The position numbers and the translations under genes are program-made. This document shows, piece after piece, positions 1 through 64,000 of a stretch of DNA of 64,000 bases (positions within the stretch are counted from its first letter, which is position 1; each line of letters opens with the position of its first letter). The DNA is taken from contig NC_033639.1 of the NCBI RefSeq assembly GCF_001540865.1, forward strand, positions 5,181,920 through 5,245,919, in the 5' to 3' direction. The notes beneath the pieces were generated by a model, which saw only the letters and a program-made list of their open reading frames with translations, had not been told where the DNA came from and ran no database searches. The stretch is from Ananas comosus. Lineage: Eukaryota; Streptophyta; Magnoliopsida; Poales; Bromeliaceae.

Positions 1-880
1 CCTCGGGCGATGCGCTCCGGAGTTATGCATCACGGGTTGGAGTAAACCCGAAGGACGGTCCTAGCGGGTGAGTTCCTGCGATGATGGACTTAATGTGAAG
101 CAAGTCAATGTGGCGATACCCCCAGGTTAGCCTTGAGATTAAAGAACAAAGAGCAAAGAACAAAGTGCAAAGAACAAGAACAAAGAGTAAAGTGAAAGAA
201 TAAAGAATTTGCATAATCTGCATTTATTTAATGTTGAGCATATTTCTGCTTTTTGTTCAGGCATATTAGCATCATGTATAGATTGGTTACCATATGCAGC
301 TTATTCTTTCTATTATGCCTGAGTTAGTCCTAGTGGGAAAGTCGGTGATGTTGAGGCCGAACCCACTGGAAACTTTGTTATAGTTCTCACCCAACTATTT
401 TCACAGAGCCGGGACCGAGCGGCCGGCGAGCGACCGAGGTAAAGGTATCGCGCCCTAGTCAGAGGCCACCAAAGATGGGTTTCATTTTGTTAGTAGAGTA
501 CCCTATGATCATCATTTGTATATGATGATAAATGATGTAAAGAAAAGAATGCAATGTGTATTTTGAGGTAAATGTGATGTAAGAAAGACATGATGAAATG
601 ATATAATGAATGTAAGAAATCGATAAATTACAAGTTGGATATAGTGTATATGATCTAAACTGAATCATAGTACAAACGAATGTTTAGTTTTCCTTCTTTC
701 ACTAATGGCTATTGCTTACCCTCGTGTAAGCCGTTTGTATATGTTTCCGCTAGTGCTTTTCTCTATTGATGAAAATGTACATGTGATGAGCCTTGGGCGG
801 ACAGGGGAAACTCTGTCCGTTCGGCGTCTGTTTGACGTGCTCGGGTCGGGCCAAATTGGCATCGGTCCCGGGGCGTGACA
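1..880 (+). mobile_element. 5' LTR of gypsy element A (partial)
   Basis: The segment ends in ggggcgtgaca, the mirror of the tgtcacgcccc seen at antisense LTRs elsewhere here, and a primer site follows eight bases later. The same sequence recurs at 5854-6364. The start of the LTR is outside the window. A hairpin-like stretch at 362-390 is followed by a possible 3' splice site ending at 406, a pair also found in other LTRs of the window. No coding potential is seen. Confidence 0.88.
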
Positions 881-887
881 GATATCG

Positions 888-900
888 TGGTATCAGAGCC
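888..900 (+). other. Primer binding site (initiator Met tRNA)
   Basis: The sequence tggtatcagagcc lies just inside the 5' LTR end. It is the usual complement of the 3' end of plant initiator methionine tRNA and would prime minus-strand DNA synthesis. It fixes the orientation of element A. Confidence 0.9.
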
Positions 901-1206
901 AAGAGTGAAAGAATAGGAATAGACCTAGAGACCCTTAGGATTGGAAGGCCTTAAGGATCTAGGGAACGTGAGTGACGTGGGATCAAAGTTAGCGAAAGCA
1001 TGTGATTGGGTTAAGTTGGAACGTCTCTAATGTGATTAGAGGCTAAGTTTAATTTTCGTTTATCCTCTACTTCTAGTGTTGTGTCGGGCGGCCGACGACA
1101 TGACGCTTGAGGCAGGGATGAATGTGCATGTTGCTTTCGCCTAATTGGGTATGGTCAAGTAATGTTGGTCAAGTGACTAATGCGAGTTGCTTCTTTTCAG
1201 GAAGCA

Positions 1207-2777
1207 ATGGCACCTCGACGTCGATCGCAGACAAGGTCGATGCCGGAGGAAACGAATGCGGTGCCCGAGCAATCCGGAGCAAGTGGCGACGGAGAGCTTA
1301 GGGAACAAATGGCCGCGCTTATTGGCGTAGTGCGGCAGCAAGCGGAGTCTGTTCAACGCCAAGGGGAACAGATTCAGCGGCTCCAGGAGACCTTGGAGCG
1401 CCAGCAGGCGGCGGCGGCCCAGGCGGGTGTCGAGCATGTCGCGCCCCCTGTGGTAGTGCCGAGTGTTGTGGAGGGAGCGGCGGCAGCAGCGGCTGTTCCA
1501 GTTACGGTAGTACCAGCCGGGTCGGGAACTTCGAATCCCGATAGCGCGGCAGTCGATGCGGAGTGAGAGCGCACACTAGCGGCTCTCATTCAGTTTAAGA
1601 AGTTCGACCCACCTACCTTTGAGGGCGGTTTGGTGGAGCCGGCGGTTGTGGAGTCGTGGATCGACTCGATGGAGACACTCTTCGAGGACCTAAATACCTC
1701 GGAGAAAGACAAAGTGTACCTCGCCACCCATTGTCTTGAGAAAGCGGCAAAGGTGTGGTGGAAGCGAGTGAAGCGGGATCGTCCTACCGATCTTCCGCTT
1801 ATGCTTTGGGAAGAGTTCAAGAGAGCGGTATTTGCGAACTACTTCCCCGACACGGTGAAGCGGAAGCTACAAGAGAAGTTCCGCAAGTTGAGACAGGGTG
1901 ATCGATCGGTGGGAGAGTATGAGCAAGAATTCTCTCACATCATCGACTATGTCCCTGACGTTGTTCGTGATGATCGGGACCGGGCGGACTGGTTCTTGCG
2001 AGGACTCCAGCCCCGAATTTATGAGAAGGTGCAAATTCTGAAGTTGTCGACCTTTGCGGAGGTCTTTGATCGAGCTTTGTAGGCGGAGCACGGTAGCGCC
2101 CATGTGCGTGAAGAAAGAGAGGCTATTGCCGAGTCGAAGGACAAGGGCAAGAAGAGAACGGCGGGCGGTGCCGGGGGCCGGCCAAATGCTAAGAAACCCC
2201 CTCGGTATCCCCGCCAACAGCCGAGGAACTGGAGACCACCTCGATGTGTCATTTGTGGCGGTGATCACAAGGTGTTGACTTGCCCGCAGCGCGATGGCAA
2301 GTGTTTCAAGTGTGGCCAACCGGGACATCTCATTCGGGAGTGCCCGACATGGACGTCGTCTGCGCCAACGGCGGCTTCAACACCGTCTACCCCGAGGCAA
2401 CTTGCGGGGTTACCACCAGCGATGTCGGCTGGGCGCGCGTCAGTATCGCGTCAGCCGGAGGGATCGAGAGCGCCTAGCGGTCGAGTCTTTGCCGCTCAGG
2501 TGGAGGAGCAACAACCTGCAGCATCCGACGACGTCGTGGCAGGTATAATTGTGATTAAAGGCACTAGAGCTAGAGCAGTGTTTGATACAGGCGCATCTCA
2601 TTCATTCATTAGCACTTCATTTGCTAAAACACATGGCATAGAGATGGTATACAACGAGGATTACTGGTGGGTGAACGCTCCAGAGCATTCATTCAGTGTC
2701 CACAACGAGTGTTTGGCGTGTCCAGTGCAAATAGGCGATTGGATTATGCCGATTGATCTGCTAGTGCTAGATCAGAT
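1207..2777 (+). pseudogene. Gypsy gag and protease of element A, broken by stops and a gap
   Basis: The frame starts at the MAPRRRSQTRS methionine; the upstream in-frame ATG at 1180 lacks counterparts in related copies. An Ala/Gln-rich N-terminal part is followed by a retrotransposon gag core (WWKRVKRDR, FANYFPD, VGEYEQEFSHII), a zinc knuckle (CFKCGQPGHLIREC, near 2307-2347), and the start of a retropepsin domain with DTGASHSFI near 2586-2612. Two in-frame stops break gag: TGA at 1564-1566, where the copy at 37.3-38.2 kb has Arg, and TAG at 2080-2082, where it has Trp. Both fit C-to-T or G-to-A change. Gag would form the particle and bind genomic RNA; the protease would process Gag-Pol. The frame runs into an N gap. 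Confidence 0.88.
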
Positions 2778-3748
2778 NNNNNNNNNNNNNNNNNNNNNNN
2801 NNNNNNNNNNNNNNNNNNNNNNNNNNNNNNNNNNNNNNNNNNNNNNNNNNNNNNNNNNNNNNNNNNNNNNNNNNNNNNNNNNNNNNNNNNNNNNNNNNNN
2901 NNNNNNNNNNNNNNNNNNNNNNNNNNNNNNNNNNNNNNNNNNNNNNNNNNNNNNNNNNNNNNNNNNNNNNNNNNNNNNNNNNNNNNNNNNNNNNNNNNNN
3001 NNNNNNNNNNNNNNNNNNNNNNNNNNNNNNNNNNNNNNNNNNNNNNNNNNNNNNNNNNNNNNNNNNNNNNNNNNNNNNNNNNNNNNNNNNNNNNNNNNNN
3101 NNNNNNNNNNNNNNNNNNNNNNNNNNNNNNNNNNNNNNNNNNNNNNNNNNNNNNNNNNNNNNNNNNNNNNNNNNNNNNNNNNNNNNNNNNNNNNNNNNNN
3201 NNNNNNNNNNNNNNNNNNNNNNNNNNNNNNNNNNNNNNNNNNNNNNNNNNNNNNNNNNNNNNNNNNNNNNNNNNNNNNNNNNNNNNNNNNNNNNNNNNNN
3301 NNNNNNNNNNNNNNNNNNNNNNNNNNNNNNNNNNNNNNNNNNNNNNNNNNNNNNNNNNNNNNNNNNNNNNNNNNNNNNNNNNNNNNNNNNNNNNNNNNNN
3401 NNNNNNNNNNNNNNNNNNNNNNNNNNNNNNNNNNNNNNNNNNNNNNNNNNNNNNNNNNNNNNNNNNNNNNNNNNNNNNNNNNNNNNNNNNNNNNNNNNNN
3501 NNNNNNNNNNNNNNNNNNNNNNNNNNNNNNNNNNNNNNNNNNNNNNNNNNNNNNNNNNNNNNNNNNNNNNNNNNNNNNNNNNNNNNNNNNNNNNNNNNNN
3601 NNNNNNNNNNNNNNNNNNNNNNNNNNNNNNNNNNNNNNNNNNNNNNNNNNNNNNNNNNNNNNNNNNNNNNNNNNNNNNNNNNNNNNNNNNNNNNNNNNNN
3701 NNNNNNNNNNNNNNNNNNNNNNNNNNNNNNNNNNNNNNNNNNNNNNNN
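2778..3748. other. Assembly gap (N run, 971 bases)
   Basis: The bases are unknown. From its flanks (protease on the left, RNase H on the right), the missing DNA should hold the rest of protease, the reverse transcriptase and the start of RNase H. That would normally need more than 971 bp, so the gap length is probably an estimate or the element is deleted here. Confidence 0.97.
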
Positions 3749-4342
3749 AGTTATGAGAAGAACTACCCGATTCACGACCTCGAGTTAGCCGCGGTGATCT
3801 TCGCGCTAAAGCTTTGGAGGCATTACTTGTATGGTGAACATTGTGAGGTATACACCGATCACAAGAGTCTAAAGTACTTGTTCACCCAGAAAGAGTTGAA
3901 CATGCGACAGCGGCGGTGGTTAGAGTTGCTAAAGGACTATGATGTCACCATACTATACCACCCCGGAAAAGCCAATGTCGTGGCCGATGCTCTAAGTAGA
4001 AAATCGGCGGAGAACTTAGCGATGGCAATTACGCCTCAACCGCTATTGCAAAAGGAGATGCAACGATTCGGGTTGGAAGTGGTAGCGCCGGGAGTGCCAG
4101 CTACACTTGCCGCATTGGTTGTGCAACCGACCCTATTGGAAAGAATCAAGGATCTCCAAGCTTCGGATCCTTATCTTCAGAAAGTGCGGAGCGAAGTTGA
4201 GAATGGCAATGCCGAAGACTTTGGCGTTGGAGCCGATGGCGCGCTTCGATTTCGAAATCGATGGTGTGTGCCAAAGGATGATGAGTTACGAAGGATGATT
4301 ATGCAAGAAGCGCACCAATCTCCTTATAGTATACACCCCGGC
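3749..4342 (+). pseudogene. Gypsy pol fragment: RNase H and integrase start (element A)
   Basis: An open stretch carries the end of RNase H ([12 protein letters not shown], then [29 protein letters not shown]) and the start of integrase as far as the first half of its HHCC zinc finger ([12 protein letters not shown]). At 4343 the reading frame passes directly into an antisense LTR, which ends the domain. RNase H would degrade the RNA strand during reverse transcription and integrase would insert the DNA copy. The integrase core and tail of A are not in the sequenced bases. No stop occurs before the insertion. Confidence 0.88.
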
Positions 4343-5138
4343 TGTCACGCCCCAACCCCGCCAATTTGGTCGGGTTCGGGTCACGTCAACAGACGCCGAA
4401 CGGACAGAGCCTCCCCTGTCCGCCCAAGGCTCTAACAACATGTATAAATAGGCAATCAACAAGGGAATTGCATATATAATACAAGGCTTGCACGAGGGCA
4501 AGCAGCAACGGAAGCGAAAGCTCTAAGCTAAATATACATCACACATGATATTTGATTTTATTTAAACCAAATTCAAGTAAACAAGCTATTACATTCCATT
4601 CAACCATCATATCTTTTACATTTAGTCATCCACTAAATACATGATTGCTTACACTTTTCATTCCTAAAACAACAAAATAAAGTTGATACATGTATAACAA
4701 AAAGGGGATGACTACAAAATGCGTAAAGTCCCGGCGGCCGCTACCTATGGCGCCAAACCCTTGCCTCGGTCCTCCGCCGCCCCGCTCGTGCTAGGACCTG
4801 TAGGGTTAGTGGTGTGAGAACTACAACGAAGTTCCCAGTGGGCTCGGCATCCGACCTCGCCGACTTACCCACTAGGTCCATCCAGGCATAAGTATTTCAA
4901 AGGAGGAAAAGTAACCACTACTAATGCAACTAATACTACGCCTGCAAGAAAGAAGTCAGTAGATATGTAATTTCAATGCGATAATGGAAATGCATGCATG
5001 CTCTAATCATAATCAAACTTTGGCTCTTACCCAATCTTACCGGTTAACTCTGTTAACCCCAATAACTCACAACCCAAAATCCCTTAATAACGGGGGACTC
5101 GAACCTCCCTAGGGACCGTCAACTGGTGGGACTTTACC
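4343..5138 (-). mobile_element. Antisense gypsy LTR (end part), inserted in integrase of element A
   Basis: The LTR begins tgtcacgcccc on the plus strand and continues with the same series of blocks seen in reverse at 1-880: the primer-side block, gagaac hairpin block (4814-4842) and cccactaggtcc block. It is closer to the LTR at 40027-41520 than to element A's own LTR. It cuts integrase after the Gly of HPG. The other end is lost in the N gap, so solo LTR versus full element cannot be decided. Confidence 0.82.
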
Positions 5139-5853
5139 NNNNNNNNNNNNNNNNNNNNNNNNNNNNNNNNNNNNNNNNNNNNNNNNNNNNNNNNNNNNNN
5201 NNNNNNNNNNNNNNNNNNNNNNNNNNNNNNNNNNNNNNNNNNNNNNNNNNNNNNNNNNNNNNNNNNNNNNNNNNNNNNNNNNNNNNNNNNNNNNNNNNNN
5301 NNNNNNNNNNNNNNNNNNNNNNNNNNNNNNNNNNNNNNNNNNNNNNNNNNNNNNNNNNNNNNNNNNNNNNNNNNNNNNNNNNNNNNNNNNNNNNNNNNNN
5401 NNNNNNNNNNNNNNNNNNNNNNNNNNNNNNNNNNNNNNNNNNNNNNNNNNNNNNNNNNNNNNNNNNNNNNNNNNNNNNNNNNNNNNNNNNNNNNNNNNNN
5501 NNNNNNNNNNNNNNNNNNNNNNNNNNNNNNNNNNNNNNNNNNNNNNNNNNNNNNNNNNNNNNNNNNNNNNNNNNNNNNNNNNNNNNNNNNNNNNNNNNNN
5601 NNNNNNNNNNNNNNNNNNNNNNNNNNNNNNNNNNNNNNNNNNNNNNNNNNNNNNNNNNNNNNNNNNNNNNNNNNNNNNNNNNNNNNNNNNNNNNNNNNNN
5701 NNNNNNNNNNNNNNNNNNNNNNNNNNNNNNNNNNNNNNNNNNNNNNNNNNNNNNNNNNNNNNNNNNNNNNNNNNNNNNNNNNNNNNNNNNNNNNNNNNNN
5801 NNNNNNNNNNNNNNNNNNNNNNNNNNNNNNNNNNNNNNNNNNNNNNNNNNNNN
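5139..5853. other. Assembly gap (N run, 715 bases)
   Basis: Unknown bases between an antisense LTR (left) and a sense LTR end (right). A simple nested insertion would need the rest of the antisense LTR, the integrase core and tail, and the start of the 3' LTR here. That is several kb, so the gap is either badly undersized or hides a deletion or misjoin. Confidence 0.97.
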
Positions 5854-6364
5854 AACTTTGTTGTAGTTCTCACCCCACTATTTCCACAGAGCCGGGACCG
5901 AGCGAGCCGGCGAGCGACCGAGGTAAAGGTATCGCGCCCTAGTCAGAGGCCACCAAAGATGGGTTTCATTTTGTTAGTAGAGTACCCTATGATCATCATT
6001 TGTATATGATGATAAATGATGTAAAGAAAAGAATGCAATGTGTATTTTGAGGTAAATGTGATGTAAGAAAGACATGATGAAATGATGTAATGAATGTAAG
6101 AAATCGATAAATTACAAGTTGGATGTAGTGTATATGATCTAAACTGAATTATAGTACAAACGAATGTTTAGTTTTCCTTCTTTCACTAATGGCTATTGCT
6201 TACCCTCGTGTAAGCCGTTTGTGTATGTTTCCGCTAGTGCTTTTCTCTATTGATGAAAATGTACATGTGATGAGCCTTGGGCGGACAGGGGAAACTCTGT
6301 CCGTTCGGCGTCTGTTTGACGTGCTCGGGTCGGGCCAAATTGGCATCGGTCCCGGGGCGTGACA
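5854..6364 (+). mobile_element. 3' LTR of gypsy element A (end part)
   Basis: Nearly identical to 358-880 with a few substitutions and small indels, and it ends in the same ggggcgtgaca. The adjacent base starts a copia LTR in antisense. The first five flanking bases, ataaa, are the candidate target-site duplication; the partner would lie left of the window. Confidence 0.85.
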
Positions 6365-6586
6365 ATAAATGCGGAAAATAAAAATCACACGAGATTTACG
6401 TGGGAAAACTCCAACTTGGAGTAAAAAACCCACGGGACCAACACGCGAAAAAATAATTCACTAAGAGAAAAGATTACAAGGTGATTACCGACTCCACGGA
6501 CTCAACCTCTCTTAACCTCCTATGAATCTCGCGCAATCCTCCGGGTTGTCCATGTCCTCACGTTCGAATCCACGAACGGCACGTTC

Positions 6587-6700
6587 CGAATCCACGAAAC
6601 GCCTCCACTCCGAATCCACGAAACGCCTCCACTCCGAATCCACGAAACGCCTCCACTCCGAATCCACGAAATGCCTCCACTCCGAATCCACGAACCGCTG
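6587..6700. repeat. 24-bp minisatellite inside copia LTR
   Basis: Four full tandem copies of a 24-bp unit (cgaatccacgaaacgcctcc, then actc), then a partial fifth. The equivalent part of the partner LTR (about 11410-11490) has essentially one unit plus diverged relatives. The LTR at 48894-50005 has its own scattered cgtggattcg repeats at about 49577-49706. The site is therefore a length-variable repeat within this LTR family. Confidence 0.9.
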
Positions 6701-7028
6701 TCAATCACGCCAAATCCACGACGCCATCATGAAGAACATCATGGGTATGGTGATCCTTCGCTTAGAGTATCGATGAAAATCAGGAAAGAAAACTCCAAGC
6801 GAAGCGAAGATCAAATCGACATATAGATAAGAAATTCTAATATCTCGATTTGACCTAAAAGAGGCTAATATGTAGAAAATAGGTTTTAGATGAAATCCGA
6901 GCCTCTAGGGTTTCTTAAACATATATTTTTGTGATGCTTGATGAGTTAGAGAACCCCAATAGCTTATTTATAGACTTTAGAATCAAACGGAGTCGGATTA
7001 GAAAGTTTTTTTCGAAATTTGCATTATG

Positions 7029-7270
7029 TACCGGTACACGTGAGGCTGTCACCGGTACACGATGACGGAACAGAAAATCTTACATTGTGTACCGGTACAC
7101 ACTTAAGCTGTTACCGGTTACACGATGACGGAATAGAAAATCAAAACAGCCTTGTAACCGGTAACATGTTGATGGTTGTACCCGTACACAGTTTGTAACC
7201 GGTAACACGTTGATGGTTGTACCCGTACACAGTTTGTAACTGGTAACACTTTCAATGTGTACCCGTACAC
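7029..7270. promoter_or_regulatory. ACCGGT palindrome array in copia LTR
   Basis: Repeated palindromic boxes built on ACCGGT and near variants (gtaccggtac, gtaaccggtaac, gtacccgtac) occupy about 240 bp, ending about 50 bp upstream of the TATA box of this minus-strand LTR. The partner LTR has the same boxes at 11820-12065. The placement suggests a U3 enhancer, but that is inference. Confidence 0.7.
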
Positions 7271-7544
7271 AGTGTAGTTTTCAGATTTTTTTCATATTTC
7301 GGGTTTCGCAAAGTTCCAATACACTTTCTAATCCACTAAACTTTGATTATATGATTCTAATGCCTATAATTAAGTATGAATCACCATAACATGAATTAAA
7401 ACTTTACCTGAGCATCGTGATTCACGTCGTGAGTTATTTTCCGATTTTTTCGAAATCTTGGATCCTTCGATCTTCGACAATATGCACCGATCCTTCAAGA
7501 CTCTGACTCAATCCACGAAACTTGCCAACACACAAGACTTAACA

Positions 7545-9043
7545 ATCACCCCCTTTGGCAATTTCGTGACAAAACTCACAATAATTCAAAAATTATATCT
7601 TAAAGAAAAACGAAGTTCAATTGTCATCACCAAAATATTGAACTCCTCGCGTATAATCCAAATACAATTTGAAACTCAAAATTACATCAAAACTCCTAAA
7701 ACAGACTCTATGACTTAGACGCAAGTAGGAGTCTTGAAGTCTTGATTTCCTGCAAAACAAATTATCCAAAACGAAGTAGAAAAACAAAATATTAGTCATT
7801 CTTATACCTTCAATGTTAATGTCCTCGAAGTTCTTTTCTTCTCCTCTTCTCCCCTTTGTTCTTCAATTTTCTCCCCCTCTTTTGATCAATACCTGTACAT
7901 CTATGTTCTCCCCGTTTTTGTCAAAAATTGGCAAAACAGAGCATATAGAGAAAAAACACACTAGAAAACATACTAGAAAACATATAGGAATTTTTAGAGA
8001 GAGAAAGAGAGCGATTTGATTTCGGATTTGGGAGAGAAACAAATGAATGAATTGGTTAACAGTTCTCAGAATTCAAAAAAATTTTAAAAAAATCTTTCAA
8101 AATTAAATTAATTTCATAAAAATTAAGAATTGTACTCCAAAAGTCATTATGATGCAGATAACATATTATAAGATTTCAAAATACATTAAAACATCAAAAT
8201 TTTGTCATCAAAAATAACCTAATGATTTAAAATCATCAAGATGTAACGGTTAATGAAAAATGACTTATAGAAATTCGGCAAAATTAACACTAATTTGTCG
8301 CAACTCGTTCAAAATAGAGATTTAACTAATATGGCACCGGGGGTGGCTCTTTGAACATTTTTTCATCCTATTACCTTATAACTCCGAAAATTCTAAAATA
8401 TTTATTTTTTCAACCTTTTCGGCTTTTCAATTAAATTCCATGTGGTAGCTTCACACACTTACCAGATGACCGGGGTGGTAGCTCTTTCCTACATGTGGTG
8501 GTAGTTTTCACACTCCTTTTAGGATGTAACTCTTTCCGCATCTTTTAAACATAGGAGTATCATTTTTTTTTTTTTAAATAATTTCAAACTCCCCCTAAAT
8601 TAGACAATCTCACAGTTGAAAGTAATTTTGACAAAAATTTAGTCGATTAGTGAATATCCATCCATCATATCCAACACACACAACCAAGATGAATTAATCA
8701 CCAAAAGATCAAATTTGATTTCAAAATTTTGATGAATATATGTATTAAGAAATCATATATTAAATTATCGTCAAAATAATAAAAAGTGGAGTAAAACCGA
8801 TAATTAATATGAATTTAATTCAAGATGAATTCCAGTTAAAACACTTTGAAAAATTCTAATCTCCCAAAAAAAAATTTTCAATCGTCTCCTTCCTTAACGA
8901 AAAATTTTAAATTCCTAAACACCTTTCCTCAAAAACAAATAAAATTCAAGCACCAAAAATAGTCTAAATATGTAATGCAATGAATAAAAATATGCAACAA
9001 GCACCAATCAAAGCATTTACATAAAAAAAAAATCAATAACGAA
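7545..9043 (-). mobile_element. Non-coding 3' part of copia copy 1 with several polypurine tracts
   Basis: AT-rich, no credible gene. On the minus strand there are purine tracts at 8589-8606, 7841-7884 and 7907-7922 and the LTR-adjacent tract at 7545-7561. The sequence around 7907-7935 (gacaaaaacggggagaa after a ttgccaattttt stretch) resembles the repeated tracts of Sireviruses. A block around 8430-8520 with repeated gtggtagct words is shared with 52620-52710 in copy 2. A pyrimidine-rich stretch near 7985-8035 weakly resembles the leader at 53160-53215 in copy 2. Confidence 0.7.
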
Positions 9044-11065
9044 CTAAGACGTAGAACAAGGAAAGATATCACCTTTCCGAATCCAAACTTGTCGGATTTT
9101 GCGTTGTCTTATCTTGTCGACGTTAGGTGCCGTTTGCTTTGATTTTTGATCAACCGTTGGTCGTTTCGTCGCTTGAGGCTTCTGTCGAATTTCACATTTT
9201 GCATTAGAAATCTGGTTTGCTTGTGGCTTAGGTGGGACTTGGCGTTGTGCTCGACTCAATTGATTTTGCTTTTGATTCCGTGGGGGAAGTCAAGTTGTAG
9301 ATGATGCCGATTGACGTTGCGAAGTTGCCAATTGATTCTTCGTTGTCTTGATCGGGCAACTCCTTTTGATATGTCCTTTGATGCCACATTTATGACACAC
9401 CTTCTCTTTCAAAGTTGTTGAGACTTTAAAATTTGACTTTTGATCCTTCTCAACATATGTTCTTTCATACCCGAGACCCAACTTGTTCGTTTGACCTAAT
9501 CCGAGCATATGATCTAATTTCTTTGAACCGGAAGAGAATTTTTGTACGTCGGATAGAAGTTGACGAACTTGATTGGTCAATGACTTGTTGGATGTGTGCG
9601 ATTCCTCGAATTGTTGCTCCAAAAATCCAACCTTATCTTTATACGATTTGATCGTTGATTCCGCTTCATCAAGTTTCTCTTGGAGGATTAAGTTATTCTT
9701 AGAAATCGATTCCTTTTCCTCCTCAAGAGCACTGTTCATTGTCTTCAAATTTTTGTTCTCCTCTTCAATGTCCAATAACCGACGCCTCAACTTCTTATTG
9801 AGCTTGGTCATCTTTTTCGAATCAATAAGAAGTTGGTTGTATGCTTCCGCTATATCCTCGTCGTTTGATTCCTCCTCGCGTTCACCGATATCGCTCGAAG
9901 TACCTTGCACGGAAGGAGAAATACTAGAATTAGAAACAATTGAGAATAAGCACATAACATTAGACGAAGGCAAAGAATTATTAGCAAGTAAAGCAATATG
10001 ATCATCCTTTTCTTCGTCACTTGAAGATGATTCACTCGAAGTAGAATCATCCCAAGTTTTTGCTTGCAAAGCCTTTTGTCTATAAGTCTTCTTAGAAGAA
10101 CAATCCGTTGCAATGTGAACGTAGCCTTTACATCTGTAGCATTGGATTTCCCCTTCAAATTCGTCTTTTGCATTCGAAGACTTTGCAAGTTTTTTATCCT
10201 TAGATTTTAAATTAGAGAAATGCTTAGAAGAGGATTTAAGCTTTGAAGATGAAGGTTTGTTCGATTTGCTCTTTCAGAAATTTCGGCGAAACTTCTTCGT
10301 GAGGAGCGCAAGTTGATGTTCGAAATCGGCAAGCGAAATATCTCCGTCGGAATCCGAGTCGTCTTCTTCTTTCTTTGTTGATTTGAGTGAAACCCCTGTG
10401 CTTTTAGAAAAAGATTTGGAAGAAGATGGGTTAGTAGGAAAAGTCATCTCATACGTTTGTAAAGCGCCTACTAACTCTTCGACTTTCATCTCGTCCGGAT
10501 GCTTAATGTTTTTGATCACGGCAACCTTTGCCCGAAAGCGTTCCAGAAGAGTTCGAAGAATCTTTCTAACAACCTTTGAATCCGAGATTTTCGCTCCCAA
10601 GTTAGCGCATGTATTAACAACAACTTGAAGACGCGTATAATACTCGGTAAAGGTTTCACTTTCTTCCATAAAAATCGAATCAAATTTGCTTGTTAGCATT
10701 TGTAATTTTTGAACCTTTACTAAGCTAGTTCCTTCATGCGTAATTTGTAGAGTATCCCAAATTTCCTTTGCGGTTTCACATGCCGAAACCCAAGTAAACT
10801 CCATTTGCGATAAAGCATTGAATAAAGCATTAATTCCTTTACCGTTAAACGAAGATGACTCGTTTTCATCTTTCGTCCACTTGTTCCGTGGTTTAAGAAC
10901 GGTAGCATTATCGACGACTTTGGTAGGATGCTTCCAACCGAATTCTATAGCTTTCCACACCCGCTCATCGATTGCGATTAGAAAAGCTCTCATGCGAACT
11001 TTCCAATAGGCATAATTCGTGCCATCGAAGAGTGGTGGTCGATTAATGTTACCGCCTTCGGCCAT
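9044..11065 (-). pseudogene. Copia (Sirevirus-like) gag, two in-frame stops
   Basis: One frame runs from MAEGGNINRPPLFDG to the end at 9044 (about 674 codons) with stops at 10274-10276 and 9290-9292. The first replaces the Trp seen in copy 2 and is a G-to-A type change. In order: UBN2-type copia gag domain (residues about 1-250, YAYWKVRMRAFL, WDTLQITHEGT, LLERFRAKVA), first CCHC knuckle (about 308-321, with one Gly replaced by Val), Ser/Asp-rich acidic stretch, coiled coil (about 420-512, KLNKKLRRRLLDIEEENKNL), second knuckle (about 556-569, CHKCGIKGHIKRSC), and a basic tail. No pol frame follows. It would package RNA into particles; with stops it is probably dead. Confidence 0.9.
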
Positions 11066-11090
11066 TAGATATCAATACATCTAGATCCCG

Positions 11091-11102
11091 CCTTGACACC
11101 AA
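11091..11102 (-). other. Primer binding site of copia copy 1 (degenerate)
   Basis: Minus-strand sequence ttggtgtcaagg lies next to the 5' LTR end, where copy 2 has ttggtatcagag. It is recognisable by position but has mismatches to the initiator Met tRNA complement, a further sign that copy 1 is old. Confidence 0.75.
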
Positions 11103-11103
11103 T

Positions 11104-12335
11104 TGAAAGTTTTGAGGAGCCCAAGAATCTATCTAGATTGTATCCAACACCTAGAGAGGGGTGAATAGGTGTAACGGCCAAAAAACCACAAATCTCAATG
11201 CAATCAAAATAAATGCTGAAAATAAAAATTACACGAGATTTACGTGGGAAAACTCCAACTTGAAGTAAAAAACCCACGGGACCAACACGCGAAAAAATAA
11301 TTCACTAAGAGAAAAGATTACAAGGTGATTACCGACTCCACGGACTCAACCTATCTTAACCTCCTGTGAATCTCGCGCAATCCTCTGGGTAGTCCACGCT
11401 CTCACGTTCGAATCCACGAACGCCACGTTCCGAACCCACGAAACGCCTCCACTCCGAATCCATGAAGCTCACGATCCGAATCCACGAACCGCCGTCAATC
11501 ATGCCGAATCCACGACGCCATCATGAAGAATATCATGTGTATGGTGATCCTTCGCTTAGAGTATCGATGAAAATCAGGGAAGAAAACTCCAAGCGAAGCG
11601 AAGATCAAATCGACATATAGATAAGAAATTCCAATATCTCAATTTGACCTAAAAGAGGCTAATATGTAGAAAATAGATTTTAGATGAAATCCGAGCCTCT
11701 AGGGTTTCTTAAACATGTATTTTCATGATGCTTGATGAGTTAGAGAACCCCAATAGCTTATTTATAGACTTTAGAATCAAACGGAGTCGGATTGGAAAGT
11801 TTTTTCTAAAATTTGCATTGTATACCGCTACACGTGAGGCTGTCACCGATACACGATAACGGAACAGAAAATCTTACATTGTGTACCGGTACACACTTAA
11901 GCTGTTACCGGTTACACGATGACGGAACAGAAAATCAAAACAGCCTTGTAACCGATAACATGTTGATGGTTGTACCCGTACACAGTTTGTAACCGGTAAC
12001 ACGTTGATGGTTGTACCCGTACACAGTTTGTAACCGGTAACACTTTCAATGTGTACCCGTACACAGTGTATTTTTCAAATTTTTTCATGTTTCGAGTTTC
12101 GCAAAATTCCAATACACTTTCTAATCCACTAAACTTTGATTATATGATTCTAATGCCTATAATTAAGTATGAATCACCATAACATGAATTAAAACTTTAC
12201 CTGAGTATCGTGATTCACGTCGTGAGTTATTTTCTGATTTCTTCGAAATCTTGGATTCTTCGATCTTCGACAATACGCACCGATCCTTCAAGACTCCGAC
12301 TCAATCCACGAAACTTGCCAACACACAAGACTTAA
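11104..12335 (-). mobile_element. 5' LTR of copia copy 1
   Basis: 1232 bp. On the minus strand it begins TATTAAG at 12335 (TGTTAAG in the 3' copy) and ends in aaaactttca at 11104, next to the primer site. It contains the palindrome boxes (11820-12065) and a TATA box matching its partner. Its outer border at 12335/12336 abuts the LTR of gypsy element D. Confidence 0.9.
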
Positions 12336-15098
12336 TAGAACCAAACTACTAATGTAACCAAATCTCAACTGAACAGATGCTTTAAGGGTACATAATTCAA
12401 ATCAAACCCAATCTGGTGTTTGCCATATTGGTACGCAGACCTCAAGCGTTGCCTGTAACAATGCATACACTGACCTAATCCACGCGTCCACTGACGACCC
12501 ATCCGGATAAGTACACCACTTGGTCAGTGGCCAAACCGACTTGTGTTTAGGAATACACACAGTGCTGTAACTAAATCCTGCTGATATGCTAAATGTGAAA
12601 ACCGGTAGAAAATCGGTGCCTTGGCCGAAGCAAGATACAAAGGCGTACAACATCGAACCATGATCAACTAGATTGAAACACACGACAAAGAAGTCGATGT
12701 GTTGCTTGGACCCGAGGTCCATAGATATACCATATATGCAAGCCTGCTCTACATGTCTACTAACAACTATCATCATGCAAGCAACAAGTATAGATATGCA
12801 AACAAAAGCAACTGACACATAGAGACTACGATACTGCCATAAAAGGACAGAGGAAAGTGAAACGATCTCACCGACTACCAGCTCGAAGCACCCACCTATA
12901 TCAGTGTCGCGTCTGTCTCCGAACTGTACGCAATCGTCAACCGGACCTATGGAGGGTCCACCCGGTCAGTGCCTATCCTATAAATATACAATACCAAACT
13001 CACAACCCCACACATAATCCCACGAAAATCGGTTTCCCAAGACCGATTACCATAACTCACCGCAAGTCTCGAAAATAGCACTGGAACATCGCCGGGACCC
13101 ACAAAATGTCTCGGAACTCACATACTAATGCCATGAGTCACCCGCTGCCACAAAAATAATATTTTCAGTGTCCTGGCAGTGAACACCAAGTCTCACATCG
13201 AAACAATCATTGTCGGATAATTGTTCCAATCCGGGTTCCCGGAAGTGTCAATTTCGACACCGGAATCCCCTGCCGCTCACCCGTCATCTCTGAACCTTTG
13301 GAACAACGTAAGTGACCAACCAACAAGGCTCAGTGGCAAGACATAGTCCATTCCAACACCATTGGATGAAATCCGAATCGAAACCGCGTTCCGCCAACGA
13401 ATTTTGCCGTAAAGCGCACCGAAACCGACATTCGATTTCCGCGAAGGGCTTCAGACCTTGGACGATCAGTCCAGAGGTCACCTACCACACACACACACAC
13501 ATACAGTCCACAGCAGCCACAAGGTGCAAAATTGCATAAAAGTCCCTACATTTACATAAAATCCTATTATTTTATGTAAATAATGAGGTTTTGTGGCTCG
13601 TTACCGCAAACCGAAGGTTTCCGAGGTCAGTCGAAACACGGGCTAATAGGTCTCGATATGCCGGAGGCTGCGCTCATGGTCCGGAACACAGCGACTCACT
13701 ATGGGAGGAGCGGGAGCGACTCAAAGTTCAGCAAACTTTGTGCACTAAGAGAGTGCTGGTGTAACCCGAGCCCACAGAGGTTAAACTCGGACCCGACGAG
13801 CTTTTCCCACCACGGCAAGGGAAAGAGCGACCGAAGGGTTGGTGCGGGGTCCCCCTAGGACCGAGGGAAGGGGAGAAGGCCAACGGCAGAGGGGGTGACT
13901 TTGCAAGGCTCGGCCGCACCACTCCCAAGCTGAACGCAAGCTACAGAGGTCATGGCGGCCGCTCTCGAGAACGACAAGAGCCGGCGAGGGAGGTCGCCGG
14001 AGGTCCGGTGAAGTGCCGGAAGAGGGCCCAAGGGTGGGGGATCACCTTGCCAGGCTCTCAAGCAAAGATGGAGGAGGAAAAGCAAATGTAAAGGAGGGAG
14101 AGAAAGGTGGTGGCTTTTCCAATGGTCGGAGGCGCGCGCCGACGGCTGAGGGCTTGCGGTACACTCAATGGAGGGAGGAGAAGGGGCTTAGGGGCTTGGA
14201 TAAGGGTGGCAAGGGCTAGGGTTAGGGTTTGCATCCATGAAACCCTAAAGGCCTATATATGCACAATTGCAAAATTACGTATAAGTCCACTAAAACTCAG
14301 TATTTTAAGTTGAGGTCCTGTCTGCGTGTGTATGACAACCTCACGCTTTAGCCCGTCGAGGTTCATAAAATTCCACGCATAATATATAGAGGGTTTCATG
14401 CGAATTGTGAAAATATCAATTGGACCCTTCCTCGATAAATGCGTGATATCTGGCGATCCGTCCTTCGAATTTTTGAACGGATCATGCGGGCACGTTCAGC
14501 ATGACTAAGACAATGAACCCACAATTTTGTTTTGTTCGAATTGGTCATCGATTCATAGCGAAAGCCATCCACTCTCCAATTCCCCAAAACCACACACATA
14601 AAAAGTATATATACCCGATAATTGCCTCAAAGACCCTCTAAATAGCGAAAATGCGGCCAAAGTCCCTCCCAACTAGTTTTCTCTCGCAGAAAGGTCCCCG
14701 CCCGAGGGTCTACACACAAAACGAAGCAACGAGAAGTTTTAAAAAGCAAAAGCGATAAAGAATGAAAGTCCACTGTGATAAAATCCAGTTTTCTAAAAAA
14801 CTGTGCGTCAAACCCAAAATCCGTCAGTGCCATTGGGCTCGAGATAGTCGAACCATTGAGAACGAGCTATTGGATCACTATGAATGGAGTCCGATACGCG
14901 CCAGAAGCTATCTCATCACAATAGCCTCTCTAAAAGCTCAGGTTACTGTTCACTTTAAGTGAAAAATAAAGATCGCGTAAAATGTTTATTCTAACTCATT
15001 TTCACCCGAATCTTGATGAGTGCTCATGTAATTAAAGTACACACAAAAATATTATCAACAGGGAGTTTAGCTACACAGCCAAATTCTCAGTCCTCACA
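12336..15098 (-). mobile_element. 3' LTR of gypsy element D (cut by copia copy 1)
   Basis: On the minus strand an LTR starts TGTGAGGACTGAG at 15098, directly after a purine tract and a short pol-end remnant. A TATA box (gcatatatagg, minus strand, at about 14250-14263) is followed by a long GC- and pyrimidine-rich leader. A (CA)n tract lies at 13483-13500. There is no gene; open frames here are chance frames in GC-rich leader DNA. The LTR end is missing because copia copy 1 begins at 12335. Confidence 0.65.
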
Positions 15099-15130
15099 TT
15101 ATCCCCCGTTTAAAGAATGTTTCGTCCCCA
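15099..15130 (-). other. Polypurine tract and pol-end remnant of element D
   Basis: The minus strand reads gggacgaaac, then aaacgggggataa, then the LTR start. A gacgaaa motif before the purine tract is usual at the end of chromovirus pol genes, so the extreme 3' end of pol survives although the rest is gone. Confidence 0.7.
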
Positions 15131-15256
15131 AAACTTGCTCACAGGTAAGGGTGATGTGGTGTTTAATGAGCCAGAACAATCCGTGCATCACAAAGGCTAG
15201 AACAAGCAACGAAAAGAAAAGATGCATAGGTAACGAAAAGCGTCCTATTTACGACC

Positions 15257-16663
15257 TCAAACAAAAGTTATACTTGTGACGACGTCAACCGGTTGGTCTT
15301 CTTCCTGGCGTGTCATCATATGGACACATCCGCTAGTGGCCTGGTGTGCCCCCTTCTCTTGCCAGGATGTCGAGAGGCGTCTAGATGAAGAATACGTCGT
15401 ATTGCCTCGATTCTGCCATGGAGCTGCTAGAGTAGACGCTGCAGTAGATGCTGTTCCTGATCTGTTGGCGCAGTCTACCCGAAGGTATCCATGTTGACCA
15501 CACTTCAAACAATGATTGTGGCGCTGTGGGTACTCATAAACCTTGTGATCCTTGCCGCAAATGACACAAGGTTTGGTGCTCTGCCTCTGAGATGTAGTGG
15601 GGGCGCTGCTCGATCCCGACTACGTCTTGTGATGTTTGGGTGGTCGTCTGTCGCTCGATTGGCCACCACCAGAACTCTCTTGTGCACGTTTCTTATCTTC
15701 GTTCTTCTCGGATGCGTCCCGTTTGATTCGTGCCTCTTCCATATCATTCTGGATCATCAGAGCCCGATCTATGCACTCGTCGAACGTCATCGCACCGTGG
15801 GACGCAATCAGAAGCCGAATATTGGGCCTTAGTCCCTTCACAAACAACTAGGCTTTGTGGTACTTGTCACAGACCACAAATGAAATCAGCACAACAATGC
15901 GAGAAAAGTCTCTTTCATTTTCTACCACGATACGGTTTCCCTGCTTGAGACAATCCAGCTCGCACTCCAGACCTTATTTGGTGCGATCCTTGAAGTTCTC
16001 GCTGTAGAGGAGTTTCCGAAACTCCTTCCATGGTGGGTGGATCTCCGCAAGCCTTTTCTCAAAGTGGTGCAACCACCAACGGTACGCCTTATCCTCCAGG
16101 CAGTAAGCAGCCAGAGGAACTTTATCCTGCTCCTCGATAAGCAGATTGCAGAATAGCTTATCCATATGGGCAACTTAGCGCTCGACTGCCCAACTGTCAT
16201 CATTCCTTCGTGCGAACTTGGACCGATCAAAGTTTCAAAACTTCGCCAACCCCACCCTAATGCAAGTGCCCTTCGCTGCACGGGCATCAGTACCCCCAGC
16301 GGAAATCATCGTGGTAGCCGTCGTCGTCGTCGTGATGACGACTGGAGCAGCAACCGGTGCAGACGTCGCAGAAGGGTCCGCAGTCACCGGAGTGCCCTAC
16401 ACCAGAGGTGGGACCGGGGCAGCAGCAGCTGCAACCTGCTACTGCAAGAACTGCTGGAACATACTGGAGAGGGCTGTCAGCTGACCCCTCAACTCGGCCA
16501 TCTCGGCCTCGAGCTGCTAGGTACGAGTATCGCCTAGCGGCTCAAGGCCGACATGCTCCCCACCACCTCCGCCCGTAGGGGCACGCTCACCTGGATAGCC
16601 AGATGCCCTCGCACTAGCGCGTCCACTACCATGACCCGGACGAGGGGGCCTACCACGAGCCAT
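15257..16663 (-). pseudogene. Gypsy gag of element D, multiply stopped; pol deleted
   Basis: Starts at MARGRPPRPGHGSGR on the minus strand. It keeps the gag core (MDKLFCNLLIEEQDKVPLAA, YRWWLHHFEKRLAEI, FVKGLRPNIRLL) and the knuckle (CLKCGQHGYLRVDC, about 15470-15510), and ends soon after a DVVT stretch that marks the usual start of protease. Several in-frame stops and at least one frame change interrupt it. Only about 130 bp separate this point from the polypurine tract, so protease, RT, RNase H and integrase are absent. The sequence is distinct from the gags of A, E and F. Confidence 0.82.
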
Positions 16664-16832
16664 CTGCAACAGAAAACACTGTCAAGCGAACCATTTGACT
16701 CGACATACATACACACTGAGACTCAAGCCCAAACCTCACACTCATGTGCCTATATGCTTTAGGTCTTCCTATGGGTTAACCTAGCCAATGGTTCAGTTAG
16801 AAAGCTTGTAAATGTAGTTGCAGTTGTTTCAC

Positions 16833-16844
16833 GCTCTGATACCA
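16833..16844 (-). other. Primer binding site of element D
   Basis: Minus-strand tggtatcagagc, the initiator Met tRNA complement, lies eight bases inside the 5' LTR end at 16853. It gives element D a minus orientation. Confidence 0.88.
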
Positions 16845-16852
16845 TCTTAATC

Positions 16853-17290
16853 TGTCACGTTCCAGGGCCCAAAACAGAGCCTTTTTACAAATCAGAGTTG
16901 CGAAAATATTTTTTTTGAATGATTTAAATAATGAACGTTGGAAGTGACATTGATGAGAAAGAGGCCCACTTTTTGGATATTCTAAAAGTCCCAATTGACA
17001 TGAACCATTAATTATATATGCCCGTCGAACTTTGTCACATTGTTCAACAAGATAATCCCAAATTTATGGTCATAATCCAAAATCACGCTCAAAGAGTATG
17101 TCATTCGTCTCTCTAACCTTTATTCTTGGAGGTTTCAAATGACAGCTTTAGGAACCCGAAGTCTTATTTCTATAAATAGCTTCTTGTTCATTAGCTTCTG
17201 AATCTTTAATATATTTTTTTTTCTTTTAAACAAAAATAGAATGTAGTTGTCTTTTCCATTATAACAATAATGGTAAAGAAATCTACAAAA
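16853..17290 (-). mobile_element. 5' LTR of element D (end part)
   Basis: Begins tgtcacgttcc on the plus strand next to the primer site, so it is the end of a minus-strand 5' LTR. The overlapping part of the 3' LTR is missing, so the pair cannot be compared. The right border near 17290 is set by a change in sequence character and is approximate. Confidence 0.6.
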
Positions 17291-17454
17291 AATTATATCA
17301 AGAAATCAATGGCTTTTTTTGCATTTAGCCTCCTGGAAAAATTTTATTTCAAAAATGGCCCTGTCAAAATTTAATTTGCAAAAATAGCCCTGACCCTGCC
17401 ACGCAAGCGCCACGTCAGCGCCACGCGGGCATGGCTGGGGCCAGGGTGTTAAGT

Positions 17455-17850
17455 TAAACACGATGAACCATTCACCATGTTCAAACACGGTGAATGGTTC
17501 ACCGTGTCCAAAGTGTTATTCTGACTTAGCCCCGCAGCAAGACCCGCAGCAAGTAAGCAAGGCCGGGTAATATATGAGACACGGGGAACCATTCACCGTA
17601 TATTGAACACGGTGAATGGTTCCCTGTGTCTAGACACGGTGAACTGTTCACCGTGTTTAAACACGGTGAATGGTTCACCGTGTCCAATTCTATAAAATAA
17701 GCCAACTTGAGGAAGGCCAAATAATACACGAGACACGGTGAACTATTCACTGTGTCTAGACATTCACCGTGTGTAGACATTCACCGTGTTTAGACACGGT
17801 GAATAGATCAACGTGTTTAGACACGGTGATTGATTCACCGTGTCCTTTTG
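17455..17850. repeat. Array of CACGGTGAA / TTCACCGTG inverted repeats
   Basis: At least eight boxes of acacggtgaa facing ttcaccgtgt with 2-4 bp or tctagaca-type spacers (for example acacggtgaa-tgg-ttcaccgtgt near 17488-17512 and 17662-17685). Some arms carry single changes. Transcribed or single-stranded, these would form short hairpins. Confidence 0.85.
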
Positions 17851-17895
17851 TACTATACCCCACCACCCCGAGCTGTCTGCCCCACAACTCTCTCG

Positions 17896-17898
17896 CTC

Positions 17899-17934
<36 letters not shown>

Positions 17935-17950
17935 TCTCACTCTCTCTCTC
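17896..17950. repeat. (CT)n microsatellite
   Basis: An uninterrupted tctctc run near 17903-17930 within a pyrimidine-rich leader, with shorter CT runs at 17936-17951 and 18041-18064. Probably part of an LTR leader rather than an independent feature. Confidence 0.85.
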
Positions 17951-18706
17951 TGGCTGACGCCAACGCCTACGCCGACACCGCTGCCGCCGCCGCCCGAGGT
18001 GTTTCCCCACCCTCATTCTCTCTCTAGCCCTGGAAGCCCCCACCTCTCTCTCTCTCTCTTTCTCTGTGGCCCACCCGCCACCGCCAGCGACGCCGGCGCC
18101 ACCCTCATCCGGCCAAGAACACCTCCCCACCCATCTTGCTCTCTCTAACCCTAGAACATCAATGTCACGACCCGCCGCTGCCAGCCAATTTGGTCGATTC
18201 GAACATGTCAAACAGATGCCGAACGGACAGCACCTCCCCTGTACGCCCAAGGCTCAACAACAGAGTCATGTACATTTTTGTCGCCCAGAATGACATATAA
18301 TATACATGACGCACCACAAGTGCGATACTAGCAAGAGCAAGAATTACAAGTATACATATAAGTGTACAAGAGAGAGAGATAGATCTAACTATTAGAATCA
18401 TTCAACATTCATATTGATTACATTTGCATCTCCCAAAATGAATACATAAGTTTTACAATTCCACCTTGTCATACATACTGGCTCTCCAAAATTCATCATA
18501 TAATAACCATGTACATGAGGGTACTCTAATGCAAAATAGGAAAAGCTGCTAGCTAACTTAGGGTGCTATGCCCTTACCACGATCCTCGCTCGGTCCACTC
18601 GAGCTCGACCCTGCAACAAAATGGGGTGAGAACTATATAAATATAGTTCCCAGTGGGTTCGGCCGCCGATTCCGCTGATCTCCCCACTAGGTCCAAGTAG
18701 GCACAA

Positions 18707-18729
18707 ATAGATAGATAGATAGATAGATA
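18707..18729. repeat. (GATA)n microsatellite
   Basis: About five tandem gata units inside the LTR of element E. The aligned parts of other LTRs in the window do not show it. Confidence 0.85.
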
Positions 18730-20289
18730 TCGAAATTAAACTGCAAGTATAACATGAATCCTACTATCATGCTACTATGCCTCAATCGGTATGAATGCAT
18801 AAAATTTATAGTAATGATGTCAACTATCATGCTACTATGTTCAACAAATTATTCCATTCATATGTTCACCTAATCACACAGCTAACTCGAAGGTTCGCCC
18901 GTGACTCACAGTGCAATCCAATAGGTAAGGAGACCCTCCCGCTCGGAAACCCGAGACCGTCTGCTGGACAAGTACGTTAGTCCATCACGTGATGACTCCA
19001 GAGCTCACTACTTGGGTGGAGCGACCGCCCCAAGCGAATACAGACTATGTGAGTATGATTCAATCCTCGCCAACTGAGGATACCCTACCCTCTAGGGTTA
19101 ATCGACAACACAGGAATTCAACTATCCCTAATGTTCATGTTAAGTGTTCCGACTACACTAATTTCACATGCAACTTGTCATAACTTGGGACTTCCTCTAT
19201 CCCTAATGTTCATTACATCAAAGTATTTCTTCTCTACTATGTTCAAATGCCACTCATTAAATATGTCATTCATATTGTTTAGATGCCACTCGTCATAGCA
19301 AGTTTTCTACTTGTTTCGGCGCAATAGGATTTTATTCATCAAGATCCAATCCCTTATATATCCACTATAACATGTGTTCATCTCACATTACGTTATCTAC
19401 TAAGAAAACAAGTACGGAATTGAACTGCAATAAGATACAATCCTACTATGCATTACAATATGAACATGCAAGGTTACAATGCAACTAAGACATAGAGAGG
19501 AGTTCAGTTGCTTCGAGATGGCATCCCCCACCTCTAGATGATGTCACGATGCTAAGGTTCCGTTTTTGTGATTTTAGGACGTCGCCTCGGCGCTCCAGGC
19601 GGAAACGAAGCCTAAACGTCCGTTTCTTTAATAACTTCTCACCGGCTCGTCGAATCGCCGAACCGACTTCGCCAACGCGTCAGAAAACCTAACAATTTAG
19701 TTTGTATAGGCTCAATTTAGATCAAACCCTAACATTTGCAAAAACCCCCTTTTTGAACCTTAATACTCAATCTTGCAAAAAATCATCATACAACCTTGTG
19801 ATTCAAGGAATATTCATCTATTTAGCATTCCAGGGTTCCTTTGAAATGATTTCTAGAGTGTATAAACCTAACCCTAGAAATCCACCATGAGAGCACCATG
19901 AGCAAACATGGATTTCATGTGATTTTTTGGTCTCTACAAGGTTCCCTTTCATGTAAGAAGATAAAAACTAAAGATTTAGGGCATAAAACCAAGCTCTAGA
20001 CTAGTTCTTACAAGAAACCTTACCTTAGCCTAAAGCACTCCAAGGTTCACCTTGTAGGAGAGCTTCTAAACCCTTCAAAGCTCCAAGAATCTCCTCCAAT
20101 CCTCTCTAATCTCCTCCACTTGGCTCCTTGGAGAGATCTCTAGAGAGAGAGGGAGAAAAATGAGTTGGAGAGGCTGGTTCACTGCTGAAATGAAAGAGGA
20201 GGGGTTGAAGTCTTTGTATAAGCTGCTACAATAGCAAAAAGGCCCTCCGTTTCTTTTAATTTGCAGCAGACCAACTCTGCTGCGAAGGG

Positions 20290-20410
20290 GCATTGCGTAC
20301 CGGTACAAGCCACTTTTGTCACCGGTTACACGATCACACAGAGGCTAACCCGAGAGCTGCTGCTCTCGGTCAACCAACTGGTACCAGTACACCCCTGTTG
20401 TTAAACCGGT
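20290..20410. promoter_or_regulatory. ACCGGT palindrome boxes in the LTR of E
   Basis: taccggtacaa, caccggttac, ggtaccagtacac and aaaccggtaat occur in about 120 bp, about 207-327 bp from the LTR start. They are fewer and more decayed than in other LTRs. An interrupted cccgagag/ctctcgg inverted repeat lies between them, at the position where other LTRs carry aacccgaggctcgggtt. Confidence 0.65.
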
Positions 20411-20617
20411 AATAGAGCTCCAGACTTGAGTTTTGCACCGTTTCGACCCCAATTCGCGTCGAGCAATGCTAAAACCTTTCTAACACTTTTGGAACTCAAC
20501 TTTAACCCTTCCAACATTGTTGGAATGTTAAATGGACTTTGCCCAAACATTCTTCTTGCCACGCTTTGGTCATTTTGACCAAAAGTGGTTTAATGTGACG
20601 GGATCCACTTTCTTACA

Positions 20618-20642
20618 TCCTCCCCTTCTTAAAAGGAGTTTC
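20618..20642 (-). other. Polypurine tract of element E
   Basis: The minus strand reads gacgaaactccttttaagaa, then ggggagga, immediately before the LTR start. It follows the end of pol by about 40 bp, the usual arrangement in chromoviruses. Confidence 0.8.
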
Positions 20643-20679
20643 GTCCCCGAAACTAATTCAACTTAAACAAACTTGTACC

Positions 20680-22788
20680 TCAACTCAACTCCTCGAATAG
20701 ATGAGGATGATGCTCTTTCATCACGTCCTCGAGCTCCCACGTGGCTTTGCGATCATCATAATTGCTCCACCGAACCTTAACGTAGGAAATCTCGTGATTC
20801 CTTAACTTTCGCACTTCTCGAGCAATAATTGACACCAGGAATTCCTCATAAGACACATATCTTCTTGCCATTCCGGTGGCTCATACAACAAAGCATGCTC
20901 GGGATCATGGATGTATTTGCTAAGGTTGGAAACGTGAAACACATTGTGAACCTCGGCGAGTTTGGGCGGCAATGAAAGTCGGTATGCTACCGCACCAATC
21001 CGCTCTAACACTTCATACGGCTCAATATATCGGGGACTCAACTTTTCCCGAACTCCGAACCGCTTTACACCCCTCATGGCTGATACTTTCAAAAAAACGC
21101 GGTCACCCACCGCGAATTCCAAATCTCATCGATGCTTGTTTGCATAGCTTTTTTGCCTCAACTGCGCCGTAACCAGCCTCTTACGAGCAAGGCGGACTTT
21201 CTCTTCTGCCTCCCACAAGACGTCGGGACCTAACACCGCCCGTTCGCTTACATCACTCCAATGTATAGGAGATCGGCACTTCCGCCCGTAGAGAGCCTCA
21301 AACGGTGCCATCTCAATACTTGTATGGTAACTATTGTTGTAGGCGAACTCGGCCATCCGTAGATGCTCGCTCCAACTACCCTCGTAGTCAATAAACACGC
21401 TCGAAACATGTCCTCCAAAACCTGAATGGTTCTCTCCGATTGCCCATCGGTTTGAGGATGAAATGCAGTGCTAAAATCGAGTCGTGTGCTGAGCGCTTCC
21501 TGCAGGCTTTTCCAAAAGCGCAAAGTAAATCGGGGGTCTCGATCCGACACTATCGACTTCGGAACCCCATGCAACCTTACCACGTCGTCAAGATATACCT
21601 GCGCTAACTTGTCACCCGACCAAGTAGTGTGGATCTGTAGAAAATGTGCTGACTTCGTCGAACGATCCACCACTACCCAAATCGCATCGTGGCCACCCGC
21701 CGAACGGGGTAATCCGACCATGAAATCCATAGTAACATCTTTCCATTTCCAAACGGGGATAGGTAGGCTCTGTAGCTTTCCCGCTGAAAACCGGTGCTCT
21801 GCCTTGAATTGCTGACACACAAGGCACTGCGCTACATAGCGCCCGATATCACCTTTCATTCTCGGCCACCAATAGTGTATCTTCAAGTCTTGGTACATCT
21901 TGGTGCCGCCCGGGTGATTACTATAAGGAGACCGATGCGCTTCTTACAAAATCAGCTTGCGAATTTCCACATTTTCCGGCACACACCACCGGTTTCGATA
22001 TCAAAGCGCAACTCCGGCGTCTGTACTAAAATCACCGCCACGACCACTCTCGATGTCGCGCCGCACCTTTTGGAGACTTGGGTCCACAGGTTGCAAACTT
22101 TTAATTCTCTCCAATAAGGTCGGTTGGACAACGAGAGCCGATAGCATAGTCGGAATCTCCGGAGCCACAATCTCAAGATCCATTCGCCCCATTTCCTTCC
22201 ATAGGGGCTCCTGATTTGTGACCCACAACGCGAGGTTCTTCGCCGACTTTCTGCTAAGCGCATTCGCCACAACGTTTGCTTTCCCGGGGTGGTAAAGGAT
22301 AGTAACATCGTAATCCTTTAATAACTCTAACCACCGCCGTTGCCTCATATTAAGCTCTCTCTGAGTAAACAAGTACTCCAGACTCTTGTGGTCCGTGTAA
22401 ATCTCGTAACGCGCACCATACAAGTAATGCCTCTACAACTTGAGAGCAAATACCACCACGGCTAACTCTAAATCGTGGATAGGGTAGTTCTTTTCATAGC
22501 TTTTCAACTGACGGGACACATATGCGATAACCTTCCCGACCTGCATCAGAACACAACCCAAACCCAAATAAGATTTGTCGCTATATACCACAAAGTCTTC
22601 ATCTTGCACCGGTAAGGCGAGCACCAGAGTCGAAGTTAATCTTTCCTTCAACTCTTTGAAACTTCGGTCGCACTCGTCACTCCAAATGAATTTGGTGCCC
22701 TTCTGTGTCAAACGGGTCAGTGGAATCACAATCTTTGAGAAACCTTCCACGAACCGTCGATAATAGCCCGCTAAGCCTACAAAGTTTC
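20680..22788 (-). pseudogene. Gypsy pol 3' half: RNase H, integrase, chromodomain-like tail (element E)
   Basis: Minus strand, starting at the [11 protein letters not shown] block next to the solo LTR. RNase H (about 22790-22240) is stopped at 22434-22436 by a TAG in place of Trp in [10 protein letters not shown], and has changes at conserved positions (YSDKS; VVANALS for VVADALS). Integrase follows, with HHCC finger, MDFMVGLPRS, SDRDPRF and DGQSERTIQ, so D, D and E all look present. A frame change occurs near 21400. The C-terminus has a GPY-type stretch and a chromodomain-like end (VKVRWSNYDDRKATWELEDV, ending 20680), typical of Del/Tekay chromoviruses, which may guide insertion to heterochromatin. 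The gene continues at 35608. Confidence 0.88.
22784..22788. repeat. Left target-site duplication of solo LTR (gtttc)
   Basis: The five bases left of the LTR (gtttc) and the five right of it (gcttc, 35608-35612) differ at one position. Removing the LTR and one copy gives an uninterrupted RT/RNase H frame in element E. Confidence 0.8.
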
Positions 22789-24080
22789 TGTCACGCCCCG
22801 GGACCCGGCATAGGCCCGCCCAATGCGTGCCCAGACCCGCCATATGCCAGCATATATAAGGCGTCCACAACAATAGCGATAAATAAAGAAAATATAATAA
22901 ATATCTAGAGATATCAGAGCAAATAACAACTAAGTTCTATCCCCAAGTAGAAGCAGTAAAACTATCAACTAAGATAAAACATAGAGTGAATACATCCAAC
23001 TGTCTCAAAAACAAGTACTACAATATTCAAAATGGTAGTTTCTATGTAGGGTACAAACGCTCTCATTCTCTCCAACTAGAACAAAAAGGGGAAAATGATC
23101 CACTTAGCAAGACCCCTCGCTCGCTAGCTTGAAGCGACACCCTTGCCGCGGTCCCTAGCCTCTCCTGGAGTGGAAGGCTCTAAAAGAAAACATAAAATAG
23201 GGGGCGTGAGAACTATAATTTATAGTTCCTAGTGAGCAATTACTGACCTAAGCAAAATGCACCACTAAGCCCAAAAGCATAAGTAGATAAAAGAACTACT
23301 AGTAAGCTGCGATATGTAAAGCATGTAATGAAATGCTAATCTATAATGCCACAAACATACATGATGTCAACATGGTGTACATCTATTCTATCATGGTCCA
23401 ATATGCCAATACATGACTAGTATGCTCCAACATGGCAAACAAGTATGCTATAATGCAATAAGCACTACTATCAAGTATACTATATGTCCAAATGCCCAAT
23501 AAATTCAACTAATATGAACTGTCTAGTAGTGATTATTACTTATATGACTCCGTGTCGATTTTCATTTCTAATTAAGGACCTACACAAGGTAGTCCGACTT
23601 GTGCCGCCTAAGTGCCCGTGGTAGCTTCAGCATTCCCACTCAAGGAACGAGTCTATCCCTCCAGGCCCCCGTAGGCTTCTCAATACAGCACGAGCGATCA
23701 TAAGTCGCGTAGGCTAACTCCGAAGTACCGGCTTGTAGGGAGCGACCCTCACAAGCATGTGCGAATGAGCACAAATGGCAAGCAAGCATAGTGATCGTCT
23801 CAAGAACCCGATCATCATGTCTCTAACATGGTAATAGTCACTAGCAACCCAACGGTTTAGTTCTATGTCTCAATGTGAGGTTCCAACATTCATTAAGTCT
23901 AATGCCTCTTTATGACATTAGAACATTGCTATAACCAAGCATATTTCAAATTCAAGGCCCCTTTATGGCATTATTTTACTAAGTTCACACATTACTCAAG
24001 CTCAATGTCACTTCATGACATTAGCTCACTAAATCCATACATAGTCTAAGCCTAATATCCCTTCACGATATTAGCTTACT
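22789..24080 (-). mobile_element. Solo LTR in E, 3' part (left half)
   Basis: Begins tgtcacgccccggg on the plus strand inside the pol of E and continues to the insertion point of F. It carries the hairpin at 23206-23236 and the candidate splice acceptor ending at 23180. The other half is 34156-35607. No internal coding region of its own is present, so it is a solo LTR. Confidence 0.88.
24076..24080. repeat. Left target-site duplication of element F (ttact)
   Basis: ttact is repeated exactly at 34151-34155, immediately outside the other LTR. A perfect 5-bp duplication is the signature of one integration event. Confidence 0.95.
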
Positions 24081-26519
24081 TGTTACGCCCCGGGGCCCAA
24101 CGGAAGCCCGCCCGGCACGTGTCCAGACCCGCCATATGTCTAAAACATACAAGGCGTCTACGATAAAGAAATAATTAAAACAATAATACAAGAGATCTAG
24201 CGATATCAGAGCAACGTACTACTAGATTCTACAACAGGAGAGTACAACAAAAGCTAATATCCACTAAATAAAACATAAAGTAGAACAACAAAAATCCGAG
24301 TACAAGTGCTATAAGTGGTACAATGGTGGTCTCTATACATGGTAACAAAACTCTCTCTCACCAAAAGACCCAAAAAGAGAGTAGACCACCTAGGAGCAAA
24401 AGCAAGCTCTGCGCTAACTAGCTATATGACTCCCTTGCTGCGATCCCGTGCCTCCGCCAGTACTGAAGGCTCTGAAAAAGACATCAAATAGAGAGCGTGA
24501 GAACTTTTAAATAATAGTTCCCAGTGGGCAATTACTGACTTCAGTGAAAAGCGCCATTAGGCCCAAAACTAAGCAAGTGAGTAGATAAGTAAAAGCAATA
24601 TGAACGACAAATAAATGAACATGAATACTTGCTACCACATGAAGTCTCTACTAAGCATGAAATTGCATAAGTAAGAAAGCTATTCTATACATGAATAGGC
24701 GGAAATATACAACCAACATGATGTCTATAACGAAATAGTAAAATGTCAATGTTTACTATTCTACTCAATGTCCACATGGCATGTTAACTATTTAAAGTTC
24801 TAATCTCGTAAGACCAACCCGTAGGCTGTCTGGCCTGAAGACCCACCCATAGGCTGTCTGGCCAGTGCCGTATCTAATGGCCCCGTGGTAGTCAACATCC
24901 CCACTCTAGGAATGAGTCTTGCCTACAGCAATCCACTTCGGCGCCCAATCCCGCATGGCGAGTATGTATCGCGATGGCTATCTCCGAAGTGCCGGCTTGT
25001 AGGAAGCGACCCTCACAAGCATGTGCGAATGAGCACAAAGGCAAGTAAACATATAAGTCTGTCTCAAGTCTCAAATCATCATGTCTAAAAGATGAAAATA
25101 TAACATATGTCTCAATGGCCTATCATTATGTCATTGTGTCTAAAACACAGAATATAGTTGATGTCACGATGGCCTATTACTATGTCTCTATGTTGCAGTT
25201 TCACAGTTTGCTAGTTCATGTGCCCCTTCATGACACTTTTGTTGACCAAGTCAAAACATGATAATTATGTTCAAGAATACATAATTCTAATCATTTCCCT
25301 CACACGAGACATGTAATCAACTCGCAAAGATAAACACTTCCACATGCATGCAGTCTACACATATAGCTCTACTATATAGAGTGAAATTTTTATTATACAT
25401 AATACATGCATTTTAAGTGTTATAAAATTCACATAAATCCTATTTAGCATGGATTTGAAATCATTTTGACGTTACGACAAGCATATAACACATAGGGGCC
25501 ATTTTGCCCCGGTCTCATGAAGCCAAACCCACCGAGGTTACCGCAACCCTTCGTTTGCTCCGACGAAGGTGCCCACTAGCCTCCTAGTATCCTAAAAGTA
25601 TCAAAGAGTGAGACCAAAGAAGCAAACGAACAACTAAGGGGTCGATCAAAAGCCAACACAAGAAAAGGGGGAAAACTCACCAAGTGCGAAGGTACTCCTC
25701 TCAATCTCCGAATGGGAGTAAGGGTCCTTCCAATCCAACCTATACAAAGGTTCTAAACCCATCAATTTGGTTCCAAAGCCCCCAAATCGAAAATCTCCAA
25801 ATCTAACCCTAAAATCCAAAATCTAGGATTTCTACCAACATAAAGCATAAAGCTCTAATTTAGAGGAAGGAAATTAACCACTAACCTCTAGGATGTTTCA
25901 AACCAAGCTCAAAGTCCACAAGCTCCCAAGATCTTTCCTCAAGCAAGCTCCAACCACGAGCTCCAAGCTTCTAATGGTGAGAAGAGAGGGAAAGGGAGAT
26001 GTCCAAAGTCCTCCAATGCTTGCTCTCCTTCCTCTCCTTCTTCTTCTCCTTCTTCTTCTCTTTCTAGAGGGTGAGAGAGAGTGTGAGGGAGAGGAATAAG
26101 GGAAAGAAAGAGGGGAGATACTATAAAACCCCCTCACAAGCAACAAAATCCAACAAGCCCCCTCAACTCAACAACTTACGCACTGCCTGGTCTGGGCAGT
26201 TTTTGGGTAGAGGGACCGGTCTCTCCCTCCTAAGGACTAGTCCCTCAGGACCTTCTTGCAGTCACGCGTACGGAAACCAGTCTCCCTGGCCAGGGGACCG
26301 GTTGCATCAGCCGACTGCCGTAACCAAGCTACGAGGGACCGGTCTCTCCTACCAGGGACCGGTCCCCGAGAGCTAAGCTCTTAGGACAAAATTGAAAAAT
26401 CTTGAAACGCGAGCCATGGGTCGGAACACCGTCAACGACCCTCCAGAAAATGTGGAAAGGCTCAGAACCCCAAATCAAACACTCGAACCGCGTAATTTGC
26501 AAAGGTCCAGTGTGTTACA
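24081..26519 (-). mobile_element. 3' LTR of element F
   Basis: On the minus strand it begins TGTAACACACTGGACC at 26519 and ends ggggcgtaaca at 24081. It has ACCGGT boxes at 26210-26378, a pyrimidine-rich leader (26030-26110), a candidate donor at 25885, an acceptor at 24472 (1414-bp interval) and a hairpin at 24497-24528. By eye its middle (about 24351-25233) shows no difference from the 5' LTR, while both sides differ by a few percent. Confidence 0.92.
26210..26378. promoter_or_regulatory. GGGACCGGTCCC-type palindrome array in F 3' LTR
   Basis: At least four exact ACCGGT cores within gggaccggtctc or gggaccggtccc boxes, plus variants (gactagtc, aaccagtct), at 142-310 bp from the LTR start and upstream of the leader. 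The 5' LTR has the same array at 33843-33998 with one or two differences per box. Confidence 0.7.
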
Positions 26520-26540
26520 TTCACCCCTCCTAAAAAGGAG
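26520..26540 (-). other. Polypurine tract of element F
   Basis: The minus strand reads ctcctttttaggaggggtga directly before the LTR, preceded by a gacgaaac word after the pol stop. It primes plus-strand synthesis in LTR elements. Confidence 0.82.
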
Positions 26541-26574
26541 TTTCGTCCGCGAAACTCAAAACCAACCACATATC

Positions 26575-28546
26575 TCAAGACTCCATCTGAAAAAGATGGG
26601 GATAGCGCTCCTGCAAAGCGCTCTTCCAGCTCCCACGTGGCCTCCCGCTCCCCGTGGTTGCTCCAAAGAATCTTCACATACGGAATGTCCCGATTCCGCA
26701 GTTTCCGCACCTCGCGAGCCAAGATCCTCATTGGTTGCTTCTCGAAGCTCAGATCATCTCGCAACTCCACAGGTGTAGCATCCAACACATGAGTCGGGTC
26801 AAAGATGTACTTCCGAAGGATCGATACATGAAAGACATTGTGCACGCCCGATAGGTTCGGTGGTAGAGCAAGTCGATACGCTACCGAACCTACCCGCTCC
26901 AAGATCTCATACGGTCTAATAAACCGGAGGCTCAACTTACCCCGAATCCCAAATCTCTTGATCCCTCTAGTTGGCGAGACCTTCAAGAACACATGGTCTC
27001 CAACTTGGAAATCCAAGTCTCGCCGTCGTCGATCGGCGTAGCTCCTCTGTCTGCTCTGTGCCATCAAAAGTCGCTCCCGAGCAATACGAACCTTGTCCTC
27101 AATTTCTTGGAGCACATCAGGCCCTAGAGCCAATCTCTCGCCCGCTTCACTCTAATGAAGTGGCGATCTACACTTCCGTCCATAAAGTGCTTCAAAGGGC
27201 GCCATCTTGATGCTTACTTGATAACTGATGTTATAAGAAAACTCTGCCATCGGTAGATGCTGCGACCATCCTCCCTGGAAGTCTATCACACATACTCAGA
27301 GCATATCCTCTAAGGTCTAAATGGTGCGCTCCGACTGCCCATCACTCTACGGGTGGAAAGCAGTGCTGAAATCCAATCGAGTGCCTTAGGCGTCCTGCAG
27401 ACTCCTCCAAAAGTGAGACACAAATTGGGTGTCTCGATCAGATACAATCGAAGTAGGCACTCCATGAAGTCGCACAATCTCATCAAGATACACTTGTGCG
27501 AGCTTCTCTCCAGTCCAAGTAGTATGAATAGGTATGAAGTGTGCTGACTTCGTCAACCTTTCCACGATCACATAAATAGCATCATGCCCGGCCTGAGAGC
27601 GAGTCAATCCAGTCACGAAATTCATGGTGATCTTCTCCCACTTCCACACGGGAATAGGCAAACTCTGAAGTTTTTCCGCGGGTAATCGGTACTCAGCTTT
27701 TACTTGTTGGCAAGTTAAACATCTAGCAACAAACTCACCAACATTCTTTTTCATCCCGGGCCACCAATAAAGTAACTTTAAATCTTTGTACATCTTGGTG
27801 CCTCCCGGATGTATAGCATAAGGTGCCCGGTGCGCTTCTTGAAGAATATCTTCTTTAAGTCTCGAATCCGCCGGTACACATAACAGTCCACGAAAACGCA
27901 ACAATCCCTGATCCTCTACAAGGAAATCACCGGTGCAACCATCAACCATTTTGTCTCTAATCTTTTGCAATTCCACATCGGAAACTTGCTTTTCTTTGAT
28001 TCTATCAAATAGTATAGGTTGCACTACCAAAGTCATCAACCTCAAGGGTGTATCAGGTGTCACCACTTCCAACTCTAACCGCTTCATCTGCTCGATCAAC
28101 TGTGGTTGAGTAACAACATGTATCGCTAAGTTTTCTATCGATTTCCGAATTAGCGCATCTGCCACCACGTTAGCCTTGCCCGAGTGGTAAAGAATCGTCA
28201 GATCATAATCCTTGAGTAACTCCAACCATCTGCGCTGCCTCAAGTTCAACTCCTTCCGAGTGAATAAATATTTCAAGCTCTTGTGATCCGTGTATACTTC
28301 ACACCGCTCGCCATATAAATAGTGGCGCCATAACTTCAATGCGAAGACTATGGCCGCCAACTCCAAATCATGTGTAGGATAGTTTCTTTCATATTCCTTC
28401 AATTGGCGAGAAGCATACGCGATCACCTTACTATCTTGCATCAAAACGCAACCAAATCCATTAAATGAAGCATCACTATATACCACATACCCTACTCCAG
28501 CAACCAGCAGGGTTAGGATCGGGGCGGTCGTCAATTTTTGCTTCAA
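26575..28546 (-). pseudogene. Gypsy pol of F: RNase H, integrase, chromodomain-like tail
   Basis: Minus strand. RNase H ([43 protein letters not shown]) leads to the integrase zinc finger ([26 protein letters not shown]) and core. In the core the first catalytic Asp is lost: ITMNFV near 27630 where copies at 21.7 and 57.8 kb have TMDF. VIVDR has also become VIVER. The frame stops near 27386 after WRSLQDA and resumes in other frames through GPY-type and chromodomain-like sequence (VKILWSNHGEREATWELEE) to a stop at 26575. A one-base shift near 26610 garbles the last residues. It is not expected to integrate. Confidence 0.9.
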
Positions 28547-29324
28547 CTCTTGGAAGCTTCTCTCGCACGCATCGTTCCAAATGAACTTGACGCTTTATGC
28601 GTGAGCCTCGTGAGGGGAGTAGACAATTTAGCAAACCCCTCAACAAATCTCCGGTAGTAACCGGCCAATCCAAGAAAGCTCCGTATCTCCGTGACGCTCT
28701 TCAGTCTCGGCCAATCCTTGATAGCCTCAATCTTCTTGGGATTCATGGCTATACCCGATCCCGAAATCAGATGTTCAAGGAAAGCTACCACACGAAGCCA
28801 AAATTCACACTTTTTCAACTTGGCATAAAGCTCCTTTTTTCGAAGTATTTGAAGTACAAGCCTCAAATGTTCCTCGTGATCTGCATCACTTCGGGAATAA
28901 ATCAAGATATTGTCGATGAACACCACGACGAACCTGTCTAAATAAGGCTTGAAAACATGGTTCATTAGATCCATAAAAGCTGTTGGGGCGTTAGTAAGCC
29001 CGAACAGCATAACAGTGAACTCATAATGTCCATACTGTGTTCTAAAAGCTGTCTTCGATACATCCTCAGGTTTGATCTTTAATTGGTGGTATCCCAACTG
29101 CAAGTCTATCTTGGAATACACACTCGATCCTTGAAGCTGATCAAATAAGCCGTCGATCCTCGGCAATGGACACTTACTCTTGGTCGTGACTTTATTAAGC
29201 TCACGATAATCCACACATAGGCGAAGTGATCTGTCCTTCTTCTTGATGAATAAAACTAGCGCTCCCCAAGGCGAGACGCTCGGTCGAATGAAGCTTTTGT
29301 CCAGAAGATCCTGTAGCTGTGCCC
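28543..29324 (-). pseudogene. Gypsy reverse transcriptase of F, catalytic Asp to Asn
   Basis: Minus strand. RT motifs in order: [47 protein letters not shown], then [13 protein letters not shown]. The last should be FIDDILIYS; the second Asp of the polymerase active site is Asn (GAT to AAT, near 28909-28917), which normally abolishes synthesis. The [18 protein letters not shown] connection follows. Frame changes separate it from protease (near 29320) and from RNase H (near 28545). Confidence 0.9.
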
Positions 29325-30260
29325 TCAGCCCTTCAGCTCCGCCGGTGCCATCCTATAGAGCGCCTTTAAGATCGGGGTAGGCCTAGGAACGAAATCCACC
29401 ACAAACTCAATCTCCATATCAGGGGGCATACCCGGTAGCTCAGCTGGAAACACATCCTGAAACTCCCGCACCACCGAGATATCCCCAATTCTAGGGGTGT
29501 CATCATCGCCCCTCACCACAACACTAGCCAAATAGGCTATGCAGCCTCTGCTGATCAGCTGCCTAGCTCGAGACGAGCTGATCGTCATCGCAAATAGCGA
29601 ACTCTGGCATCCTCTAAAAATCACTTCAGTCTGCCCCGGTTCTCTACAAGTAACCGTGCGATTCTTGCAATCGATCGTGGCATGATACTTGGTCAACCAA
29701 TCCATGCCCAAGACCACATCAAAATCCCCCAGCTTGCGCAAAGCTAGCAAGTCCACAGGCATAATCCAATCCCCTACCCGAACAGGGCAACTAAGGCAAA
29801 ACTCTCGAATATGCAGAGTGTGGTCGGGTACTACAACCTGTCCCGGATGTAACAAAGAAACCAACGGGATGGCATGCAACTCGGCAAACAGCCGATCTAT
29901 GAATGAATGTGATGCACCAGTATCAAATAATGCACGAACTCGAATGCCATCAAGTAAAATGATACCTGCAACCACATTCTCGGCTGCTGCCGCCTCTTCG
30001 GTCTGAGTGGCATACATGCGCCTACTCGGGGCCTGTCGAGATCCCTCGCTCTGACGCTGGACGGATGACCGCCCAGGCTGGTACTGTGCCGATGGAGTCC
30101 CCTGGCTAGCGGCTGGTAGAGCCGGTGCCGATGCAGTCGACGGTGCCGGTGATGAACCCCTCGGGCACTCGGTCCAGATGTGGCCCTCCTGGCCACACAG
30201 GTAGCACCTGCCTGCCCGCTGTGGACACTGTGGTGGAAAGTGGGGACCACCACAGATCAC
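29325..30260 (-). pseudogene. Gypsy zinc knuckle and protease of F
   Basis: Minus strand, 311 open codons. It has the CCHC knuckle (CYLCGQEGHIWTEC, residues about 19-32), a Ser/Pro-rich linker, retropepsin with LFDTGASHSFIDRLF (about 114), [11 protein letters not shown], and the protease-RT linker ending [21 protein letters not shown] premature stop just after the last motif, where related copies continue as ELKEL, disconnects it from RT. It is separated from the gag frame upstream by a TAG near 30298. Confidence 0.88.
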
Positions 30261-30296
30261 ACACTGGGGAGGCCGGCGACGATCGGTACCGCCTCG

Positions 30297-31373
30297 CTAA
30301 GCTGTCGAGCCGCGTCCACGCTGCTGGCTCCTAGGGTGCTTCGGCGGCCTCCTAGAGTGCGTCTGACTTGCACCCTCAGCCGTGGGCCTTTTGCCCTTAC
30401 CCTTGTCCATGCCTTCTCGCCGCTCTTGCAAATCCGCCGCGCCGCTCTCCATGATGAGCGCGCGGTTCACCACCACCCTGTAGGTTTGGAGGTTAGAGGA
30501 TTGCACAAACCGGAAGATCGACGGTCGCAATCTACGCTCAAAGATACGGGCCTTGTCCTCGTCGTCCCACACGACGAAAGGCACGCAGTGAAGAAGCCGA
30601 GAAAACTCCCTCTCATACTCGGCTACAATTCTGTCTCCTTGGCGCAAGTTGCGCAAGTCCTGCTCCATCTTCCTCTTGATGCTATCAAGGAAGTAGTGCG
30701 CCAATAGAAGCTCCTTGAACTTCTTCCAAGAAATAGCCGCCAAATCCATGCTGGGGTTCTCCTGAATATCCAACCACCAATGGTAGGCCTCGCCGTCCAA
30801 GTGATGTGTGGCGAGCCAAACTCGATCCCTCTCCTCCACGAAGGTGTCGCGGAAGAGCTTCTCCATGTGCATCAACCACTTCTCCATGATCTAGTGGTCG
30901 ACCTTCTCTCAGTCGAAGACCCGGGGACTGCACCTCCTGAACTCGTTGAGGCGCTCCATCAGTCGGTCCCGCTCCTCTCCAACAGCTGTCGCGGGGAAAG
31001 CCGCCCCCGCTCGAGGCACCTGAGCTGGTGGTGTCGCAATCACCTCCTCCCGTGGCGCTACCGCAGGTGTCGTCCGAGATGCGTCGAGGACGGGGGACGA
31101 CCCCCTGGGTGCAACCACCTCCACAGGCGCGGGTGGTGTAGGAACTTGAGCCTCCCGGGCCTCCGCCTGCTGCAGTAGGAGGTCCTCCAGACGCTTCATC
31201 CACGCCTCCTGTCAGCGCGCTGCCTTCGTCTGCTGTGCCACCATGTCAGTGAGGGCCGCATGCTGGCCTTTCAACTCACGGACCTCACCGGATCCGGAGG
31301 TACCGGAGGTCTCGACCTCCTCCAAGTATGTCGCATTATCCGCTCCGGCAGATTGAGAGCGAGTGATCGGCAT
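30297..31373 (-). pseudogene. Gypsy gag of element F with at least three stops
   Basis: Starts at MPITRSQSAGADNATYLEE on the minus strand (31373). N-terminal helical region rich in Gln and Ala, then Pro/Val-rich linker, then gag core (MEKLFRDTFVEERDRVWLAT, YHWWLDIQ, FKELLLAHYF, VAEYEREFSRLLHC). In-frame stops: TGA near 31214 where copy H (47.98 kb) has CGA Arg, TGA near 30915, and TAG near 30894 in place of the Trp of DHWI. Copy H and the copy at 55.1 kb are close relatives. It would make particles and bind RNA; it is now inactive. Confidence 0.88.
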
Positions 31374-31694
31374 CTCACTACAACATCATAAAAGCGCAAG
31401 TTAGTAACCCACACTATCGAATCCCCGCTCAAGAAGATTATACTCAAATCATGTGAAAGTAAGGAAGTGTTCTTCACTACTAACTCCCGATGTTATATTG
31501 TCGGCCGCCAACGTAACCCTCCGCGAAGTTAGAAGCTATACACTTCGGTTTAACTTCACTTTCTAGAGTTATCAAAGACACCCAATTATGATACTTTCGC
31601 TTACAAATCAAATAGACCTCGTCTCTCATGAGCCTATTTCCTATAGTCCAACCGGCCTAAGGTCTGTTTGGTCCACTAAGATTCAACCGTAGGC

Positions 31695-31706
31695 TCTGAT
31701 ACAAAA
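31695..31706 (-). other. Primer binding site of element F
   Basis: Minus-strand tgtatcagagcc lies within 20 bases of the 5' LTR end at 31713. One mismatch to the initiator Met tRNA complement is seen (tgt for tgg). Confidence 0.8.
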
Positions 31707-31712
31707 ATAATC

Positions 31713-34150
31713 TGTCACGCCGCGGAGCCCAGCGGAAGCCCGCCCGACACGTGTCCAGACCCGCTATATGTCTAAAACATATAAGGCGTCTACGATAAAG
31801 CAATAATTAAAACAATAATACAAGAGATATAGCGATATCAGAGTAAGGTACTACTAGATTCTACAACAGGAGAGTACAACAAAAGCTAATATCCACTAAA
31901 TAAAACATAAAGTAGAACAACAAAAATCCGAGTACAAGTGCTATAAGTGGTACAATGGTGGTCTCTATACATGATAATAAAACTCTCTCTCACCAAAAGA
32001 CCCAAAAAGAGAGTAGACCACCTAGGAGCAAAAGCAAGCTCTGCGCTAACTAGCTATATGACTCCCTTGCTGCGATCCCGTGCCTCCGCCAGTACTGAAG
32101 GCTCTGAAAAAGACATCAAATAGAGAGCGTGAGAACTTTTAAATAATAGTTCCCAGTGGGCAATTACTGACTTCAGTGAAAAGCGCCATTAGGCCCAAAA
32201 CTAAGCAAGTGAGTAGATAAGTAAAAGCAATATGAACGACAAATAAATGAACATGAATACTTGCTACCACATGAAGTCTCTACTAAGCATGAAATTGCAT
32301 AAGTAAGAAAGCTATTCTATACATGAATAGGCGGAAATATACAACCAACATGATGTCTATAACGAAATAGTAAAATGTCAATGTTTACTATTCTACTCAA
32401 TGTCCACATGGCATGTTAACTATTTAAAGTTCTAATCTCGTAAGACCAACCCGTAGGCTGTCTGGCCTGAAGACCCACCCATAGGCTGTCTGGCCAGTGC
32501 CGTATCTAATGGCCCCGTGGTAGTCAACATCCCCACTCTAGGAATGAGTCTTGCCTACAGCAATCCACTTCGGCGCCCAATCCCGCATGGCGAGTATGTA
32601 TCGCGATGGCTATCTCCGAAGTGCCGGCTTGTAGGAAGCGACCCTCACAAGCATGTGCGAATGAGCACAAAGGCAAGTAAACATATAAGTCTGTCTCAAG
32701 TCTCAAATCATCATGTCTAAAAGATGAAAATATAACATATGTCTCAATGGCCTATCATTATGTCATTGTGTCTAAAACACAGAATATAGTTGATGTCACG
32801 ATGGCCTATTACTATGTCTCTATGTTGCAGTTTCACAGTTTGCTAGTTCATGTGCCCCTTCATGATACTTTTGTTGACCAAGTCAAAGCATGATAATTAT
32901 GTTCAAAAATACATAATTCTAATCATTTCCCTCGCACGAGACATGTAATCAACTCGCAAAGATAAACACTTCCACATGCATGCAGTCTACACATATAGCT
33001 CTACTATATAGAGTGAAATTTTTATTATACATAATACATGCATTTTAAGTGTTCTAAAATTCACATAAATCCTATTTAGCATGGATTTGAAATCATTTTG
33101 ACGTTACGACAAGCATATAACACATAGGGCCATTTTGTCCCGGTCTCATGAAGCCAAGACCACCGAGATTACCGCAACCTTTCGTTTGCTCCGACGAAGG
33201 TGCCCACTAGCCTCCTAGTATCCTAGAAGCATCAAAAAGTGAGACCAAAGAAGCAAACAAACAACTAAGGGGTCGATCAAAAGCCAACACAAGAAAAGGG
33301 GGAAAACCCACCAAGTGCGAAGGTACTCCTCTAAATCTCCGAATGGGAGTAAAGGTCCTTCCAATCCAACCTATACAAAGGTTCTAAACCCATCGATTTA
33401 ATTCCAAAGCCCCCAAATCGAAAATCCCCAAATCTAACCTTAAAATCCAAAATCTAGGGTTTCTACCAACATAAAGCATAAAGCTCTAATCTAGAGGAAG
33501 GAAATTAACCACTAACCTCTAGGATGCTTCAAACTAAGCTCAAAGTCCACAAGCTCCCAAGATCTTCCCTCAAGCAAGCTCCAACCATGAGCTCCAAGCT
33601 TCCAATGGTGAGAAGAGACGGAAAGGGAGATGTCCAAAGTCCTCCAATGCTTGCTCTCCTTCCTCTCCTCCTTCTTCTCCTTCTTCTTCTCTTTCTAGAG
33701 GGTGAGAGAGAGTGTGAGGGAGAGGAATGAGGGAAAGAGAGAGGGGAGATACTATAAAACCCCCTCACAAGCAACAAAATCCAACATGACCCCTCAACTC
33801 AACAACTTACGCACTGCTTGGTCTGGGCAGTTTTCGGGCAGAGGGACCAGTCTCTCCCTCCCAGGGACCGGTCCCTCAGGACTTTCCAGCAGCCACCCGT
33901 ACGGGAACCGGTCTCCCTGGCCAGGGGGCCGGTTGCATTAGCCGACTGCCGTAACCAAGCTACGAGGGACCGGTCTCTCCCACCAGGGACCGGTCCCCGA
34001 GAGCTAGGCTCTTAGGACAAAATCGAAAAATCTCAGAACGCGAGCCATGGGTCGGAACACCGTCAACGACCCTCCAGGAAATGTGGAAAGGCTCAAAACT
34101 CCAAATCAAACACTCGAACCTTGCAATTTGCAAAGGTCCAGTGTGTTACA
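31713..34150 (-). mobile_element. 5' LTR of element F
   Basis: 2438 bp. Ends ggcgtgaca on the minus strand at 31713 and begins TGTAACA at 34150. Candidate donor at 33516, acceptor at 32104 and hairpin at 32129-32160 match the 3' LTR. The two LTRs differ most in their first 200 bp on the plus strand and in U3. Confidence 0.92.
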
Positions 34151-34155
34151 TTACT
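34151..34155. repeat. Right target-site duplication of element F (ttact)
   Basis: Exact match to 24076-24080. On its right the interrupted solo LTR resumes. Confidence 0.95.
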
Positions 34156-35607
34156 AAATCATACATAGTCCAAGCCTAATGTTCCTTCATGACATTTGCT
34201 TATTAAATCATACATAGTCCAAGCCTAATGTCCTTTTATGACATTAGCCTACTAAATCATACTTCACTCGAGTCTAATGCCACTTCATGACATTATGTTA
34301 GTTCCTATGCTAGGCATGAGTTCTAAGTCCAAAAGTGTAATGCACATATCATTTTCACTAAATGAAACATGATTCCAAACCACAAATAAGAATGCTATTT
34401 ACATGCTTAAACCCAACATGGAACTCTCTACTACATAGAGGTCTAAAAATATATTATACATAACATGTGTATTTTAAGCATTCTAAAATTCTCAAATATT
34501 CTATGTAGTATGAATATGCATGCATTTTCATTTTTCGATAAATAAAAACCATCATAGGGATGATTTATCCCATTTTGGTAAGGCCAAACCCACCAAGTCT
34601 CCTCGCAACCCTTTGTTTGTGCTGACGAAGGTGCCCACAAGCCTCCTAGCTCCCTAAAGGTTAAACTAGGAGTGTTACACGAACATTACGAACAACACAT
34701 AGGTTAAACATTAACCAACTCAAGATAAGGACAAAATCTCACCTAAGTGGAGAAAATTCCTCTCAACCCTCAAATGAGAGCTAGAACCATTCCAATCCAA
34801 CCTAGAGGAAGGTTCTAATCCAACCAACTGAGCTCCAAAAGCCCTAGATAAAAAATTCCCATTATAAACCCTAAGTCTCCAAATCTAAGGTTTCATCTAG
34901 TATAAACCAACAAATTATGAATCTAAAGCTAGAAATATGTTACTAACCTTTTAGAAGCCTCAAATAAGGCCCACAATGAGCTAGGGTTGATGTTCTCTCC
35001 TTCTATGAGCTCCAACCGCGAGCTCAAGGCTTCTCCAATGGTGTAGGTTGCACCAAGAAGCAAAAAGAGGAGATAAAATCATCAAAATCCAAGTAAAAAG
35101 AGAATAAAATCCAAAGAGAGGAAGAGAGGAGGTTCCCTACCTTCTTCTCTGCTGTTCCAAGCTCAGGAAACTCAGCAAGGGGCGTGGGGTATTTGTAGTA
35201 TATCTACAATTCCAAAAACACCCCTCAAAAACTGCCATTTCGCAATCTGCCAAAGTTTACTGGTACACGAAAAAGTGTACTGGTACAAAACCCTGTACGC
35301 GCAAACCCGAGGCTCGGGTTGGCCATAAACCACATGTGTACCGGTACAACCATCAAGGTGTAACCGGTATACTTTCTATACGAGTACAACCATCAAGGTG
35401 TACCGGTATACAATCCTGCAGGAGGCAACCCGAGAGCAGCCTAAGTCCTCCACTTTGGTAACCTTAGCGCTACTTTAAATATCTCAATTCTCGGGATACG
35501 AGCCATAGGTCGGAACACTGTCAACGACCCTCCAAAATACCTGGAAAAACTGGGAACACAGATCAAACACTCGAACCTCACAATTTGCAAAGGTCTAGTG
35601 TGTTACA
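34156..35607 (-). mobile_element. Solo LTR in E, 5' part (right half)
   Basis: Continues the LTR broken at 24080 and ends (its biological start) as TGTAACACACTAGACC at 35607. It has tgtaccggtaca boxes (35265-35415), the palindrome aacccgaggctcgggtt near 35304-35320, and a candidate splice donor at 34947. A TSD base set of gcttc follows. Confidence 0.88.
35265..35415. promoter_or_regulatory. TGTACCGGTACA-type palindrome array in the solo LTR
   Basis: Boxes tgtaccggtaca, gtaaccggtatac and tgtaccggtatac, plus two decayed ones (tttactggtac, tgtactggtac), flank a perfect aacccgaggctcgggtt palindrome, about 192-342 bp from the LTR start. The same layout appears at 44128-44262 and 62257-62425. Confidence 0.7.
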
Positions 35608-36509
35608 GCTTCGGACCTCCGTGACATTCGTTGGGCGCGGCCAACTTTGATTGCCTCGACTTTTCTCGGGTCAACAAAAACTCCACCCTCGGAAATAACA
35701 TGCCCCAAAAATGTGACCTCTCGAAGCCAAAAGTCATATTTCTTTAACTTTGCATATAGCTTCTCCTCCCGAAGGACTTGAAGCACTATCCTCAAATGTT
35801 CCGCGTGCACCTCGTCGCTACATGAATAGACCAAAATGTCGTCAATGAAGACCACGACAAATCGGTCCAAGTACGCCCTGAGGACACGGTTTATCAAGTC
35901 CGTGAACACTGCCGGGGCATTTGTGAGCCCAAACGGCATGACCGTGGATTCATAATGTCCATACCGCGTGCGGAACGCGGTCTTCTACACATCCTCCGGC
36001 TTAATCTTTAGCCGATGATAACCGGATTGGAGGTCTATTTTTGAGTACACTCGCGACCCCTGCAACTGATCAAACAAGTGGTCGATACGGGGCAACAGGT
36101 ACTTATTCTTAATCGTGACCTTGTTCAACTCGCGATAATCTACGCAGAGTCGAAACGATCCGTCCTTCTTTCGCACAAATAATACTGGAGCTCCCCACGG
36201 TGACACACTCGGCCTGATAAACTCCTTGTCGAGGAGATCTTGCAGTTGAGCCCTCAACTCTTTCAATTCTGCCGTTGCCATACGGTATGGAGCCTTCGAA
36301 ATCGGCGCGGTCCCGGGAATCAAGTCTATTACGAACTCGATCTCCCAATCCGGCGGTATCTCCGGTAGCTCCGCGGGAAATACATCCGGAAACTCCCGGA
36401 CCACAGACACATCCTCAAGTGCTGGAGTCATCCTCTCGACCTCCACAACGGTCACCAAATAAGCCGCGCAACCGCTGTTTACCAACTTCCTCGCCCTCGT
36501 CGCCGACAC
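35608..36509 (-). pseudogene. Gypsy reverse transcriptase of element E, one stop
   Basis: Minus strand. Motifs in order: linker [16 protein letters not shown], then [53 protein letters not shown], then a TAG in place of the usual Ser of EDVSKTAF near 35987, then [19 protein letters not shown] and [13 protein letters not shown] with both catalytic Asp kept. The GHVISEGG and VEAIK motifs lead to the EVRS residues at the solo LTR junction, where pol continues at 22788. A frame slip near the KVGRAQRMS stretch is also visible. Confidence 0.9.
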
Positions 36510-37207
36510 TATCGCGGCGAAACACGAGCTCTTGCAAGCTCGATAGGCGAACTCTCCTGTCCTAGCTCACGAAATGCCATCACCTTGTTCTTGCAATCAA
36601 TAGATGCATAATACTTCGAGAGCCAGTCCATGCCCAATATAACGTGGAGGTCCTTCAACTTCTTGAGCACCAACATCCGTGTCGGCATGATCCAATTGCC
36701 CAACTGAACTGGACAAGCCAAACACTCCTTTCGAATAACAAACGCACGCCCGGGGCCCTCTACTCGCCAAGTGCTTCCACTCAACTGAATGTCTATGTCG
36801 TGCATTTGTGCAAATGGCCTACTGATGAATGAGTGTGTAGCACCTGTATCAAACATAGCCCTGGAGCGAACTCCGTTAATTAAAACCATACCTGCCACAA
36901 CATTGCGCTCCTCGGCCTCGGCAGGTTCCTCGGCTTGAGCGGCAAACACCCGTCCGCTCGGAGCCGACCGGATCACCTCAGGTTGGCGCTGCGCCATAGC
37001 GCGTCCGATAGATGCTGCGGCAGGTGGGGCTCCTCCATAATATCCCGGAGTCGCCGGAGCCGATGCCACAGACGGGGTCGGCGAAGCCCTCCCTGGACAA
37101 TAGCGACTAAAGTGCCCTGGTTGACTACTTGAAACACTTCCCTTGGCGCTGCTCACACTGCATCGGTTGGTGGTCTCCACCGCAAATGACACACCTCTGG
37201 GGTCCAC
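36509..37207 (-). pseudogene. Gypsy knuckle and protease of element E
   Basis: Minus strand. A decayed zinc knuckle (HFSRYCPG visible, cysteines partly lost through a frame slip) precedes a Ser/Ala/Pro linker and retropepsin with MFDTGATHSFISRPF and VILGMDWLSKYYASIDCK. It is close to the protease of element A (GRVFAAQ, ECLACPVQ, WIMP). The frame change near 36510 separates it from RT. Confidence 0.87.
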
Positions 37208-38212
37208 GGCTCTTGGACTGAGTCCGCAGGTACTTCGGGGGCTTCCTTGACTTCAACTAAGCACCCGAACCCCTTGACCCTGCTTATTTCCTCCGTCCCT
37301 CTCAGACGCTTCCCGCTCCTCGCGCACATAGGCGTTACCGTGCTCCACCCACAACGCCCGATCAAGTACCTCCGCAAAGGTAGTAAGCTTCAAGATGTGC
37401 ACCGTCTTGTAGATGTCGGGCCGAAATCCTCGCTCGAACCAATCGGCTCGATCCCGATCGTCTCGCACCACGTCGGGGACGCAGTTGATAATGTGTGAGA
37501 ACTCCCGCTCATACTCTCCAACGGAGCGGTTTCCTTGCTTCAACTTACGAAATTGATCTTGGAGCTTCTTTTTCTTACTATCGGGAAAATAGTTAGTAAA
37601 TAGCAAACCCCGAAATTCCTCCGACGTTAACGGCGAAAGGTCGGAAGACCGATCCCTCTTGATTCGCTTCCACCACACCTTCGCCGTCCGCTCTAGGCAA
37701 TGGGTGGCGAGGGGGACCTTGTTTTTCTCCAACGTGTAAAGGTCCTCAAACAAAGTCTCCATCGTGTCCACCCACAACTCGACCATCCACGGCTCGACCT
37801 TCTTCCCGTCAAAGACCAGTGGATCGAACTTGCAAAACATCATGAGGGCCGCGAGTGCGCACTCCCTCTCCGCCGCCACAGCGGCATCATCAGGACTTGA
37901 AGTTCCCGAACCCGTAGCTACAACCGCCGGCGCGGGTCTTGCTGCAAACGGCACGGCCGCCGTGGCCACACCCTCCGTCACTACGGGCGCAACCACCGGA
38001 GGCGCGGGTCGCCCAACATTCGCCTGAGCCGATGCCTGCTGAGCCACCAACTCCTGCAGCCTTGCTATTTGACCCTTCTGGTGCTACATCGCGCCGACCA
38101 TCGTAGCGATCTGCTCTCGTAGTTCCCGTACTTCTTCAGATCCCGACTGCTCGGGCACCTCAGGAGGTGGTGCTGGAGTGGATCTAGTCTTAGGGCGTCC
38201 CCTCGGTGCCAT
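37208..38212 (-). pseudogene. Gypsy gag of element E
   Basis: Starts MAPRGRPKTRSTPAPPPEVPEQ on the minus strand at 38212. One stop lies near 38083-38085. It has an Ala/Pro/Val-rich N-terminal region, the gag core (METLFEDLYTLEKNKVPLAT, WWKRIKRDR, LFTNYFPDS, SVGEYEREFSHIINC) and a basic C-terminal stretch with a frame slip near 37253. It aligns along its length with the gag of element A, so A and E belong to one family. Confidence 0.88.
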
Positions 38213-38554
38213 AGCTCTTGAAACGCAACAAAATTGGTTAATCCCATTAACTTCTCGCAATTACGAGACCAACAACTCAACACCAAAATCGAGCGGAAGC
38301 ACACAAGTGCACTCATTCCAAACTCTTAGCGTCATGTTGTCGGCCGCCAACACAACCACCTCGAGTCGAGAACTAATACCACTTGAATCCGTCTCTATTA
38401 ACAACTAGAGACATATTGTCACTTCGACCCAATCGAATCAACTTCTGCCACCGGTATAGGTTCACGTTTCACTCACGCACCTATAGTCTTAAGGTTTCCA
38501 TCCTAGGGTCTCCTAGGTCAATCGTAGACTCTCTCTTTACTTGCTCTTATACTC

Positions 38555-38566
38555 GCTCTGATACTA
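38555..38566 (-). other. Primer binding site of element E
   Basis: Minus-strand tagtatcagagc, one mismatch from the consensus, seven bases inside the LTR end at 38574. Confidence 0.82.
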
Positions 38567-38573
38567 CTTCATC

Positions 38574-38749
38574 TGTCACGACCCGCAACCACCAATTTGG
38601 TCGGTTCGGACATGTCAAACAGACGCCGAACGGACAACACCTCCCGTGTCGGCCCAAGGCTCAACAACAGAGTCATGTACATTTTTGTTGCCCAAGATGA
38701 CATACAATATACATGAAGCACCACAAGTGCGATACTAGCAAGAGCAAGA
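38574..38749 (-). mobile_element. 5' LTR stub of element E
   Basis: 176 bp matching 18163-18348, starting tgtcacgaccc. It stops abruptly after gagcaaga, where the 3' LTR continues with attacaag but here a gag coding region begins. The rest of the LTR was lost in a rearrangement. Confidence 0.85.
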
Positions 38750-39687
38750 TCCGCGGATCCACTAGCCGCCCACTTCTTGGACTTATCTTTTTCCTTGTCC
38801 TTCTCATATGCCTTACACTCCTCACGCGCAATAGTGTTGCCGCGCTCCACCCATAGCGCGTGATCGAGTACCTCCTCATAGGTCTTCAACCAAAAGGCAT
38901 GAATAACCTTGAATATGTCGGGCCGCAACCCGCGCTCGAATACCTCCGCTCGGTCCCTATCACCGTAAACCAAGCCCGGCACACAATTTATCATGTGCGA
39001 GAACTCCCTTTCGTACCCCCGCACCGTCCGGTTCCCTTGCCTTAACTTGCGAAAGTCTTCCTTGATCTTCCGCTTATTACTCTCGGGGAAATACTCCATC
39101 AATAGTATCTCCCGGAATGCCTCCCAAGTCATGGAAGCAAGATCCAACGATCTACTTTTCTTCACCTGAGTCCACCATAATCGCGCTGGCCCCTCAAAGT
39201 AATGAGCCGCAAGGTGAACTTTATCCTTCTTGAGGGTGTAAATGTCCTCGAACAACGCCTCTATAGTGGTCAACCATGCCTCCATCAACCACGGGTCCTT
39301 TACATCACCCTGGAAAGCCGGTGGGTTGAACCGCTTGAAAGCCGTCAGCACCGCCAATGACCGCTCCCGCTCGGCCTCAAGTGTATCGGGTATAGGAACC
39401 GAAGAACCCGAAGCCGCCGGAGGAATAGCCGTCACCGGTGCCGCCGCTACCGCAGGAGTAGCTGCCACAGGTGCCGGCAAGTCCTGTGGTACAGAGGACG
39501 CCGCCGCCGTCTGTTGTGCCACCAACTCGTGGAGCCGTCCAATATGCTCCCCCTGTTGCCGCATAGCCCCGGCCAAAACCGCTACTTTGGCCCGCAGCTC
39601 GCGCACTTCATCCTATCCCGTCTGCTCAGGCACCTCAGGAGGCGGTGCCGGTGCAGATCATGTACTAGGGCGTCCTCTCAGCGCCAT
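38750..39687 (-). pseudogene. Gypsy gag of element G, truncated at the LTR stub
   Basis: Minus strand, from MALRGRPST at 39687. Two early stops (near 39658 and 39612), then a long open stretch with Leu/Gln-rich helical part, Ala/Val/Pro linker and gag core (IEALFEDIYTLKKDKVHLAA, ARLWWTQVKKSRS, LLMEYFPESNKRKIKEDF, GYEREFSHMINC, RAEVFERGLRPDIF). It ends in a Lys-rich run (KDKEKDKSKKW) before any knuckle and is fused in frame with the antisense LTR stub. It belongs to the A/E family in a broad sense but is a distinct subfamily. Confidence 0.85.
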
Positions 39688-40006
39688 CACGTCCTGAAAC
39701 GTAGCACACACATTAGTACTCAACACACGTGACCTTTACACGTTCCAATTAACTACCCAATTAAGCGAAAGTAATCAAGTGTAATTATTTTCGTCTCTCG
39801 GCATCATGTGGTCGGCCGCCCCACACAATCCCTTAAGTAGAAAACAAATAACACTTGAATCCCTCTAATTCCTTTTAGAGAAGTACCAACATCAACCCAA
39901 TCAATTAGCTTCCACAATTACCAAGTCCACGTTAAACGTTTCCTAAGTCCCTAAGGTCTCCAATCCTAAGGTCCCTAAGTCCATCCTAGACTTTTTTCTT
40001 TCACCA

Positions 40007-40019
40007 CTCTCTGATTCCA
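40007..40019 (-). other. Degenerate primer binding site of element G
   Basis: Minus-strand tggaatcagagag stands where tggtatcagagcc is expected, eight bases before the LTR end at 40027. Two or three mismatches indicate decay. Confidence 0.65.
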
Positions 40020-40026
40020 TTATATC

Positions 40027-41520
40027 TGTCACGCCCCGGGCTCCGCCTATTTGGTCGAATTCGGGCCACGTCAACAGACGCCGAACCGACAGCATCTCCC
40101 CTGTCCGCCCAAGGCTCCAACAATAAGTATAATTAAGCAATCAAACAACGAGATTTGCAATTATACAAGGCTTGCACGAGAGCAAGCAACAACAAGAATG
40201 AAAGCTCTAAGCTACTGCATATAACCACATACATAATATTTGATTACATTTTAACCAAATACAAGTATACTAAAACAATTACATTCATTTTTCTTTCATC
40301 CATAATTTCTTTACATTATAATCATCCAACTCAAAATACATGATTGTTTACAACTTTTACATTTCTTGATCAACAAAATAAAAGTTGATACATTAACAAA
40401 AAGGAATGACTATAATGCAAATACTCCGGTGGCCACTATCTATGGCGCAAGACTTTTGCCTCGATCCTCTGCCGCCCCGCTTGCGTTCGGATCTGTAGGG
40501 TTAGTGGTGTGAGAACTACAACGAAGTTTCTGTAGGGTTAGTGGTGTGAGAACTACAACGAAGTTTCCAGTGGGTTCGACCACCGACCTCGCCGACTTAC
40601 CCACTAGGTCTATTTAGGCATAAGTGTTTCAAAGGAAAGAAATAATAACCATACTAATGCTAATACTATGCCTGCAAAAAAACTGTCAACGAATAGATAT
40701 ATAATCATGTAATGATGAATATGCATGCATGCTTTGTTCACAATATTACCTTGGCTTTTACCCAATCAAACCGGTTAACTCTGTTAACCCCAATAACTCA
40801 CAACTCAAAATTCCTTAATAACGGGGGACTCGAACCACCCTCGGGACCGTCTCCTGGGGGGACTTTACCTCGCCTAGTGGTGATCAACTCCGGAGCGCAC
40901 CGCTTGAGGGGGAGCTATCTCCCTCAAGCCAAGACTCAATATGAGTATCGATCCAATCCTCAACTTGAGAATGTATAGCCACTAGCCACAATGCCATTAT
41001 ATCAATGATAGGTTTCTACCTTATCTTATTTGCCACTCTCTAGGCTACTCTTGCCATAATGCCACTAATGGTTAAATCTTGTTTAACGATTCAATTCTCA
41101 ATGTCAATCTTGTCTCTATTGTCAATGTCACCTTTGTTTACTATTCTCATAGTCCAAGTCTCACATTCACATAAGCATAGGGTTCCAACAAACATGTCCT
41201 CTATGGTTCATATCAATCACTATGTTCATTTACGTTAGAAGCATATAATTGAAGCCCAACCAACATTCACATGTAATTACCCTATTATGCATGAATGACT
41301 ATTGACATACATGCTCAATAAAAGGTGATACAGACATAGAAGGGAATCCAACGATTCCAGAGTGCACCCCCCACCTCGAATAGTAGCAAAGGAGTTGGGT
41401 TTGATTCTTGTGATTTTTAGACTTCTATTCCGCGTGCTGCGGCGATCTGTACCAAAATAGAGCCAAATTAAGCTTTTTATTCAATATCTTTACTTAGACC
41501 TTTTCGTTTCGCCGAATCCG
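40027..41520 (-). mobile_element. 5' LTR of element G (partial)
   Basis: Begins tgtcacgccccggg on the plus strand and runs through the same blocks as the antisense LTR at 4343 (gagaactac hairpin block, ggttaactctgttaacc, taataacgggggactcg). The right border near 41520 is where sequence switches to the E-type LTR. It contains a 37-bp tandem duplication. Confidence 0.78.
40492..40565. repeat. 37-bp direct tandem duplication in LTR
   Basis: Units 40492-40528 and 40529-40565 are identical by eye (each starting tctgtagggttagtggtgtg). The unit contains the hairpin side and the candidate 3' splice acceptor of this LTR, so the acceptor is duplicated. The LTR at 4343 has one copy. Confidence 0.9.
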
Positions 41521-42633
41521 CTATAATGAATGCATGCACCACATAGTAAAAGACTAGCTATCATGCTACTATGTTCAACAACAATGCTATTCATTAAATC
41601 ACCCAATCACTCGGCTAGCCCGAAGGCTCGCCCTCAACTCATGTCTCAATCCCATAAGTGAGGAGTCTCAGCCGCTCAACTCACCCGAGACCGCCTGCGG
41701 ACAACTAGCTACTGCCCTATCGTGTGACCAAACCTCCGGAGTGCACGGCTTGTGTGGAGCGACCGCAACAAGCATATAACAGGCTACGCGAGCACGATCC
41801 AATCCTCGTCAACTGAGGATACTCTAACAACTAGGGTTATCATCATCATGGAATCAATGTATTCCTATACTCATCATCCTAGTGTTCCAACTACACTAAG
41901 GTTCCCATATGCCACTCGTTCTTCAGTTAAGTGTTTTCAATACAATAATTACACATTCACTAGGTTTTCATTCACCTAGGGTCCAATCCACATTTATCAT
42001 CCATTATAGGGTTCTAGGTCACTATGTCTCTATCTCATGCATACTAGGTTCAAGTGTTAAGCAAGCAACACTACGCTACCACTAGCATGCAAGAACATAT
42101 AAGAACTATCTAATTAAGCACCCTATAATGCGATAGCTCAATATGCAACTTGATCAATCATAGCACTTAGACATAGGGAGCAGTCCAACTGCTTCGGGAT
42201 GGCACCACCCACCTCTCGGCGATGCTGCGACCCGTGGAACGGAACTCGGCAACTCTAGGATGTCGCTTCGGCCCTCCAAGTAGAAACGGAGACTATGACC
42301 GCCCCTTTTCACCGATAACTCTTCACCGACTCGACGAATCGTCGAACTGTCCTCGCCAACGCGATTAGACACCTAGCAATTAGGTTTACAACCAACCAAA
42401 TGAGATCAAACTCATCGACTTCTCAAAACCCCAAATTGGAGCACTAGGTTGCAACTATTGCAATAAAACCTCAACAAAGCTCTAGATTCATGCAAGAACC
42501 ATCTTACTAGTCTCCTAGGGTTCACCCAAAACCATTTCTAGAGCATAAAACCTCAACCCTAGAAAAATACCATTAAAGGGTTTAGAACTTACCTCTAGAG
42601 CTTTCTCCAACCTAGAGGAAGAAGATGAAGAAG
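41521..42633 (-). mobile_element. E-type LTR fragment
   Basis: Matches the middle of the LTR of E (about 18790-20060): shared blocks around gctactatgttcaac, gtggagcgaccgc and atcctcgtcaactgaggata. A candidate splice donor lies at 42592 (minus strand, gag|gtaagttc). It is cut on the right by the plus-strand LTR at 42634. No gene is seen. Confidence 0.75.
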
Positions 42634-42784
42634 TGTAACACACTGGACCTGTGCAAATTGCGAGGTTCGAGTGTTTGATTTGAGTTCCAAGCTTTTCCAC
42701 ACTTTGTGGAGGGTCGTATACGGTGTTCCGACCCGCGGTTCAAAATTCTGGATTTTTGGCTATATCCTGAGAGTTTCACTCTCG

Positions 42785-42925
42785 GGGACCGGTCCCTGGT
42801 GGGAGAGAGACCGGTCCCCCTGATACAACCGGTCCCCCGGGTCTGAGAGACTGGTTCCCGAACGCGTGGCTGCGGGAGAGTCCTGAGGGACCGGTCCCAT
42901 GTGGGGAGAGACCGGTCCCTCCACC
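42785..42925. promoter_or_regulatory. GGGACCGGTCCC palindrome array in LTR H
   Basis: Five ACCGGT cores in about 140 bp, mostly as gggaccggtccc or gagaccggtccc, plus one decayed gactggttccc. They lie about 150-290 bp from the LTR start and some 75 bp before the TATA-like box. Confidence 0.72.
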
Positions 42926-43928
42926 CGAAAACTGCCCAGTCAGGGCAGTGCACAGGTTGCATTGTTGAGGGGCTTTTCTAGATTTTGTTACATTAGAGGG
43001 ACTATATGGCATTTTCTCTCCCTCTCTCCCTCATTTCTCTCCCTCACATTCTCTTACACTCTAGAAAGAGAAGAAGAAGGAGAGCAAGCTTGGAGGAGCT
43101 TTGGACTTCACCACACCCTCTCTTCTCACCTTTGGAGGCTTGGAGCTTGGGCTAGGAGCTTGATAGAGTATCAACCTTCAACCCTAGAGTATTTTGAGCT
43201 TGGTTTGGAGCTATCAAGGAGGTTAGTATGCTTAATCTACTCTTTGGAGCATGTTTTGGTAGGTTTTACCAAATAAAACCCTAGATTTGGGTTTTAGGGT
43301 TAGATTTGGGGATTTTTGATTTGAGGGCTTTGGAACCTAATTGATTGGTTTAGAACCTTGGTATAGTTTGCTTTGGAAGGGATTTGGCTTCCATTTGGAA
43401 TTTCTTAGAGGATTTTTACGCTATAGGTGAGTTTTCTCCACCTTAGCTAGAGTTGGTTAATGTTTGAGTTTTGGGATGTTCGTAAAGTTCGTTTAACTCT
43501 TGTTCCTACATCTTTAGGGTGCTAGGAGAGTAGTGGGGACCTTCGTCGGAGCAAACGAACGGTTTGGAGAAGTCCGGTGGGTTTGACTTCATGAAATCGG
43601 AGCGAAATGGCCCCTATGTATTCTATACTTGTCGTAACGTCAATTTGATTGCATATTCATGCTAAATGGAATTTATGTGAATTTTAGAACACTTAAAATG
43701 TATGTGTTATGTGTAAGATAAATTTCACTCTATATAGTAGAGCATTCTGGGTATTATACATGCATGTGAGAAGTGTTCATGGTAGCGAATTGGAAACTTG
43801 TCTCGTATACTTAAAATAGCTCAAATTATGCATTTGTTAACATTTGATTCAAGCTTGGACTTAGCGAATAAAAATGCCATCAAGGGGCACTTGGCTTAGT
43901 AGACTATGAAACTCTACTTTGAGACATA

Positions 43929-43933
43929 GTGAT
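43929..43933. repeat. Left target-site duplication gtgat of solo LTR
   Basis: Repeated exactly at 46415-46419 on the other side of the inserted LTR. Confidence 0.93.
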
Positions 43934-46414
43934 TGTAACACACCGAACCGTCGCAAATAGTGAGGTTCAAGTGTTTGAATTGTGTTTCGAACTTTTCCAC
44001 ACTTCGTGGAGGGTCGTGGATAGTGTTCCGTCCTATGGTTCGAGTCCCGAGAATTGAGGTTCAAGACTTGGCACCTAAACCCAAAAATTTGGATTATTGG
44101 TGTGCTCTCGGGTAACTGTCAGTAGGGTGGCGTACCGGTACGCAGTGATGGCTGTACCGGTACAGCCATCGACACTGCCAGCCTGTGCGCCAACCCGAGG
44201 CTCGGGTTGGGCTGGTTCGCAGGTTGTGTACCGGTATACAAACCCGTGTACCGGTACACAATGCAGACTGGGCTGTTTTCGGGGAGGGGTGTATTTGCAA
44301 TTGTTGCAACCTCTTTAAATACCACCCCAGCCCCCTTAGCTGCTCTTTTGAGCCCTAGACCAGAGGAGAAGAGGTAAGAACTTCCTCTCTTGAGTTCTTT
44401 ACCATTTTTGATGGATTTTTGTGGGTTTTGATCTCTTCCCCTTTGCTCCTCTTTGCTTCTTGTTGGGTTCCTCCATGGGAAAAGCTTGGATTTCGGGATT
44501 GGAGCTTGTTTGAGGATCAACCTTCAACTCTAGGGGACTCTAGGCTTGGTTTGGAGGTTTCAAGAGGTAAGCATCAAGTTTCTTTCCTCTAGATTTGTGT
44601 TTTGTTGCTTTCTACTTGTTAGAAACCCTATATTTTGGATTTTAGGGTTAGAAATAGGGATTTTCGAGTTAAGGCTTTTTGATCTTGATTGATCTCATTA
44701 GAACCTTTGATTAGGTTGCTTTAGAAGGGTTTTTGCTCTCTTTGGGAGATCAAGAGAGGATTTCACCATATAGGTGAGTTTTTCCCCCTTGTGTGATGTT
44801 GTTAATGTTTGAGCTATAGGCTCTTCGTTTCGTTTGGGTGACCCTACCTTTGATGCTTCTAGGGTACTAGGAAGCCCGTGGACCACTTCGTTCGGCGAGA
44901 CGAAGAAGTCGATTTTTGTGGGTTTGACTTCGTGGAAACGGGGCAAAATGGCCCTATACTCTCTATACTTGTTGTAAAGTATTTTTTTAAATGCATTTCT
45001 ATACTAAATGGAATTTATTTGAACTTTAGAACACTTAAAATGCATGCCTTATGTGTAAATTAAATTTCACTCTATATAGTAGAGCGATCAGGGTTATTTT
45101 CATGCATGCAAGGAGTGTTCGTGTGGACGAATGGGATTCTCGTTGAGTATGCTAAATTAGCTCACATTTGTATAATTGGAAACTTTATGCTAGGCTTTGA
45201 CTTAGTAGCATAAAGTGTCATCAAGGGGCACTTGGAAACTAGTAAACTATGAAACTGCAACATAGAGACATAATGTTAGGCCATCGTACATCTGCTATAC
45301 ATTCCATGTTAGAGACATGATGACATAGAGATAGGCCTTTGGGACATTCGATACATTCCATGTTATTAGACATAAGGACTTGGTACTTGTGACAGGACGT
45401 ATGACTACTTGCCATTGTGCTCATTCGCACATGCTTGTGAGGGTCGCTCCCTACAAGCCGGCACTCCGGAGATGGCCATCGCGATTTCGTATTCGCCGTG
45501 CGAGATTGGGCGCCGAAGTGGATTGCCGTGGGCCAGGCTCATTCCTAGGGTGGGGATGATGACTACCACGGGGCCATTAGGCTCGGCATCGGCCAGACAG
45601 CCTACGGGTGGGTCTCAGGGCCATAGACAGCCTTCGGGTGGGTCTCTCTAGATTGACTTTGAGTATTCACTACGACATATGGACAGATGGTGACTTAGTA
45701 TATTGACTAGAATAATAAACAATGATATTTTTACTATTTGCTTGAGGACATCGTATTGGTTGCATACTTATGCTTATTCATGTCATACACATCCATATAC
45801 ATTCATGTTATAGATGCTTTATTACTTATGAAAATCATGCTAAGTAGAGATATTATGCTATAGCGAGTTACATTTTACTTACCTTTTACTTTACTACATT
45901 TTGTCACTGACCTCCTCTTTGTAGCTTTTGGGCCTTGTGGCGCAGTTCACTGAAGTTAGTAATTGCCCACTGGGAACTATTTTTAATAGTTCTCACGCCC
46001 TCTTTTTCGTGGTTTCTTTCAGAGCCTTTGGCACCGACGGAGGCACGGGATCGTGGCAAGGGGATCGCATAGCTAGCTAGCGAGGAGCGGTTCTTTGCCT
46101 AGGTGGTTTACTCTTTCTTTTTGTAGTTGAGAGAGTGAGAGATTTTGTATCCATGTATAGAGACCACCTATGTATTTACTTTCAGCACTTGTTTTTGGGA
46201 TTCCTTTGTACTACTTTATGTTTCTATCAGTGGATTTCAGCTTCATATTCCTTTCTCTATTGTAGAACTTAGTCTTCTAGCATACTCTGATACTACTAGA
46301 TGTCTTTTATTATTGCTTATTTCATCGTTGTTTTTAGACGCCTTCTATGTTTTAGACGTATAGCGGGTCTGGGCACGTGCCGGGCGGGCTTCCGCTGGGT
46401 CCCGGGGCGTGACA
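43934..46414 (+). mobile_element. Solo gypsy LTR inserted in LTR H
   Basis: 2481 bp, from tgtaacacaccg to ggggcgtgaca with a perfect gtgat TSD. It contains tgtaccggtaca boxes with an aacccgaggctcgggtt palindrome between them, a TATA-like tctttaaatacc near 44310, a pyrimidine-rich leader, a candidate splice donor at 44567, an acceptor ending at 46022 and a hairpin at 45966-45997. There is no internal region, so unequal recombination between two LTRs probably removed it. Confidence 0.93.
44128..44262. promoter_or_regulatory. TGTACCGGTACA palindrome array in the solo LTR
   Basis: Four boxes (cgtaccggtacg, tgtaccggtaca, tgtaccggtata, tgtaccggtaca) with a perfect 17-bp aacccgaggctcgggtt palindrome near 44193-44209 between the second and third. 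The array ends about 50 bp before the TATA-like box. Confidence 0.75.
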
Positions 46415-47499
46415 GTGATAGGCCATTGACATCTATTACCTTTCATATTTTAGACATGTTGCCATAGAGATAGGCCATTGAGACATATTTTTAGACATGA
46501 GGACTCGGTACTTGAGACGGATCTTACAGTTGTTGCCATTGTGCTCATTCGCACAAGCTTGTGAGGGTCGCTCCCTACAAGTCGGCTTTCCGGAGATGGC
46601 CATCGCGATACATATTCGCCATGCGGGATTGGACGCCGAAGTGGATTGCCGTGGGCAAGGCTCATTCCTAGAGTGGGGATGTTGACTACCACGGGGCCAT
46701 TAGGCTCGGCACCGGCCAGACAGTCTAGGGGTGGGTTTACAGGCCAGACAGCGTTTGGGCGGGCCTTCCAAGATTTAACTTTAAGTAGTTAACATGCCAA
46801 GTGAACATTGACTAGAATAGTAAACAATGACATTTTACTATTACATTAGGGACATTACGATGGTTGTATACTCGTGCATTTTCATGATAGAATAGCTTTC
46901 TTACTTATGCAATTCCATGCTAAGTAGAGACATCATGTAGTAGCAAGTATTCATGTTCATTTACTTGTCGTATATATCGCTTTTGCTTATACTCGTACTT
47001 ACCCTTTTTGTAGCTTTTGGGCCTAGTGGCGTATTTCACTGAAGTCAGTAATTGCCCACTGGAAACTATTATTTAATAGTTCTCACGCCCCCTGTTTTAT
47101 GGTTTTATTTCAGAGCCTTTGGCACCGGCAGAGGCACGGGATCGCGGCAAGGGTGTCGCCTAGCTAGATAGCAGGGAGCTACTTGCTCTTAGGTGGTTAC
47201 TCTCTTTTTGTGTTTTTGGTAAGAGAGATTTTTGTACCATGTATAGAGACCACCTATGTACTCTTTTAGCTCTTGTTTTGGGATATCTTTTGTATTACTT
47301 ATGACTCTCATCTAGTGGATTTGGCTTCTTTCACCTTTTCTTGTTGTAGAAATCTAGATGTACTATGCTCTGATACTCCTAGATGTTCTTTTATTATTGT
47401 TTTATTTATCGCTTTGTTGTAGACGCCTTGTATGTTTTAGATATATGGCGGGTCTCGGCACGCGCCGGGCGGGCTTCTGCTGGGCCCCGGGGCGTGACA
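46415..47499 (+). mobile_element. 5' LTR of element H, second part
   Basis: Starts with the gtgat duplication and ends ggggcgtgaca at 47499. It carries the hairpin at 47055-47087 and a candidate acceptor ending at 47113, the partners of the donor at 43222. The primer site follows. Confidence 0.88.
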
Positions 47500-47507
47500 G
47501 ATTAATT

Positions 47508-47520
47508 TGGTATCAGAGCC
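47508..47520 (+). other. Primer binding site of element H
   Basis: Exact tggtatcagagcc, eight bases after the LTR end. Confidence 0.92.
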
Positions 47521-47840
47521 TAGGGTTGAGTCTTAGGGGACCTAGCAAACCTTAGGCTGGTTGGACTATAGGGAATAGGCTCGTGAGAGACGAGATCTAT
47601 TTGACTTGTAAGCGAAAGTATCTTGATTGGGTATCTTTGATAACTCTAGAAAGTGGAGTTGAATCGAAGTGTATGGTTTCTAACTTCGCGGAGGGTTACG
47701 TTGGCGGCCGACAACGTAACATCTGGAGTTAGTAGTGAAGAACACTTCCTTACTTTCGCATGATTTGGGCTTTACCTTCTTGAGCGGGGATTCGATAGCG
47801 TGAGTTTGCTAACTTGCGCTTTTATGATACTGTAGTGACG

Positions 47841-48198
47841 ATGTCGATTACACACTCCCAATCTGCCGGAGCGGATAATGCGGCGAACTTGGAGTAGGTC
47901 GAGACCTCCGCTACCTCCGGATCCGGCGAGGTCCGTGAGTTTAGGGGCCAACTTGCGGCCCTCACTAATGTGGTGACTCAGCAGACGGAAGCAGCGCACC
48001 GACAGGAGGCACGGATGAAGCGCTTGGAGGACCTTCTACTTCAGCAGACTACTGCTAGAGAGACTCAGGCTCCTATGCCACCCGCACCGGTGGAGGTGGT
48101 TGCACCCCGGGGGTCGTCCCCTGCACTCGACACATCTCAGACGGTGCCTGCGGCAGCACCACAGGAGGAGGCGATTGCGGCACTACCAGCTCCGGTGT
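47841..48198 (+). pseudogene. Gypsy gag N-terminus (element H), ends at an inversion junction
   Basis: Starts MSITHSQSAGADNAANLE. A TAG follows at about 47896, where element F has Glu. The frame then continues through the Gln/Ala-rich helix (MKRLEDLLLQQTTARE) and Pro/Val linker. It matches the gag of element F. After ALPAPV (48198) the sequence switches to antisense protease-RT DNA, so the gag core is absent. Confidence 0.85.
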
Positions 48199-48893
48199 CC
48201 ATACTGTGTTCTAAAAACCGTCTTCGACACATCCTCAGGCTTGATTTTCAACTGGTGATATCCCGACTGCAAGTCAATCTTGGAATATACATAAGATCCC
48301 TGGAGCTGATCAAATAGATCGTCGATCCTCGGCAATGGATATTTATTCTTAATCGTGACTTTGTTAAGTTCACGATAGTCCACGCACAAGCGAAGTGATC
48401 CATCCTTTTTCTTAACAAATAGGACCGGTGCTCCCCAAGGTGAAACACTCAGTCGCACAAAACCCTTGTCCAGAAGATCCTGCAACTGTGCCTTCAGCTC
48501 CTTCAATTCTGCTGGTGCCATCCTATAGGGCGCCTTTGAGATTGGAGTGGTCCCGGGAACGAGATCCACTACAAACTCAATCTCCCTATCCGATGGCATG
48601 CCCGGAAGCTCAGCTCGGAACACATCTCCAAACTCCCGCACTACGGGGATATCCTCAATCCTGGGGGCATCATCATTACCCCTCAACACAACAGTAGCCA
48701 AGTAGGCCACACAGCCTCTACTAATAAACTGCCGAGCTCGAGAAGAGCTAATCGTCATCGCAAACAGCGAACTCTGGCATCCTCGGTACACAACCTCCGC
48801 CTGCCCCGGCTCTCTAAATGTCACCGTTCGATTTTTGCAATCAATGGTGGCAAAGTACTTGGTCAACCAATCCATGCCCAACACAACATCAAA
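48199..48893 (-). pseudogene. Inverted gypsy protease-RT fragment
   Basis: Minus strand, open. It runs from [20 protein letters not shown] (end of protease) through [58 protein letters not shown] and [20 protein letters not shown] to FRTQYGH, ending at 48199 before the RT active site. It is close to the F-family copies at 29 and 56 kb. On the right it is cut by the copia LTR at 48894 just before VVLG. Its orientation is opposite to the gag beside it, so an inversion or strand-switched joining happened here. Confidence 0.88.
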
Positions 48894-50005
48894 CGTTAAG
48901 GTTTTTGTATTGGCAAGTTTCGTGAAGTGAGTCGGAGTCTTGAAGGATCGAAGCGGATTGACGAAGATTGAAGAATTCAAGATTTCGAATATTTTGGAAA
49001 GTAGATCACAATGTGAATCACGACGTAAAGGTAAGTTTTAATTCATGATATAGTGATTCATACTTAGTTATAGGCATTAAAATCATAAACTCAAAGTTTA
49101 ATGGATTAGAAAGTGCCTCGGAACAATGTGGAACCCGAAACAATGCAAAACACAAAAAATTGCATTGTGTACCGGTACAGCAATTGACCATGTATCGGTA
49201 CAGCCATCAACTTTATTTCGAAAATCTGTTCCGTCATTATGTACCGGTGACAGCCTTTCGTGTACCGGTACACTATGTAAAAACGTGAAAAACTTTCTAA
49301 TCCGACTCCAATTGATTCTAAAGTCTATAAATAAGCTATTGGGGTTCTCCAACAGATCAAGGATCACGAGAATACATGTTTGAGAAACCCTAAAGGCTCG
49401 GATTTCATCTAAAACCTATTTTCTACATATTAGCCTCTTTTAGATCAAATCGAGATTTTGGACTTTGATATCAATATGTCGATTTGATCTCCACTTCGCT
49501 TCGAGATCTCTTTCCTGGTTTTCATCGATACTCTAAGCGAAGGATCACCATAATCATGATGCTCTTCATGACGGCGTCGTGGATTCGGCGTGATTAACGG
49601 CGGTTCGTGGATTCGGATCGTGGGCTCGTGGATTCGAGTGGCGTCGTGGATTCGGCGTGATTGAAGCTTCGTGGATTCGAAGTGGAGGCGTTCGTGGATT
49701 CGGACGTGAGGGCGTGGACAACCCGGAGGGTAGCGCGAAGATTCATAGGAGGTTAAGAGAGGTTGAGTCCGTGGAGTCGGTAATCACCTTGTAATCTTTT
49801 CTCTTAGTGAATTATTTTTTCGCGTGTTGGTCCCGTGGGTTTTTCTCCAAGTTGGAGTTTTCCCACGTAAATCTCGGTGTGCTTTTTATTTTCCGCATTT
49901 ATTTTTATTGCATCGAGATTTGTGGTTTTTGGCCTTTCACCTATTCACCCCCCTCTAGGTGATAGATACAATCTAGATAGATCCTTGGGCTCCTCAAAAC
50001 TTTCA
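48894..50005 (+). mobile_element. 5' LTR of copia copy 2
   Basis: About 1.11 kb, from (c)gttaagg, where copy 1 has tgttaag, to aaaactttca. Contains tgtaccggtaca-type boxes (49168-49273), a TATA box (tctataaataagc near 49323) and a cgtggattcg repeat-rich part (49577-49706). It interrupts the inverted gypsy protease fragment. Confidence 0.9.
49168..49273. promoter_or_regulatory. ACCGGT boxes in copia copy 2 LTR
   Basis: gtaccggtac appears near 49169 and 49262, with a related gtaccggtgac between them and a decayed gtatcggtac near 49194. The TATA box follows about 50 bp downstream. Confidence 0.7.
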
Positions 50006-50007
50006 AT

Positions 50008-50019
50008 TGGTATCAGAGC
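50008..50019 (+). other. Primer binding site of copia copy 2
   Basis: tggtatcagagc, two bases after the LTR end; exact match to the initiator Met tRNA complement. Confidence 0.92.
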
Positions 50020-50043
50020 GGGATCTAGATAAATTGTTATCTA

Positions 50044-51670
50044 ATGGCCGAAGGTGGTAACATTAATCGACCTCCGCTCTTCGACGGCACGAATTATGCC
50101 TATTGGAAAGTTCGCATGAGAGCTTTTCTAATTGCAATCGATGAGCGCGTTTGGCAATCAATCGAATTTGGATGGAAACATCCTATTGAAAAGGTCGAGA
50201 ATGTTGAAACGCCAAAACCACGGAACAAGTGGACGAAAGAAGAAAACGAGACATCTTCGTTTAACGGCAAGGGCATAAACGATTTATTTAATGCATTGTC
50301 TCAAACGGAGTTTACTCGTGTTTCGGCATGCGAAACGGCAAAGAAAATTTGGGATACTCTACAAGTTACGCATGAAGGAACGAGCTTAGTAAATATCCAA
50401 AAATTGCAAATGTTAACAGGCAAGTTTGATTCTATTTCTATGGATGAAAACGAGATCTTTACCGAGTACTATACACGTCTACAAGACGTTGTGAATACAC
50501 GTGCTAACTTAGGAGAGAAAATTCCGGATTTAAAGGTTATTAGAAAGATTCTTCGAACTCTTCCAGAACGCTTTCGGGCAAAGGTTGCCGCGATCGAAAC
50601 GGTTAAGCATCCGGACAAGATGAAAGTCGAAGAATTAGTAGGTGCTTTGCAAACTTATGAGATGACTTTTCCTACTAATCAATCTTCTTCCAAGTCTTTC
50701 TCTAAAAGCACAGGGGTTGCGTTGAAATCGACGAAAGAGGAAGATGGAGACTCGAATTCCGACAGAGAGATCTCAATTGCCGACTTTGAACATCAATTGG
50801 CGCTTCTAACAAAGAAGTTTCGTCTGAATTTCTGGAACAAGAATAAATTGGACAAGGCTTCATCGTCTAAGCGACAATCTTTTTCTCAATTATCTACATC
50901 TTCTAAATCTAAGGATCGGAAACTTGCAAAGCATTCAAAAGAAAAGGATGGATTTGAAGGAGAAATCCAATGTTACAAATGCAAAGGCTACGGTCACATC
51001 GCAACGGATTGTCCTTCAAAGAAATCGTATATTAAGAAGGCATTGCAAGCAAAGACGTGGGATGATACAACTTCAAGTGATTCAAGCTCAAGTGACAAAG
51101 AAAAGAATAGAAATCTTGCTTTATTTGCTACATCTACCTTGCCTTCGTCTAACATTGTATGTTTATCCTCTATTACTACTAATTCCAATATTTCTCTTTC
51201 TTCACATGATTCTTCGAGCGACAATGGCGAAAGTGAGGAGGAATCAAACGACGACGACATAGCGGAAGCATACAATCAACTTCTTATTGAATCAAAGAAG
51301 ATGGCCAAAACTTAATAAGAAGTTGAGGCGTCGTTTGTTGAATCTCGAAGAGGATAACAACAACTTGAAGACCACGAACAAAGCTCTCGAGGAGGAAAGG
51401 GAATCAATTTTGAAGAATAATTCGGACCTCCAAGAGAAGCTCAATGAAGCGGAATCAACGGTCAAATCATCTAAAGACAAGATTGAATTTTTGGAGCATC
51501 AATTTCATGAATCGCACAAATCCAATCAATCCTTGACCAACCAAGTTCGACAACTCCAATCCGACATACAAAAGTTCTCATCGGGAATCCAAAGAAATTG
51601 GACATATGCTCGGGTTGGCGTCAAAAGGCGAAAATTAGGACTCGGACCTACGGAAAAGATTGTTTGTTGA
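50044..51670 (+). pseudogene. Copia (Sirevirus-like) gag, one frameshift
   Basis: Starts MAEGGNINRPPLFDGTNYAYW. The first 423 codons are open: UBN2-type gag domain (about 1-250; WDTLQVTHEGTSLVNIQKLQ, LPERFRAKVAAIE), a Ser/Lys-rich linker, CCHC knuckle (about 310-323, CYKCKGYGHIATDC) and a Ser/Asp-rich acidic part. A small indel near 51300 shifts the frame. The coiled coil (KLNKKLRRRLLNLEEDNNNL and onward) continues in another frame to a stop at 51668-51670. A second knuckle is only a remnant (HKGHIKRC near 51740). It is about as long as the gag of copy 1 and has fewer stops, so copy 2 may be younger. No pol follows. Confidence 0.9.
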
Positions 51671-53090
51671 GAAGGATCTAATCCAACTTTATACGAAGTC
51701 TCAACAACTTAAAAAGCAAAGTGCAGATCAATCGTATATGTGGCATAAAGGACACATCAAAAGATGTCCCACCAATTATAAAAAAGAAATAAAGAAATGA
51801 ATTCTTCGCACGGTCTTCACATCATTCGACAAACTGCCTAAAGCTCCAGCGCATCATCTCACAACACAATTCCCCGCGCGAATCAAAGAAAAATCATGTG
51901 AGTCGAGTAGAAAATAATCGGACTTTAAACCGGGGCCAGACGCCGAAGTTTACCTAAGCCTCACGCGACAAAACACCAAGGGTTGATCTAAAATCTAAGC
52001 AATGGCAACACAAGTCGACAAGTCGAGAAAACCAAAGATCGCGAAGCAAGTTTGGATACGAAATGTGATATCTTTCCTGCTTTCGCTCTTAGTTGTTTTT
52101 TATTTTCTGTGGTAGTGCTATTGATAGGTGCTGTTGCCAAATAATTTATTATTGTGCTATTACATGTTTAAATTGATTTGTATTTGAATTTGTTTGGTTA
52201 AAATCATTTTGAGGAAAGGTGTTAGGAATTGCAAAATTTTTAGAGAAAGGCAGCATGATGCAGAACTGCATTATTTTGAGGAGAAAATTTCTTTAATGTA
52301 CGCGTAAACGTATTTAACTTTCACATCATATTAGTTATAATTTACATTTAGTTTATTTTTACTCCAGTTTTTATTATTTTACGATAATTTAATATATGAT
52401 TTCTTAATGCATATATTCATCAAAATTTTGAAATCAAATTTGATCTCTTGGTGATTAATTCATCTTGGTTGTGTGTGTTGGATATGATGGATGGATATTC
52501 TCTAATTGACTAAAATTCGTCAAAATTATTTTCAATTGTGAGATTGTCTAATTTAGGGGGAGTTTGAAAATAAAAAAAAAAGAAAAAGATACTCCTATGT
52601 TTAAAAAATGTGGAAAGAGTTACATACAAAAGGAGTGTGAAAACTACCACCACATGTAGAAAAGAGCTACCACCCCAGTCGTCCGGCAAGTGTGTGAAGC
52701 TACCACATGAAGATTAAATTGAGTAACCGAAAAAGGTTGAAAAAAAAAATTGAATATTTTAGAATTTTCGGAGTTATAAGGTGGTAAGTTGAAAAGATGC
52801 TCAAAGAGCCACCCCCGGTATCATATTAGTTAAATCTCTATTTTGAACGAATTGCGACAAATTGGTGTCAATTTTATTGAATTTCAAAGAATCATTTTTC
52901 ATCAACTTACATCTTGATGGTTTTGAATCATTAAATCATTTTGATGACAAAATTGTGATGTTTCGATCTATTTTGAAATTTTATAATATCTTATTCTCAT
53001 TATAATGATTTTTGGAGTAAAATACTTAATTTATATGAAATTAATTTAAATTTGATGGATTTTCAAAGAAAATTTTTGAAATCTGATATC
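51671..53090 (+). mobile_element. AT-rich spacer of copia copy 2
   Basis: No gene seen. It includes a gag C-terminal remnant (near 52010-52080, matching the tail of copy 1 gag), a purine-rich word taatttagggggagtttg (52548-52566) that also occurs in copy 1, and the gtggtagct-rich block at 52620-52710. Its order matches copy 1 in reverse (about 9100 down to 8060), so it is ancestral to the family. Confidence 0.7.
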
Positions 53091-53679
53091 GTGTACCGGT
53101 ACACGATTCAGTACCGGTACGGGTACTGTAGCCGCGGATATATATCCGGTTACAGAGCTTTTGTTCTTTCTCAAATCTGAACCAAACTTCGTTTTCTCTC
53201 TCTCTAAAACTCCCTGGTGCCTTCCTCTTGCAGATCTACACGATTTCCCTCTGAAATTTGTGAGTATTTTTCTTGGATTTAATCGTTTCATCGCGTTCAT
53301 GTTTATTTTTCGAAAAATTTCGAGTTCATGCATACAACTCTATTTTTGAGCATTTTTGATGCAATCTTTTGCTGTAGATCAGTGCTTAAGGACATTATCT
53401 TGCTTCTAGAACACTTGAATCACATCAAAACACATTATTTTTTGCTGATTCATGTTCTAAGCTTCATTTTTCATGTAATTTCGGGATTTTTTTTGTAAAA
53501 AGTCATTTTTGATGGAAATTTTTTGCATGATCTGGTTAGAAATAGCATTTATATGCATTCTAATGTTATTAGAAATTTTTTCGCTATTTTTACAGATTTT
53601 TTCAAACTTTTGTTCATGCAAGGTTAATGTTTGTATAGGAAAAATGGCATTTTCGCTTGTGTTGCTGATTTTGGTGCTA
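53091..53679 (+). promoter_or_regulatory. Promoter-like region and candidate leader intron of the 53.7-kb ORF
   Basis: Two ACCGGT boxes (gtgtaccggtacac at 53091, gtaccggtac at 53112) are followed by a TATA-like ggatatatatcc (53136-53147) and a pyrimidine-rich leader (tttctctctctctaaaactc). A plausible 5' splice site (ttg|gtgag-like, near 53261) and a 3' site (tttgtatag, ending about 53638) would bracket a T-rich leader intron. Splice sites are by eye. Confidence 0.5.
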
Positions 53680-55138
53680 ATGGCTGCGAGACGGAGCCGA
53701 GGTGGTGGTAGAGGTCGTCATGGGGCCTCTGAAAGGACACGTACAACAGAAGAAGCGTCCGGATCTGATCCGGATTATCAGGCGAGCTCCCCGGAAGAGA
53801 CTGAAGAACATATTGCTCGACTTGACAAGGGCAAAGGTATAGTTGGCGAATCCTCGCGAGGTGGTGGTTCTCGTGCAAGAGAAACTCGGTCGAAGCATGC
53901 TGCGGATGTTTCCCCGGAGCGACGAAGGATGTACATGAGCAAATCTTGTATTGCAAAGCGTTATGTCAACTACAATGATCTCATTCATGACGTTCCTGAC
54001 TTTGGGCGGTTACTACAGCGGGTTCCTATTGAGCCGGTTGGTAGGGTTCCTACTCGAGCTCCTTTTTGTGTGGAACTCATTTGTGAGTTCTATATGAACG
54101 GGAAAGTCCTAGCAGAAGATGAGGAGACCGAGACATATCTTTTTGAGACATTTGTGCGTCAGCAGAAGGTCGTTGTCACCCCATATACTATTGGAGAGCT
54201 TTTAAGGATGAATGTGGATACCATGGGCCTTCTTTGTACATCAGGAGGATTTCAATCCTTGTCTCATTGGGATACTGTTGTAGGAGCTATTTGCAAGGCA
54301 GGAGTGCAAACTAATCGTGCCTATGTAGAGTCCAAGGATCTGAGCTCCCCTGAAGAATCTGAAGAACCTATTGCGCGACTTGACAAAGGCAAAGGTTTAG
54401 CTGGCGAATCATCTCACGGTGGTGGTTCTCGTACTCGTGAGGGACGTTCAAAACAAGCTGCAGAGGTTCCTCCAGCACGGCGAAGGTTGTTTGCATCAAA
54501 GTCGTGCATAGCTGAACGCTTTGTGAACTTCCATGATCTGATTCGGGAGGTTCCTGATTTTGGACGACTACTACAGCGCGCGCCTATTGAGCCTGTTGGA
54601 CGGGTCCCTGCGAAGGCTCCTTTCTGTGTAGAACTCATTAGGGAGTTCTATATGAATGGAAAGGTGCTTGCTGAAGATGATGAAACAGGCACTTTTATCT
54701 TCGAGACTGTTGTGCGTCAGAGGAGATTTCCAGTTACCCCCTATGATATTGGAGAGATCTTGGGGATGCATGTGGACACTTCAGGTCTTCTCTATACATC
54801 AGGAGGATTCCAAGCATCAACTCACCTGGATACTGTTCTTGGAGCTATATGCAAAGCCGGTGTTTACATGACTCATGGTTACATTGAATCCAAGGACTTA
54901 TTACCTGAGTATCACTTGCTATCCTTGGTTATGAGCTACAATGTTCAACCAACTATCGGCACAAAGAGGATCCGCTGGGAGAGATTGGTGTTGCTATATC
55001 TACTTGGTCATCCCGAGCAGGCTCGTGGGTTGAACATCAACATTCCATTTCTGATTTGGCAAAGGATGATTCACGTAATTCAGGGTGCAACTCGACGGGA
55101 TCTACTACCATTCCCTGTTCTGATTACGAGAATTCTTC
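53680..55138 (+). CDS. Plant-transposon-protein-like ORF with duplicated 186-residue domain
   Basis: I start it at MAARRSRGGGRGRHG because the upstream in-frame part is T-rich, hydrophobic and intron-like. About 486 codons are open without a stop, unlike every other ORF here. After an Arg/Gly-rich head (1-35), two tandem units (residues 36-221 and 222-407) are about 70-75% identical. Each has an Arg/Lys-rich part, then PDFGRLLQR.PIEPVGRVP, FCVELI.EFYMNGKVLAEDEET-type and VTPY.IGE.L.M.VDT blocks. This layout resembles the putative plant transposon protein domain found in many plant repeat ORFs (assignment from memory, moderate). A tail (408-486; RWERLVLLYLLGHPEQARGL) follows and then runs out of frame into gypsy gag DNA, so the natural end is lost. 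Function unknown; no catalytic motif recognised. Confidence 0.68.
53784..54341 (+). repeat. Domain duplication, unit 1 (558 bp)
   Basis: Starts gagctccccgg and ends before gagctcccctg. It is aligned without gap over 558 bp (186 codons) with unit 2; start and end landmarks (gagctcccc; tccaagga) are both offset by exactly 558 bp. Confidence 0.93.
54342..54899 (+). repeat. Domain duplication, unit 2 (558 bp)
   Basis: In-frame direct copy of unit 1. Both units stay open and conserve the GRLLQR, EPVGRVP, FYMNGKVLAED and TSGGFQ motifs, so the duplicate was maintained as coding for some time after it arose. Confidence 0.93.
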
Positions 55139-55776
55139 AAGCAAATGGACGGGGAGAACGTGGATCATTGGATCGTGGAGAAATGGTTTATGCACATGGA
55201 GAAGCTGTTTCGAGATACCTTCATCGAGGAACGGGATAGAGTTTGGGTCGCCACACATCACTTGGACGGCGAGGCCTACCGTTGGTGGTTGGATATCCAG
55301 GACAGCCCGAACACTGATTTGGCAGCGATTTCTTGGGCGAGGTTCAAGGAGCTCCTGCTAGCACACTACTTCCCTGCCAGCGTCTAGAGGAAGATGGAGG
55401 AGGACCTGCGCAGCTTGCGCCAGGAGGAGCGAACAGTAGCCGAGTACGAGAGGGAGTTTTCTCGGCTACTCCACTGTGTACCATTTGTGGTGCGGGATGA
55501 CGAGGATAAGGCCCGCATTTTTTAGCGTGGATTGCGGCCTTCGATCTTCCCGTTGGTGCAGTCCTCTAACCTCCAACCTACTGGGAGGTTGTGGACCGTG
55601 CGCTCATTGTGGAGGCTGGAGCGGCAGACCTTCAGGAGCGACGTGAGGCCCTAGACAAGGGCAAGGGCAAGAGGACAGCGGCTGAGGGTGCGAGTCAGAC
55701 GCACTCACGGAGGCTGCCGAGGCACCCCAGGAGCCGGAGCCAGTCACGAGGACGGGGCCAGTCTACCCAGCGATGA
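55139..55776 (+). pseudogene. Gypsy gag core of element I
   Basis: Gag core visible as HWIVEKWFMHMEKLFRDTF, YRWWLDIQD, FKELLLAHYFPAS, VAEYEREFSRLLHC and the basic C-terminal GKGKRTAAEGASQTHSRR stretch. TAG stops occur at about 55385 and 55523, and at least one frame slip near 55580. The N-terminal third seen in elements F and H is missing and is replaced by the ORF of copia copy 2. It is closest to the gag of F. Confidence 0.87.
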
Positions 55777-55794
55777 GGATCTGATCGACGCTAG

Positions 55795-56430
55795 GCCCCG
55801 AGCTGCGTGATCTGTGTTGGCCCACATTTTCCACGACAGTGCACACGCAGTCGGGGCAGGTGCTTTTTGTGTGACCAGAAGGGCCACTTCCAGTCGGACT
55901 GTCCGAGGGGTCCGTCGCAAGCGCCATCATCGGCGTCTGCACCAGCTTTATCGGGTCCCAGCCAGGGGACACCTTCTGTACACCAGCAGGCCGGGCGGCC
56001 ACCTGTGCAGCGGCAGTTGGATGGGTCACGACAGGCCCCGAGTGGGCGCATGTACGCGGCCCAGACTGAGGAGGCGACGGCAGCCGAGAATGTGGTCGCA
56101 GGTATCATTTTACTTTATGGTATTCGAGTTCGAGCATTATTTGATACCGGTGCATCGCATTCATTCATAGACCGGCTGTTTGCCGAGTTGCATGGCATCC
56201 CATTATATCTTTGTTGTATCCAGGACGAGTCGTGGTACCCGATCACTCTTTAGATATTCGAGAGTTTTGCCCCATTTGCCCTATTCGGGTTGGAGGTTGG
56301 ATCATGCCCGTGGACTTGCTAGCTTTGCATAAACTCGGAGAGTTTGATGTTGTTTTGGGCATGGATTGGTTGACCAAGACTTTGCCACCATTGATTGCAA
56401 GAATCGAACAGTGACGTTTAGAGAGCCGGG
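55795..56430 (+). pseudogene. Gypsy knuckle and protease of element I
   Basis: CCHC knuckle (CFLCDQKGHFQSDC), then a Ser/Ala/Pro linker, then IRVRALFDTGASHSFIDRLF. The frame slips near 56210 (LYLCCIQDE) and continues as PGRVVVPDHSLDIREFCPIC and [12 protein letters not shown]. The retropepsin active site DTGA is intact. Confidence 0.87.
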
Positions 56431-57991
56431 GCAGGCGGAGGTTGTGTACCGAGGATGCCAGAGTTCGCTTTTTGCGATGACGATTAGCTCTTCTCGAGCT
56501 CGGCAGTTGATTAGTAGAGGCTGCGTATCCTACTTGGCTACTATTGTGTTGCGGGGTGAGGATGACGCCCCTAGGATTGAGGACATTCCCGTAGTGCGGG
56601 AGTTTGGAGATGTGTTCCCAGCGGAGCTTCCAGGCATGCCACCTGATAGGGAGATTGAGTTTGTGGTAGATCTCGTTCCCGGGACTACCCCGATCTCAAA
56701 GGCACCCTATAGAATGGCACCAGCAGAATTGACCGAGATACGGAGCTTCATCGGTTTGGCCGGCTACTACCGACGGTTCGTCGAGGGATTTGCAAAGTTA
56801 TCTACTCCCCTCACGAGGCTCACGCATAAAGGAATTAAGTTCATTTGGAATGACGCGTGTGAAAGGAGCTTCCAAGAGTTGAAGCAGAGGTTGACGACCG
56901 CCCCGATCCTTACCTTGCCGACTGCTGGAGCAGGGTATGTGATTTATAGTGATGCTTCCTTTAATGGTTTGGGCTGTGTTTTGATGCACGACGGGAAAGT
57001 GATCGCGTATGCTTCTCGCCAATTGAAGGAATATGAAAGAAACTATCCTACCCATGACTTGGAGTTGGCGGCCGTAGTCTTTGCTTTGAAGCTATGGCGC
57101 CACTATCTTTATGGCGAGCGGTGTGAATTATATAGGGATCACAAGAGTTTAAAGTATCTATTCACCCAGAAGGAGTTGAACTTGAGGCAGCGCAGATGGT
57201 TGGAGCTACTCAAGGATTATGATTTGACAATACTTTACCACCCGGGCAAGGCTAACGTGGTGGCGGATGCGCTAAGTAGGAAATCGACGGAAAACTTAGC
57301 GATGCATATAGGTACTCAACCGTCGTTGATCGAGCAGATGAAGCGGTTGGAGTTGGAGGTGGTGGCTCCTGATACACCTTTGAGGTTGATGACTTTGGTG
57401 GTGCAACCTACACTTATGGAAAGGATTAAAGAAAAGCAAGCTTCCGACTCGGAGTTGCAAAAGTTTCGAGCTAAGATGGTTGATGATTGCACCGGTGACT
57501 TCACTCTAGACGGTGATGGCTTCATGCGTTTCCGCGGACGACTTTGTGTACCGGCGGACTTGGGCATTAAAGCGGATATTCTTCAAGAATCACACCGAGC
57601 ACCATATGCTATACATCCGGGAGGCACCAAGATGTACAAGGACTTGAAGTTGCTTTATTGGTGGCCTGGGATGAAGAAGGATATTGGTGAGTTTGTTGCC
57701 AGATGCTTAACTTGCCAACAGGTGAAAGCTGACTACCGAGTTCCTGCGGGAAAACTTCAGAGTTTGCCTATTCCCGTGTGGAAGTGGAAAAAGATCACCA
57801 TGGATTTTGTGATGGGATTGCCATGCTCACAGGCCGGGCATGATACTATTTGGGTGATCGTGGATAGATTGACGAAATCAGCACATTTCATACCTATCCA
57901 CACTATTTGGACTGGTGAGAGACTCGCACAGGTTTATTTGGATGAGATTGTGCGATTGCACGGGGTACCTACTTCTATAGTATCGGATTGA
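56400..57991 (+). pseudogene. Gypsy pol of element I: RT core deleted in frame, RNase H and integrase kept
   Basis: Open for over 500 codons. The protease end and linker ([12 protein letters not shown]) jump directly to [20 protein letters not shown] near 56730. The roughly 190-200 residues between them in other copies, including the RT active site, are absent, but the frame is preserved. RNase H ([33 protein letters not shown]) and the integrase finger and core ([44 protein letters not shown]) follow, with the first catalytic Asp kept. The frame stops at 57988-57990, a TGA where Arg of SDRDPRF is expected, a C-to-T type change. Confidence 0.92.
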
Positions 57992-58849
57992 GACCCCCGT
58001 TTTGTATCCCATTTTTGGAGGAGCTTACAGGACGCTTTGGGTACGCGCTTGGATTTCAGCACTACTTTCCACCCTGAGAGTGATGGGCAGTCGGAGCGTA
58101 CTATACAGACTCTCGAGGATATGCTTCGAGCTTGTGTGATTGACTTTCAGGGAGGATGGTCGCAGCATCTACCGATGGCAGAGTTTGCTTATAACAATAG
58201 TTATCAAGCAAGCATCAAGATGGCACCGTTCGAGGCACTCTATGGACAAAAGTGAAGATCGCCACTTCATTAGAGTGAAGTTGGCGAGAGATTGGCTTTA
58301 GACCCAGATGTGCTCCAGGAAGCAAAAGACAAGGTTCGCATTGCTCGGGAGCGACTGTTGATAGCCCAGAGTAGGCAGAGGAGTTATGCTGATCGGCGTC
58401 GACGAGACTTGGAGTTTCAGATTGGAGATCATGTCTTCTTGAAAGTCTCGCCGACTAGAGGGATTAGAAGGTTTGGAATCCGGGGTAAGTTGAGCCCCCG
58501 ATACATTGGACCGTATGAGGTTTTTGGAGCGTGTAGGCCCGGTAGCGTATAGACTTGCTCTACCGCCGAACCTGTCGGGCGTACACAATATTTTTCATGT
58601 ACCGGTTCTTCGGAAGTACGTCCACGATCCGGCTCACGTGTTGGACGCCACACCTTTGAAGCTGAGGGATGATTTGAGCTTTGAAGAGCAACCTTTGAGG
58701 ATTTTGGCTCGCGAAGTAAAAAGATTGCGGAACCGTGACATTCCCTACGTGAAGGTGCTTTGGAGCAACCACGACGAGCACGAGGCCACTTGGGAGTTGG
58801 AGAGCGCACTGCGGGAGCGCTATCCCCATCTTTTTCAGATGGAGGCTTG
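57992..58849 (+). pseudogene. Gypsy integrase end and chromodomain-like tail of element I
   Basis: After the nonsense codon the coding sequence continues: [20 protein letters not shown] (catalytic Glu region, Gln-Ser-Glu kept), [20 protein letters not shown], a stop near 58252, then the GPY-type region (FLKVSPTRGIRRFG, KLSPRYIGPYEV), a one-base slip near 58520, and the chromodomain-like end (IPYVKVLWSNHDEHEATWEL, PHLFQMEA). The pol stop is at 58848-58850. Confidence 0.88.
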
Positions 58850-58884
58850 AGGTATTTTACTTCTTGAGTTTCGCGGACGAAACT

Positions 58885-58904
58885 CCCTTTTAGGAGGGGT
58901 GAAT
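58885..58904 (+). other. Polypurine tract of element I
   Basis: Purine-rich taggaggggtgaa immediately precedes the LTR start, after a gacgaaactc word. Same arrangement as in elements E and F. Confidence 0.85.
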
Positions 58905-61571
58905 GTAACACACTGGACCTTTGCAAATTGCGAAGTTCGAGTGATTGGATGTGTTTCGAGCTTTCCCACACTTGGTGGAGGGTCGTAAAATATTTTTCAA
59001 TCCAAAAAGTTTGAAAACTTGAGTTCTAGACGAAACCTGAGAGTTTTTACTCTCAGGGACCGGTCCCCGATAGAAGAGACCGGTCCCCCAGTGAGCAGTG
59101 TTGCGCAGTCGGCGAGGCAACCGGTCCCTGGCGGGCGAGACCGGTCCCCGAGCGCTTCTACGCAGTGAGAGACCGGTCCCGCGTGGGGAAAGACCGGTTC
59201 CCGAACGATGGTTTCTTGGGTTCGACACGAGAGACCGGTCCCTTGCAGGGAGAGACCGGTCCCTCTGGGCGAAAATTGCCCAGTCCGGGCTGATGTAATT
59301 TTGGATTTTTGAAGGGCCTCTTTGGATTTTGTTACACTAGAGGGCATATTTGGCTACTTCCTCTTCTCTTCTCCCTCATTCCACCATTCCCTTTACTCTT
59401 AGAGAGAGAAGAAGAAGAAGGGGAGGAAGAAGAAGATGGAGAGAGCTTATTGGAGGCTTGGAACTTCACCCACACTCTCTCTTTTTCCTTTTGGTGGCTT
59501 GGAGCTTTGATTTGGAGCATAGTTGAGGAAAGATCTTGGAACCTAGAGGGTTTTGAACCTAGATTGAAGCTTCTAAGAGGTAAGCAACTTGTTCTTTCCC
59601 CAAGATTTCATGATTTGAAGGTTTTTTGTAAATGGAACCCTAGAATGGGAATTTAGGGTTGATTTTGGGCATTTTGAATTTAGGGCTTTTGAGGCTAGAT
59701 TTCTTGGATTAGAACCTTCCTTTGGGTTAGATTGGAAGGATCCTAGCCTTCTTTTGAAGCTTGAGAGAGATTTTCTACTCCCTAGGTGAGTTTTGCCCTT
59801 TTCTTGTGATTGTTAATGTTTGAGTCTAGAGTTGCTCGTAACGCTTGTGTATCTCTTCGCTCACTTCTTTTAGGGTATTTGGAGACTCATGGACAACTCC
59901 GTTCGGCGAAACGAAGGACACCGCGACGGTTCGTTGGGTTTGACCTAGCCACACAATGAGAACACAATGAGAAAATCTCATTTGTGATGTTTTGAGTATC
60001 GTTAAATGGAAAAGCATGCATAATCATGTTAAATATATTTATTATGAATTTTAGAATGCTTAACATGCATATGTTATGTATAGTAAATTTTTGGACCCCT
60101 ATGTGGTAGGATGCATGCATGTGGGACATAGCATTCTAGTTGGAACTTGGAACCTTGATTCCTATGATGAAAATGAACATTACTTTCATGCATTTAACCT
60201 TTAAGCCCAATTGTGACATTAGGGACTTTGGAAGCCTAGAGAGGCTTGGGGATTAGACTATTTGAGATTTTGGGCCAATGTCATAAAGAGGCATTGGGCC
60301 CCGGGCTATAATGAACGTTGGTATAATGTCATATTTGGAACATAGAACATGAATTGAGCTTGATTAGTTGTGATGCTTAAGTGTCATAAAGAGGCACTAA
60401 GTAAGTGAGTGTTGAGTTATCACATCGTGACATAGAGCTAGACCTTTGGGTTACTAGTAGCTATTGCCATGTTTGAGACATGAGAGTTAGATACTTGAGC
60501 CTTGACTACGCTTGCTTGCCATTTGTGCTCATTCGCACATGCTTGTGAGGGTCTCTCCCTACAAGCCGGCACTCCAGAGTTAGCATACGCGACCTATGCT
60601 CGCTCGTGCGGTATTGAGAAGCCTACGGAGTCGAGTGGGACAGACACGTCCCAAGAGTAGGGATGTTGGGCTACCATAGGCACTTAGGCGGCACAAGCTG
60701 GACTACCTTTGGTAGGTCTTTAATTGGAAATGGAAATCGACACAGTGTTGAGTGTTTATAGTAACTACTAGATAGAGTGTAGTAGTTGGATTACTTGGAC
60801 TTGCTCCTAGTATAGTGTTGGGCACTTGAGTATACGTATGCACATGTAGCATGCTAGGAGATGTTGCTTATTGCATTCATGTAAACATTGTTCACCATAG
60901 TAGAGCATGATCTTCATAATTTCATAAAGCAAATCATAATTGTTACTTGTGGTCATGTAGAGACATACTTGTTCATCATGAGATAAATGTGCATCTTAAT
61001 TGACACCATGTAGTATCTTAGCATTTTAAATATGCTTTCACAAATACAATTATTCATTATTATTGTTCTCTTTTTAGACTTACTCTTTCTCTTTGGGGCC
61101 TAGTGGTGCGATGAGCTGAGGTCAGTAATTGCCCACTGGGAACTATAAATTATAGTTCTCACGTCCTCTGTTTTATGATTTCTTTCAGAGCCTTCCACGC
61201 CGGGAGAGGCTAGGGACCGTGGGAAGGGCGTTACTTCGAGCTAGCTTTTCAGCGAGTGACGAGTTCTAGGTGGTCTACCTCTCGATGTATTTTATTTTGG
61301 AGAGGTTGAGAGCTGTACCAGTGTACTAGAGACCACCTTTTTGTGAACCTTTTGGATTGATATTGTATATCGATATGTTTCACTCTTATTGCTTTAGTAT
61401 ACCTCTTTTACCTTGTTATAGACTATAGATCTATCTGTACTCTGATATCTCTAGATGTAGATTTCTTTTGGCTTTATTTTTCGCTGTTGTTGTAGACGCC
61501 TTATATGTGCTGACATATGGCGGGTCTGGGCACGCTACCGGGAGGGCCTCTGCCGGTCCCGGGGCGTGACA
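58905..61571 (+). mobile_element. 3' LTR of element I
   Basis: 2667 bp, from tgtaacacactggacc to ggggcgtgaca. It holds eight ACCGGT boxes (59058-59265), a pyrimidine-rich leader, a candidate splice donor at 59580 (aagag|gtaagca), the hairpin at 61132-61161 and an acceptor ending at 61188. Right flank gatta is the candidate TSD; the partner is not visible because the 5' end is missing. It ends 431 bp upstream of the MLO-like start codon, in the same orientation. Confidence 0.9.
59058..59265. promoter_or_regulatory. Richest ACCGGT palindrome array (eight boxes)
   Basis: Eight ACCGGT cores, mostly gagaccggtccc, at irregular 20-40 bp spacing in about 210 bp, 155-365 bp from the LTR start. A TATA-like gggcatatttgg lies near 59342 and the pyrimidine-rich leader starts after it. 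Confidence 0.75.
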
Positions 61572-62002
61572 GATTATTATACCAATTTATTTCAGAGACC
61601 CAAGAACTGTTGTTTTCGGATATAAAAAATCAAACAAAGAGAGGAACAAGAACTTATTCTCACCCTTATTTAAGAACCAAATATTTTTTTGAGAATAGTT
61701 TAAGAACCAAATATTACATAAAAAGTATGTAAATCTTACACTCTCTTGTACATTTATTTAGTCCAATAAATAAGTAAATAATGATTTTTTTGAAAAAAAT
61801 CTTTTATTTTTTCTTTTTTCTTTTAAACGGTTCTCTCTCGAGTCTCCACACTATTACGTACACACACTCCCCTGTTTCCTCCTCTTTCCCTTCACCCCAC
61901 TCTCCTCTCCGCGTTCCCTGCGCGTCCCCTTCCCCCTCCTCCTCTCTCAAAACCCTAGGCACCAATTCCCCCTTCGATATCCCCACCACCGTTGCCGCAA
62001 CA
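61572..62002 (+). promoter_or_regulatory. Upstream region and 5' leader of the MLO-like gene
   Basis: AT-rich DNA (61572-61835) with a possible TATA-like aataaataag near 61765-61774, then a C/T-rich leader (61836-62002) typical of plant 5' UTRs. The start codon context aacaatggcgg is strong. A gypsy LTR in the same orientation lies at its left border, so LTR transcription could read into the gene. This is the only stretch here without an obvious retrotransposon origin. Confidence 0.55.
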
Positions 62003-62149
62003 ATGGCGGAAGGAGGGGGCGGCGAAGGGGGAGCGATCGGGGGCGAAATGAAGCTCGAGCACACCCCCACGTGGATCGTCGCCGCCGTTTGCTCCATCAT
62101 CGTCCTCATCTCCCTCATCGCCGAGCGACTGCTCCATCACCTCGGAAAG
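62003..62149 (+). CDS. MLO-like protein, exon 1 only
   Basis: 49 codons ending exactly at a splice donor (ggaaag|gtgcga). The peptide has a Gly-rich head (MAEGGGGEGGAIGGE), then LEHTPTWIVAAVCSIIVLIS and ERLLHHLGK. The T-P-T/S-W motif before the first membrane segment and the E(R/H)xLHxLGK end are hallmarks of MLO family N-termini; exon 1 in MLO genes often ends at this Lys. MLO proteins are plant seven-pass plasma-membrane proteins with a C-terminal calmodulin-binding site, reported to act in calcium signalling, and some clades condition powdery mildew susceptibility. Residues about 24-45 form the first membrane segment. All further exons are missing: 36 bp into the intron an N is followed by retrotransposon DNA. 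An in-frame upstream ATG at 61781 is in the leader and was not chosen. Confidence 0.85.
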
Positions 62150-62185
62150 GTGCGACCTTTTACCCTTTTTCGCGCCACCATCTCC
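62150..62185 (+). other. Start of MLO-like intron 1
   Basis: gtgcgacctttta follows exon 1 with no matching acceptor in the window. Only 36 bases are present before the isolated N. Confidence 0.7.
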
Positions 62186-62186
62186 N
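62186..62186. other. Isolated N, likely assembly join
   Basis: A single ambiguous base separates MLO-like intron sequence from the middle of an antisense gypsy LTR. The abrupt change of content on each side suggests a contig join rather than a simple base ambiguity. Confidence 0.7.
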
Positions 62187-62614
62187 CTGATATAAGAGAC
62201 CCACAATCGCAAAAACACCCCTGCAGTTCAAACTGCTCAAATTCTGCCACCTTGTACCGGTACACGGGCCCTTGTACCGGTACAAGCCCCACGAAAAGCT
62301 TCAACCCGAGGCTCGGGTTGGGGGGGTTCCGCGGCTCTGTACCGGTACAAGCCCGGTGGCTGTACCGGTACAACCATCAACCTTGTACCGGTACAACCAC
62401 CAACCTTGTACCGGTACAAGACCCTCTGAAGGCTACCCGAGAGGTGGCCAAGAATCCGATTTTTCAGGTTTTGGTACACAGCTTTAAACCACAATTCTCA
62501 GGATACGAGCCATAGGTCGGAACACTGTCAACAACCCACCAGAAAATCTGGAAAAACTCAGGACACTGTCCAAACACTCGAACCTCGCAATTTGCAAAGG
62601 TCCAGTGTGCTACA
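62187..62614 (-). mobile_element. Gypsy LTR U3 fragment
   Basis: On the minus strand it begins TGTAGCACACTGGACC at 62614. It contains six tgtaccggtaca boxes (62257-62425) around an aacccgaggctcgggtt palindrome, and ends at the N near its TATA region. Closest in layout to the LTR half at 34156-35607. It adjoins a gag core in the opposite orientation at 62615. Confidence 0.85.
62257..62425. promoter_or_regulatory. Six-box TGTACCGGTACA palindrome array
   Basis: Six perfect taccggtaca cores, several as ttgtaccggtacaa, with a perfect 17-bp aacccgaggctcgggtt palindrome between the second and third boxes. This is the cleanest example of the motif in the window. Confidence 0.8.
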
Positions 62615-64000
62615 TTCAAGGAGCTTTTTTTGGCGCACTACTTCCTGACCAGCGTCAAGAGGAAGATGGAGCAGGACTTGCGCCACTTGCGTCAAGAAGA
62701 CCAGACTGTAGCCGAGTACGAAAGAAAGTTTTTTCGGCTTCTGCATTGCGTGCCTTTCATCGTGCGGGACGACGCGGACAAGGCCCGCATCTTCGAGCGA
62801 GGGTTGCGGCCGTCGATTTTTCGGTTCGTGCAATCCTCTAACCTCCAAACCTATTGAGAGGTTGTGAACTGCCCGCTCATTGTGGAAAGCGGCGCGGCAG
62901 ATTTGCAAGAGCGACGAGAAGGCATGGATAAAGGTAAGAGTCAGAGGCCCACGGCTGAGGGAGCGAGCCAGACGCACTCTAGGAGGCCGCAGAAGCAACC
63001 TAGGAGCCAACAGCGTGGGCGTGGCTCAGCGACACACCGTGGAGGTTCTGATCATCGCCGGCCTTCCTAGTGTGTGATCTGTGGTGGTCCCCACTTTTCA
63101 CCGCAGTGTCCACAGCGGGTGGGCAGGTGCTACCAGTGTGGCCAAGAGGATCACATCCGAACTGAGTGCCCGAGGGGCTCGTCACCGGCACCAATATCTG
63201 CATAGGCGCCGCCTCTACCAGCCGCCAGCCAGGGGACTCCATCGGCACAGTACCAACCTGGGCGGTCCTCCGTCCAGCGACAGAGCGAGGGATCTCGACA
63301 GGCCCCGAGTGGGCGCATGTATGCCGCTCAGACCGAGGAGGCGGCAGCAGCCGAGGATGTGGTTGCAGGTATCATTTTACTTGATGGCATTAGAGTTCGT
63401 GCATTATTTGATACCGGTGCATCGCATTTATTTATAGATCGGCTGTTTGCCGTGTTGCATGGCATCCCATTGGTTTCTTTGTTGTATCCGGGACATGTTG
63501 TAGTACCCGACCACACTCTGGATATTCGAGAGTTTTGCCCCAATTGCCCTGTTCGGATAGGAGACTGGATTATTCCTGTGGATTTGCTAGCTTTGTGCAA
63601 ACTGGGGGGTTTCGATGTGGTTTTGGGCATGGATTGGCTAACTAAGTATTATACCACAATCGATTGTAAGAATCGCACGGTTACTTTTAGAGAACCGGGG
63701 CAGACTGAGGTGGTGTTTTGTGCATGGATGCCGGAGTTCGCTTTTTGCGATGACGATCGGCTCGTCTCGAGCTAGGCAGCTGATCAACAGAGGTGGTGTA
63801 GCCTTTTTCGCTAGTGTTGTGCTGAGGGGTGATGATGACACCCCTAGGATTGAGGATATTCTAGTGGTGTGAGAGTTCCAGGACGTGTTTCCAGCTGAGC
63901 TACCGGGTATGCCACCGGATAGGGAGATCGAGTTTGTGGTAGATCTCGCCCCTGGGACTACCCCAATCTTGAAAGCACCCTATAGGATGGCACCGGCAGA
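62615..64000 (+). pseudogene. Gypsy gag, knuckle and protease (F family), runs off the window
   Basis: Begins in mid gag at FKELFLAHYFLTSVKRKM, then AEYERKFFRLLHCVPFIVRD, FERGLRPSIFRFVQSSN. Stops at about 62855 and 63068, then the knuckle (CYQCGQEDHIRTEC), a stop at about 63203, and retropepsin with LFDTGASHLFIDRLF and [21 protein letters not shown] frame slip near 63725 and a stop near 63870 precede the protease-RT linker ([19 protein letters not shown]), which continues past the window end. It is very similar to elements F and I. Confidence 0.88.

Follow-up and report, generated by a model that had tools for sequence, protein, structure and literature searches.

In many plant genomes, few sequences are as abundant as Tekay/Del elements. 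Spliced LTR-UTR transcripts of a chromovirus have been described from the CRM4TR tandem repeats of maize, where most of the UTR was spliced out in all three full-length cDNAs, one of which showed a further splice in the LTR, and where the 5' ends lay 18, 40 and 43 nt past the TATA box (PMC3648361). Unlike the elements studied here, CRM4TR is not an intact element but a set of tandem repeats derived within the CRM clade, and the available text of that report describes no intron that is confined to the LTR and has a conserved module (PMC3648361). In the soybean element Diaspora (Athila lineage), which also has a long leader, the LTR ahead of gag was predicted to contain donors, but the predicted acceptors lie outside the LTR and flank the gag start; its authors considered the relevance of these sites unknown and noted that there was no earlier report of an intron preceding gag (PMC1142308). 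Ogre is likewise a plant gypsy element with partial splicing and retained unspliced RNA, but its intron separates the gag-protease and RT-RH-INT reading frames (PMC6317226, PMC12786077). BARE1 and EVADE produce a separate short-gag mRNA by splicing, and the packaged RNA of BARE is a different pool; both differ in being Ty1/copia elements with introns in the coding region, not the LTR (PMC3735527, PMC12786077).

We analysed a window of 64,000 nt, the whole stretch of Ananas comosus DNA presented above, and found that the transcribed leader of its long Ty3/gypsy LTRs probably includes a spliceosomal intron; to this reading, which is based on sequence, we give a probability of roughly 0.8. The major donor of foamy virus and HTLV-type retroviruses also lies inside the LTR, in R, but their acceptors are in the internal region. 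A sequence-only reading of the window had proposed this intron and remarked that it knew of none described for Del/Tekay LTRs. The idea is not wholly new, since there are earlier predictions and observations of splicing ahead of gag (PMC1142308, PMC3648361), and leader splicing here would be a variant of known retrotransposon splicing. The related literature, as far as its available text goes, offered no explanation for the long LTRs of Tekay/Del elements.

Classification of the elements

Judged by chromodomain, primer binding site and LTR length, the elements appear to be plant Ty3/gypsy chromoviruses of the Tekay/Del clade. A chromodomain (PF00385) match passed the Pfam cut-off in the element adjoining LTR E (E 7.6e-8) but stayed below it in element A (E 0.0014), and gag, protease, RT, RNase H and integrase zinc domains were also found. 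The primer binding site directly follows the LTR, as TTGGTATCAGAGC after LTR H and with a single base altered in element A, while TGGTATCAGAGC was also observed in the outside contigs L003, L004 and L006; we take both sequences to match the initiator Met tRNA. A Met tRNA primer is used by beet chromoviruses (PMC3605345). Where both LTR ends are contiguous, in five LTRs, the length was 2438-2668 bp, in agreement with the ~2.5-3 kb of this clade, and beet Tekay LTRs of 2561-3000 bp are listed beside one footnoted entry of 1049 bp (PMC3605345, Table 1).

Donor sites within the LTRs

The candidate introns and isolated donors are as follows, with a slash at each predicted splice junction:

59580..61188, plus strand: candidate intron of LTR B (58904-61571), GAG/GTAAGCA to TTTCAG/AGCC
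44567..46022, plus strand: candidate intron of nested solo LTR Hn (43934-46414)
24472..25885, minus strand: candidate intron of A3, the 3' LTR of element A (24081-26519), GAG/GTTAGT to TTTCAG/AGCC, both sites rank 1
32104..33516, minus strand: candidate intron of A5, the 5' LTR of element A (31713-34150), donor and acceptor each ranked first
18611..20023, minus strand: candidate intron of LTR E (18163-20617), a distant subfamily, AAG/GTAAGG to TTGCAG/GG
43222..43933, plus strand: 5' part of the candidate intron of LTR H, donor GAG/GTTAGT, interrupted by Hn
46415..47113, plus strand: 3' part of the same candidate intron, acceptor TTTCAG/AGCC
34941..34950, minus strand: donor AAG/GTTAGTA of partial LTR D (34223-35607), GT starting at 34947
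42586..42595, minus strand: donor GAG/GTAAGTT of LTR fragment G, which lacks the LTR start, GT starting at 42592
20214..20220, minus strand: TATA-like box (TATACAA) in LTR E, 197 nt upstream of the donor

All eight donor strings and seven acceptor positions of the sequence-only reading were recovered with their coordinates and strands, and the inclusive GT-to-AG intervals were confirmed (B 1609, Hn 1456, A3 1414, A5 1413 and E 1413 bp), together with an interval of ~1.41 kb in H, summed from the coordinates of its two halves. A candidate intron was present in each of the five LTRs with both ends contiguous. Hn is a solo LTR nested in H with a 5-bp target duplication (GTGAT), and the two LTRs of element A are 96.8% identical. 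The distance from LTR start to donor was 588-676 bp in the seven LTRs that retain their start, with LTR B counted from its true start at 58904; the donor at 42592 lies in a 5'-cut LTR and falls outside this count.

Scoring used generic consensus matrices for plant splice sites, which were not fitted, and for TATA boxes, and all scores and ranks depend on them. In seven of eight copies, LTR B included, no GT of the LTR, or of what survives of it, scored above the proposed donor, which came second in Hn. Each proposed donor fell within the top 0.04-0.27% of the 6957 GTs in the window, and the proposed LTR donors accounted for eight of the 19 donor-like sites that reached a score of 9.0 when both strands were counted. 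The donor 9-mer (identity 0.82) exceeded 93% of local windows, and the acceptor 14-mer (0.76) exceeded just 68% because the flanking bases are also conserved; the claim that GT and AG are conserved beyond their neighbours thus stands well for the donor and weakly for the acceptor. The first 724 nt of LTR E had no blastn match to other gypsy LTRs (the single match was 47 nt to copia LTRs), yet its best donor lies at position 594 (score 10.0, with a best acceptor score of 11.0 in the LTR). The TATA-like match was weak in LTRs B, H1, A3 and A5. A top-ranked GT alone is no proof of use, because in one Ty1/copia family the best donor-like site, repeat position 135, precedes the TATA box.

The donor layout recurs outside the window, in contigs that contaminate bacterial assemblies: a TATA-like box, then a purine-rich leader, then a best donor AAG/GTAAGG or CAG/GTAAGT. 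In L003 the best-scoring of 131 GTs was the donor, which lies 159 nt past TATAAAT and 637 nt into the LTR, and in L001 CAG/GTAAGT was the best of 78 GTs, 141 nt past TATTTAA and 1224 nt from the LTR start, versus ~600 elsewhere. In the more distant element L006 the donor at this place ranked only second. Plasmid records gave three matches, all distant, and protein searches of viral contigs found no relatives.

Acceptor sites and branch-point-like motif

Two acceptor positions were distinguished, the earlier-named AG2 and an upstream AG1, and the following sites add to those above:

23180..23212, minus strand: TTCTCAC...TTTTAG acceptor module of LTR fragment F
384..406, plus strand: AG2 module of LTR X1; stronger AG1 ends at 260 (TTTTTGTTCAG/GC)
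4798..4820, minus strand: AG2 module of LTR X2, with a stronger AG1 ending at 4942 (TTTCTTGCAG/GC)
40493..40552, minus strand: AG2 module of LTR G2, a tandem duplication with a 37-bp unit; stronger AG1 ends at 40672 (TTTTTTTGCAG/GC)
5867..5889, plus strand: AG2 module of LTR X5 (98% identical to X1 over 511 bp), the upstream part being N in the assembly

The seven earlier-named acceptors fell within the top 0.05-1.7% of the 7704 AGs in the window, and the five added sites (X1, X5, X2 and two in G2) within the top 1-7%. When every AG of the LTR or its surviving part was counted, the acceptors ranked lower than the donors did: rank 1 in A3, A5, H2 and E, rank 2 in B and F, and rank 6 in Hn. Within the last 800 nt, AG2 was the top site in six of seven LTRs of the main clade plus E (rank 1 of 47 AGs in B, rank 4 of 45 in Hn), and AG1 was top in all five others, including the near copies L003 and L004. 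In X1, X2 and G2, AG1 lies 142-146 nt upstream of AG2 and is much stronger, and in L003 and L004 a site ~280 nt upstream outscores the acceptor position named earlier. The proposal of a leader intron therefore keeps its donor, placed after the LTR promoter and backed by outside contigs, but loses its single acceptor.

A CUCAC branch-point-like motif, followed by an AG-free tract up to (C/T)AG, was kept in eleven LTRs; CUCAC was compared with the general branch-point consensus. In all eleven LTRs that keep TTCTCAC the first AG is a (C/T)AG 16-28 nt from the A, a pattern observed for one of seven other TTCTCAC in the window, while among 1951 yUnAy motifs the first AG was a (C/T)AG at 17-32 nt in 11.6%. 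The candidate thus has GT-AG ends in consensus context and a branch-point-like motif with an AG-free tract, as a spliceosomal intron should. A junction-pattern search of the window found no intron-less LTR of the kind left by splicing and retrotransposition, its two matches being ordinary acceptors, and the acceptor-module pattern had no matches among viral contigs and genome contigs.

It is improbable that the donor is real but joined mainly to acceptors outside the LTR, with the far-end AGs little used. Both leaders examined offer such a site 4-5 nt upstream of the presumed gag ATG (TTGTAG in A, CTGTAG in H), and an MLO-like first exon lies ~430 bp downstream of LTR B in the same orientation. 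However, the divergent element L004 showed no TGTAG-type site before its presumed gag start when read by eye, and AG1 and AG2 at the LTR far ends make up four of the six acceptor-like sites scoring at least 9.5 in the window. The highest score, 12.2 at 7750 on the minus strand, belongs to a copia element outside these LTRs.

RNA structures in the candidate intron

The candidate leader intron also contains a hairpin, with some copies showing changed pairs:

60541..60566, plus strand: hairpin GCUUGU-G-AGGG...CCCU-ACAAGC, from alignment and covariation
45433-45458 and 46557-46582, plus strand: copies of this hairpin
23731-23756, 24995-25020, 32627-32652, 19010-19035, 41748-41773 and 40902-40929, minus strand: copies of this hairpin
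61099..61162, plus strand: predicted tandem hairpins immediately before the acceptor, CCUAGUGG...CCCACUGG, then GAACUAU...AUAGUUC, with CUCAC at the end

Within the window LTRs the intron hairpin is kept by compensatory changes, as seen from its pairing, double-change cells and slid controls. Two pairs had double changes, a number reached by 134 of 500 shuffles; three copies folded slightly or moderately better than shuffles at most (z -1.1, -0.1 and -1.8), and RNAalifold gave an almost nil covariation term for the whole 250-column block containing the hairpin. A pattern search of L001-L010 found neither the exact acceptor block nor this hairpin.

Covariation of the acceptor hairpins was unsupported, as the helices are nearly invariant and 196 of 500 shuffles matched the observed pairing; in a single fold of A3 the first helix differed from the predicted one, and we describe the region only as a block that is conserved and can fold. 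The idea that all of 60400-61200 forms one large stable structure was rejected (z -0.5), and Rfam gave no matches at gathering scores.

Plant introns are usually U-rich relative to their flanking exons, a tendency rather than a strict requirement. No such contrast was observed between candidate intron and exon 2 (T 34-35% versus 35-37%; in E 31% versus 33%), and the comparison with exon 1 was mixed. This fits the idea that the motifs are not splice sites but GT and AG kept by descent in promoter, 3'-end-processing or packaging structures of R/U5, as do the mostly invariant, foldable acceptor block and the equal conservation of its neighbours; we consider the idea unlikely, since the donor past a TATA-like box recurs where the LTR part lacks detectable similarity (E) and in L001 and L003, and since all copies end in (C/T)AG with no earlier AG even though the CUCAC-to-AG distance varies between 16 and 28 nt.

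Proposed model for leader splicing

In the leader-intron model, RNA would start from a TATA-type promoter in U3, and a first exon of ~110-220 nt, assuming a start ~30 nt past the TATA-like box, would end at a strong donor 141-253 nt downstream of that box (AG/GTNAG in window LTRs). The candidate intron of ~1.4-1.6 kb in the window would reach an acceptor within the final 280-650 bp of the LTR, ahead of the primer binding site, either at AG2 with its invariant CUCAC branch-point-like motif or at AG1 upstream, the stronger of the two depending on subfamily. Its proposed placement in R/U5 is provisional and depends on the position of the poly(A) site. Some share of the RNA would be spliced into a short-leader mRNA for gag-pol, and unspliced RNA, with its structured intron, would serve as genome. 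More speculatively, and with the odds well against it, the intron could be a genome-identity tag of Tekay-type elements, in which conserved structures inside the terminal repeat, among them the hairpin with compensatory changes, mark unspliced RNA for packaging or export and splicing divides mRNA from genome; LTRs of this clade would then be 2.5-3 kb long because the whole intron must fit inside.

If the model is correct, an intron wholly in the LTR gives Tekay/Del elements a first exon and strong donor, may raise their expression, and offers a simple means of separating mRNA from genome RNA. Each solo LTR would supply a complete set of promoter, exon and donor, to which neighbouring host genes could be joined. 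The suggestion that splicing removes upstream ATGs holds as an effect of length, but the intron's ATG count (35-48) is close to or a little higher than that expected from composition (28-38), and ATGs showed no clear depletion in exon 2, so that selection against upstream ATGs in exons is not supported.

The 5' part also contains a lower-scoring candidate small intron, with AG/GTGAGT at 59786 and TTTTAG at 59873, which is intact in only part of the main clade.

LTR elements of the window

Self-comparison and direct reading showed the window to be plant DNA packed with nested LTR elements. Besides the fragments G, G2, X1, X2 and X5, the relevant gypsy LTRs and the Ty1/copia copies are as follows.

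Gypsy LTRs and copia copies
24081-26519, minus: LTR A3, paired with A5 in one element (element A; A3/A5 identity 96.8%)
31713-34150, minus: LTR A5, partner of A3 in element A
58904-61571, plus: LTR B, start checked
42634-43933 and 46415-47503, plus: LTR H (parts H1 and H2), interrupted by nested Hn
43934-46414 (43929-46419 in a second listing), plus: solo LTR Hn, nested in H, target duplication GTGAT
34223-35607, minus: LTR D, partial
22787-24066, minus: LTR F, partial
18163-20617, minus: LTR E, distant subfamily
6364-7542: Ty1/copia copy
11208-12335, minus: Ty1/copia copy
48895-49903, plus: Ty1/copia copy

Element A codes for a Ty3-type capsid, aspartic protease, RT, RNase H, integrase zinc domain and SH3-like domain; a chromodomain is clear beside LTR E and falls under the Pfam cut-off in element A. 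With these domains, a Met-type primer site and their LTR length, the elements fit chromoviruses of the Tekay/Del clade. Assembly N runs were observed at 2778-3748 and 5139-5853, and at the latter LTR type and orientation switch, so the sequence may be misordered there. An MLO-family membrane protein gene has its first exon (62003-62152, plus; PF03094, E 4.5e-9) some 430 bp downstream of LTR B, in the same direction; N at 62186 and an inverted LTR fragment follow shortly.

Donor sites and their position relative to the promoter

The sequence-only reading had proposed a leader intron within R/U5 of the long gypsy LTRs, running from a donor after a pyrimidine-rich leader to an acceptor, here called AG2, at the far end. 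All of its donors and acceptors were found in place; the five LTRs whose ends are contiguous have intervals of 1609, 1456, 1414, 1413 and 1413 bp. Scored by an approximate plant donor matrix, the proposed donor was the top GT of its LTR or surviving part in seven of eight cases (B, A3, A5, H1, D, E and G) and second-ranked in Hn. Both strands of the window held 19 donor-like sites scoring at least 9.0, eight of them proposed donors. The expectation that GT and AG would be conserved above their neighbours held for the donor, whose 9-mer exceeded 93% of local windows, and weakly for the acceptor, whose 14-mer exceeded only 68% because its surroundings are conserved too. Within the candidate intron of LTR B, a donor-like AG/GTGAGT (59786) and an acceptor-like TTTTAG (59873, plus) lie about 90 bp apart, with homologues in part of the main clade.

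A good donor-like site is also present in the Ty1/copia family, whose capsid family is Retrotran_gag_2; it stands at position 135 of a repeat delimited by self-comparison (AAG/GTAAGT at 49031 in one copy, CAG/GTAAAG in the other two). This site lies upstream of the copia TATA box TCTATAAATAAG, so that copia's own promoter could not use it. Donor rank alone is therefore no proof of splicing, and position relative to the promoter counts. TATA-like sequences were observed 141-253 nt upstream of the donor in the ten gypsy LTRs scanned, including some from other sources (L001, L003 and L006, see below). L003 and L006 have strong matches, scoring above 10; those of Hn, D, E and L001 are moderate (6-7) and those of B, H1, A3 and A5 weak (<4), in A3 and A5 not even the best of the stretch; another match in Hn, 332 nt before the donor, scores slightly higher.

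Elements from other sources

An RNase H/integrase alignment run against GTDB genome contigs detected ten loci (L001-L010) in bacterial assemblies, namely Mycobacterium, Robertmurraya, Geminicoccus and Solirubrobacter reference assemblies and MAGs. Judging from gene content, these are probably plant or other eukaryotic contamination. LTR sequence was read in four of the ten (L001, L003, L004 and L006); the primer-site pattern had no exact match in the other six, three of which (L005, L008, L009) contain TGTAACA matches, nor in L001, whose LTR start was found by reading. In L003 the LTR start (5587) is followed by TATAAATACC, a purine-rich leader and AAG/GTAAGG at 6224 (637 nt in), which outscores all others of the 131 GTs between 5300 and 7497. 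In L001 the start (4121) is followed by TATTTAA, a purine-rich leader and CAG/GTAAGT at 5345 (1224 nt in), the top of 78 GTs with a score of 11.9 against 8.3 for the next. The more distant L006 has TATATAAAGG and then CAG/GTATCC at 203, second of 70 GTs. Since their 5' LTR ends are 98.5% identical, L003 and L004 count as one; their best acceptor scores 12.2 against 6.2 for the next, and downstream of it tandem hairpins ending in GCUCAC precede a pyrimidine tract and a CAG that ranks only sixth or seventh by matrix. Neither the exact window block CCCACTGG nor the intron hairpin described below had a pattern match in any of the ten loci. Because these outside LTRs have little but layout in common with those of the window, it is the recurrence of a donor after a TATA-like box that supports the candidate leader intron most strongly.

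Acceptor sites

Six acceptor-like sites in the window scored at least 9.5, four of them at LTR far ends and the highest in a copia element. Among all AGs of an LTR, or of what survives of it, AG2 ranked first in A3, A5, H2 and E; in B and F it came second and in Hn sixth. The idea of a single acceptor stood in part: among AGs of the last 800 nt AG2 was best in B, H2, A3, A5, F and E (fourth in Hn), but a further acceptor, AG1, had been missed. In X1, X2 and G2, AG1 stands 142-146 nt before AG2, is the stronger of the two (scores 10.0, 11.2 and 12.1) and outranks every other AG of the last 800 nt. The intron's 3' end thus probably varies by subfamily or is alternatively chosen. Between AG1 and AG2, about 70 nt before AG2, X2 (4868) and G2 (40600), both minus, have a donor-like G/GTAAGT that could yield a second, very short intron.

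Just before the acceptor, ten LTR far ends, including the highly divergent X1, X2 and G2, share with few substitutions a block in the order CCUAGUGG, small loop, CCCACUGG, GAACU...AGUUC, UCAC, variable tract and (C/T)AG. Six blocks folded singly gave z of -1.6 to -3.9, the best fold of A3 lacking the first helix; covariation gave the helices no support, as they hardly vary. CUCAC matches the branch-point pattern yUnAy. In all 11 LTRs keeping it, X5 included, the first AG thereafter is (C/T)AG, 16-28 nt from the A, an arrangement found at one of the seven remaining TTCTCAC of the window. In G2 the CTCAC-to-CAG unit has undergone a tandem duplication of 37 bp (40493-40552, minus).

Proposed splicing of the leader

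We consider a leader intron in these LTRs probable, though not demonstrated. Most likely, transcripts would start after the TATA-like box and a portion of them would be spliced, with the donor joined to AG1 or AG2; spliced RNA would serve translation and unspliced RNA as genome. As to the suggested shortening of an ATG-rich leader, splicing would remove 35-48 upstream ATGs, leaving 0-2 in the final 180 nt of exon 1 and 3-5 in exon 2 (18 in E), with internal-leader ATGs additional. Intron counts are near or slightly above those expected from composition, so ATG removal is a consequence of length and no proof of selection. If spliced RNA were reverse-transcribed, both LTRs would be expected to lose the intron; all five contiguous LTRs have kept it, and a search of the window for the junction pattern turned up no fused exons.

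Excerpts of PMC1142308 describe an intron upstream of gag as unreported as of 2005 and give predicted splice donors in the Diaspora LTR. Among CRM4-derived cDNAs, an excerpt of PMC3648361 reports a spliced UTR, one cDNA being spliced in the LTR as well. An excerpted 2025 review calls plant LTR elements mostly intron-free, naming Ogre and EVADE as exceptions (PMC12786077). Neither 'intron' nor 'splic' occurs in a CRM survey (PMC3059260), a beet chromovirus paper has 'intron' once, for a host gene (PMC3605345), and none of the elements that an excerpted sunflower study found highly expressed belonged to Tekay (PMC7730604). A literature search on introns within LTRs yielded one paper, which was unrelated. 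Among the papers listed in searches of open-licence literature, no title or abstract start described a leader intron in Tekay/Del LTRs, which is not proof of novelty. The original observation was right and extends beyond what that reading knew; the candidate intron is a new variation on already known retrotransposon splicing.

A hairpin within the candidate intron

A hairpin, GCUUGU-G-AGGG/CCCU-ACAAGC, lies midway in the candidate intron and is kept with changes in nine window LTRs (eight distinct rows). Its cells were paired in 96% of cases versus 40-55% in slid controls, which preserve relatedness but are biased towards a structure derived from those very sequences. Two pairs changed on both sides (U-A/G-C/A-U; A-U/G-C), in five cells; 0 of 500 shuffles matched the five cells and 134 of 500 the two pairs, a control inflated by relatedness. 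We infer that unremoved intron RNA has a function, for which packaging, dimerisation and export are candidates. More interestingly, the intron might serve to label RNA as genome. Directly after the hairpin, a palindromic CTCCGGAG was observed in Hn (45464-45471, plus), G2 (40887-40897, minus) and X1 (13-23, plus); it is altered in B and others, and could be an RNA dimerisation loop.
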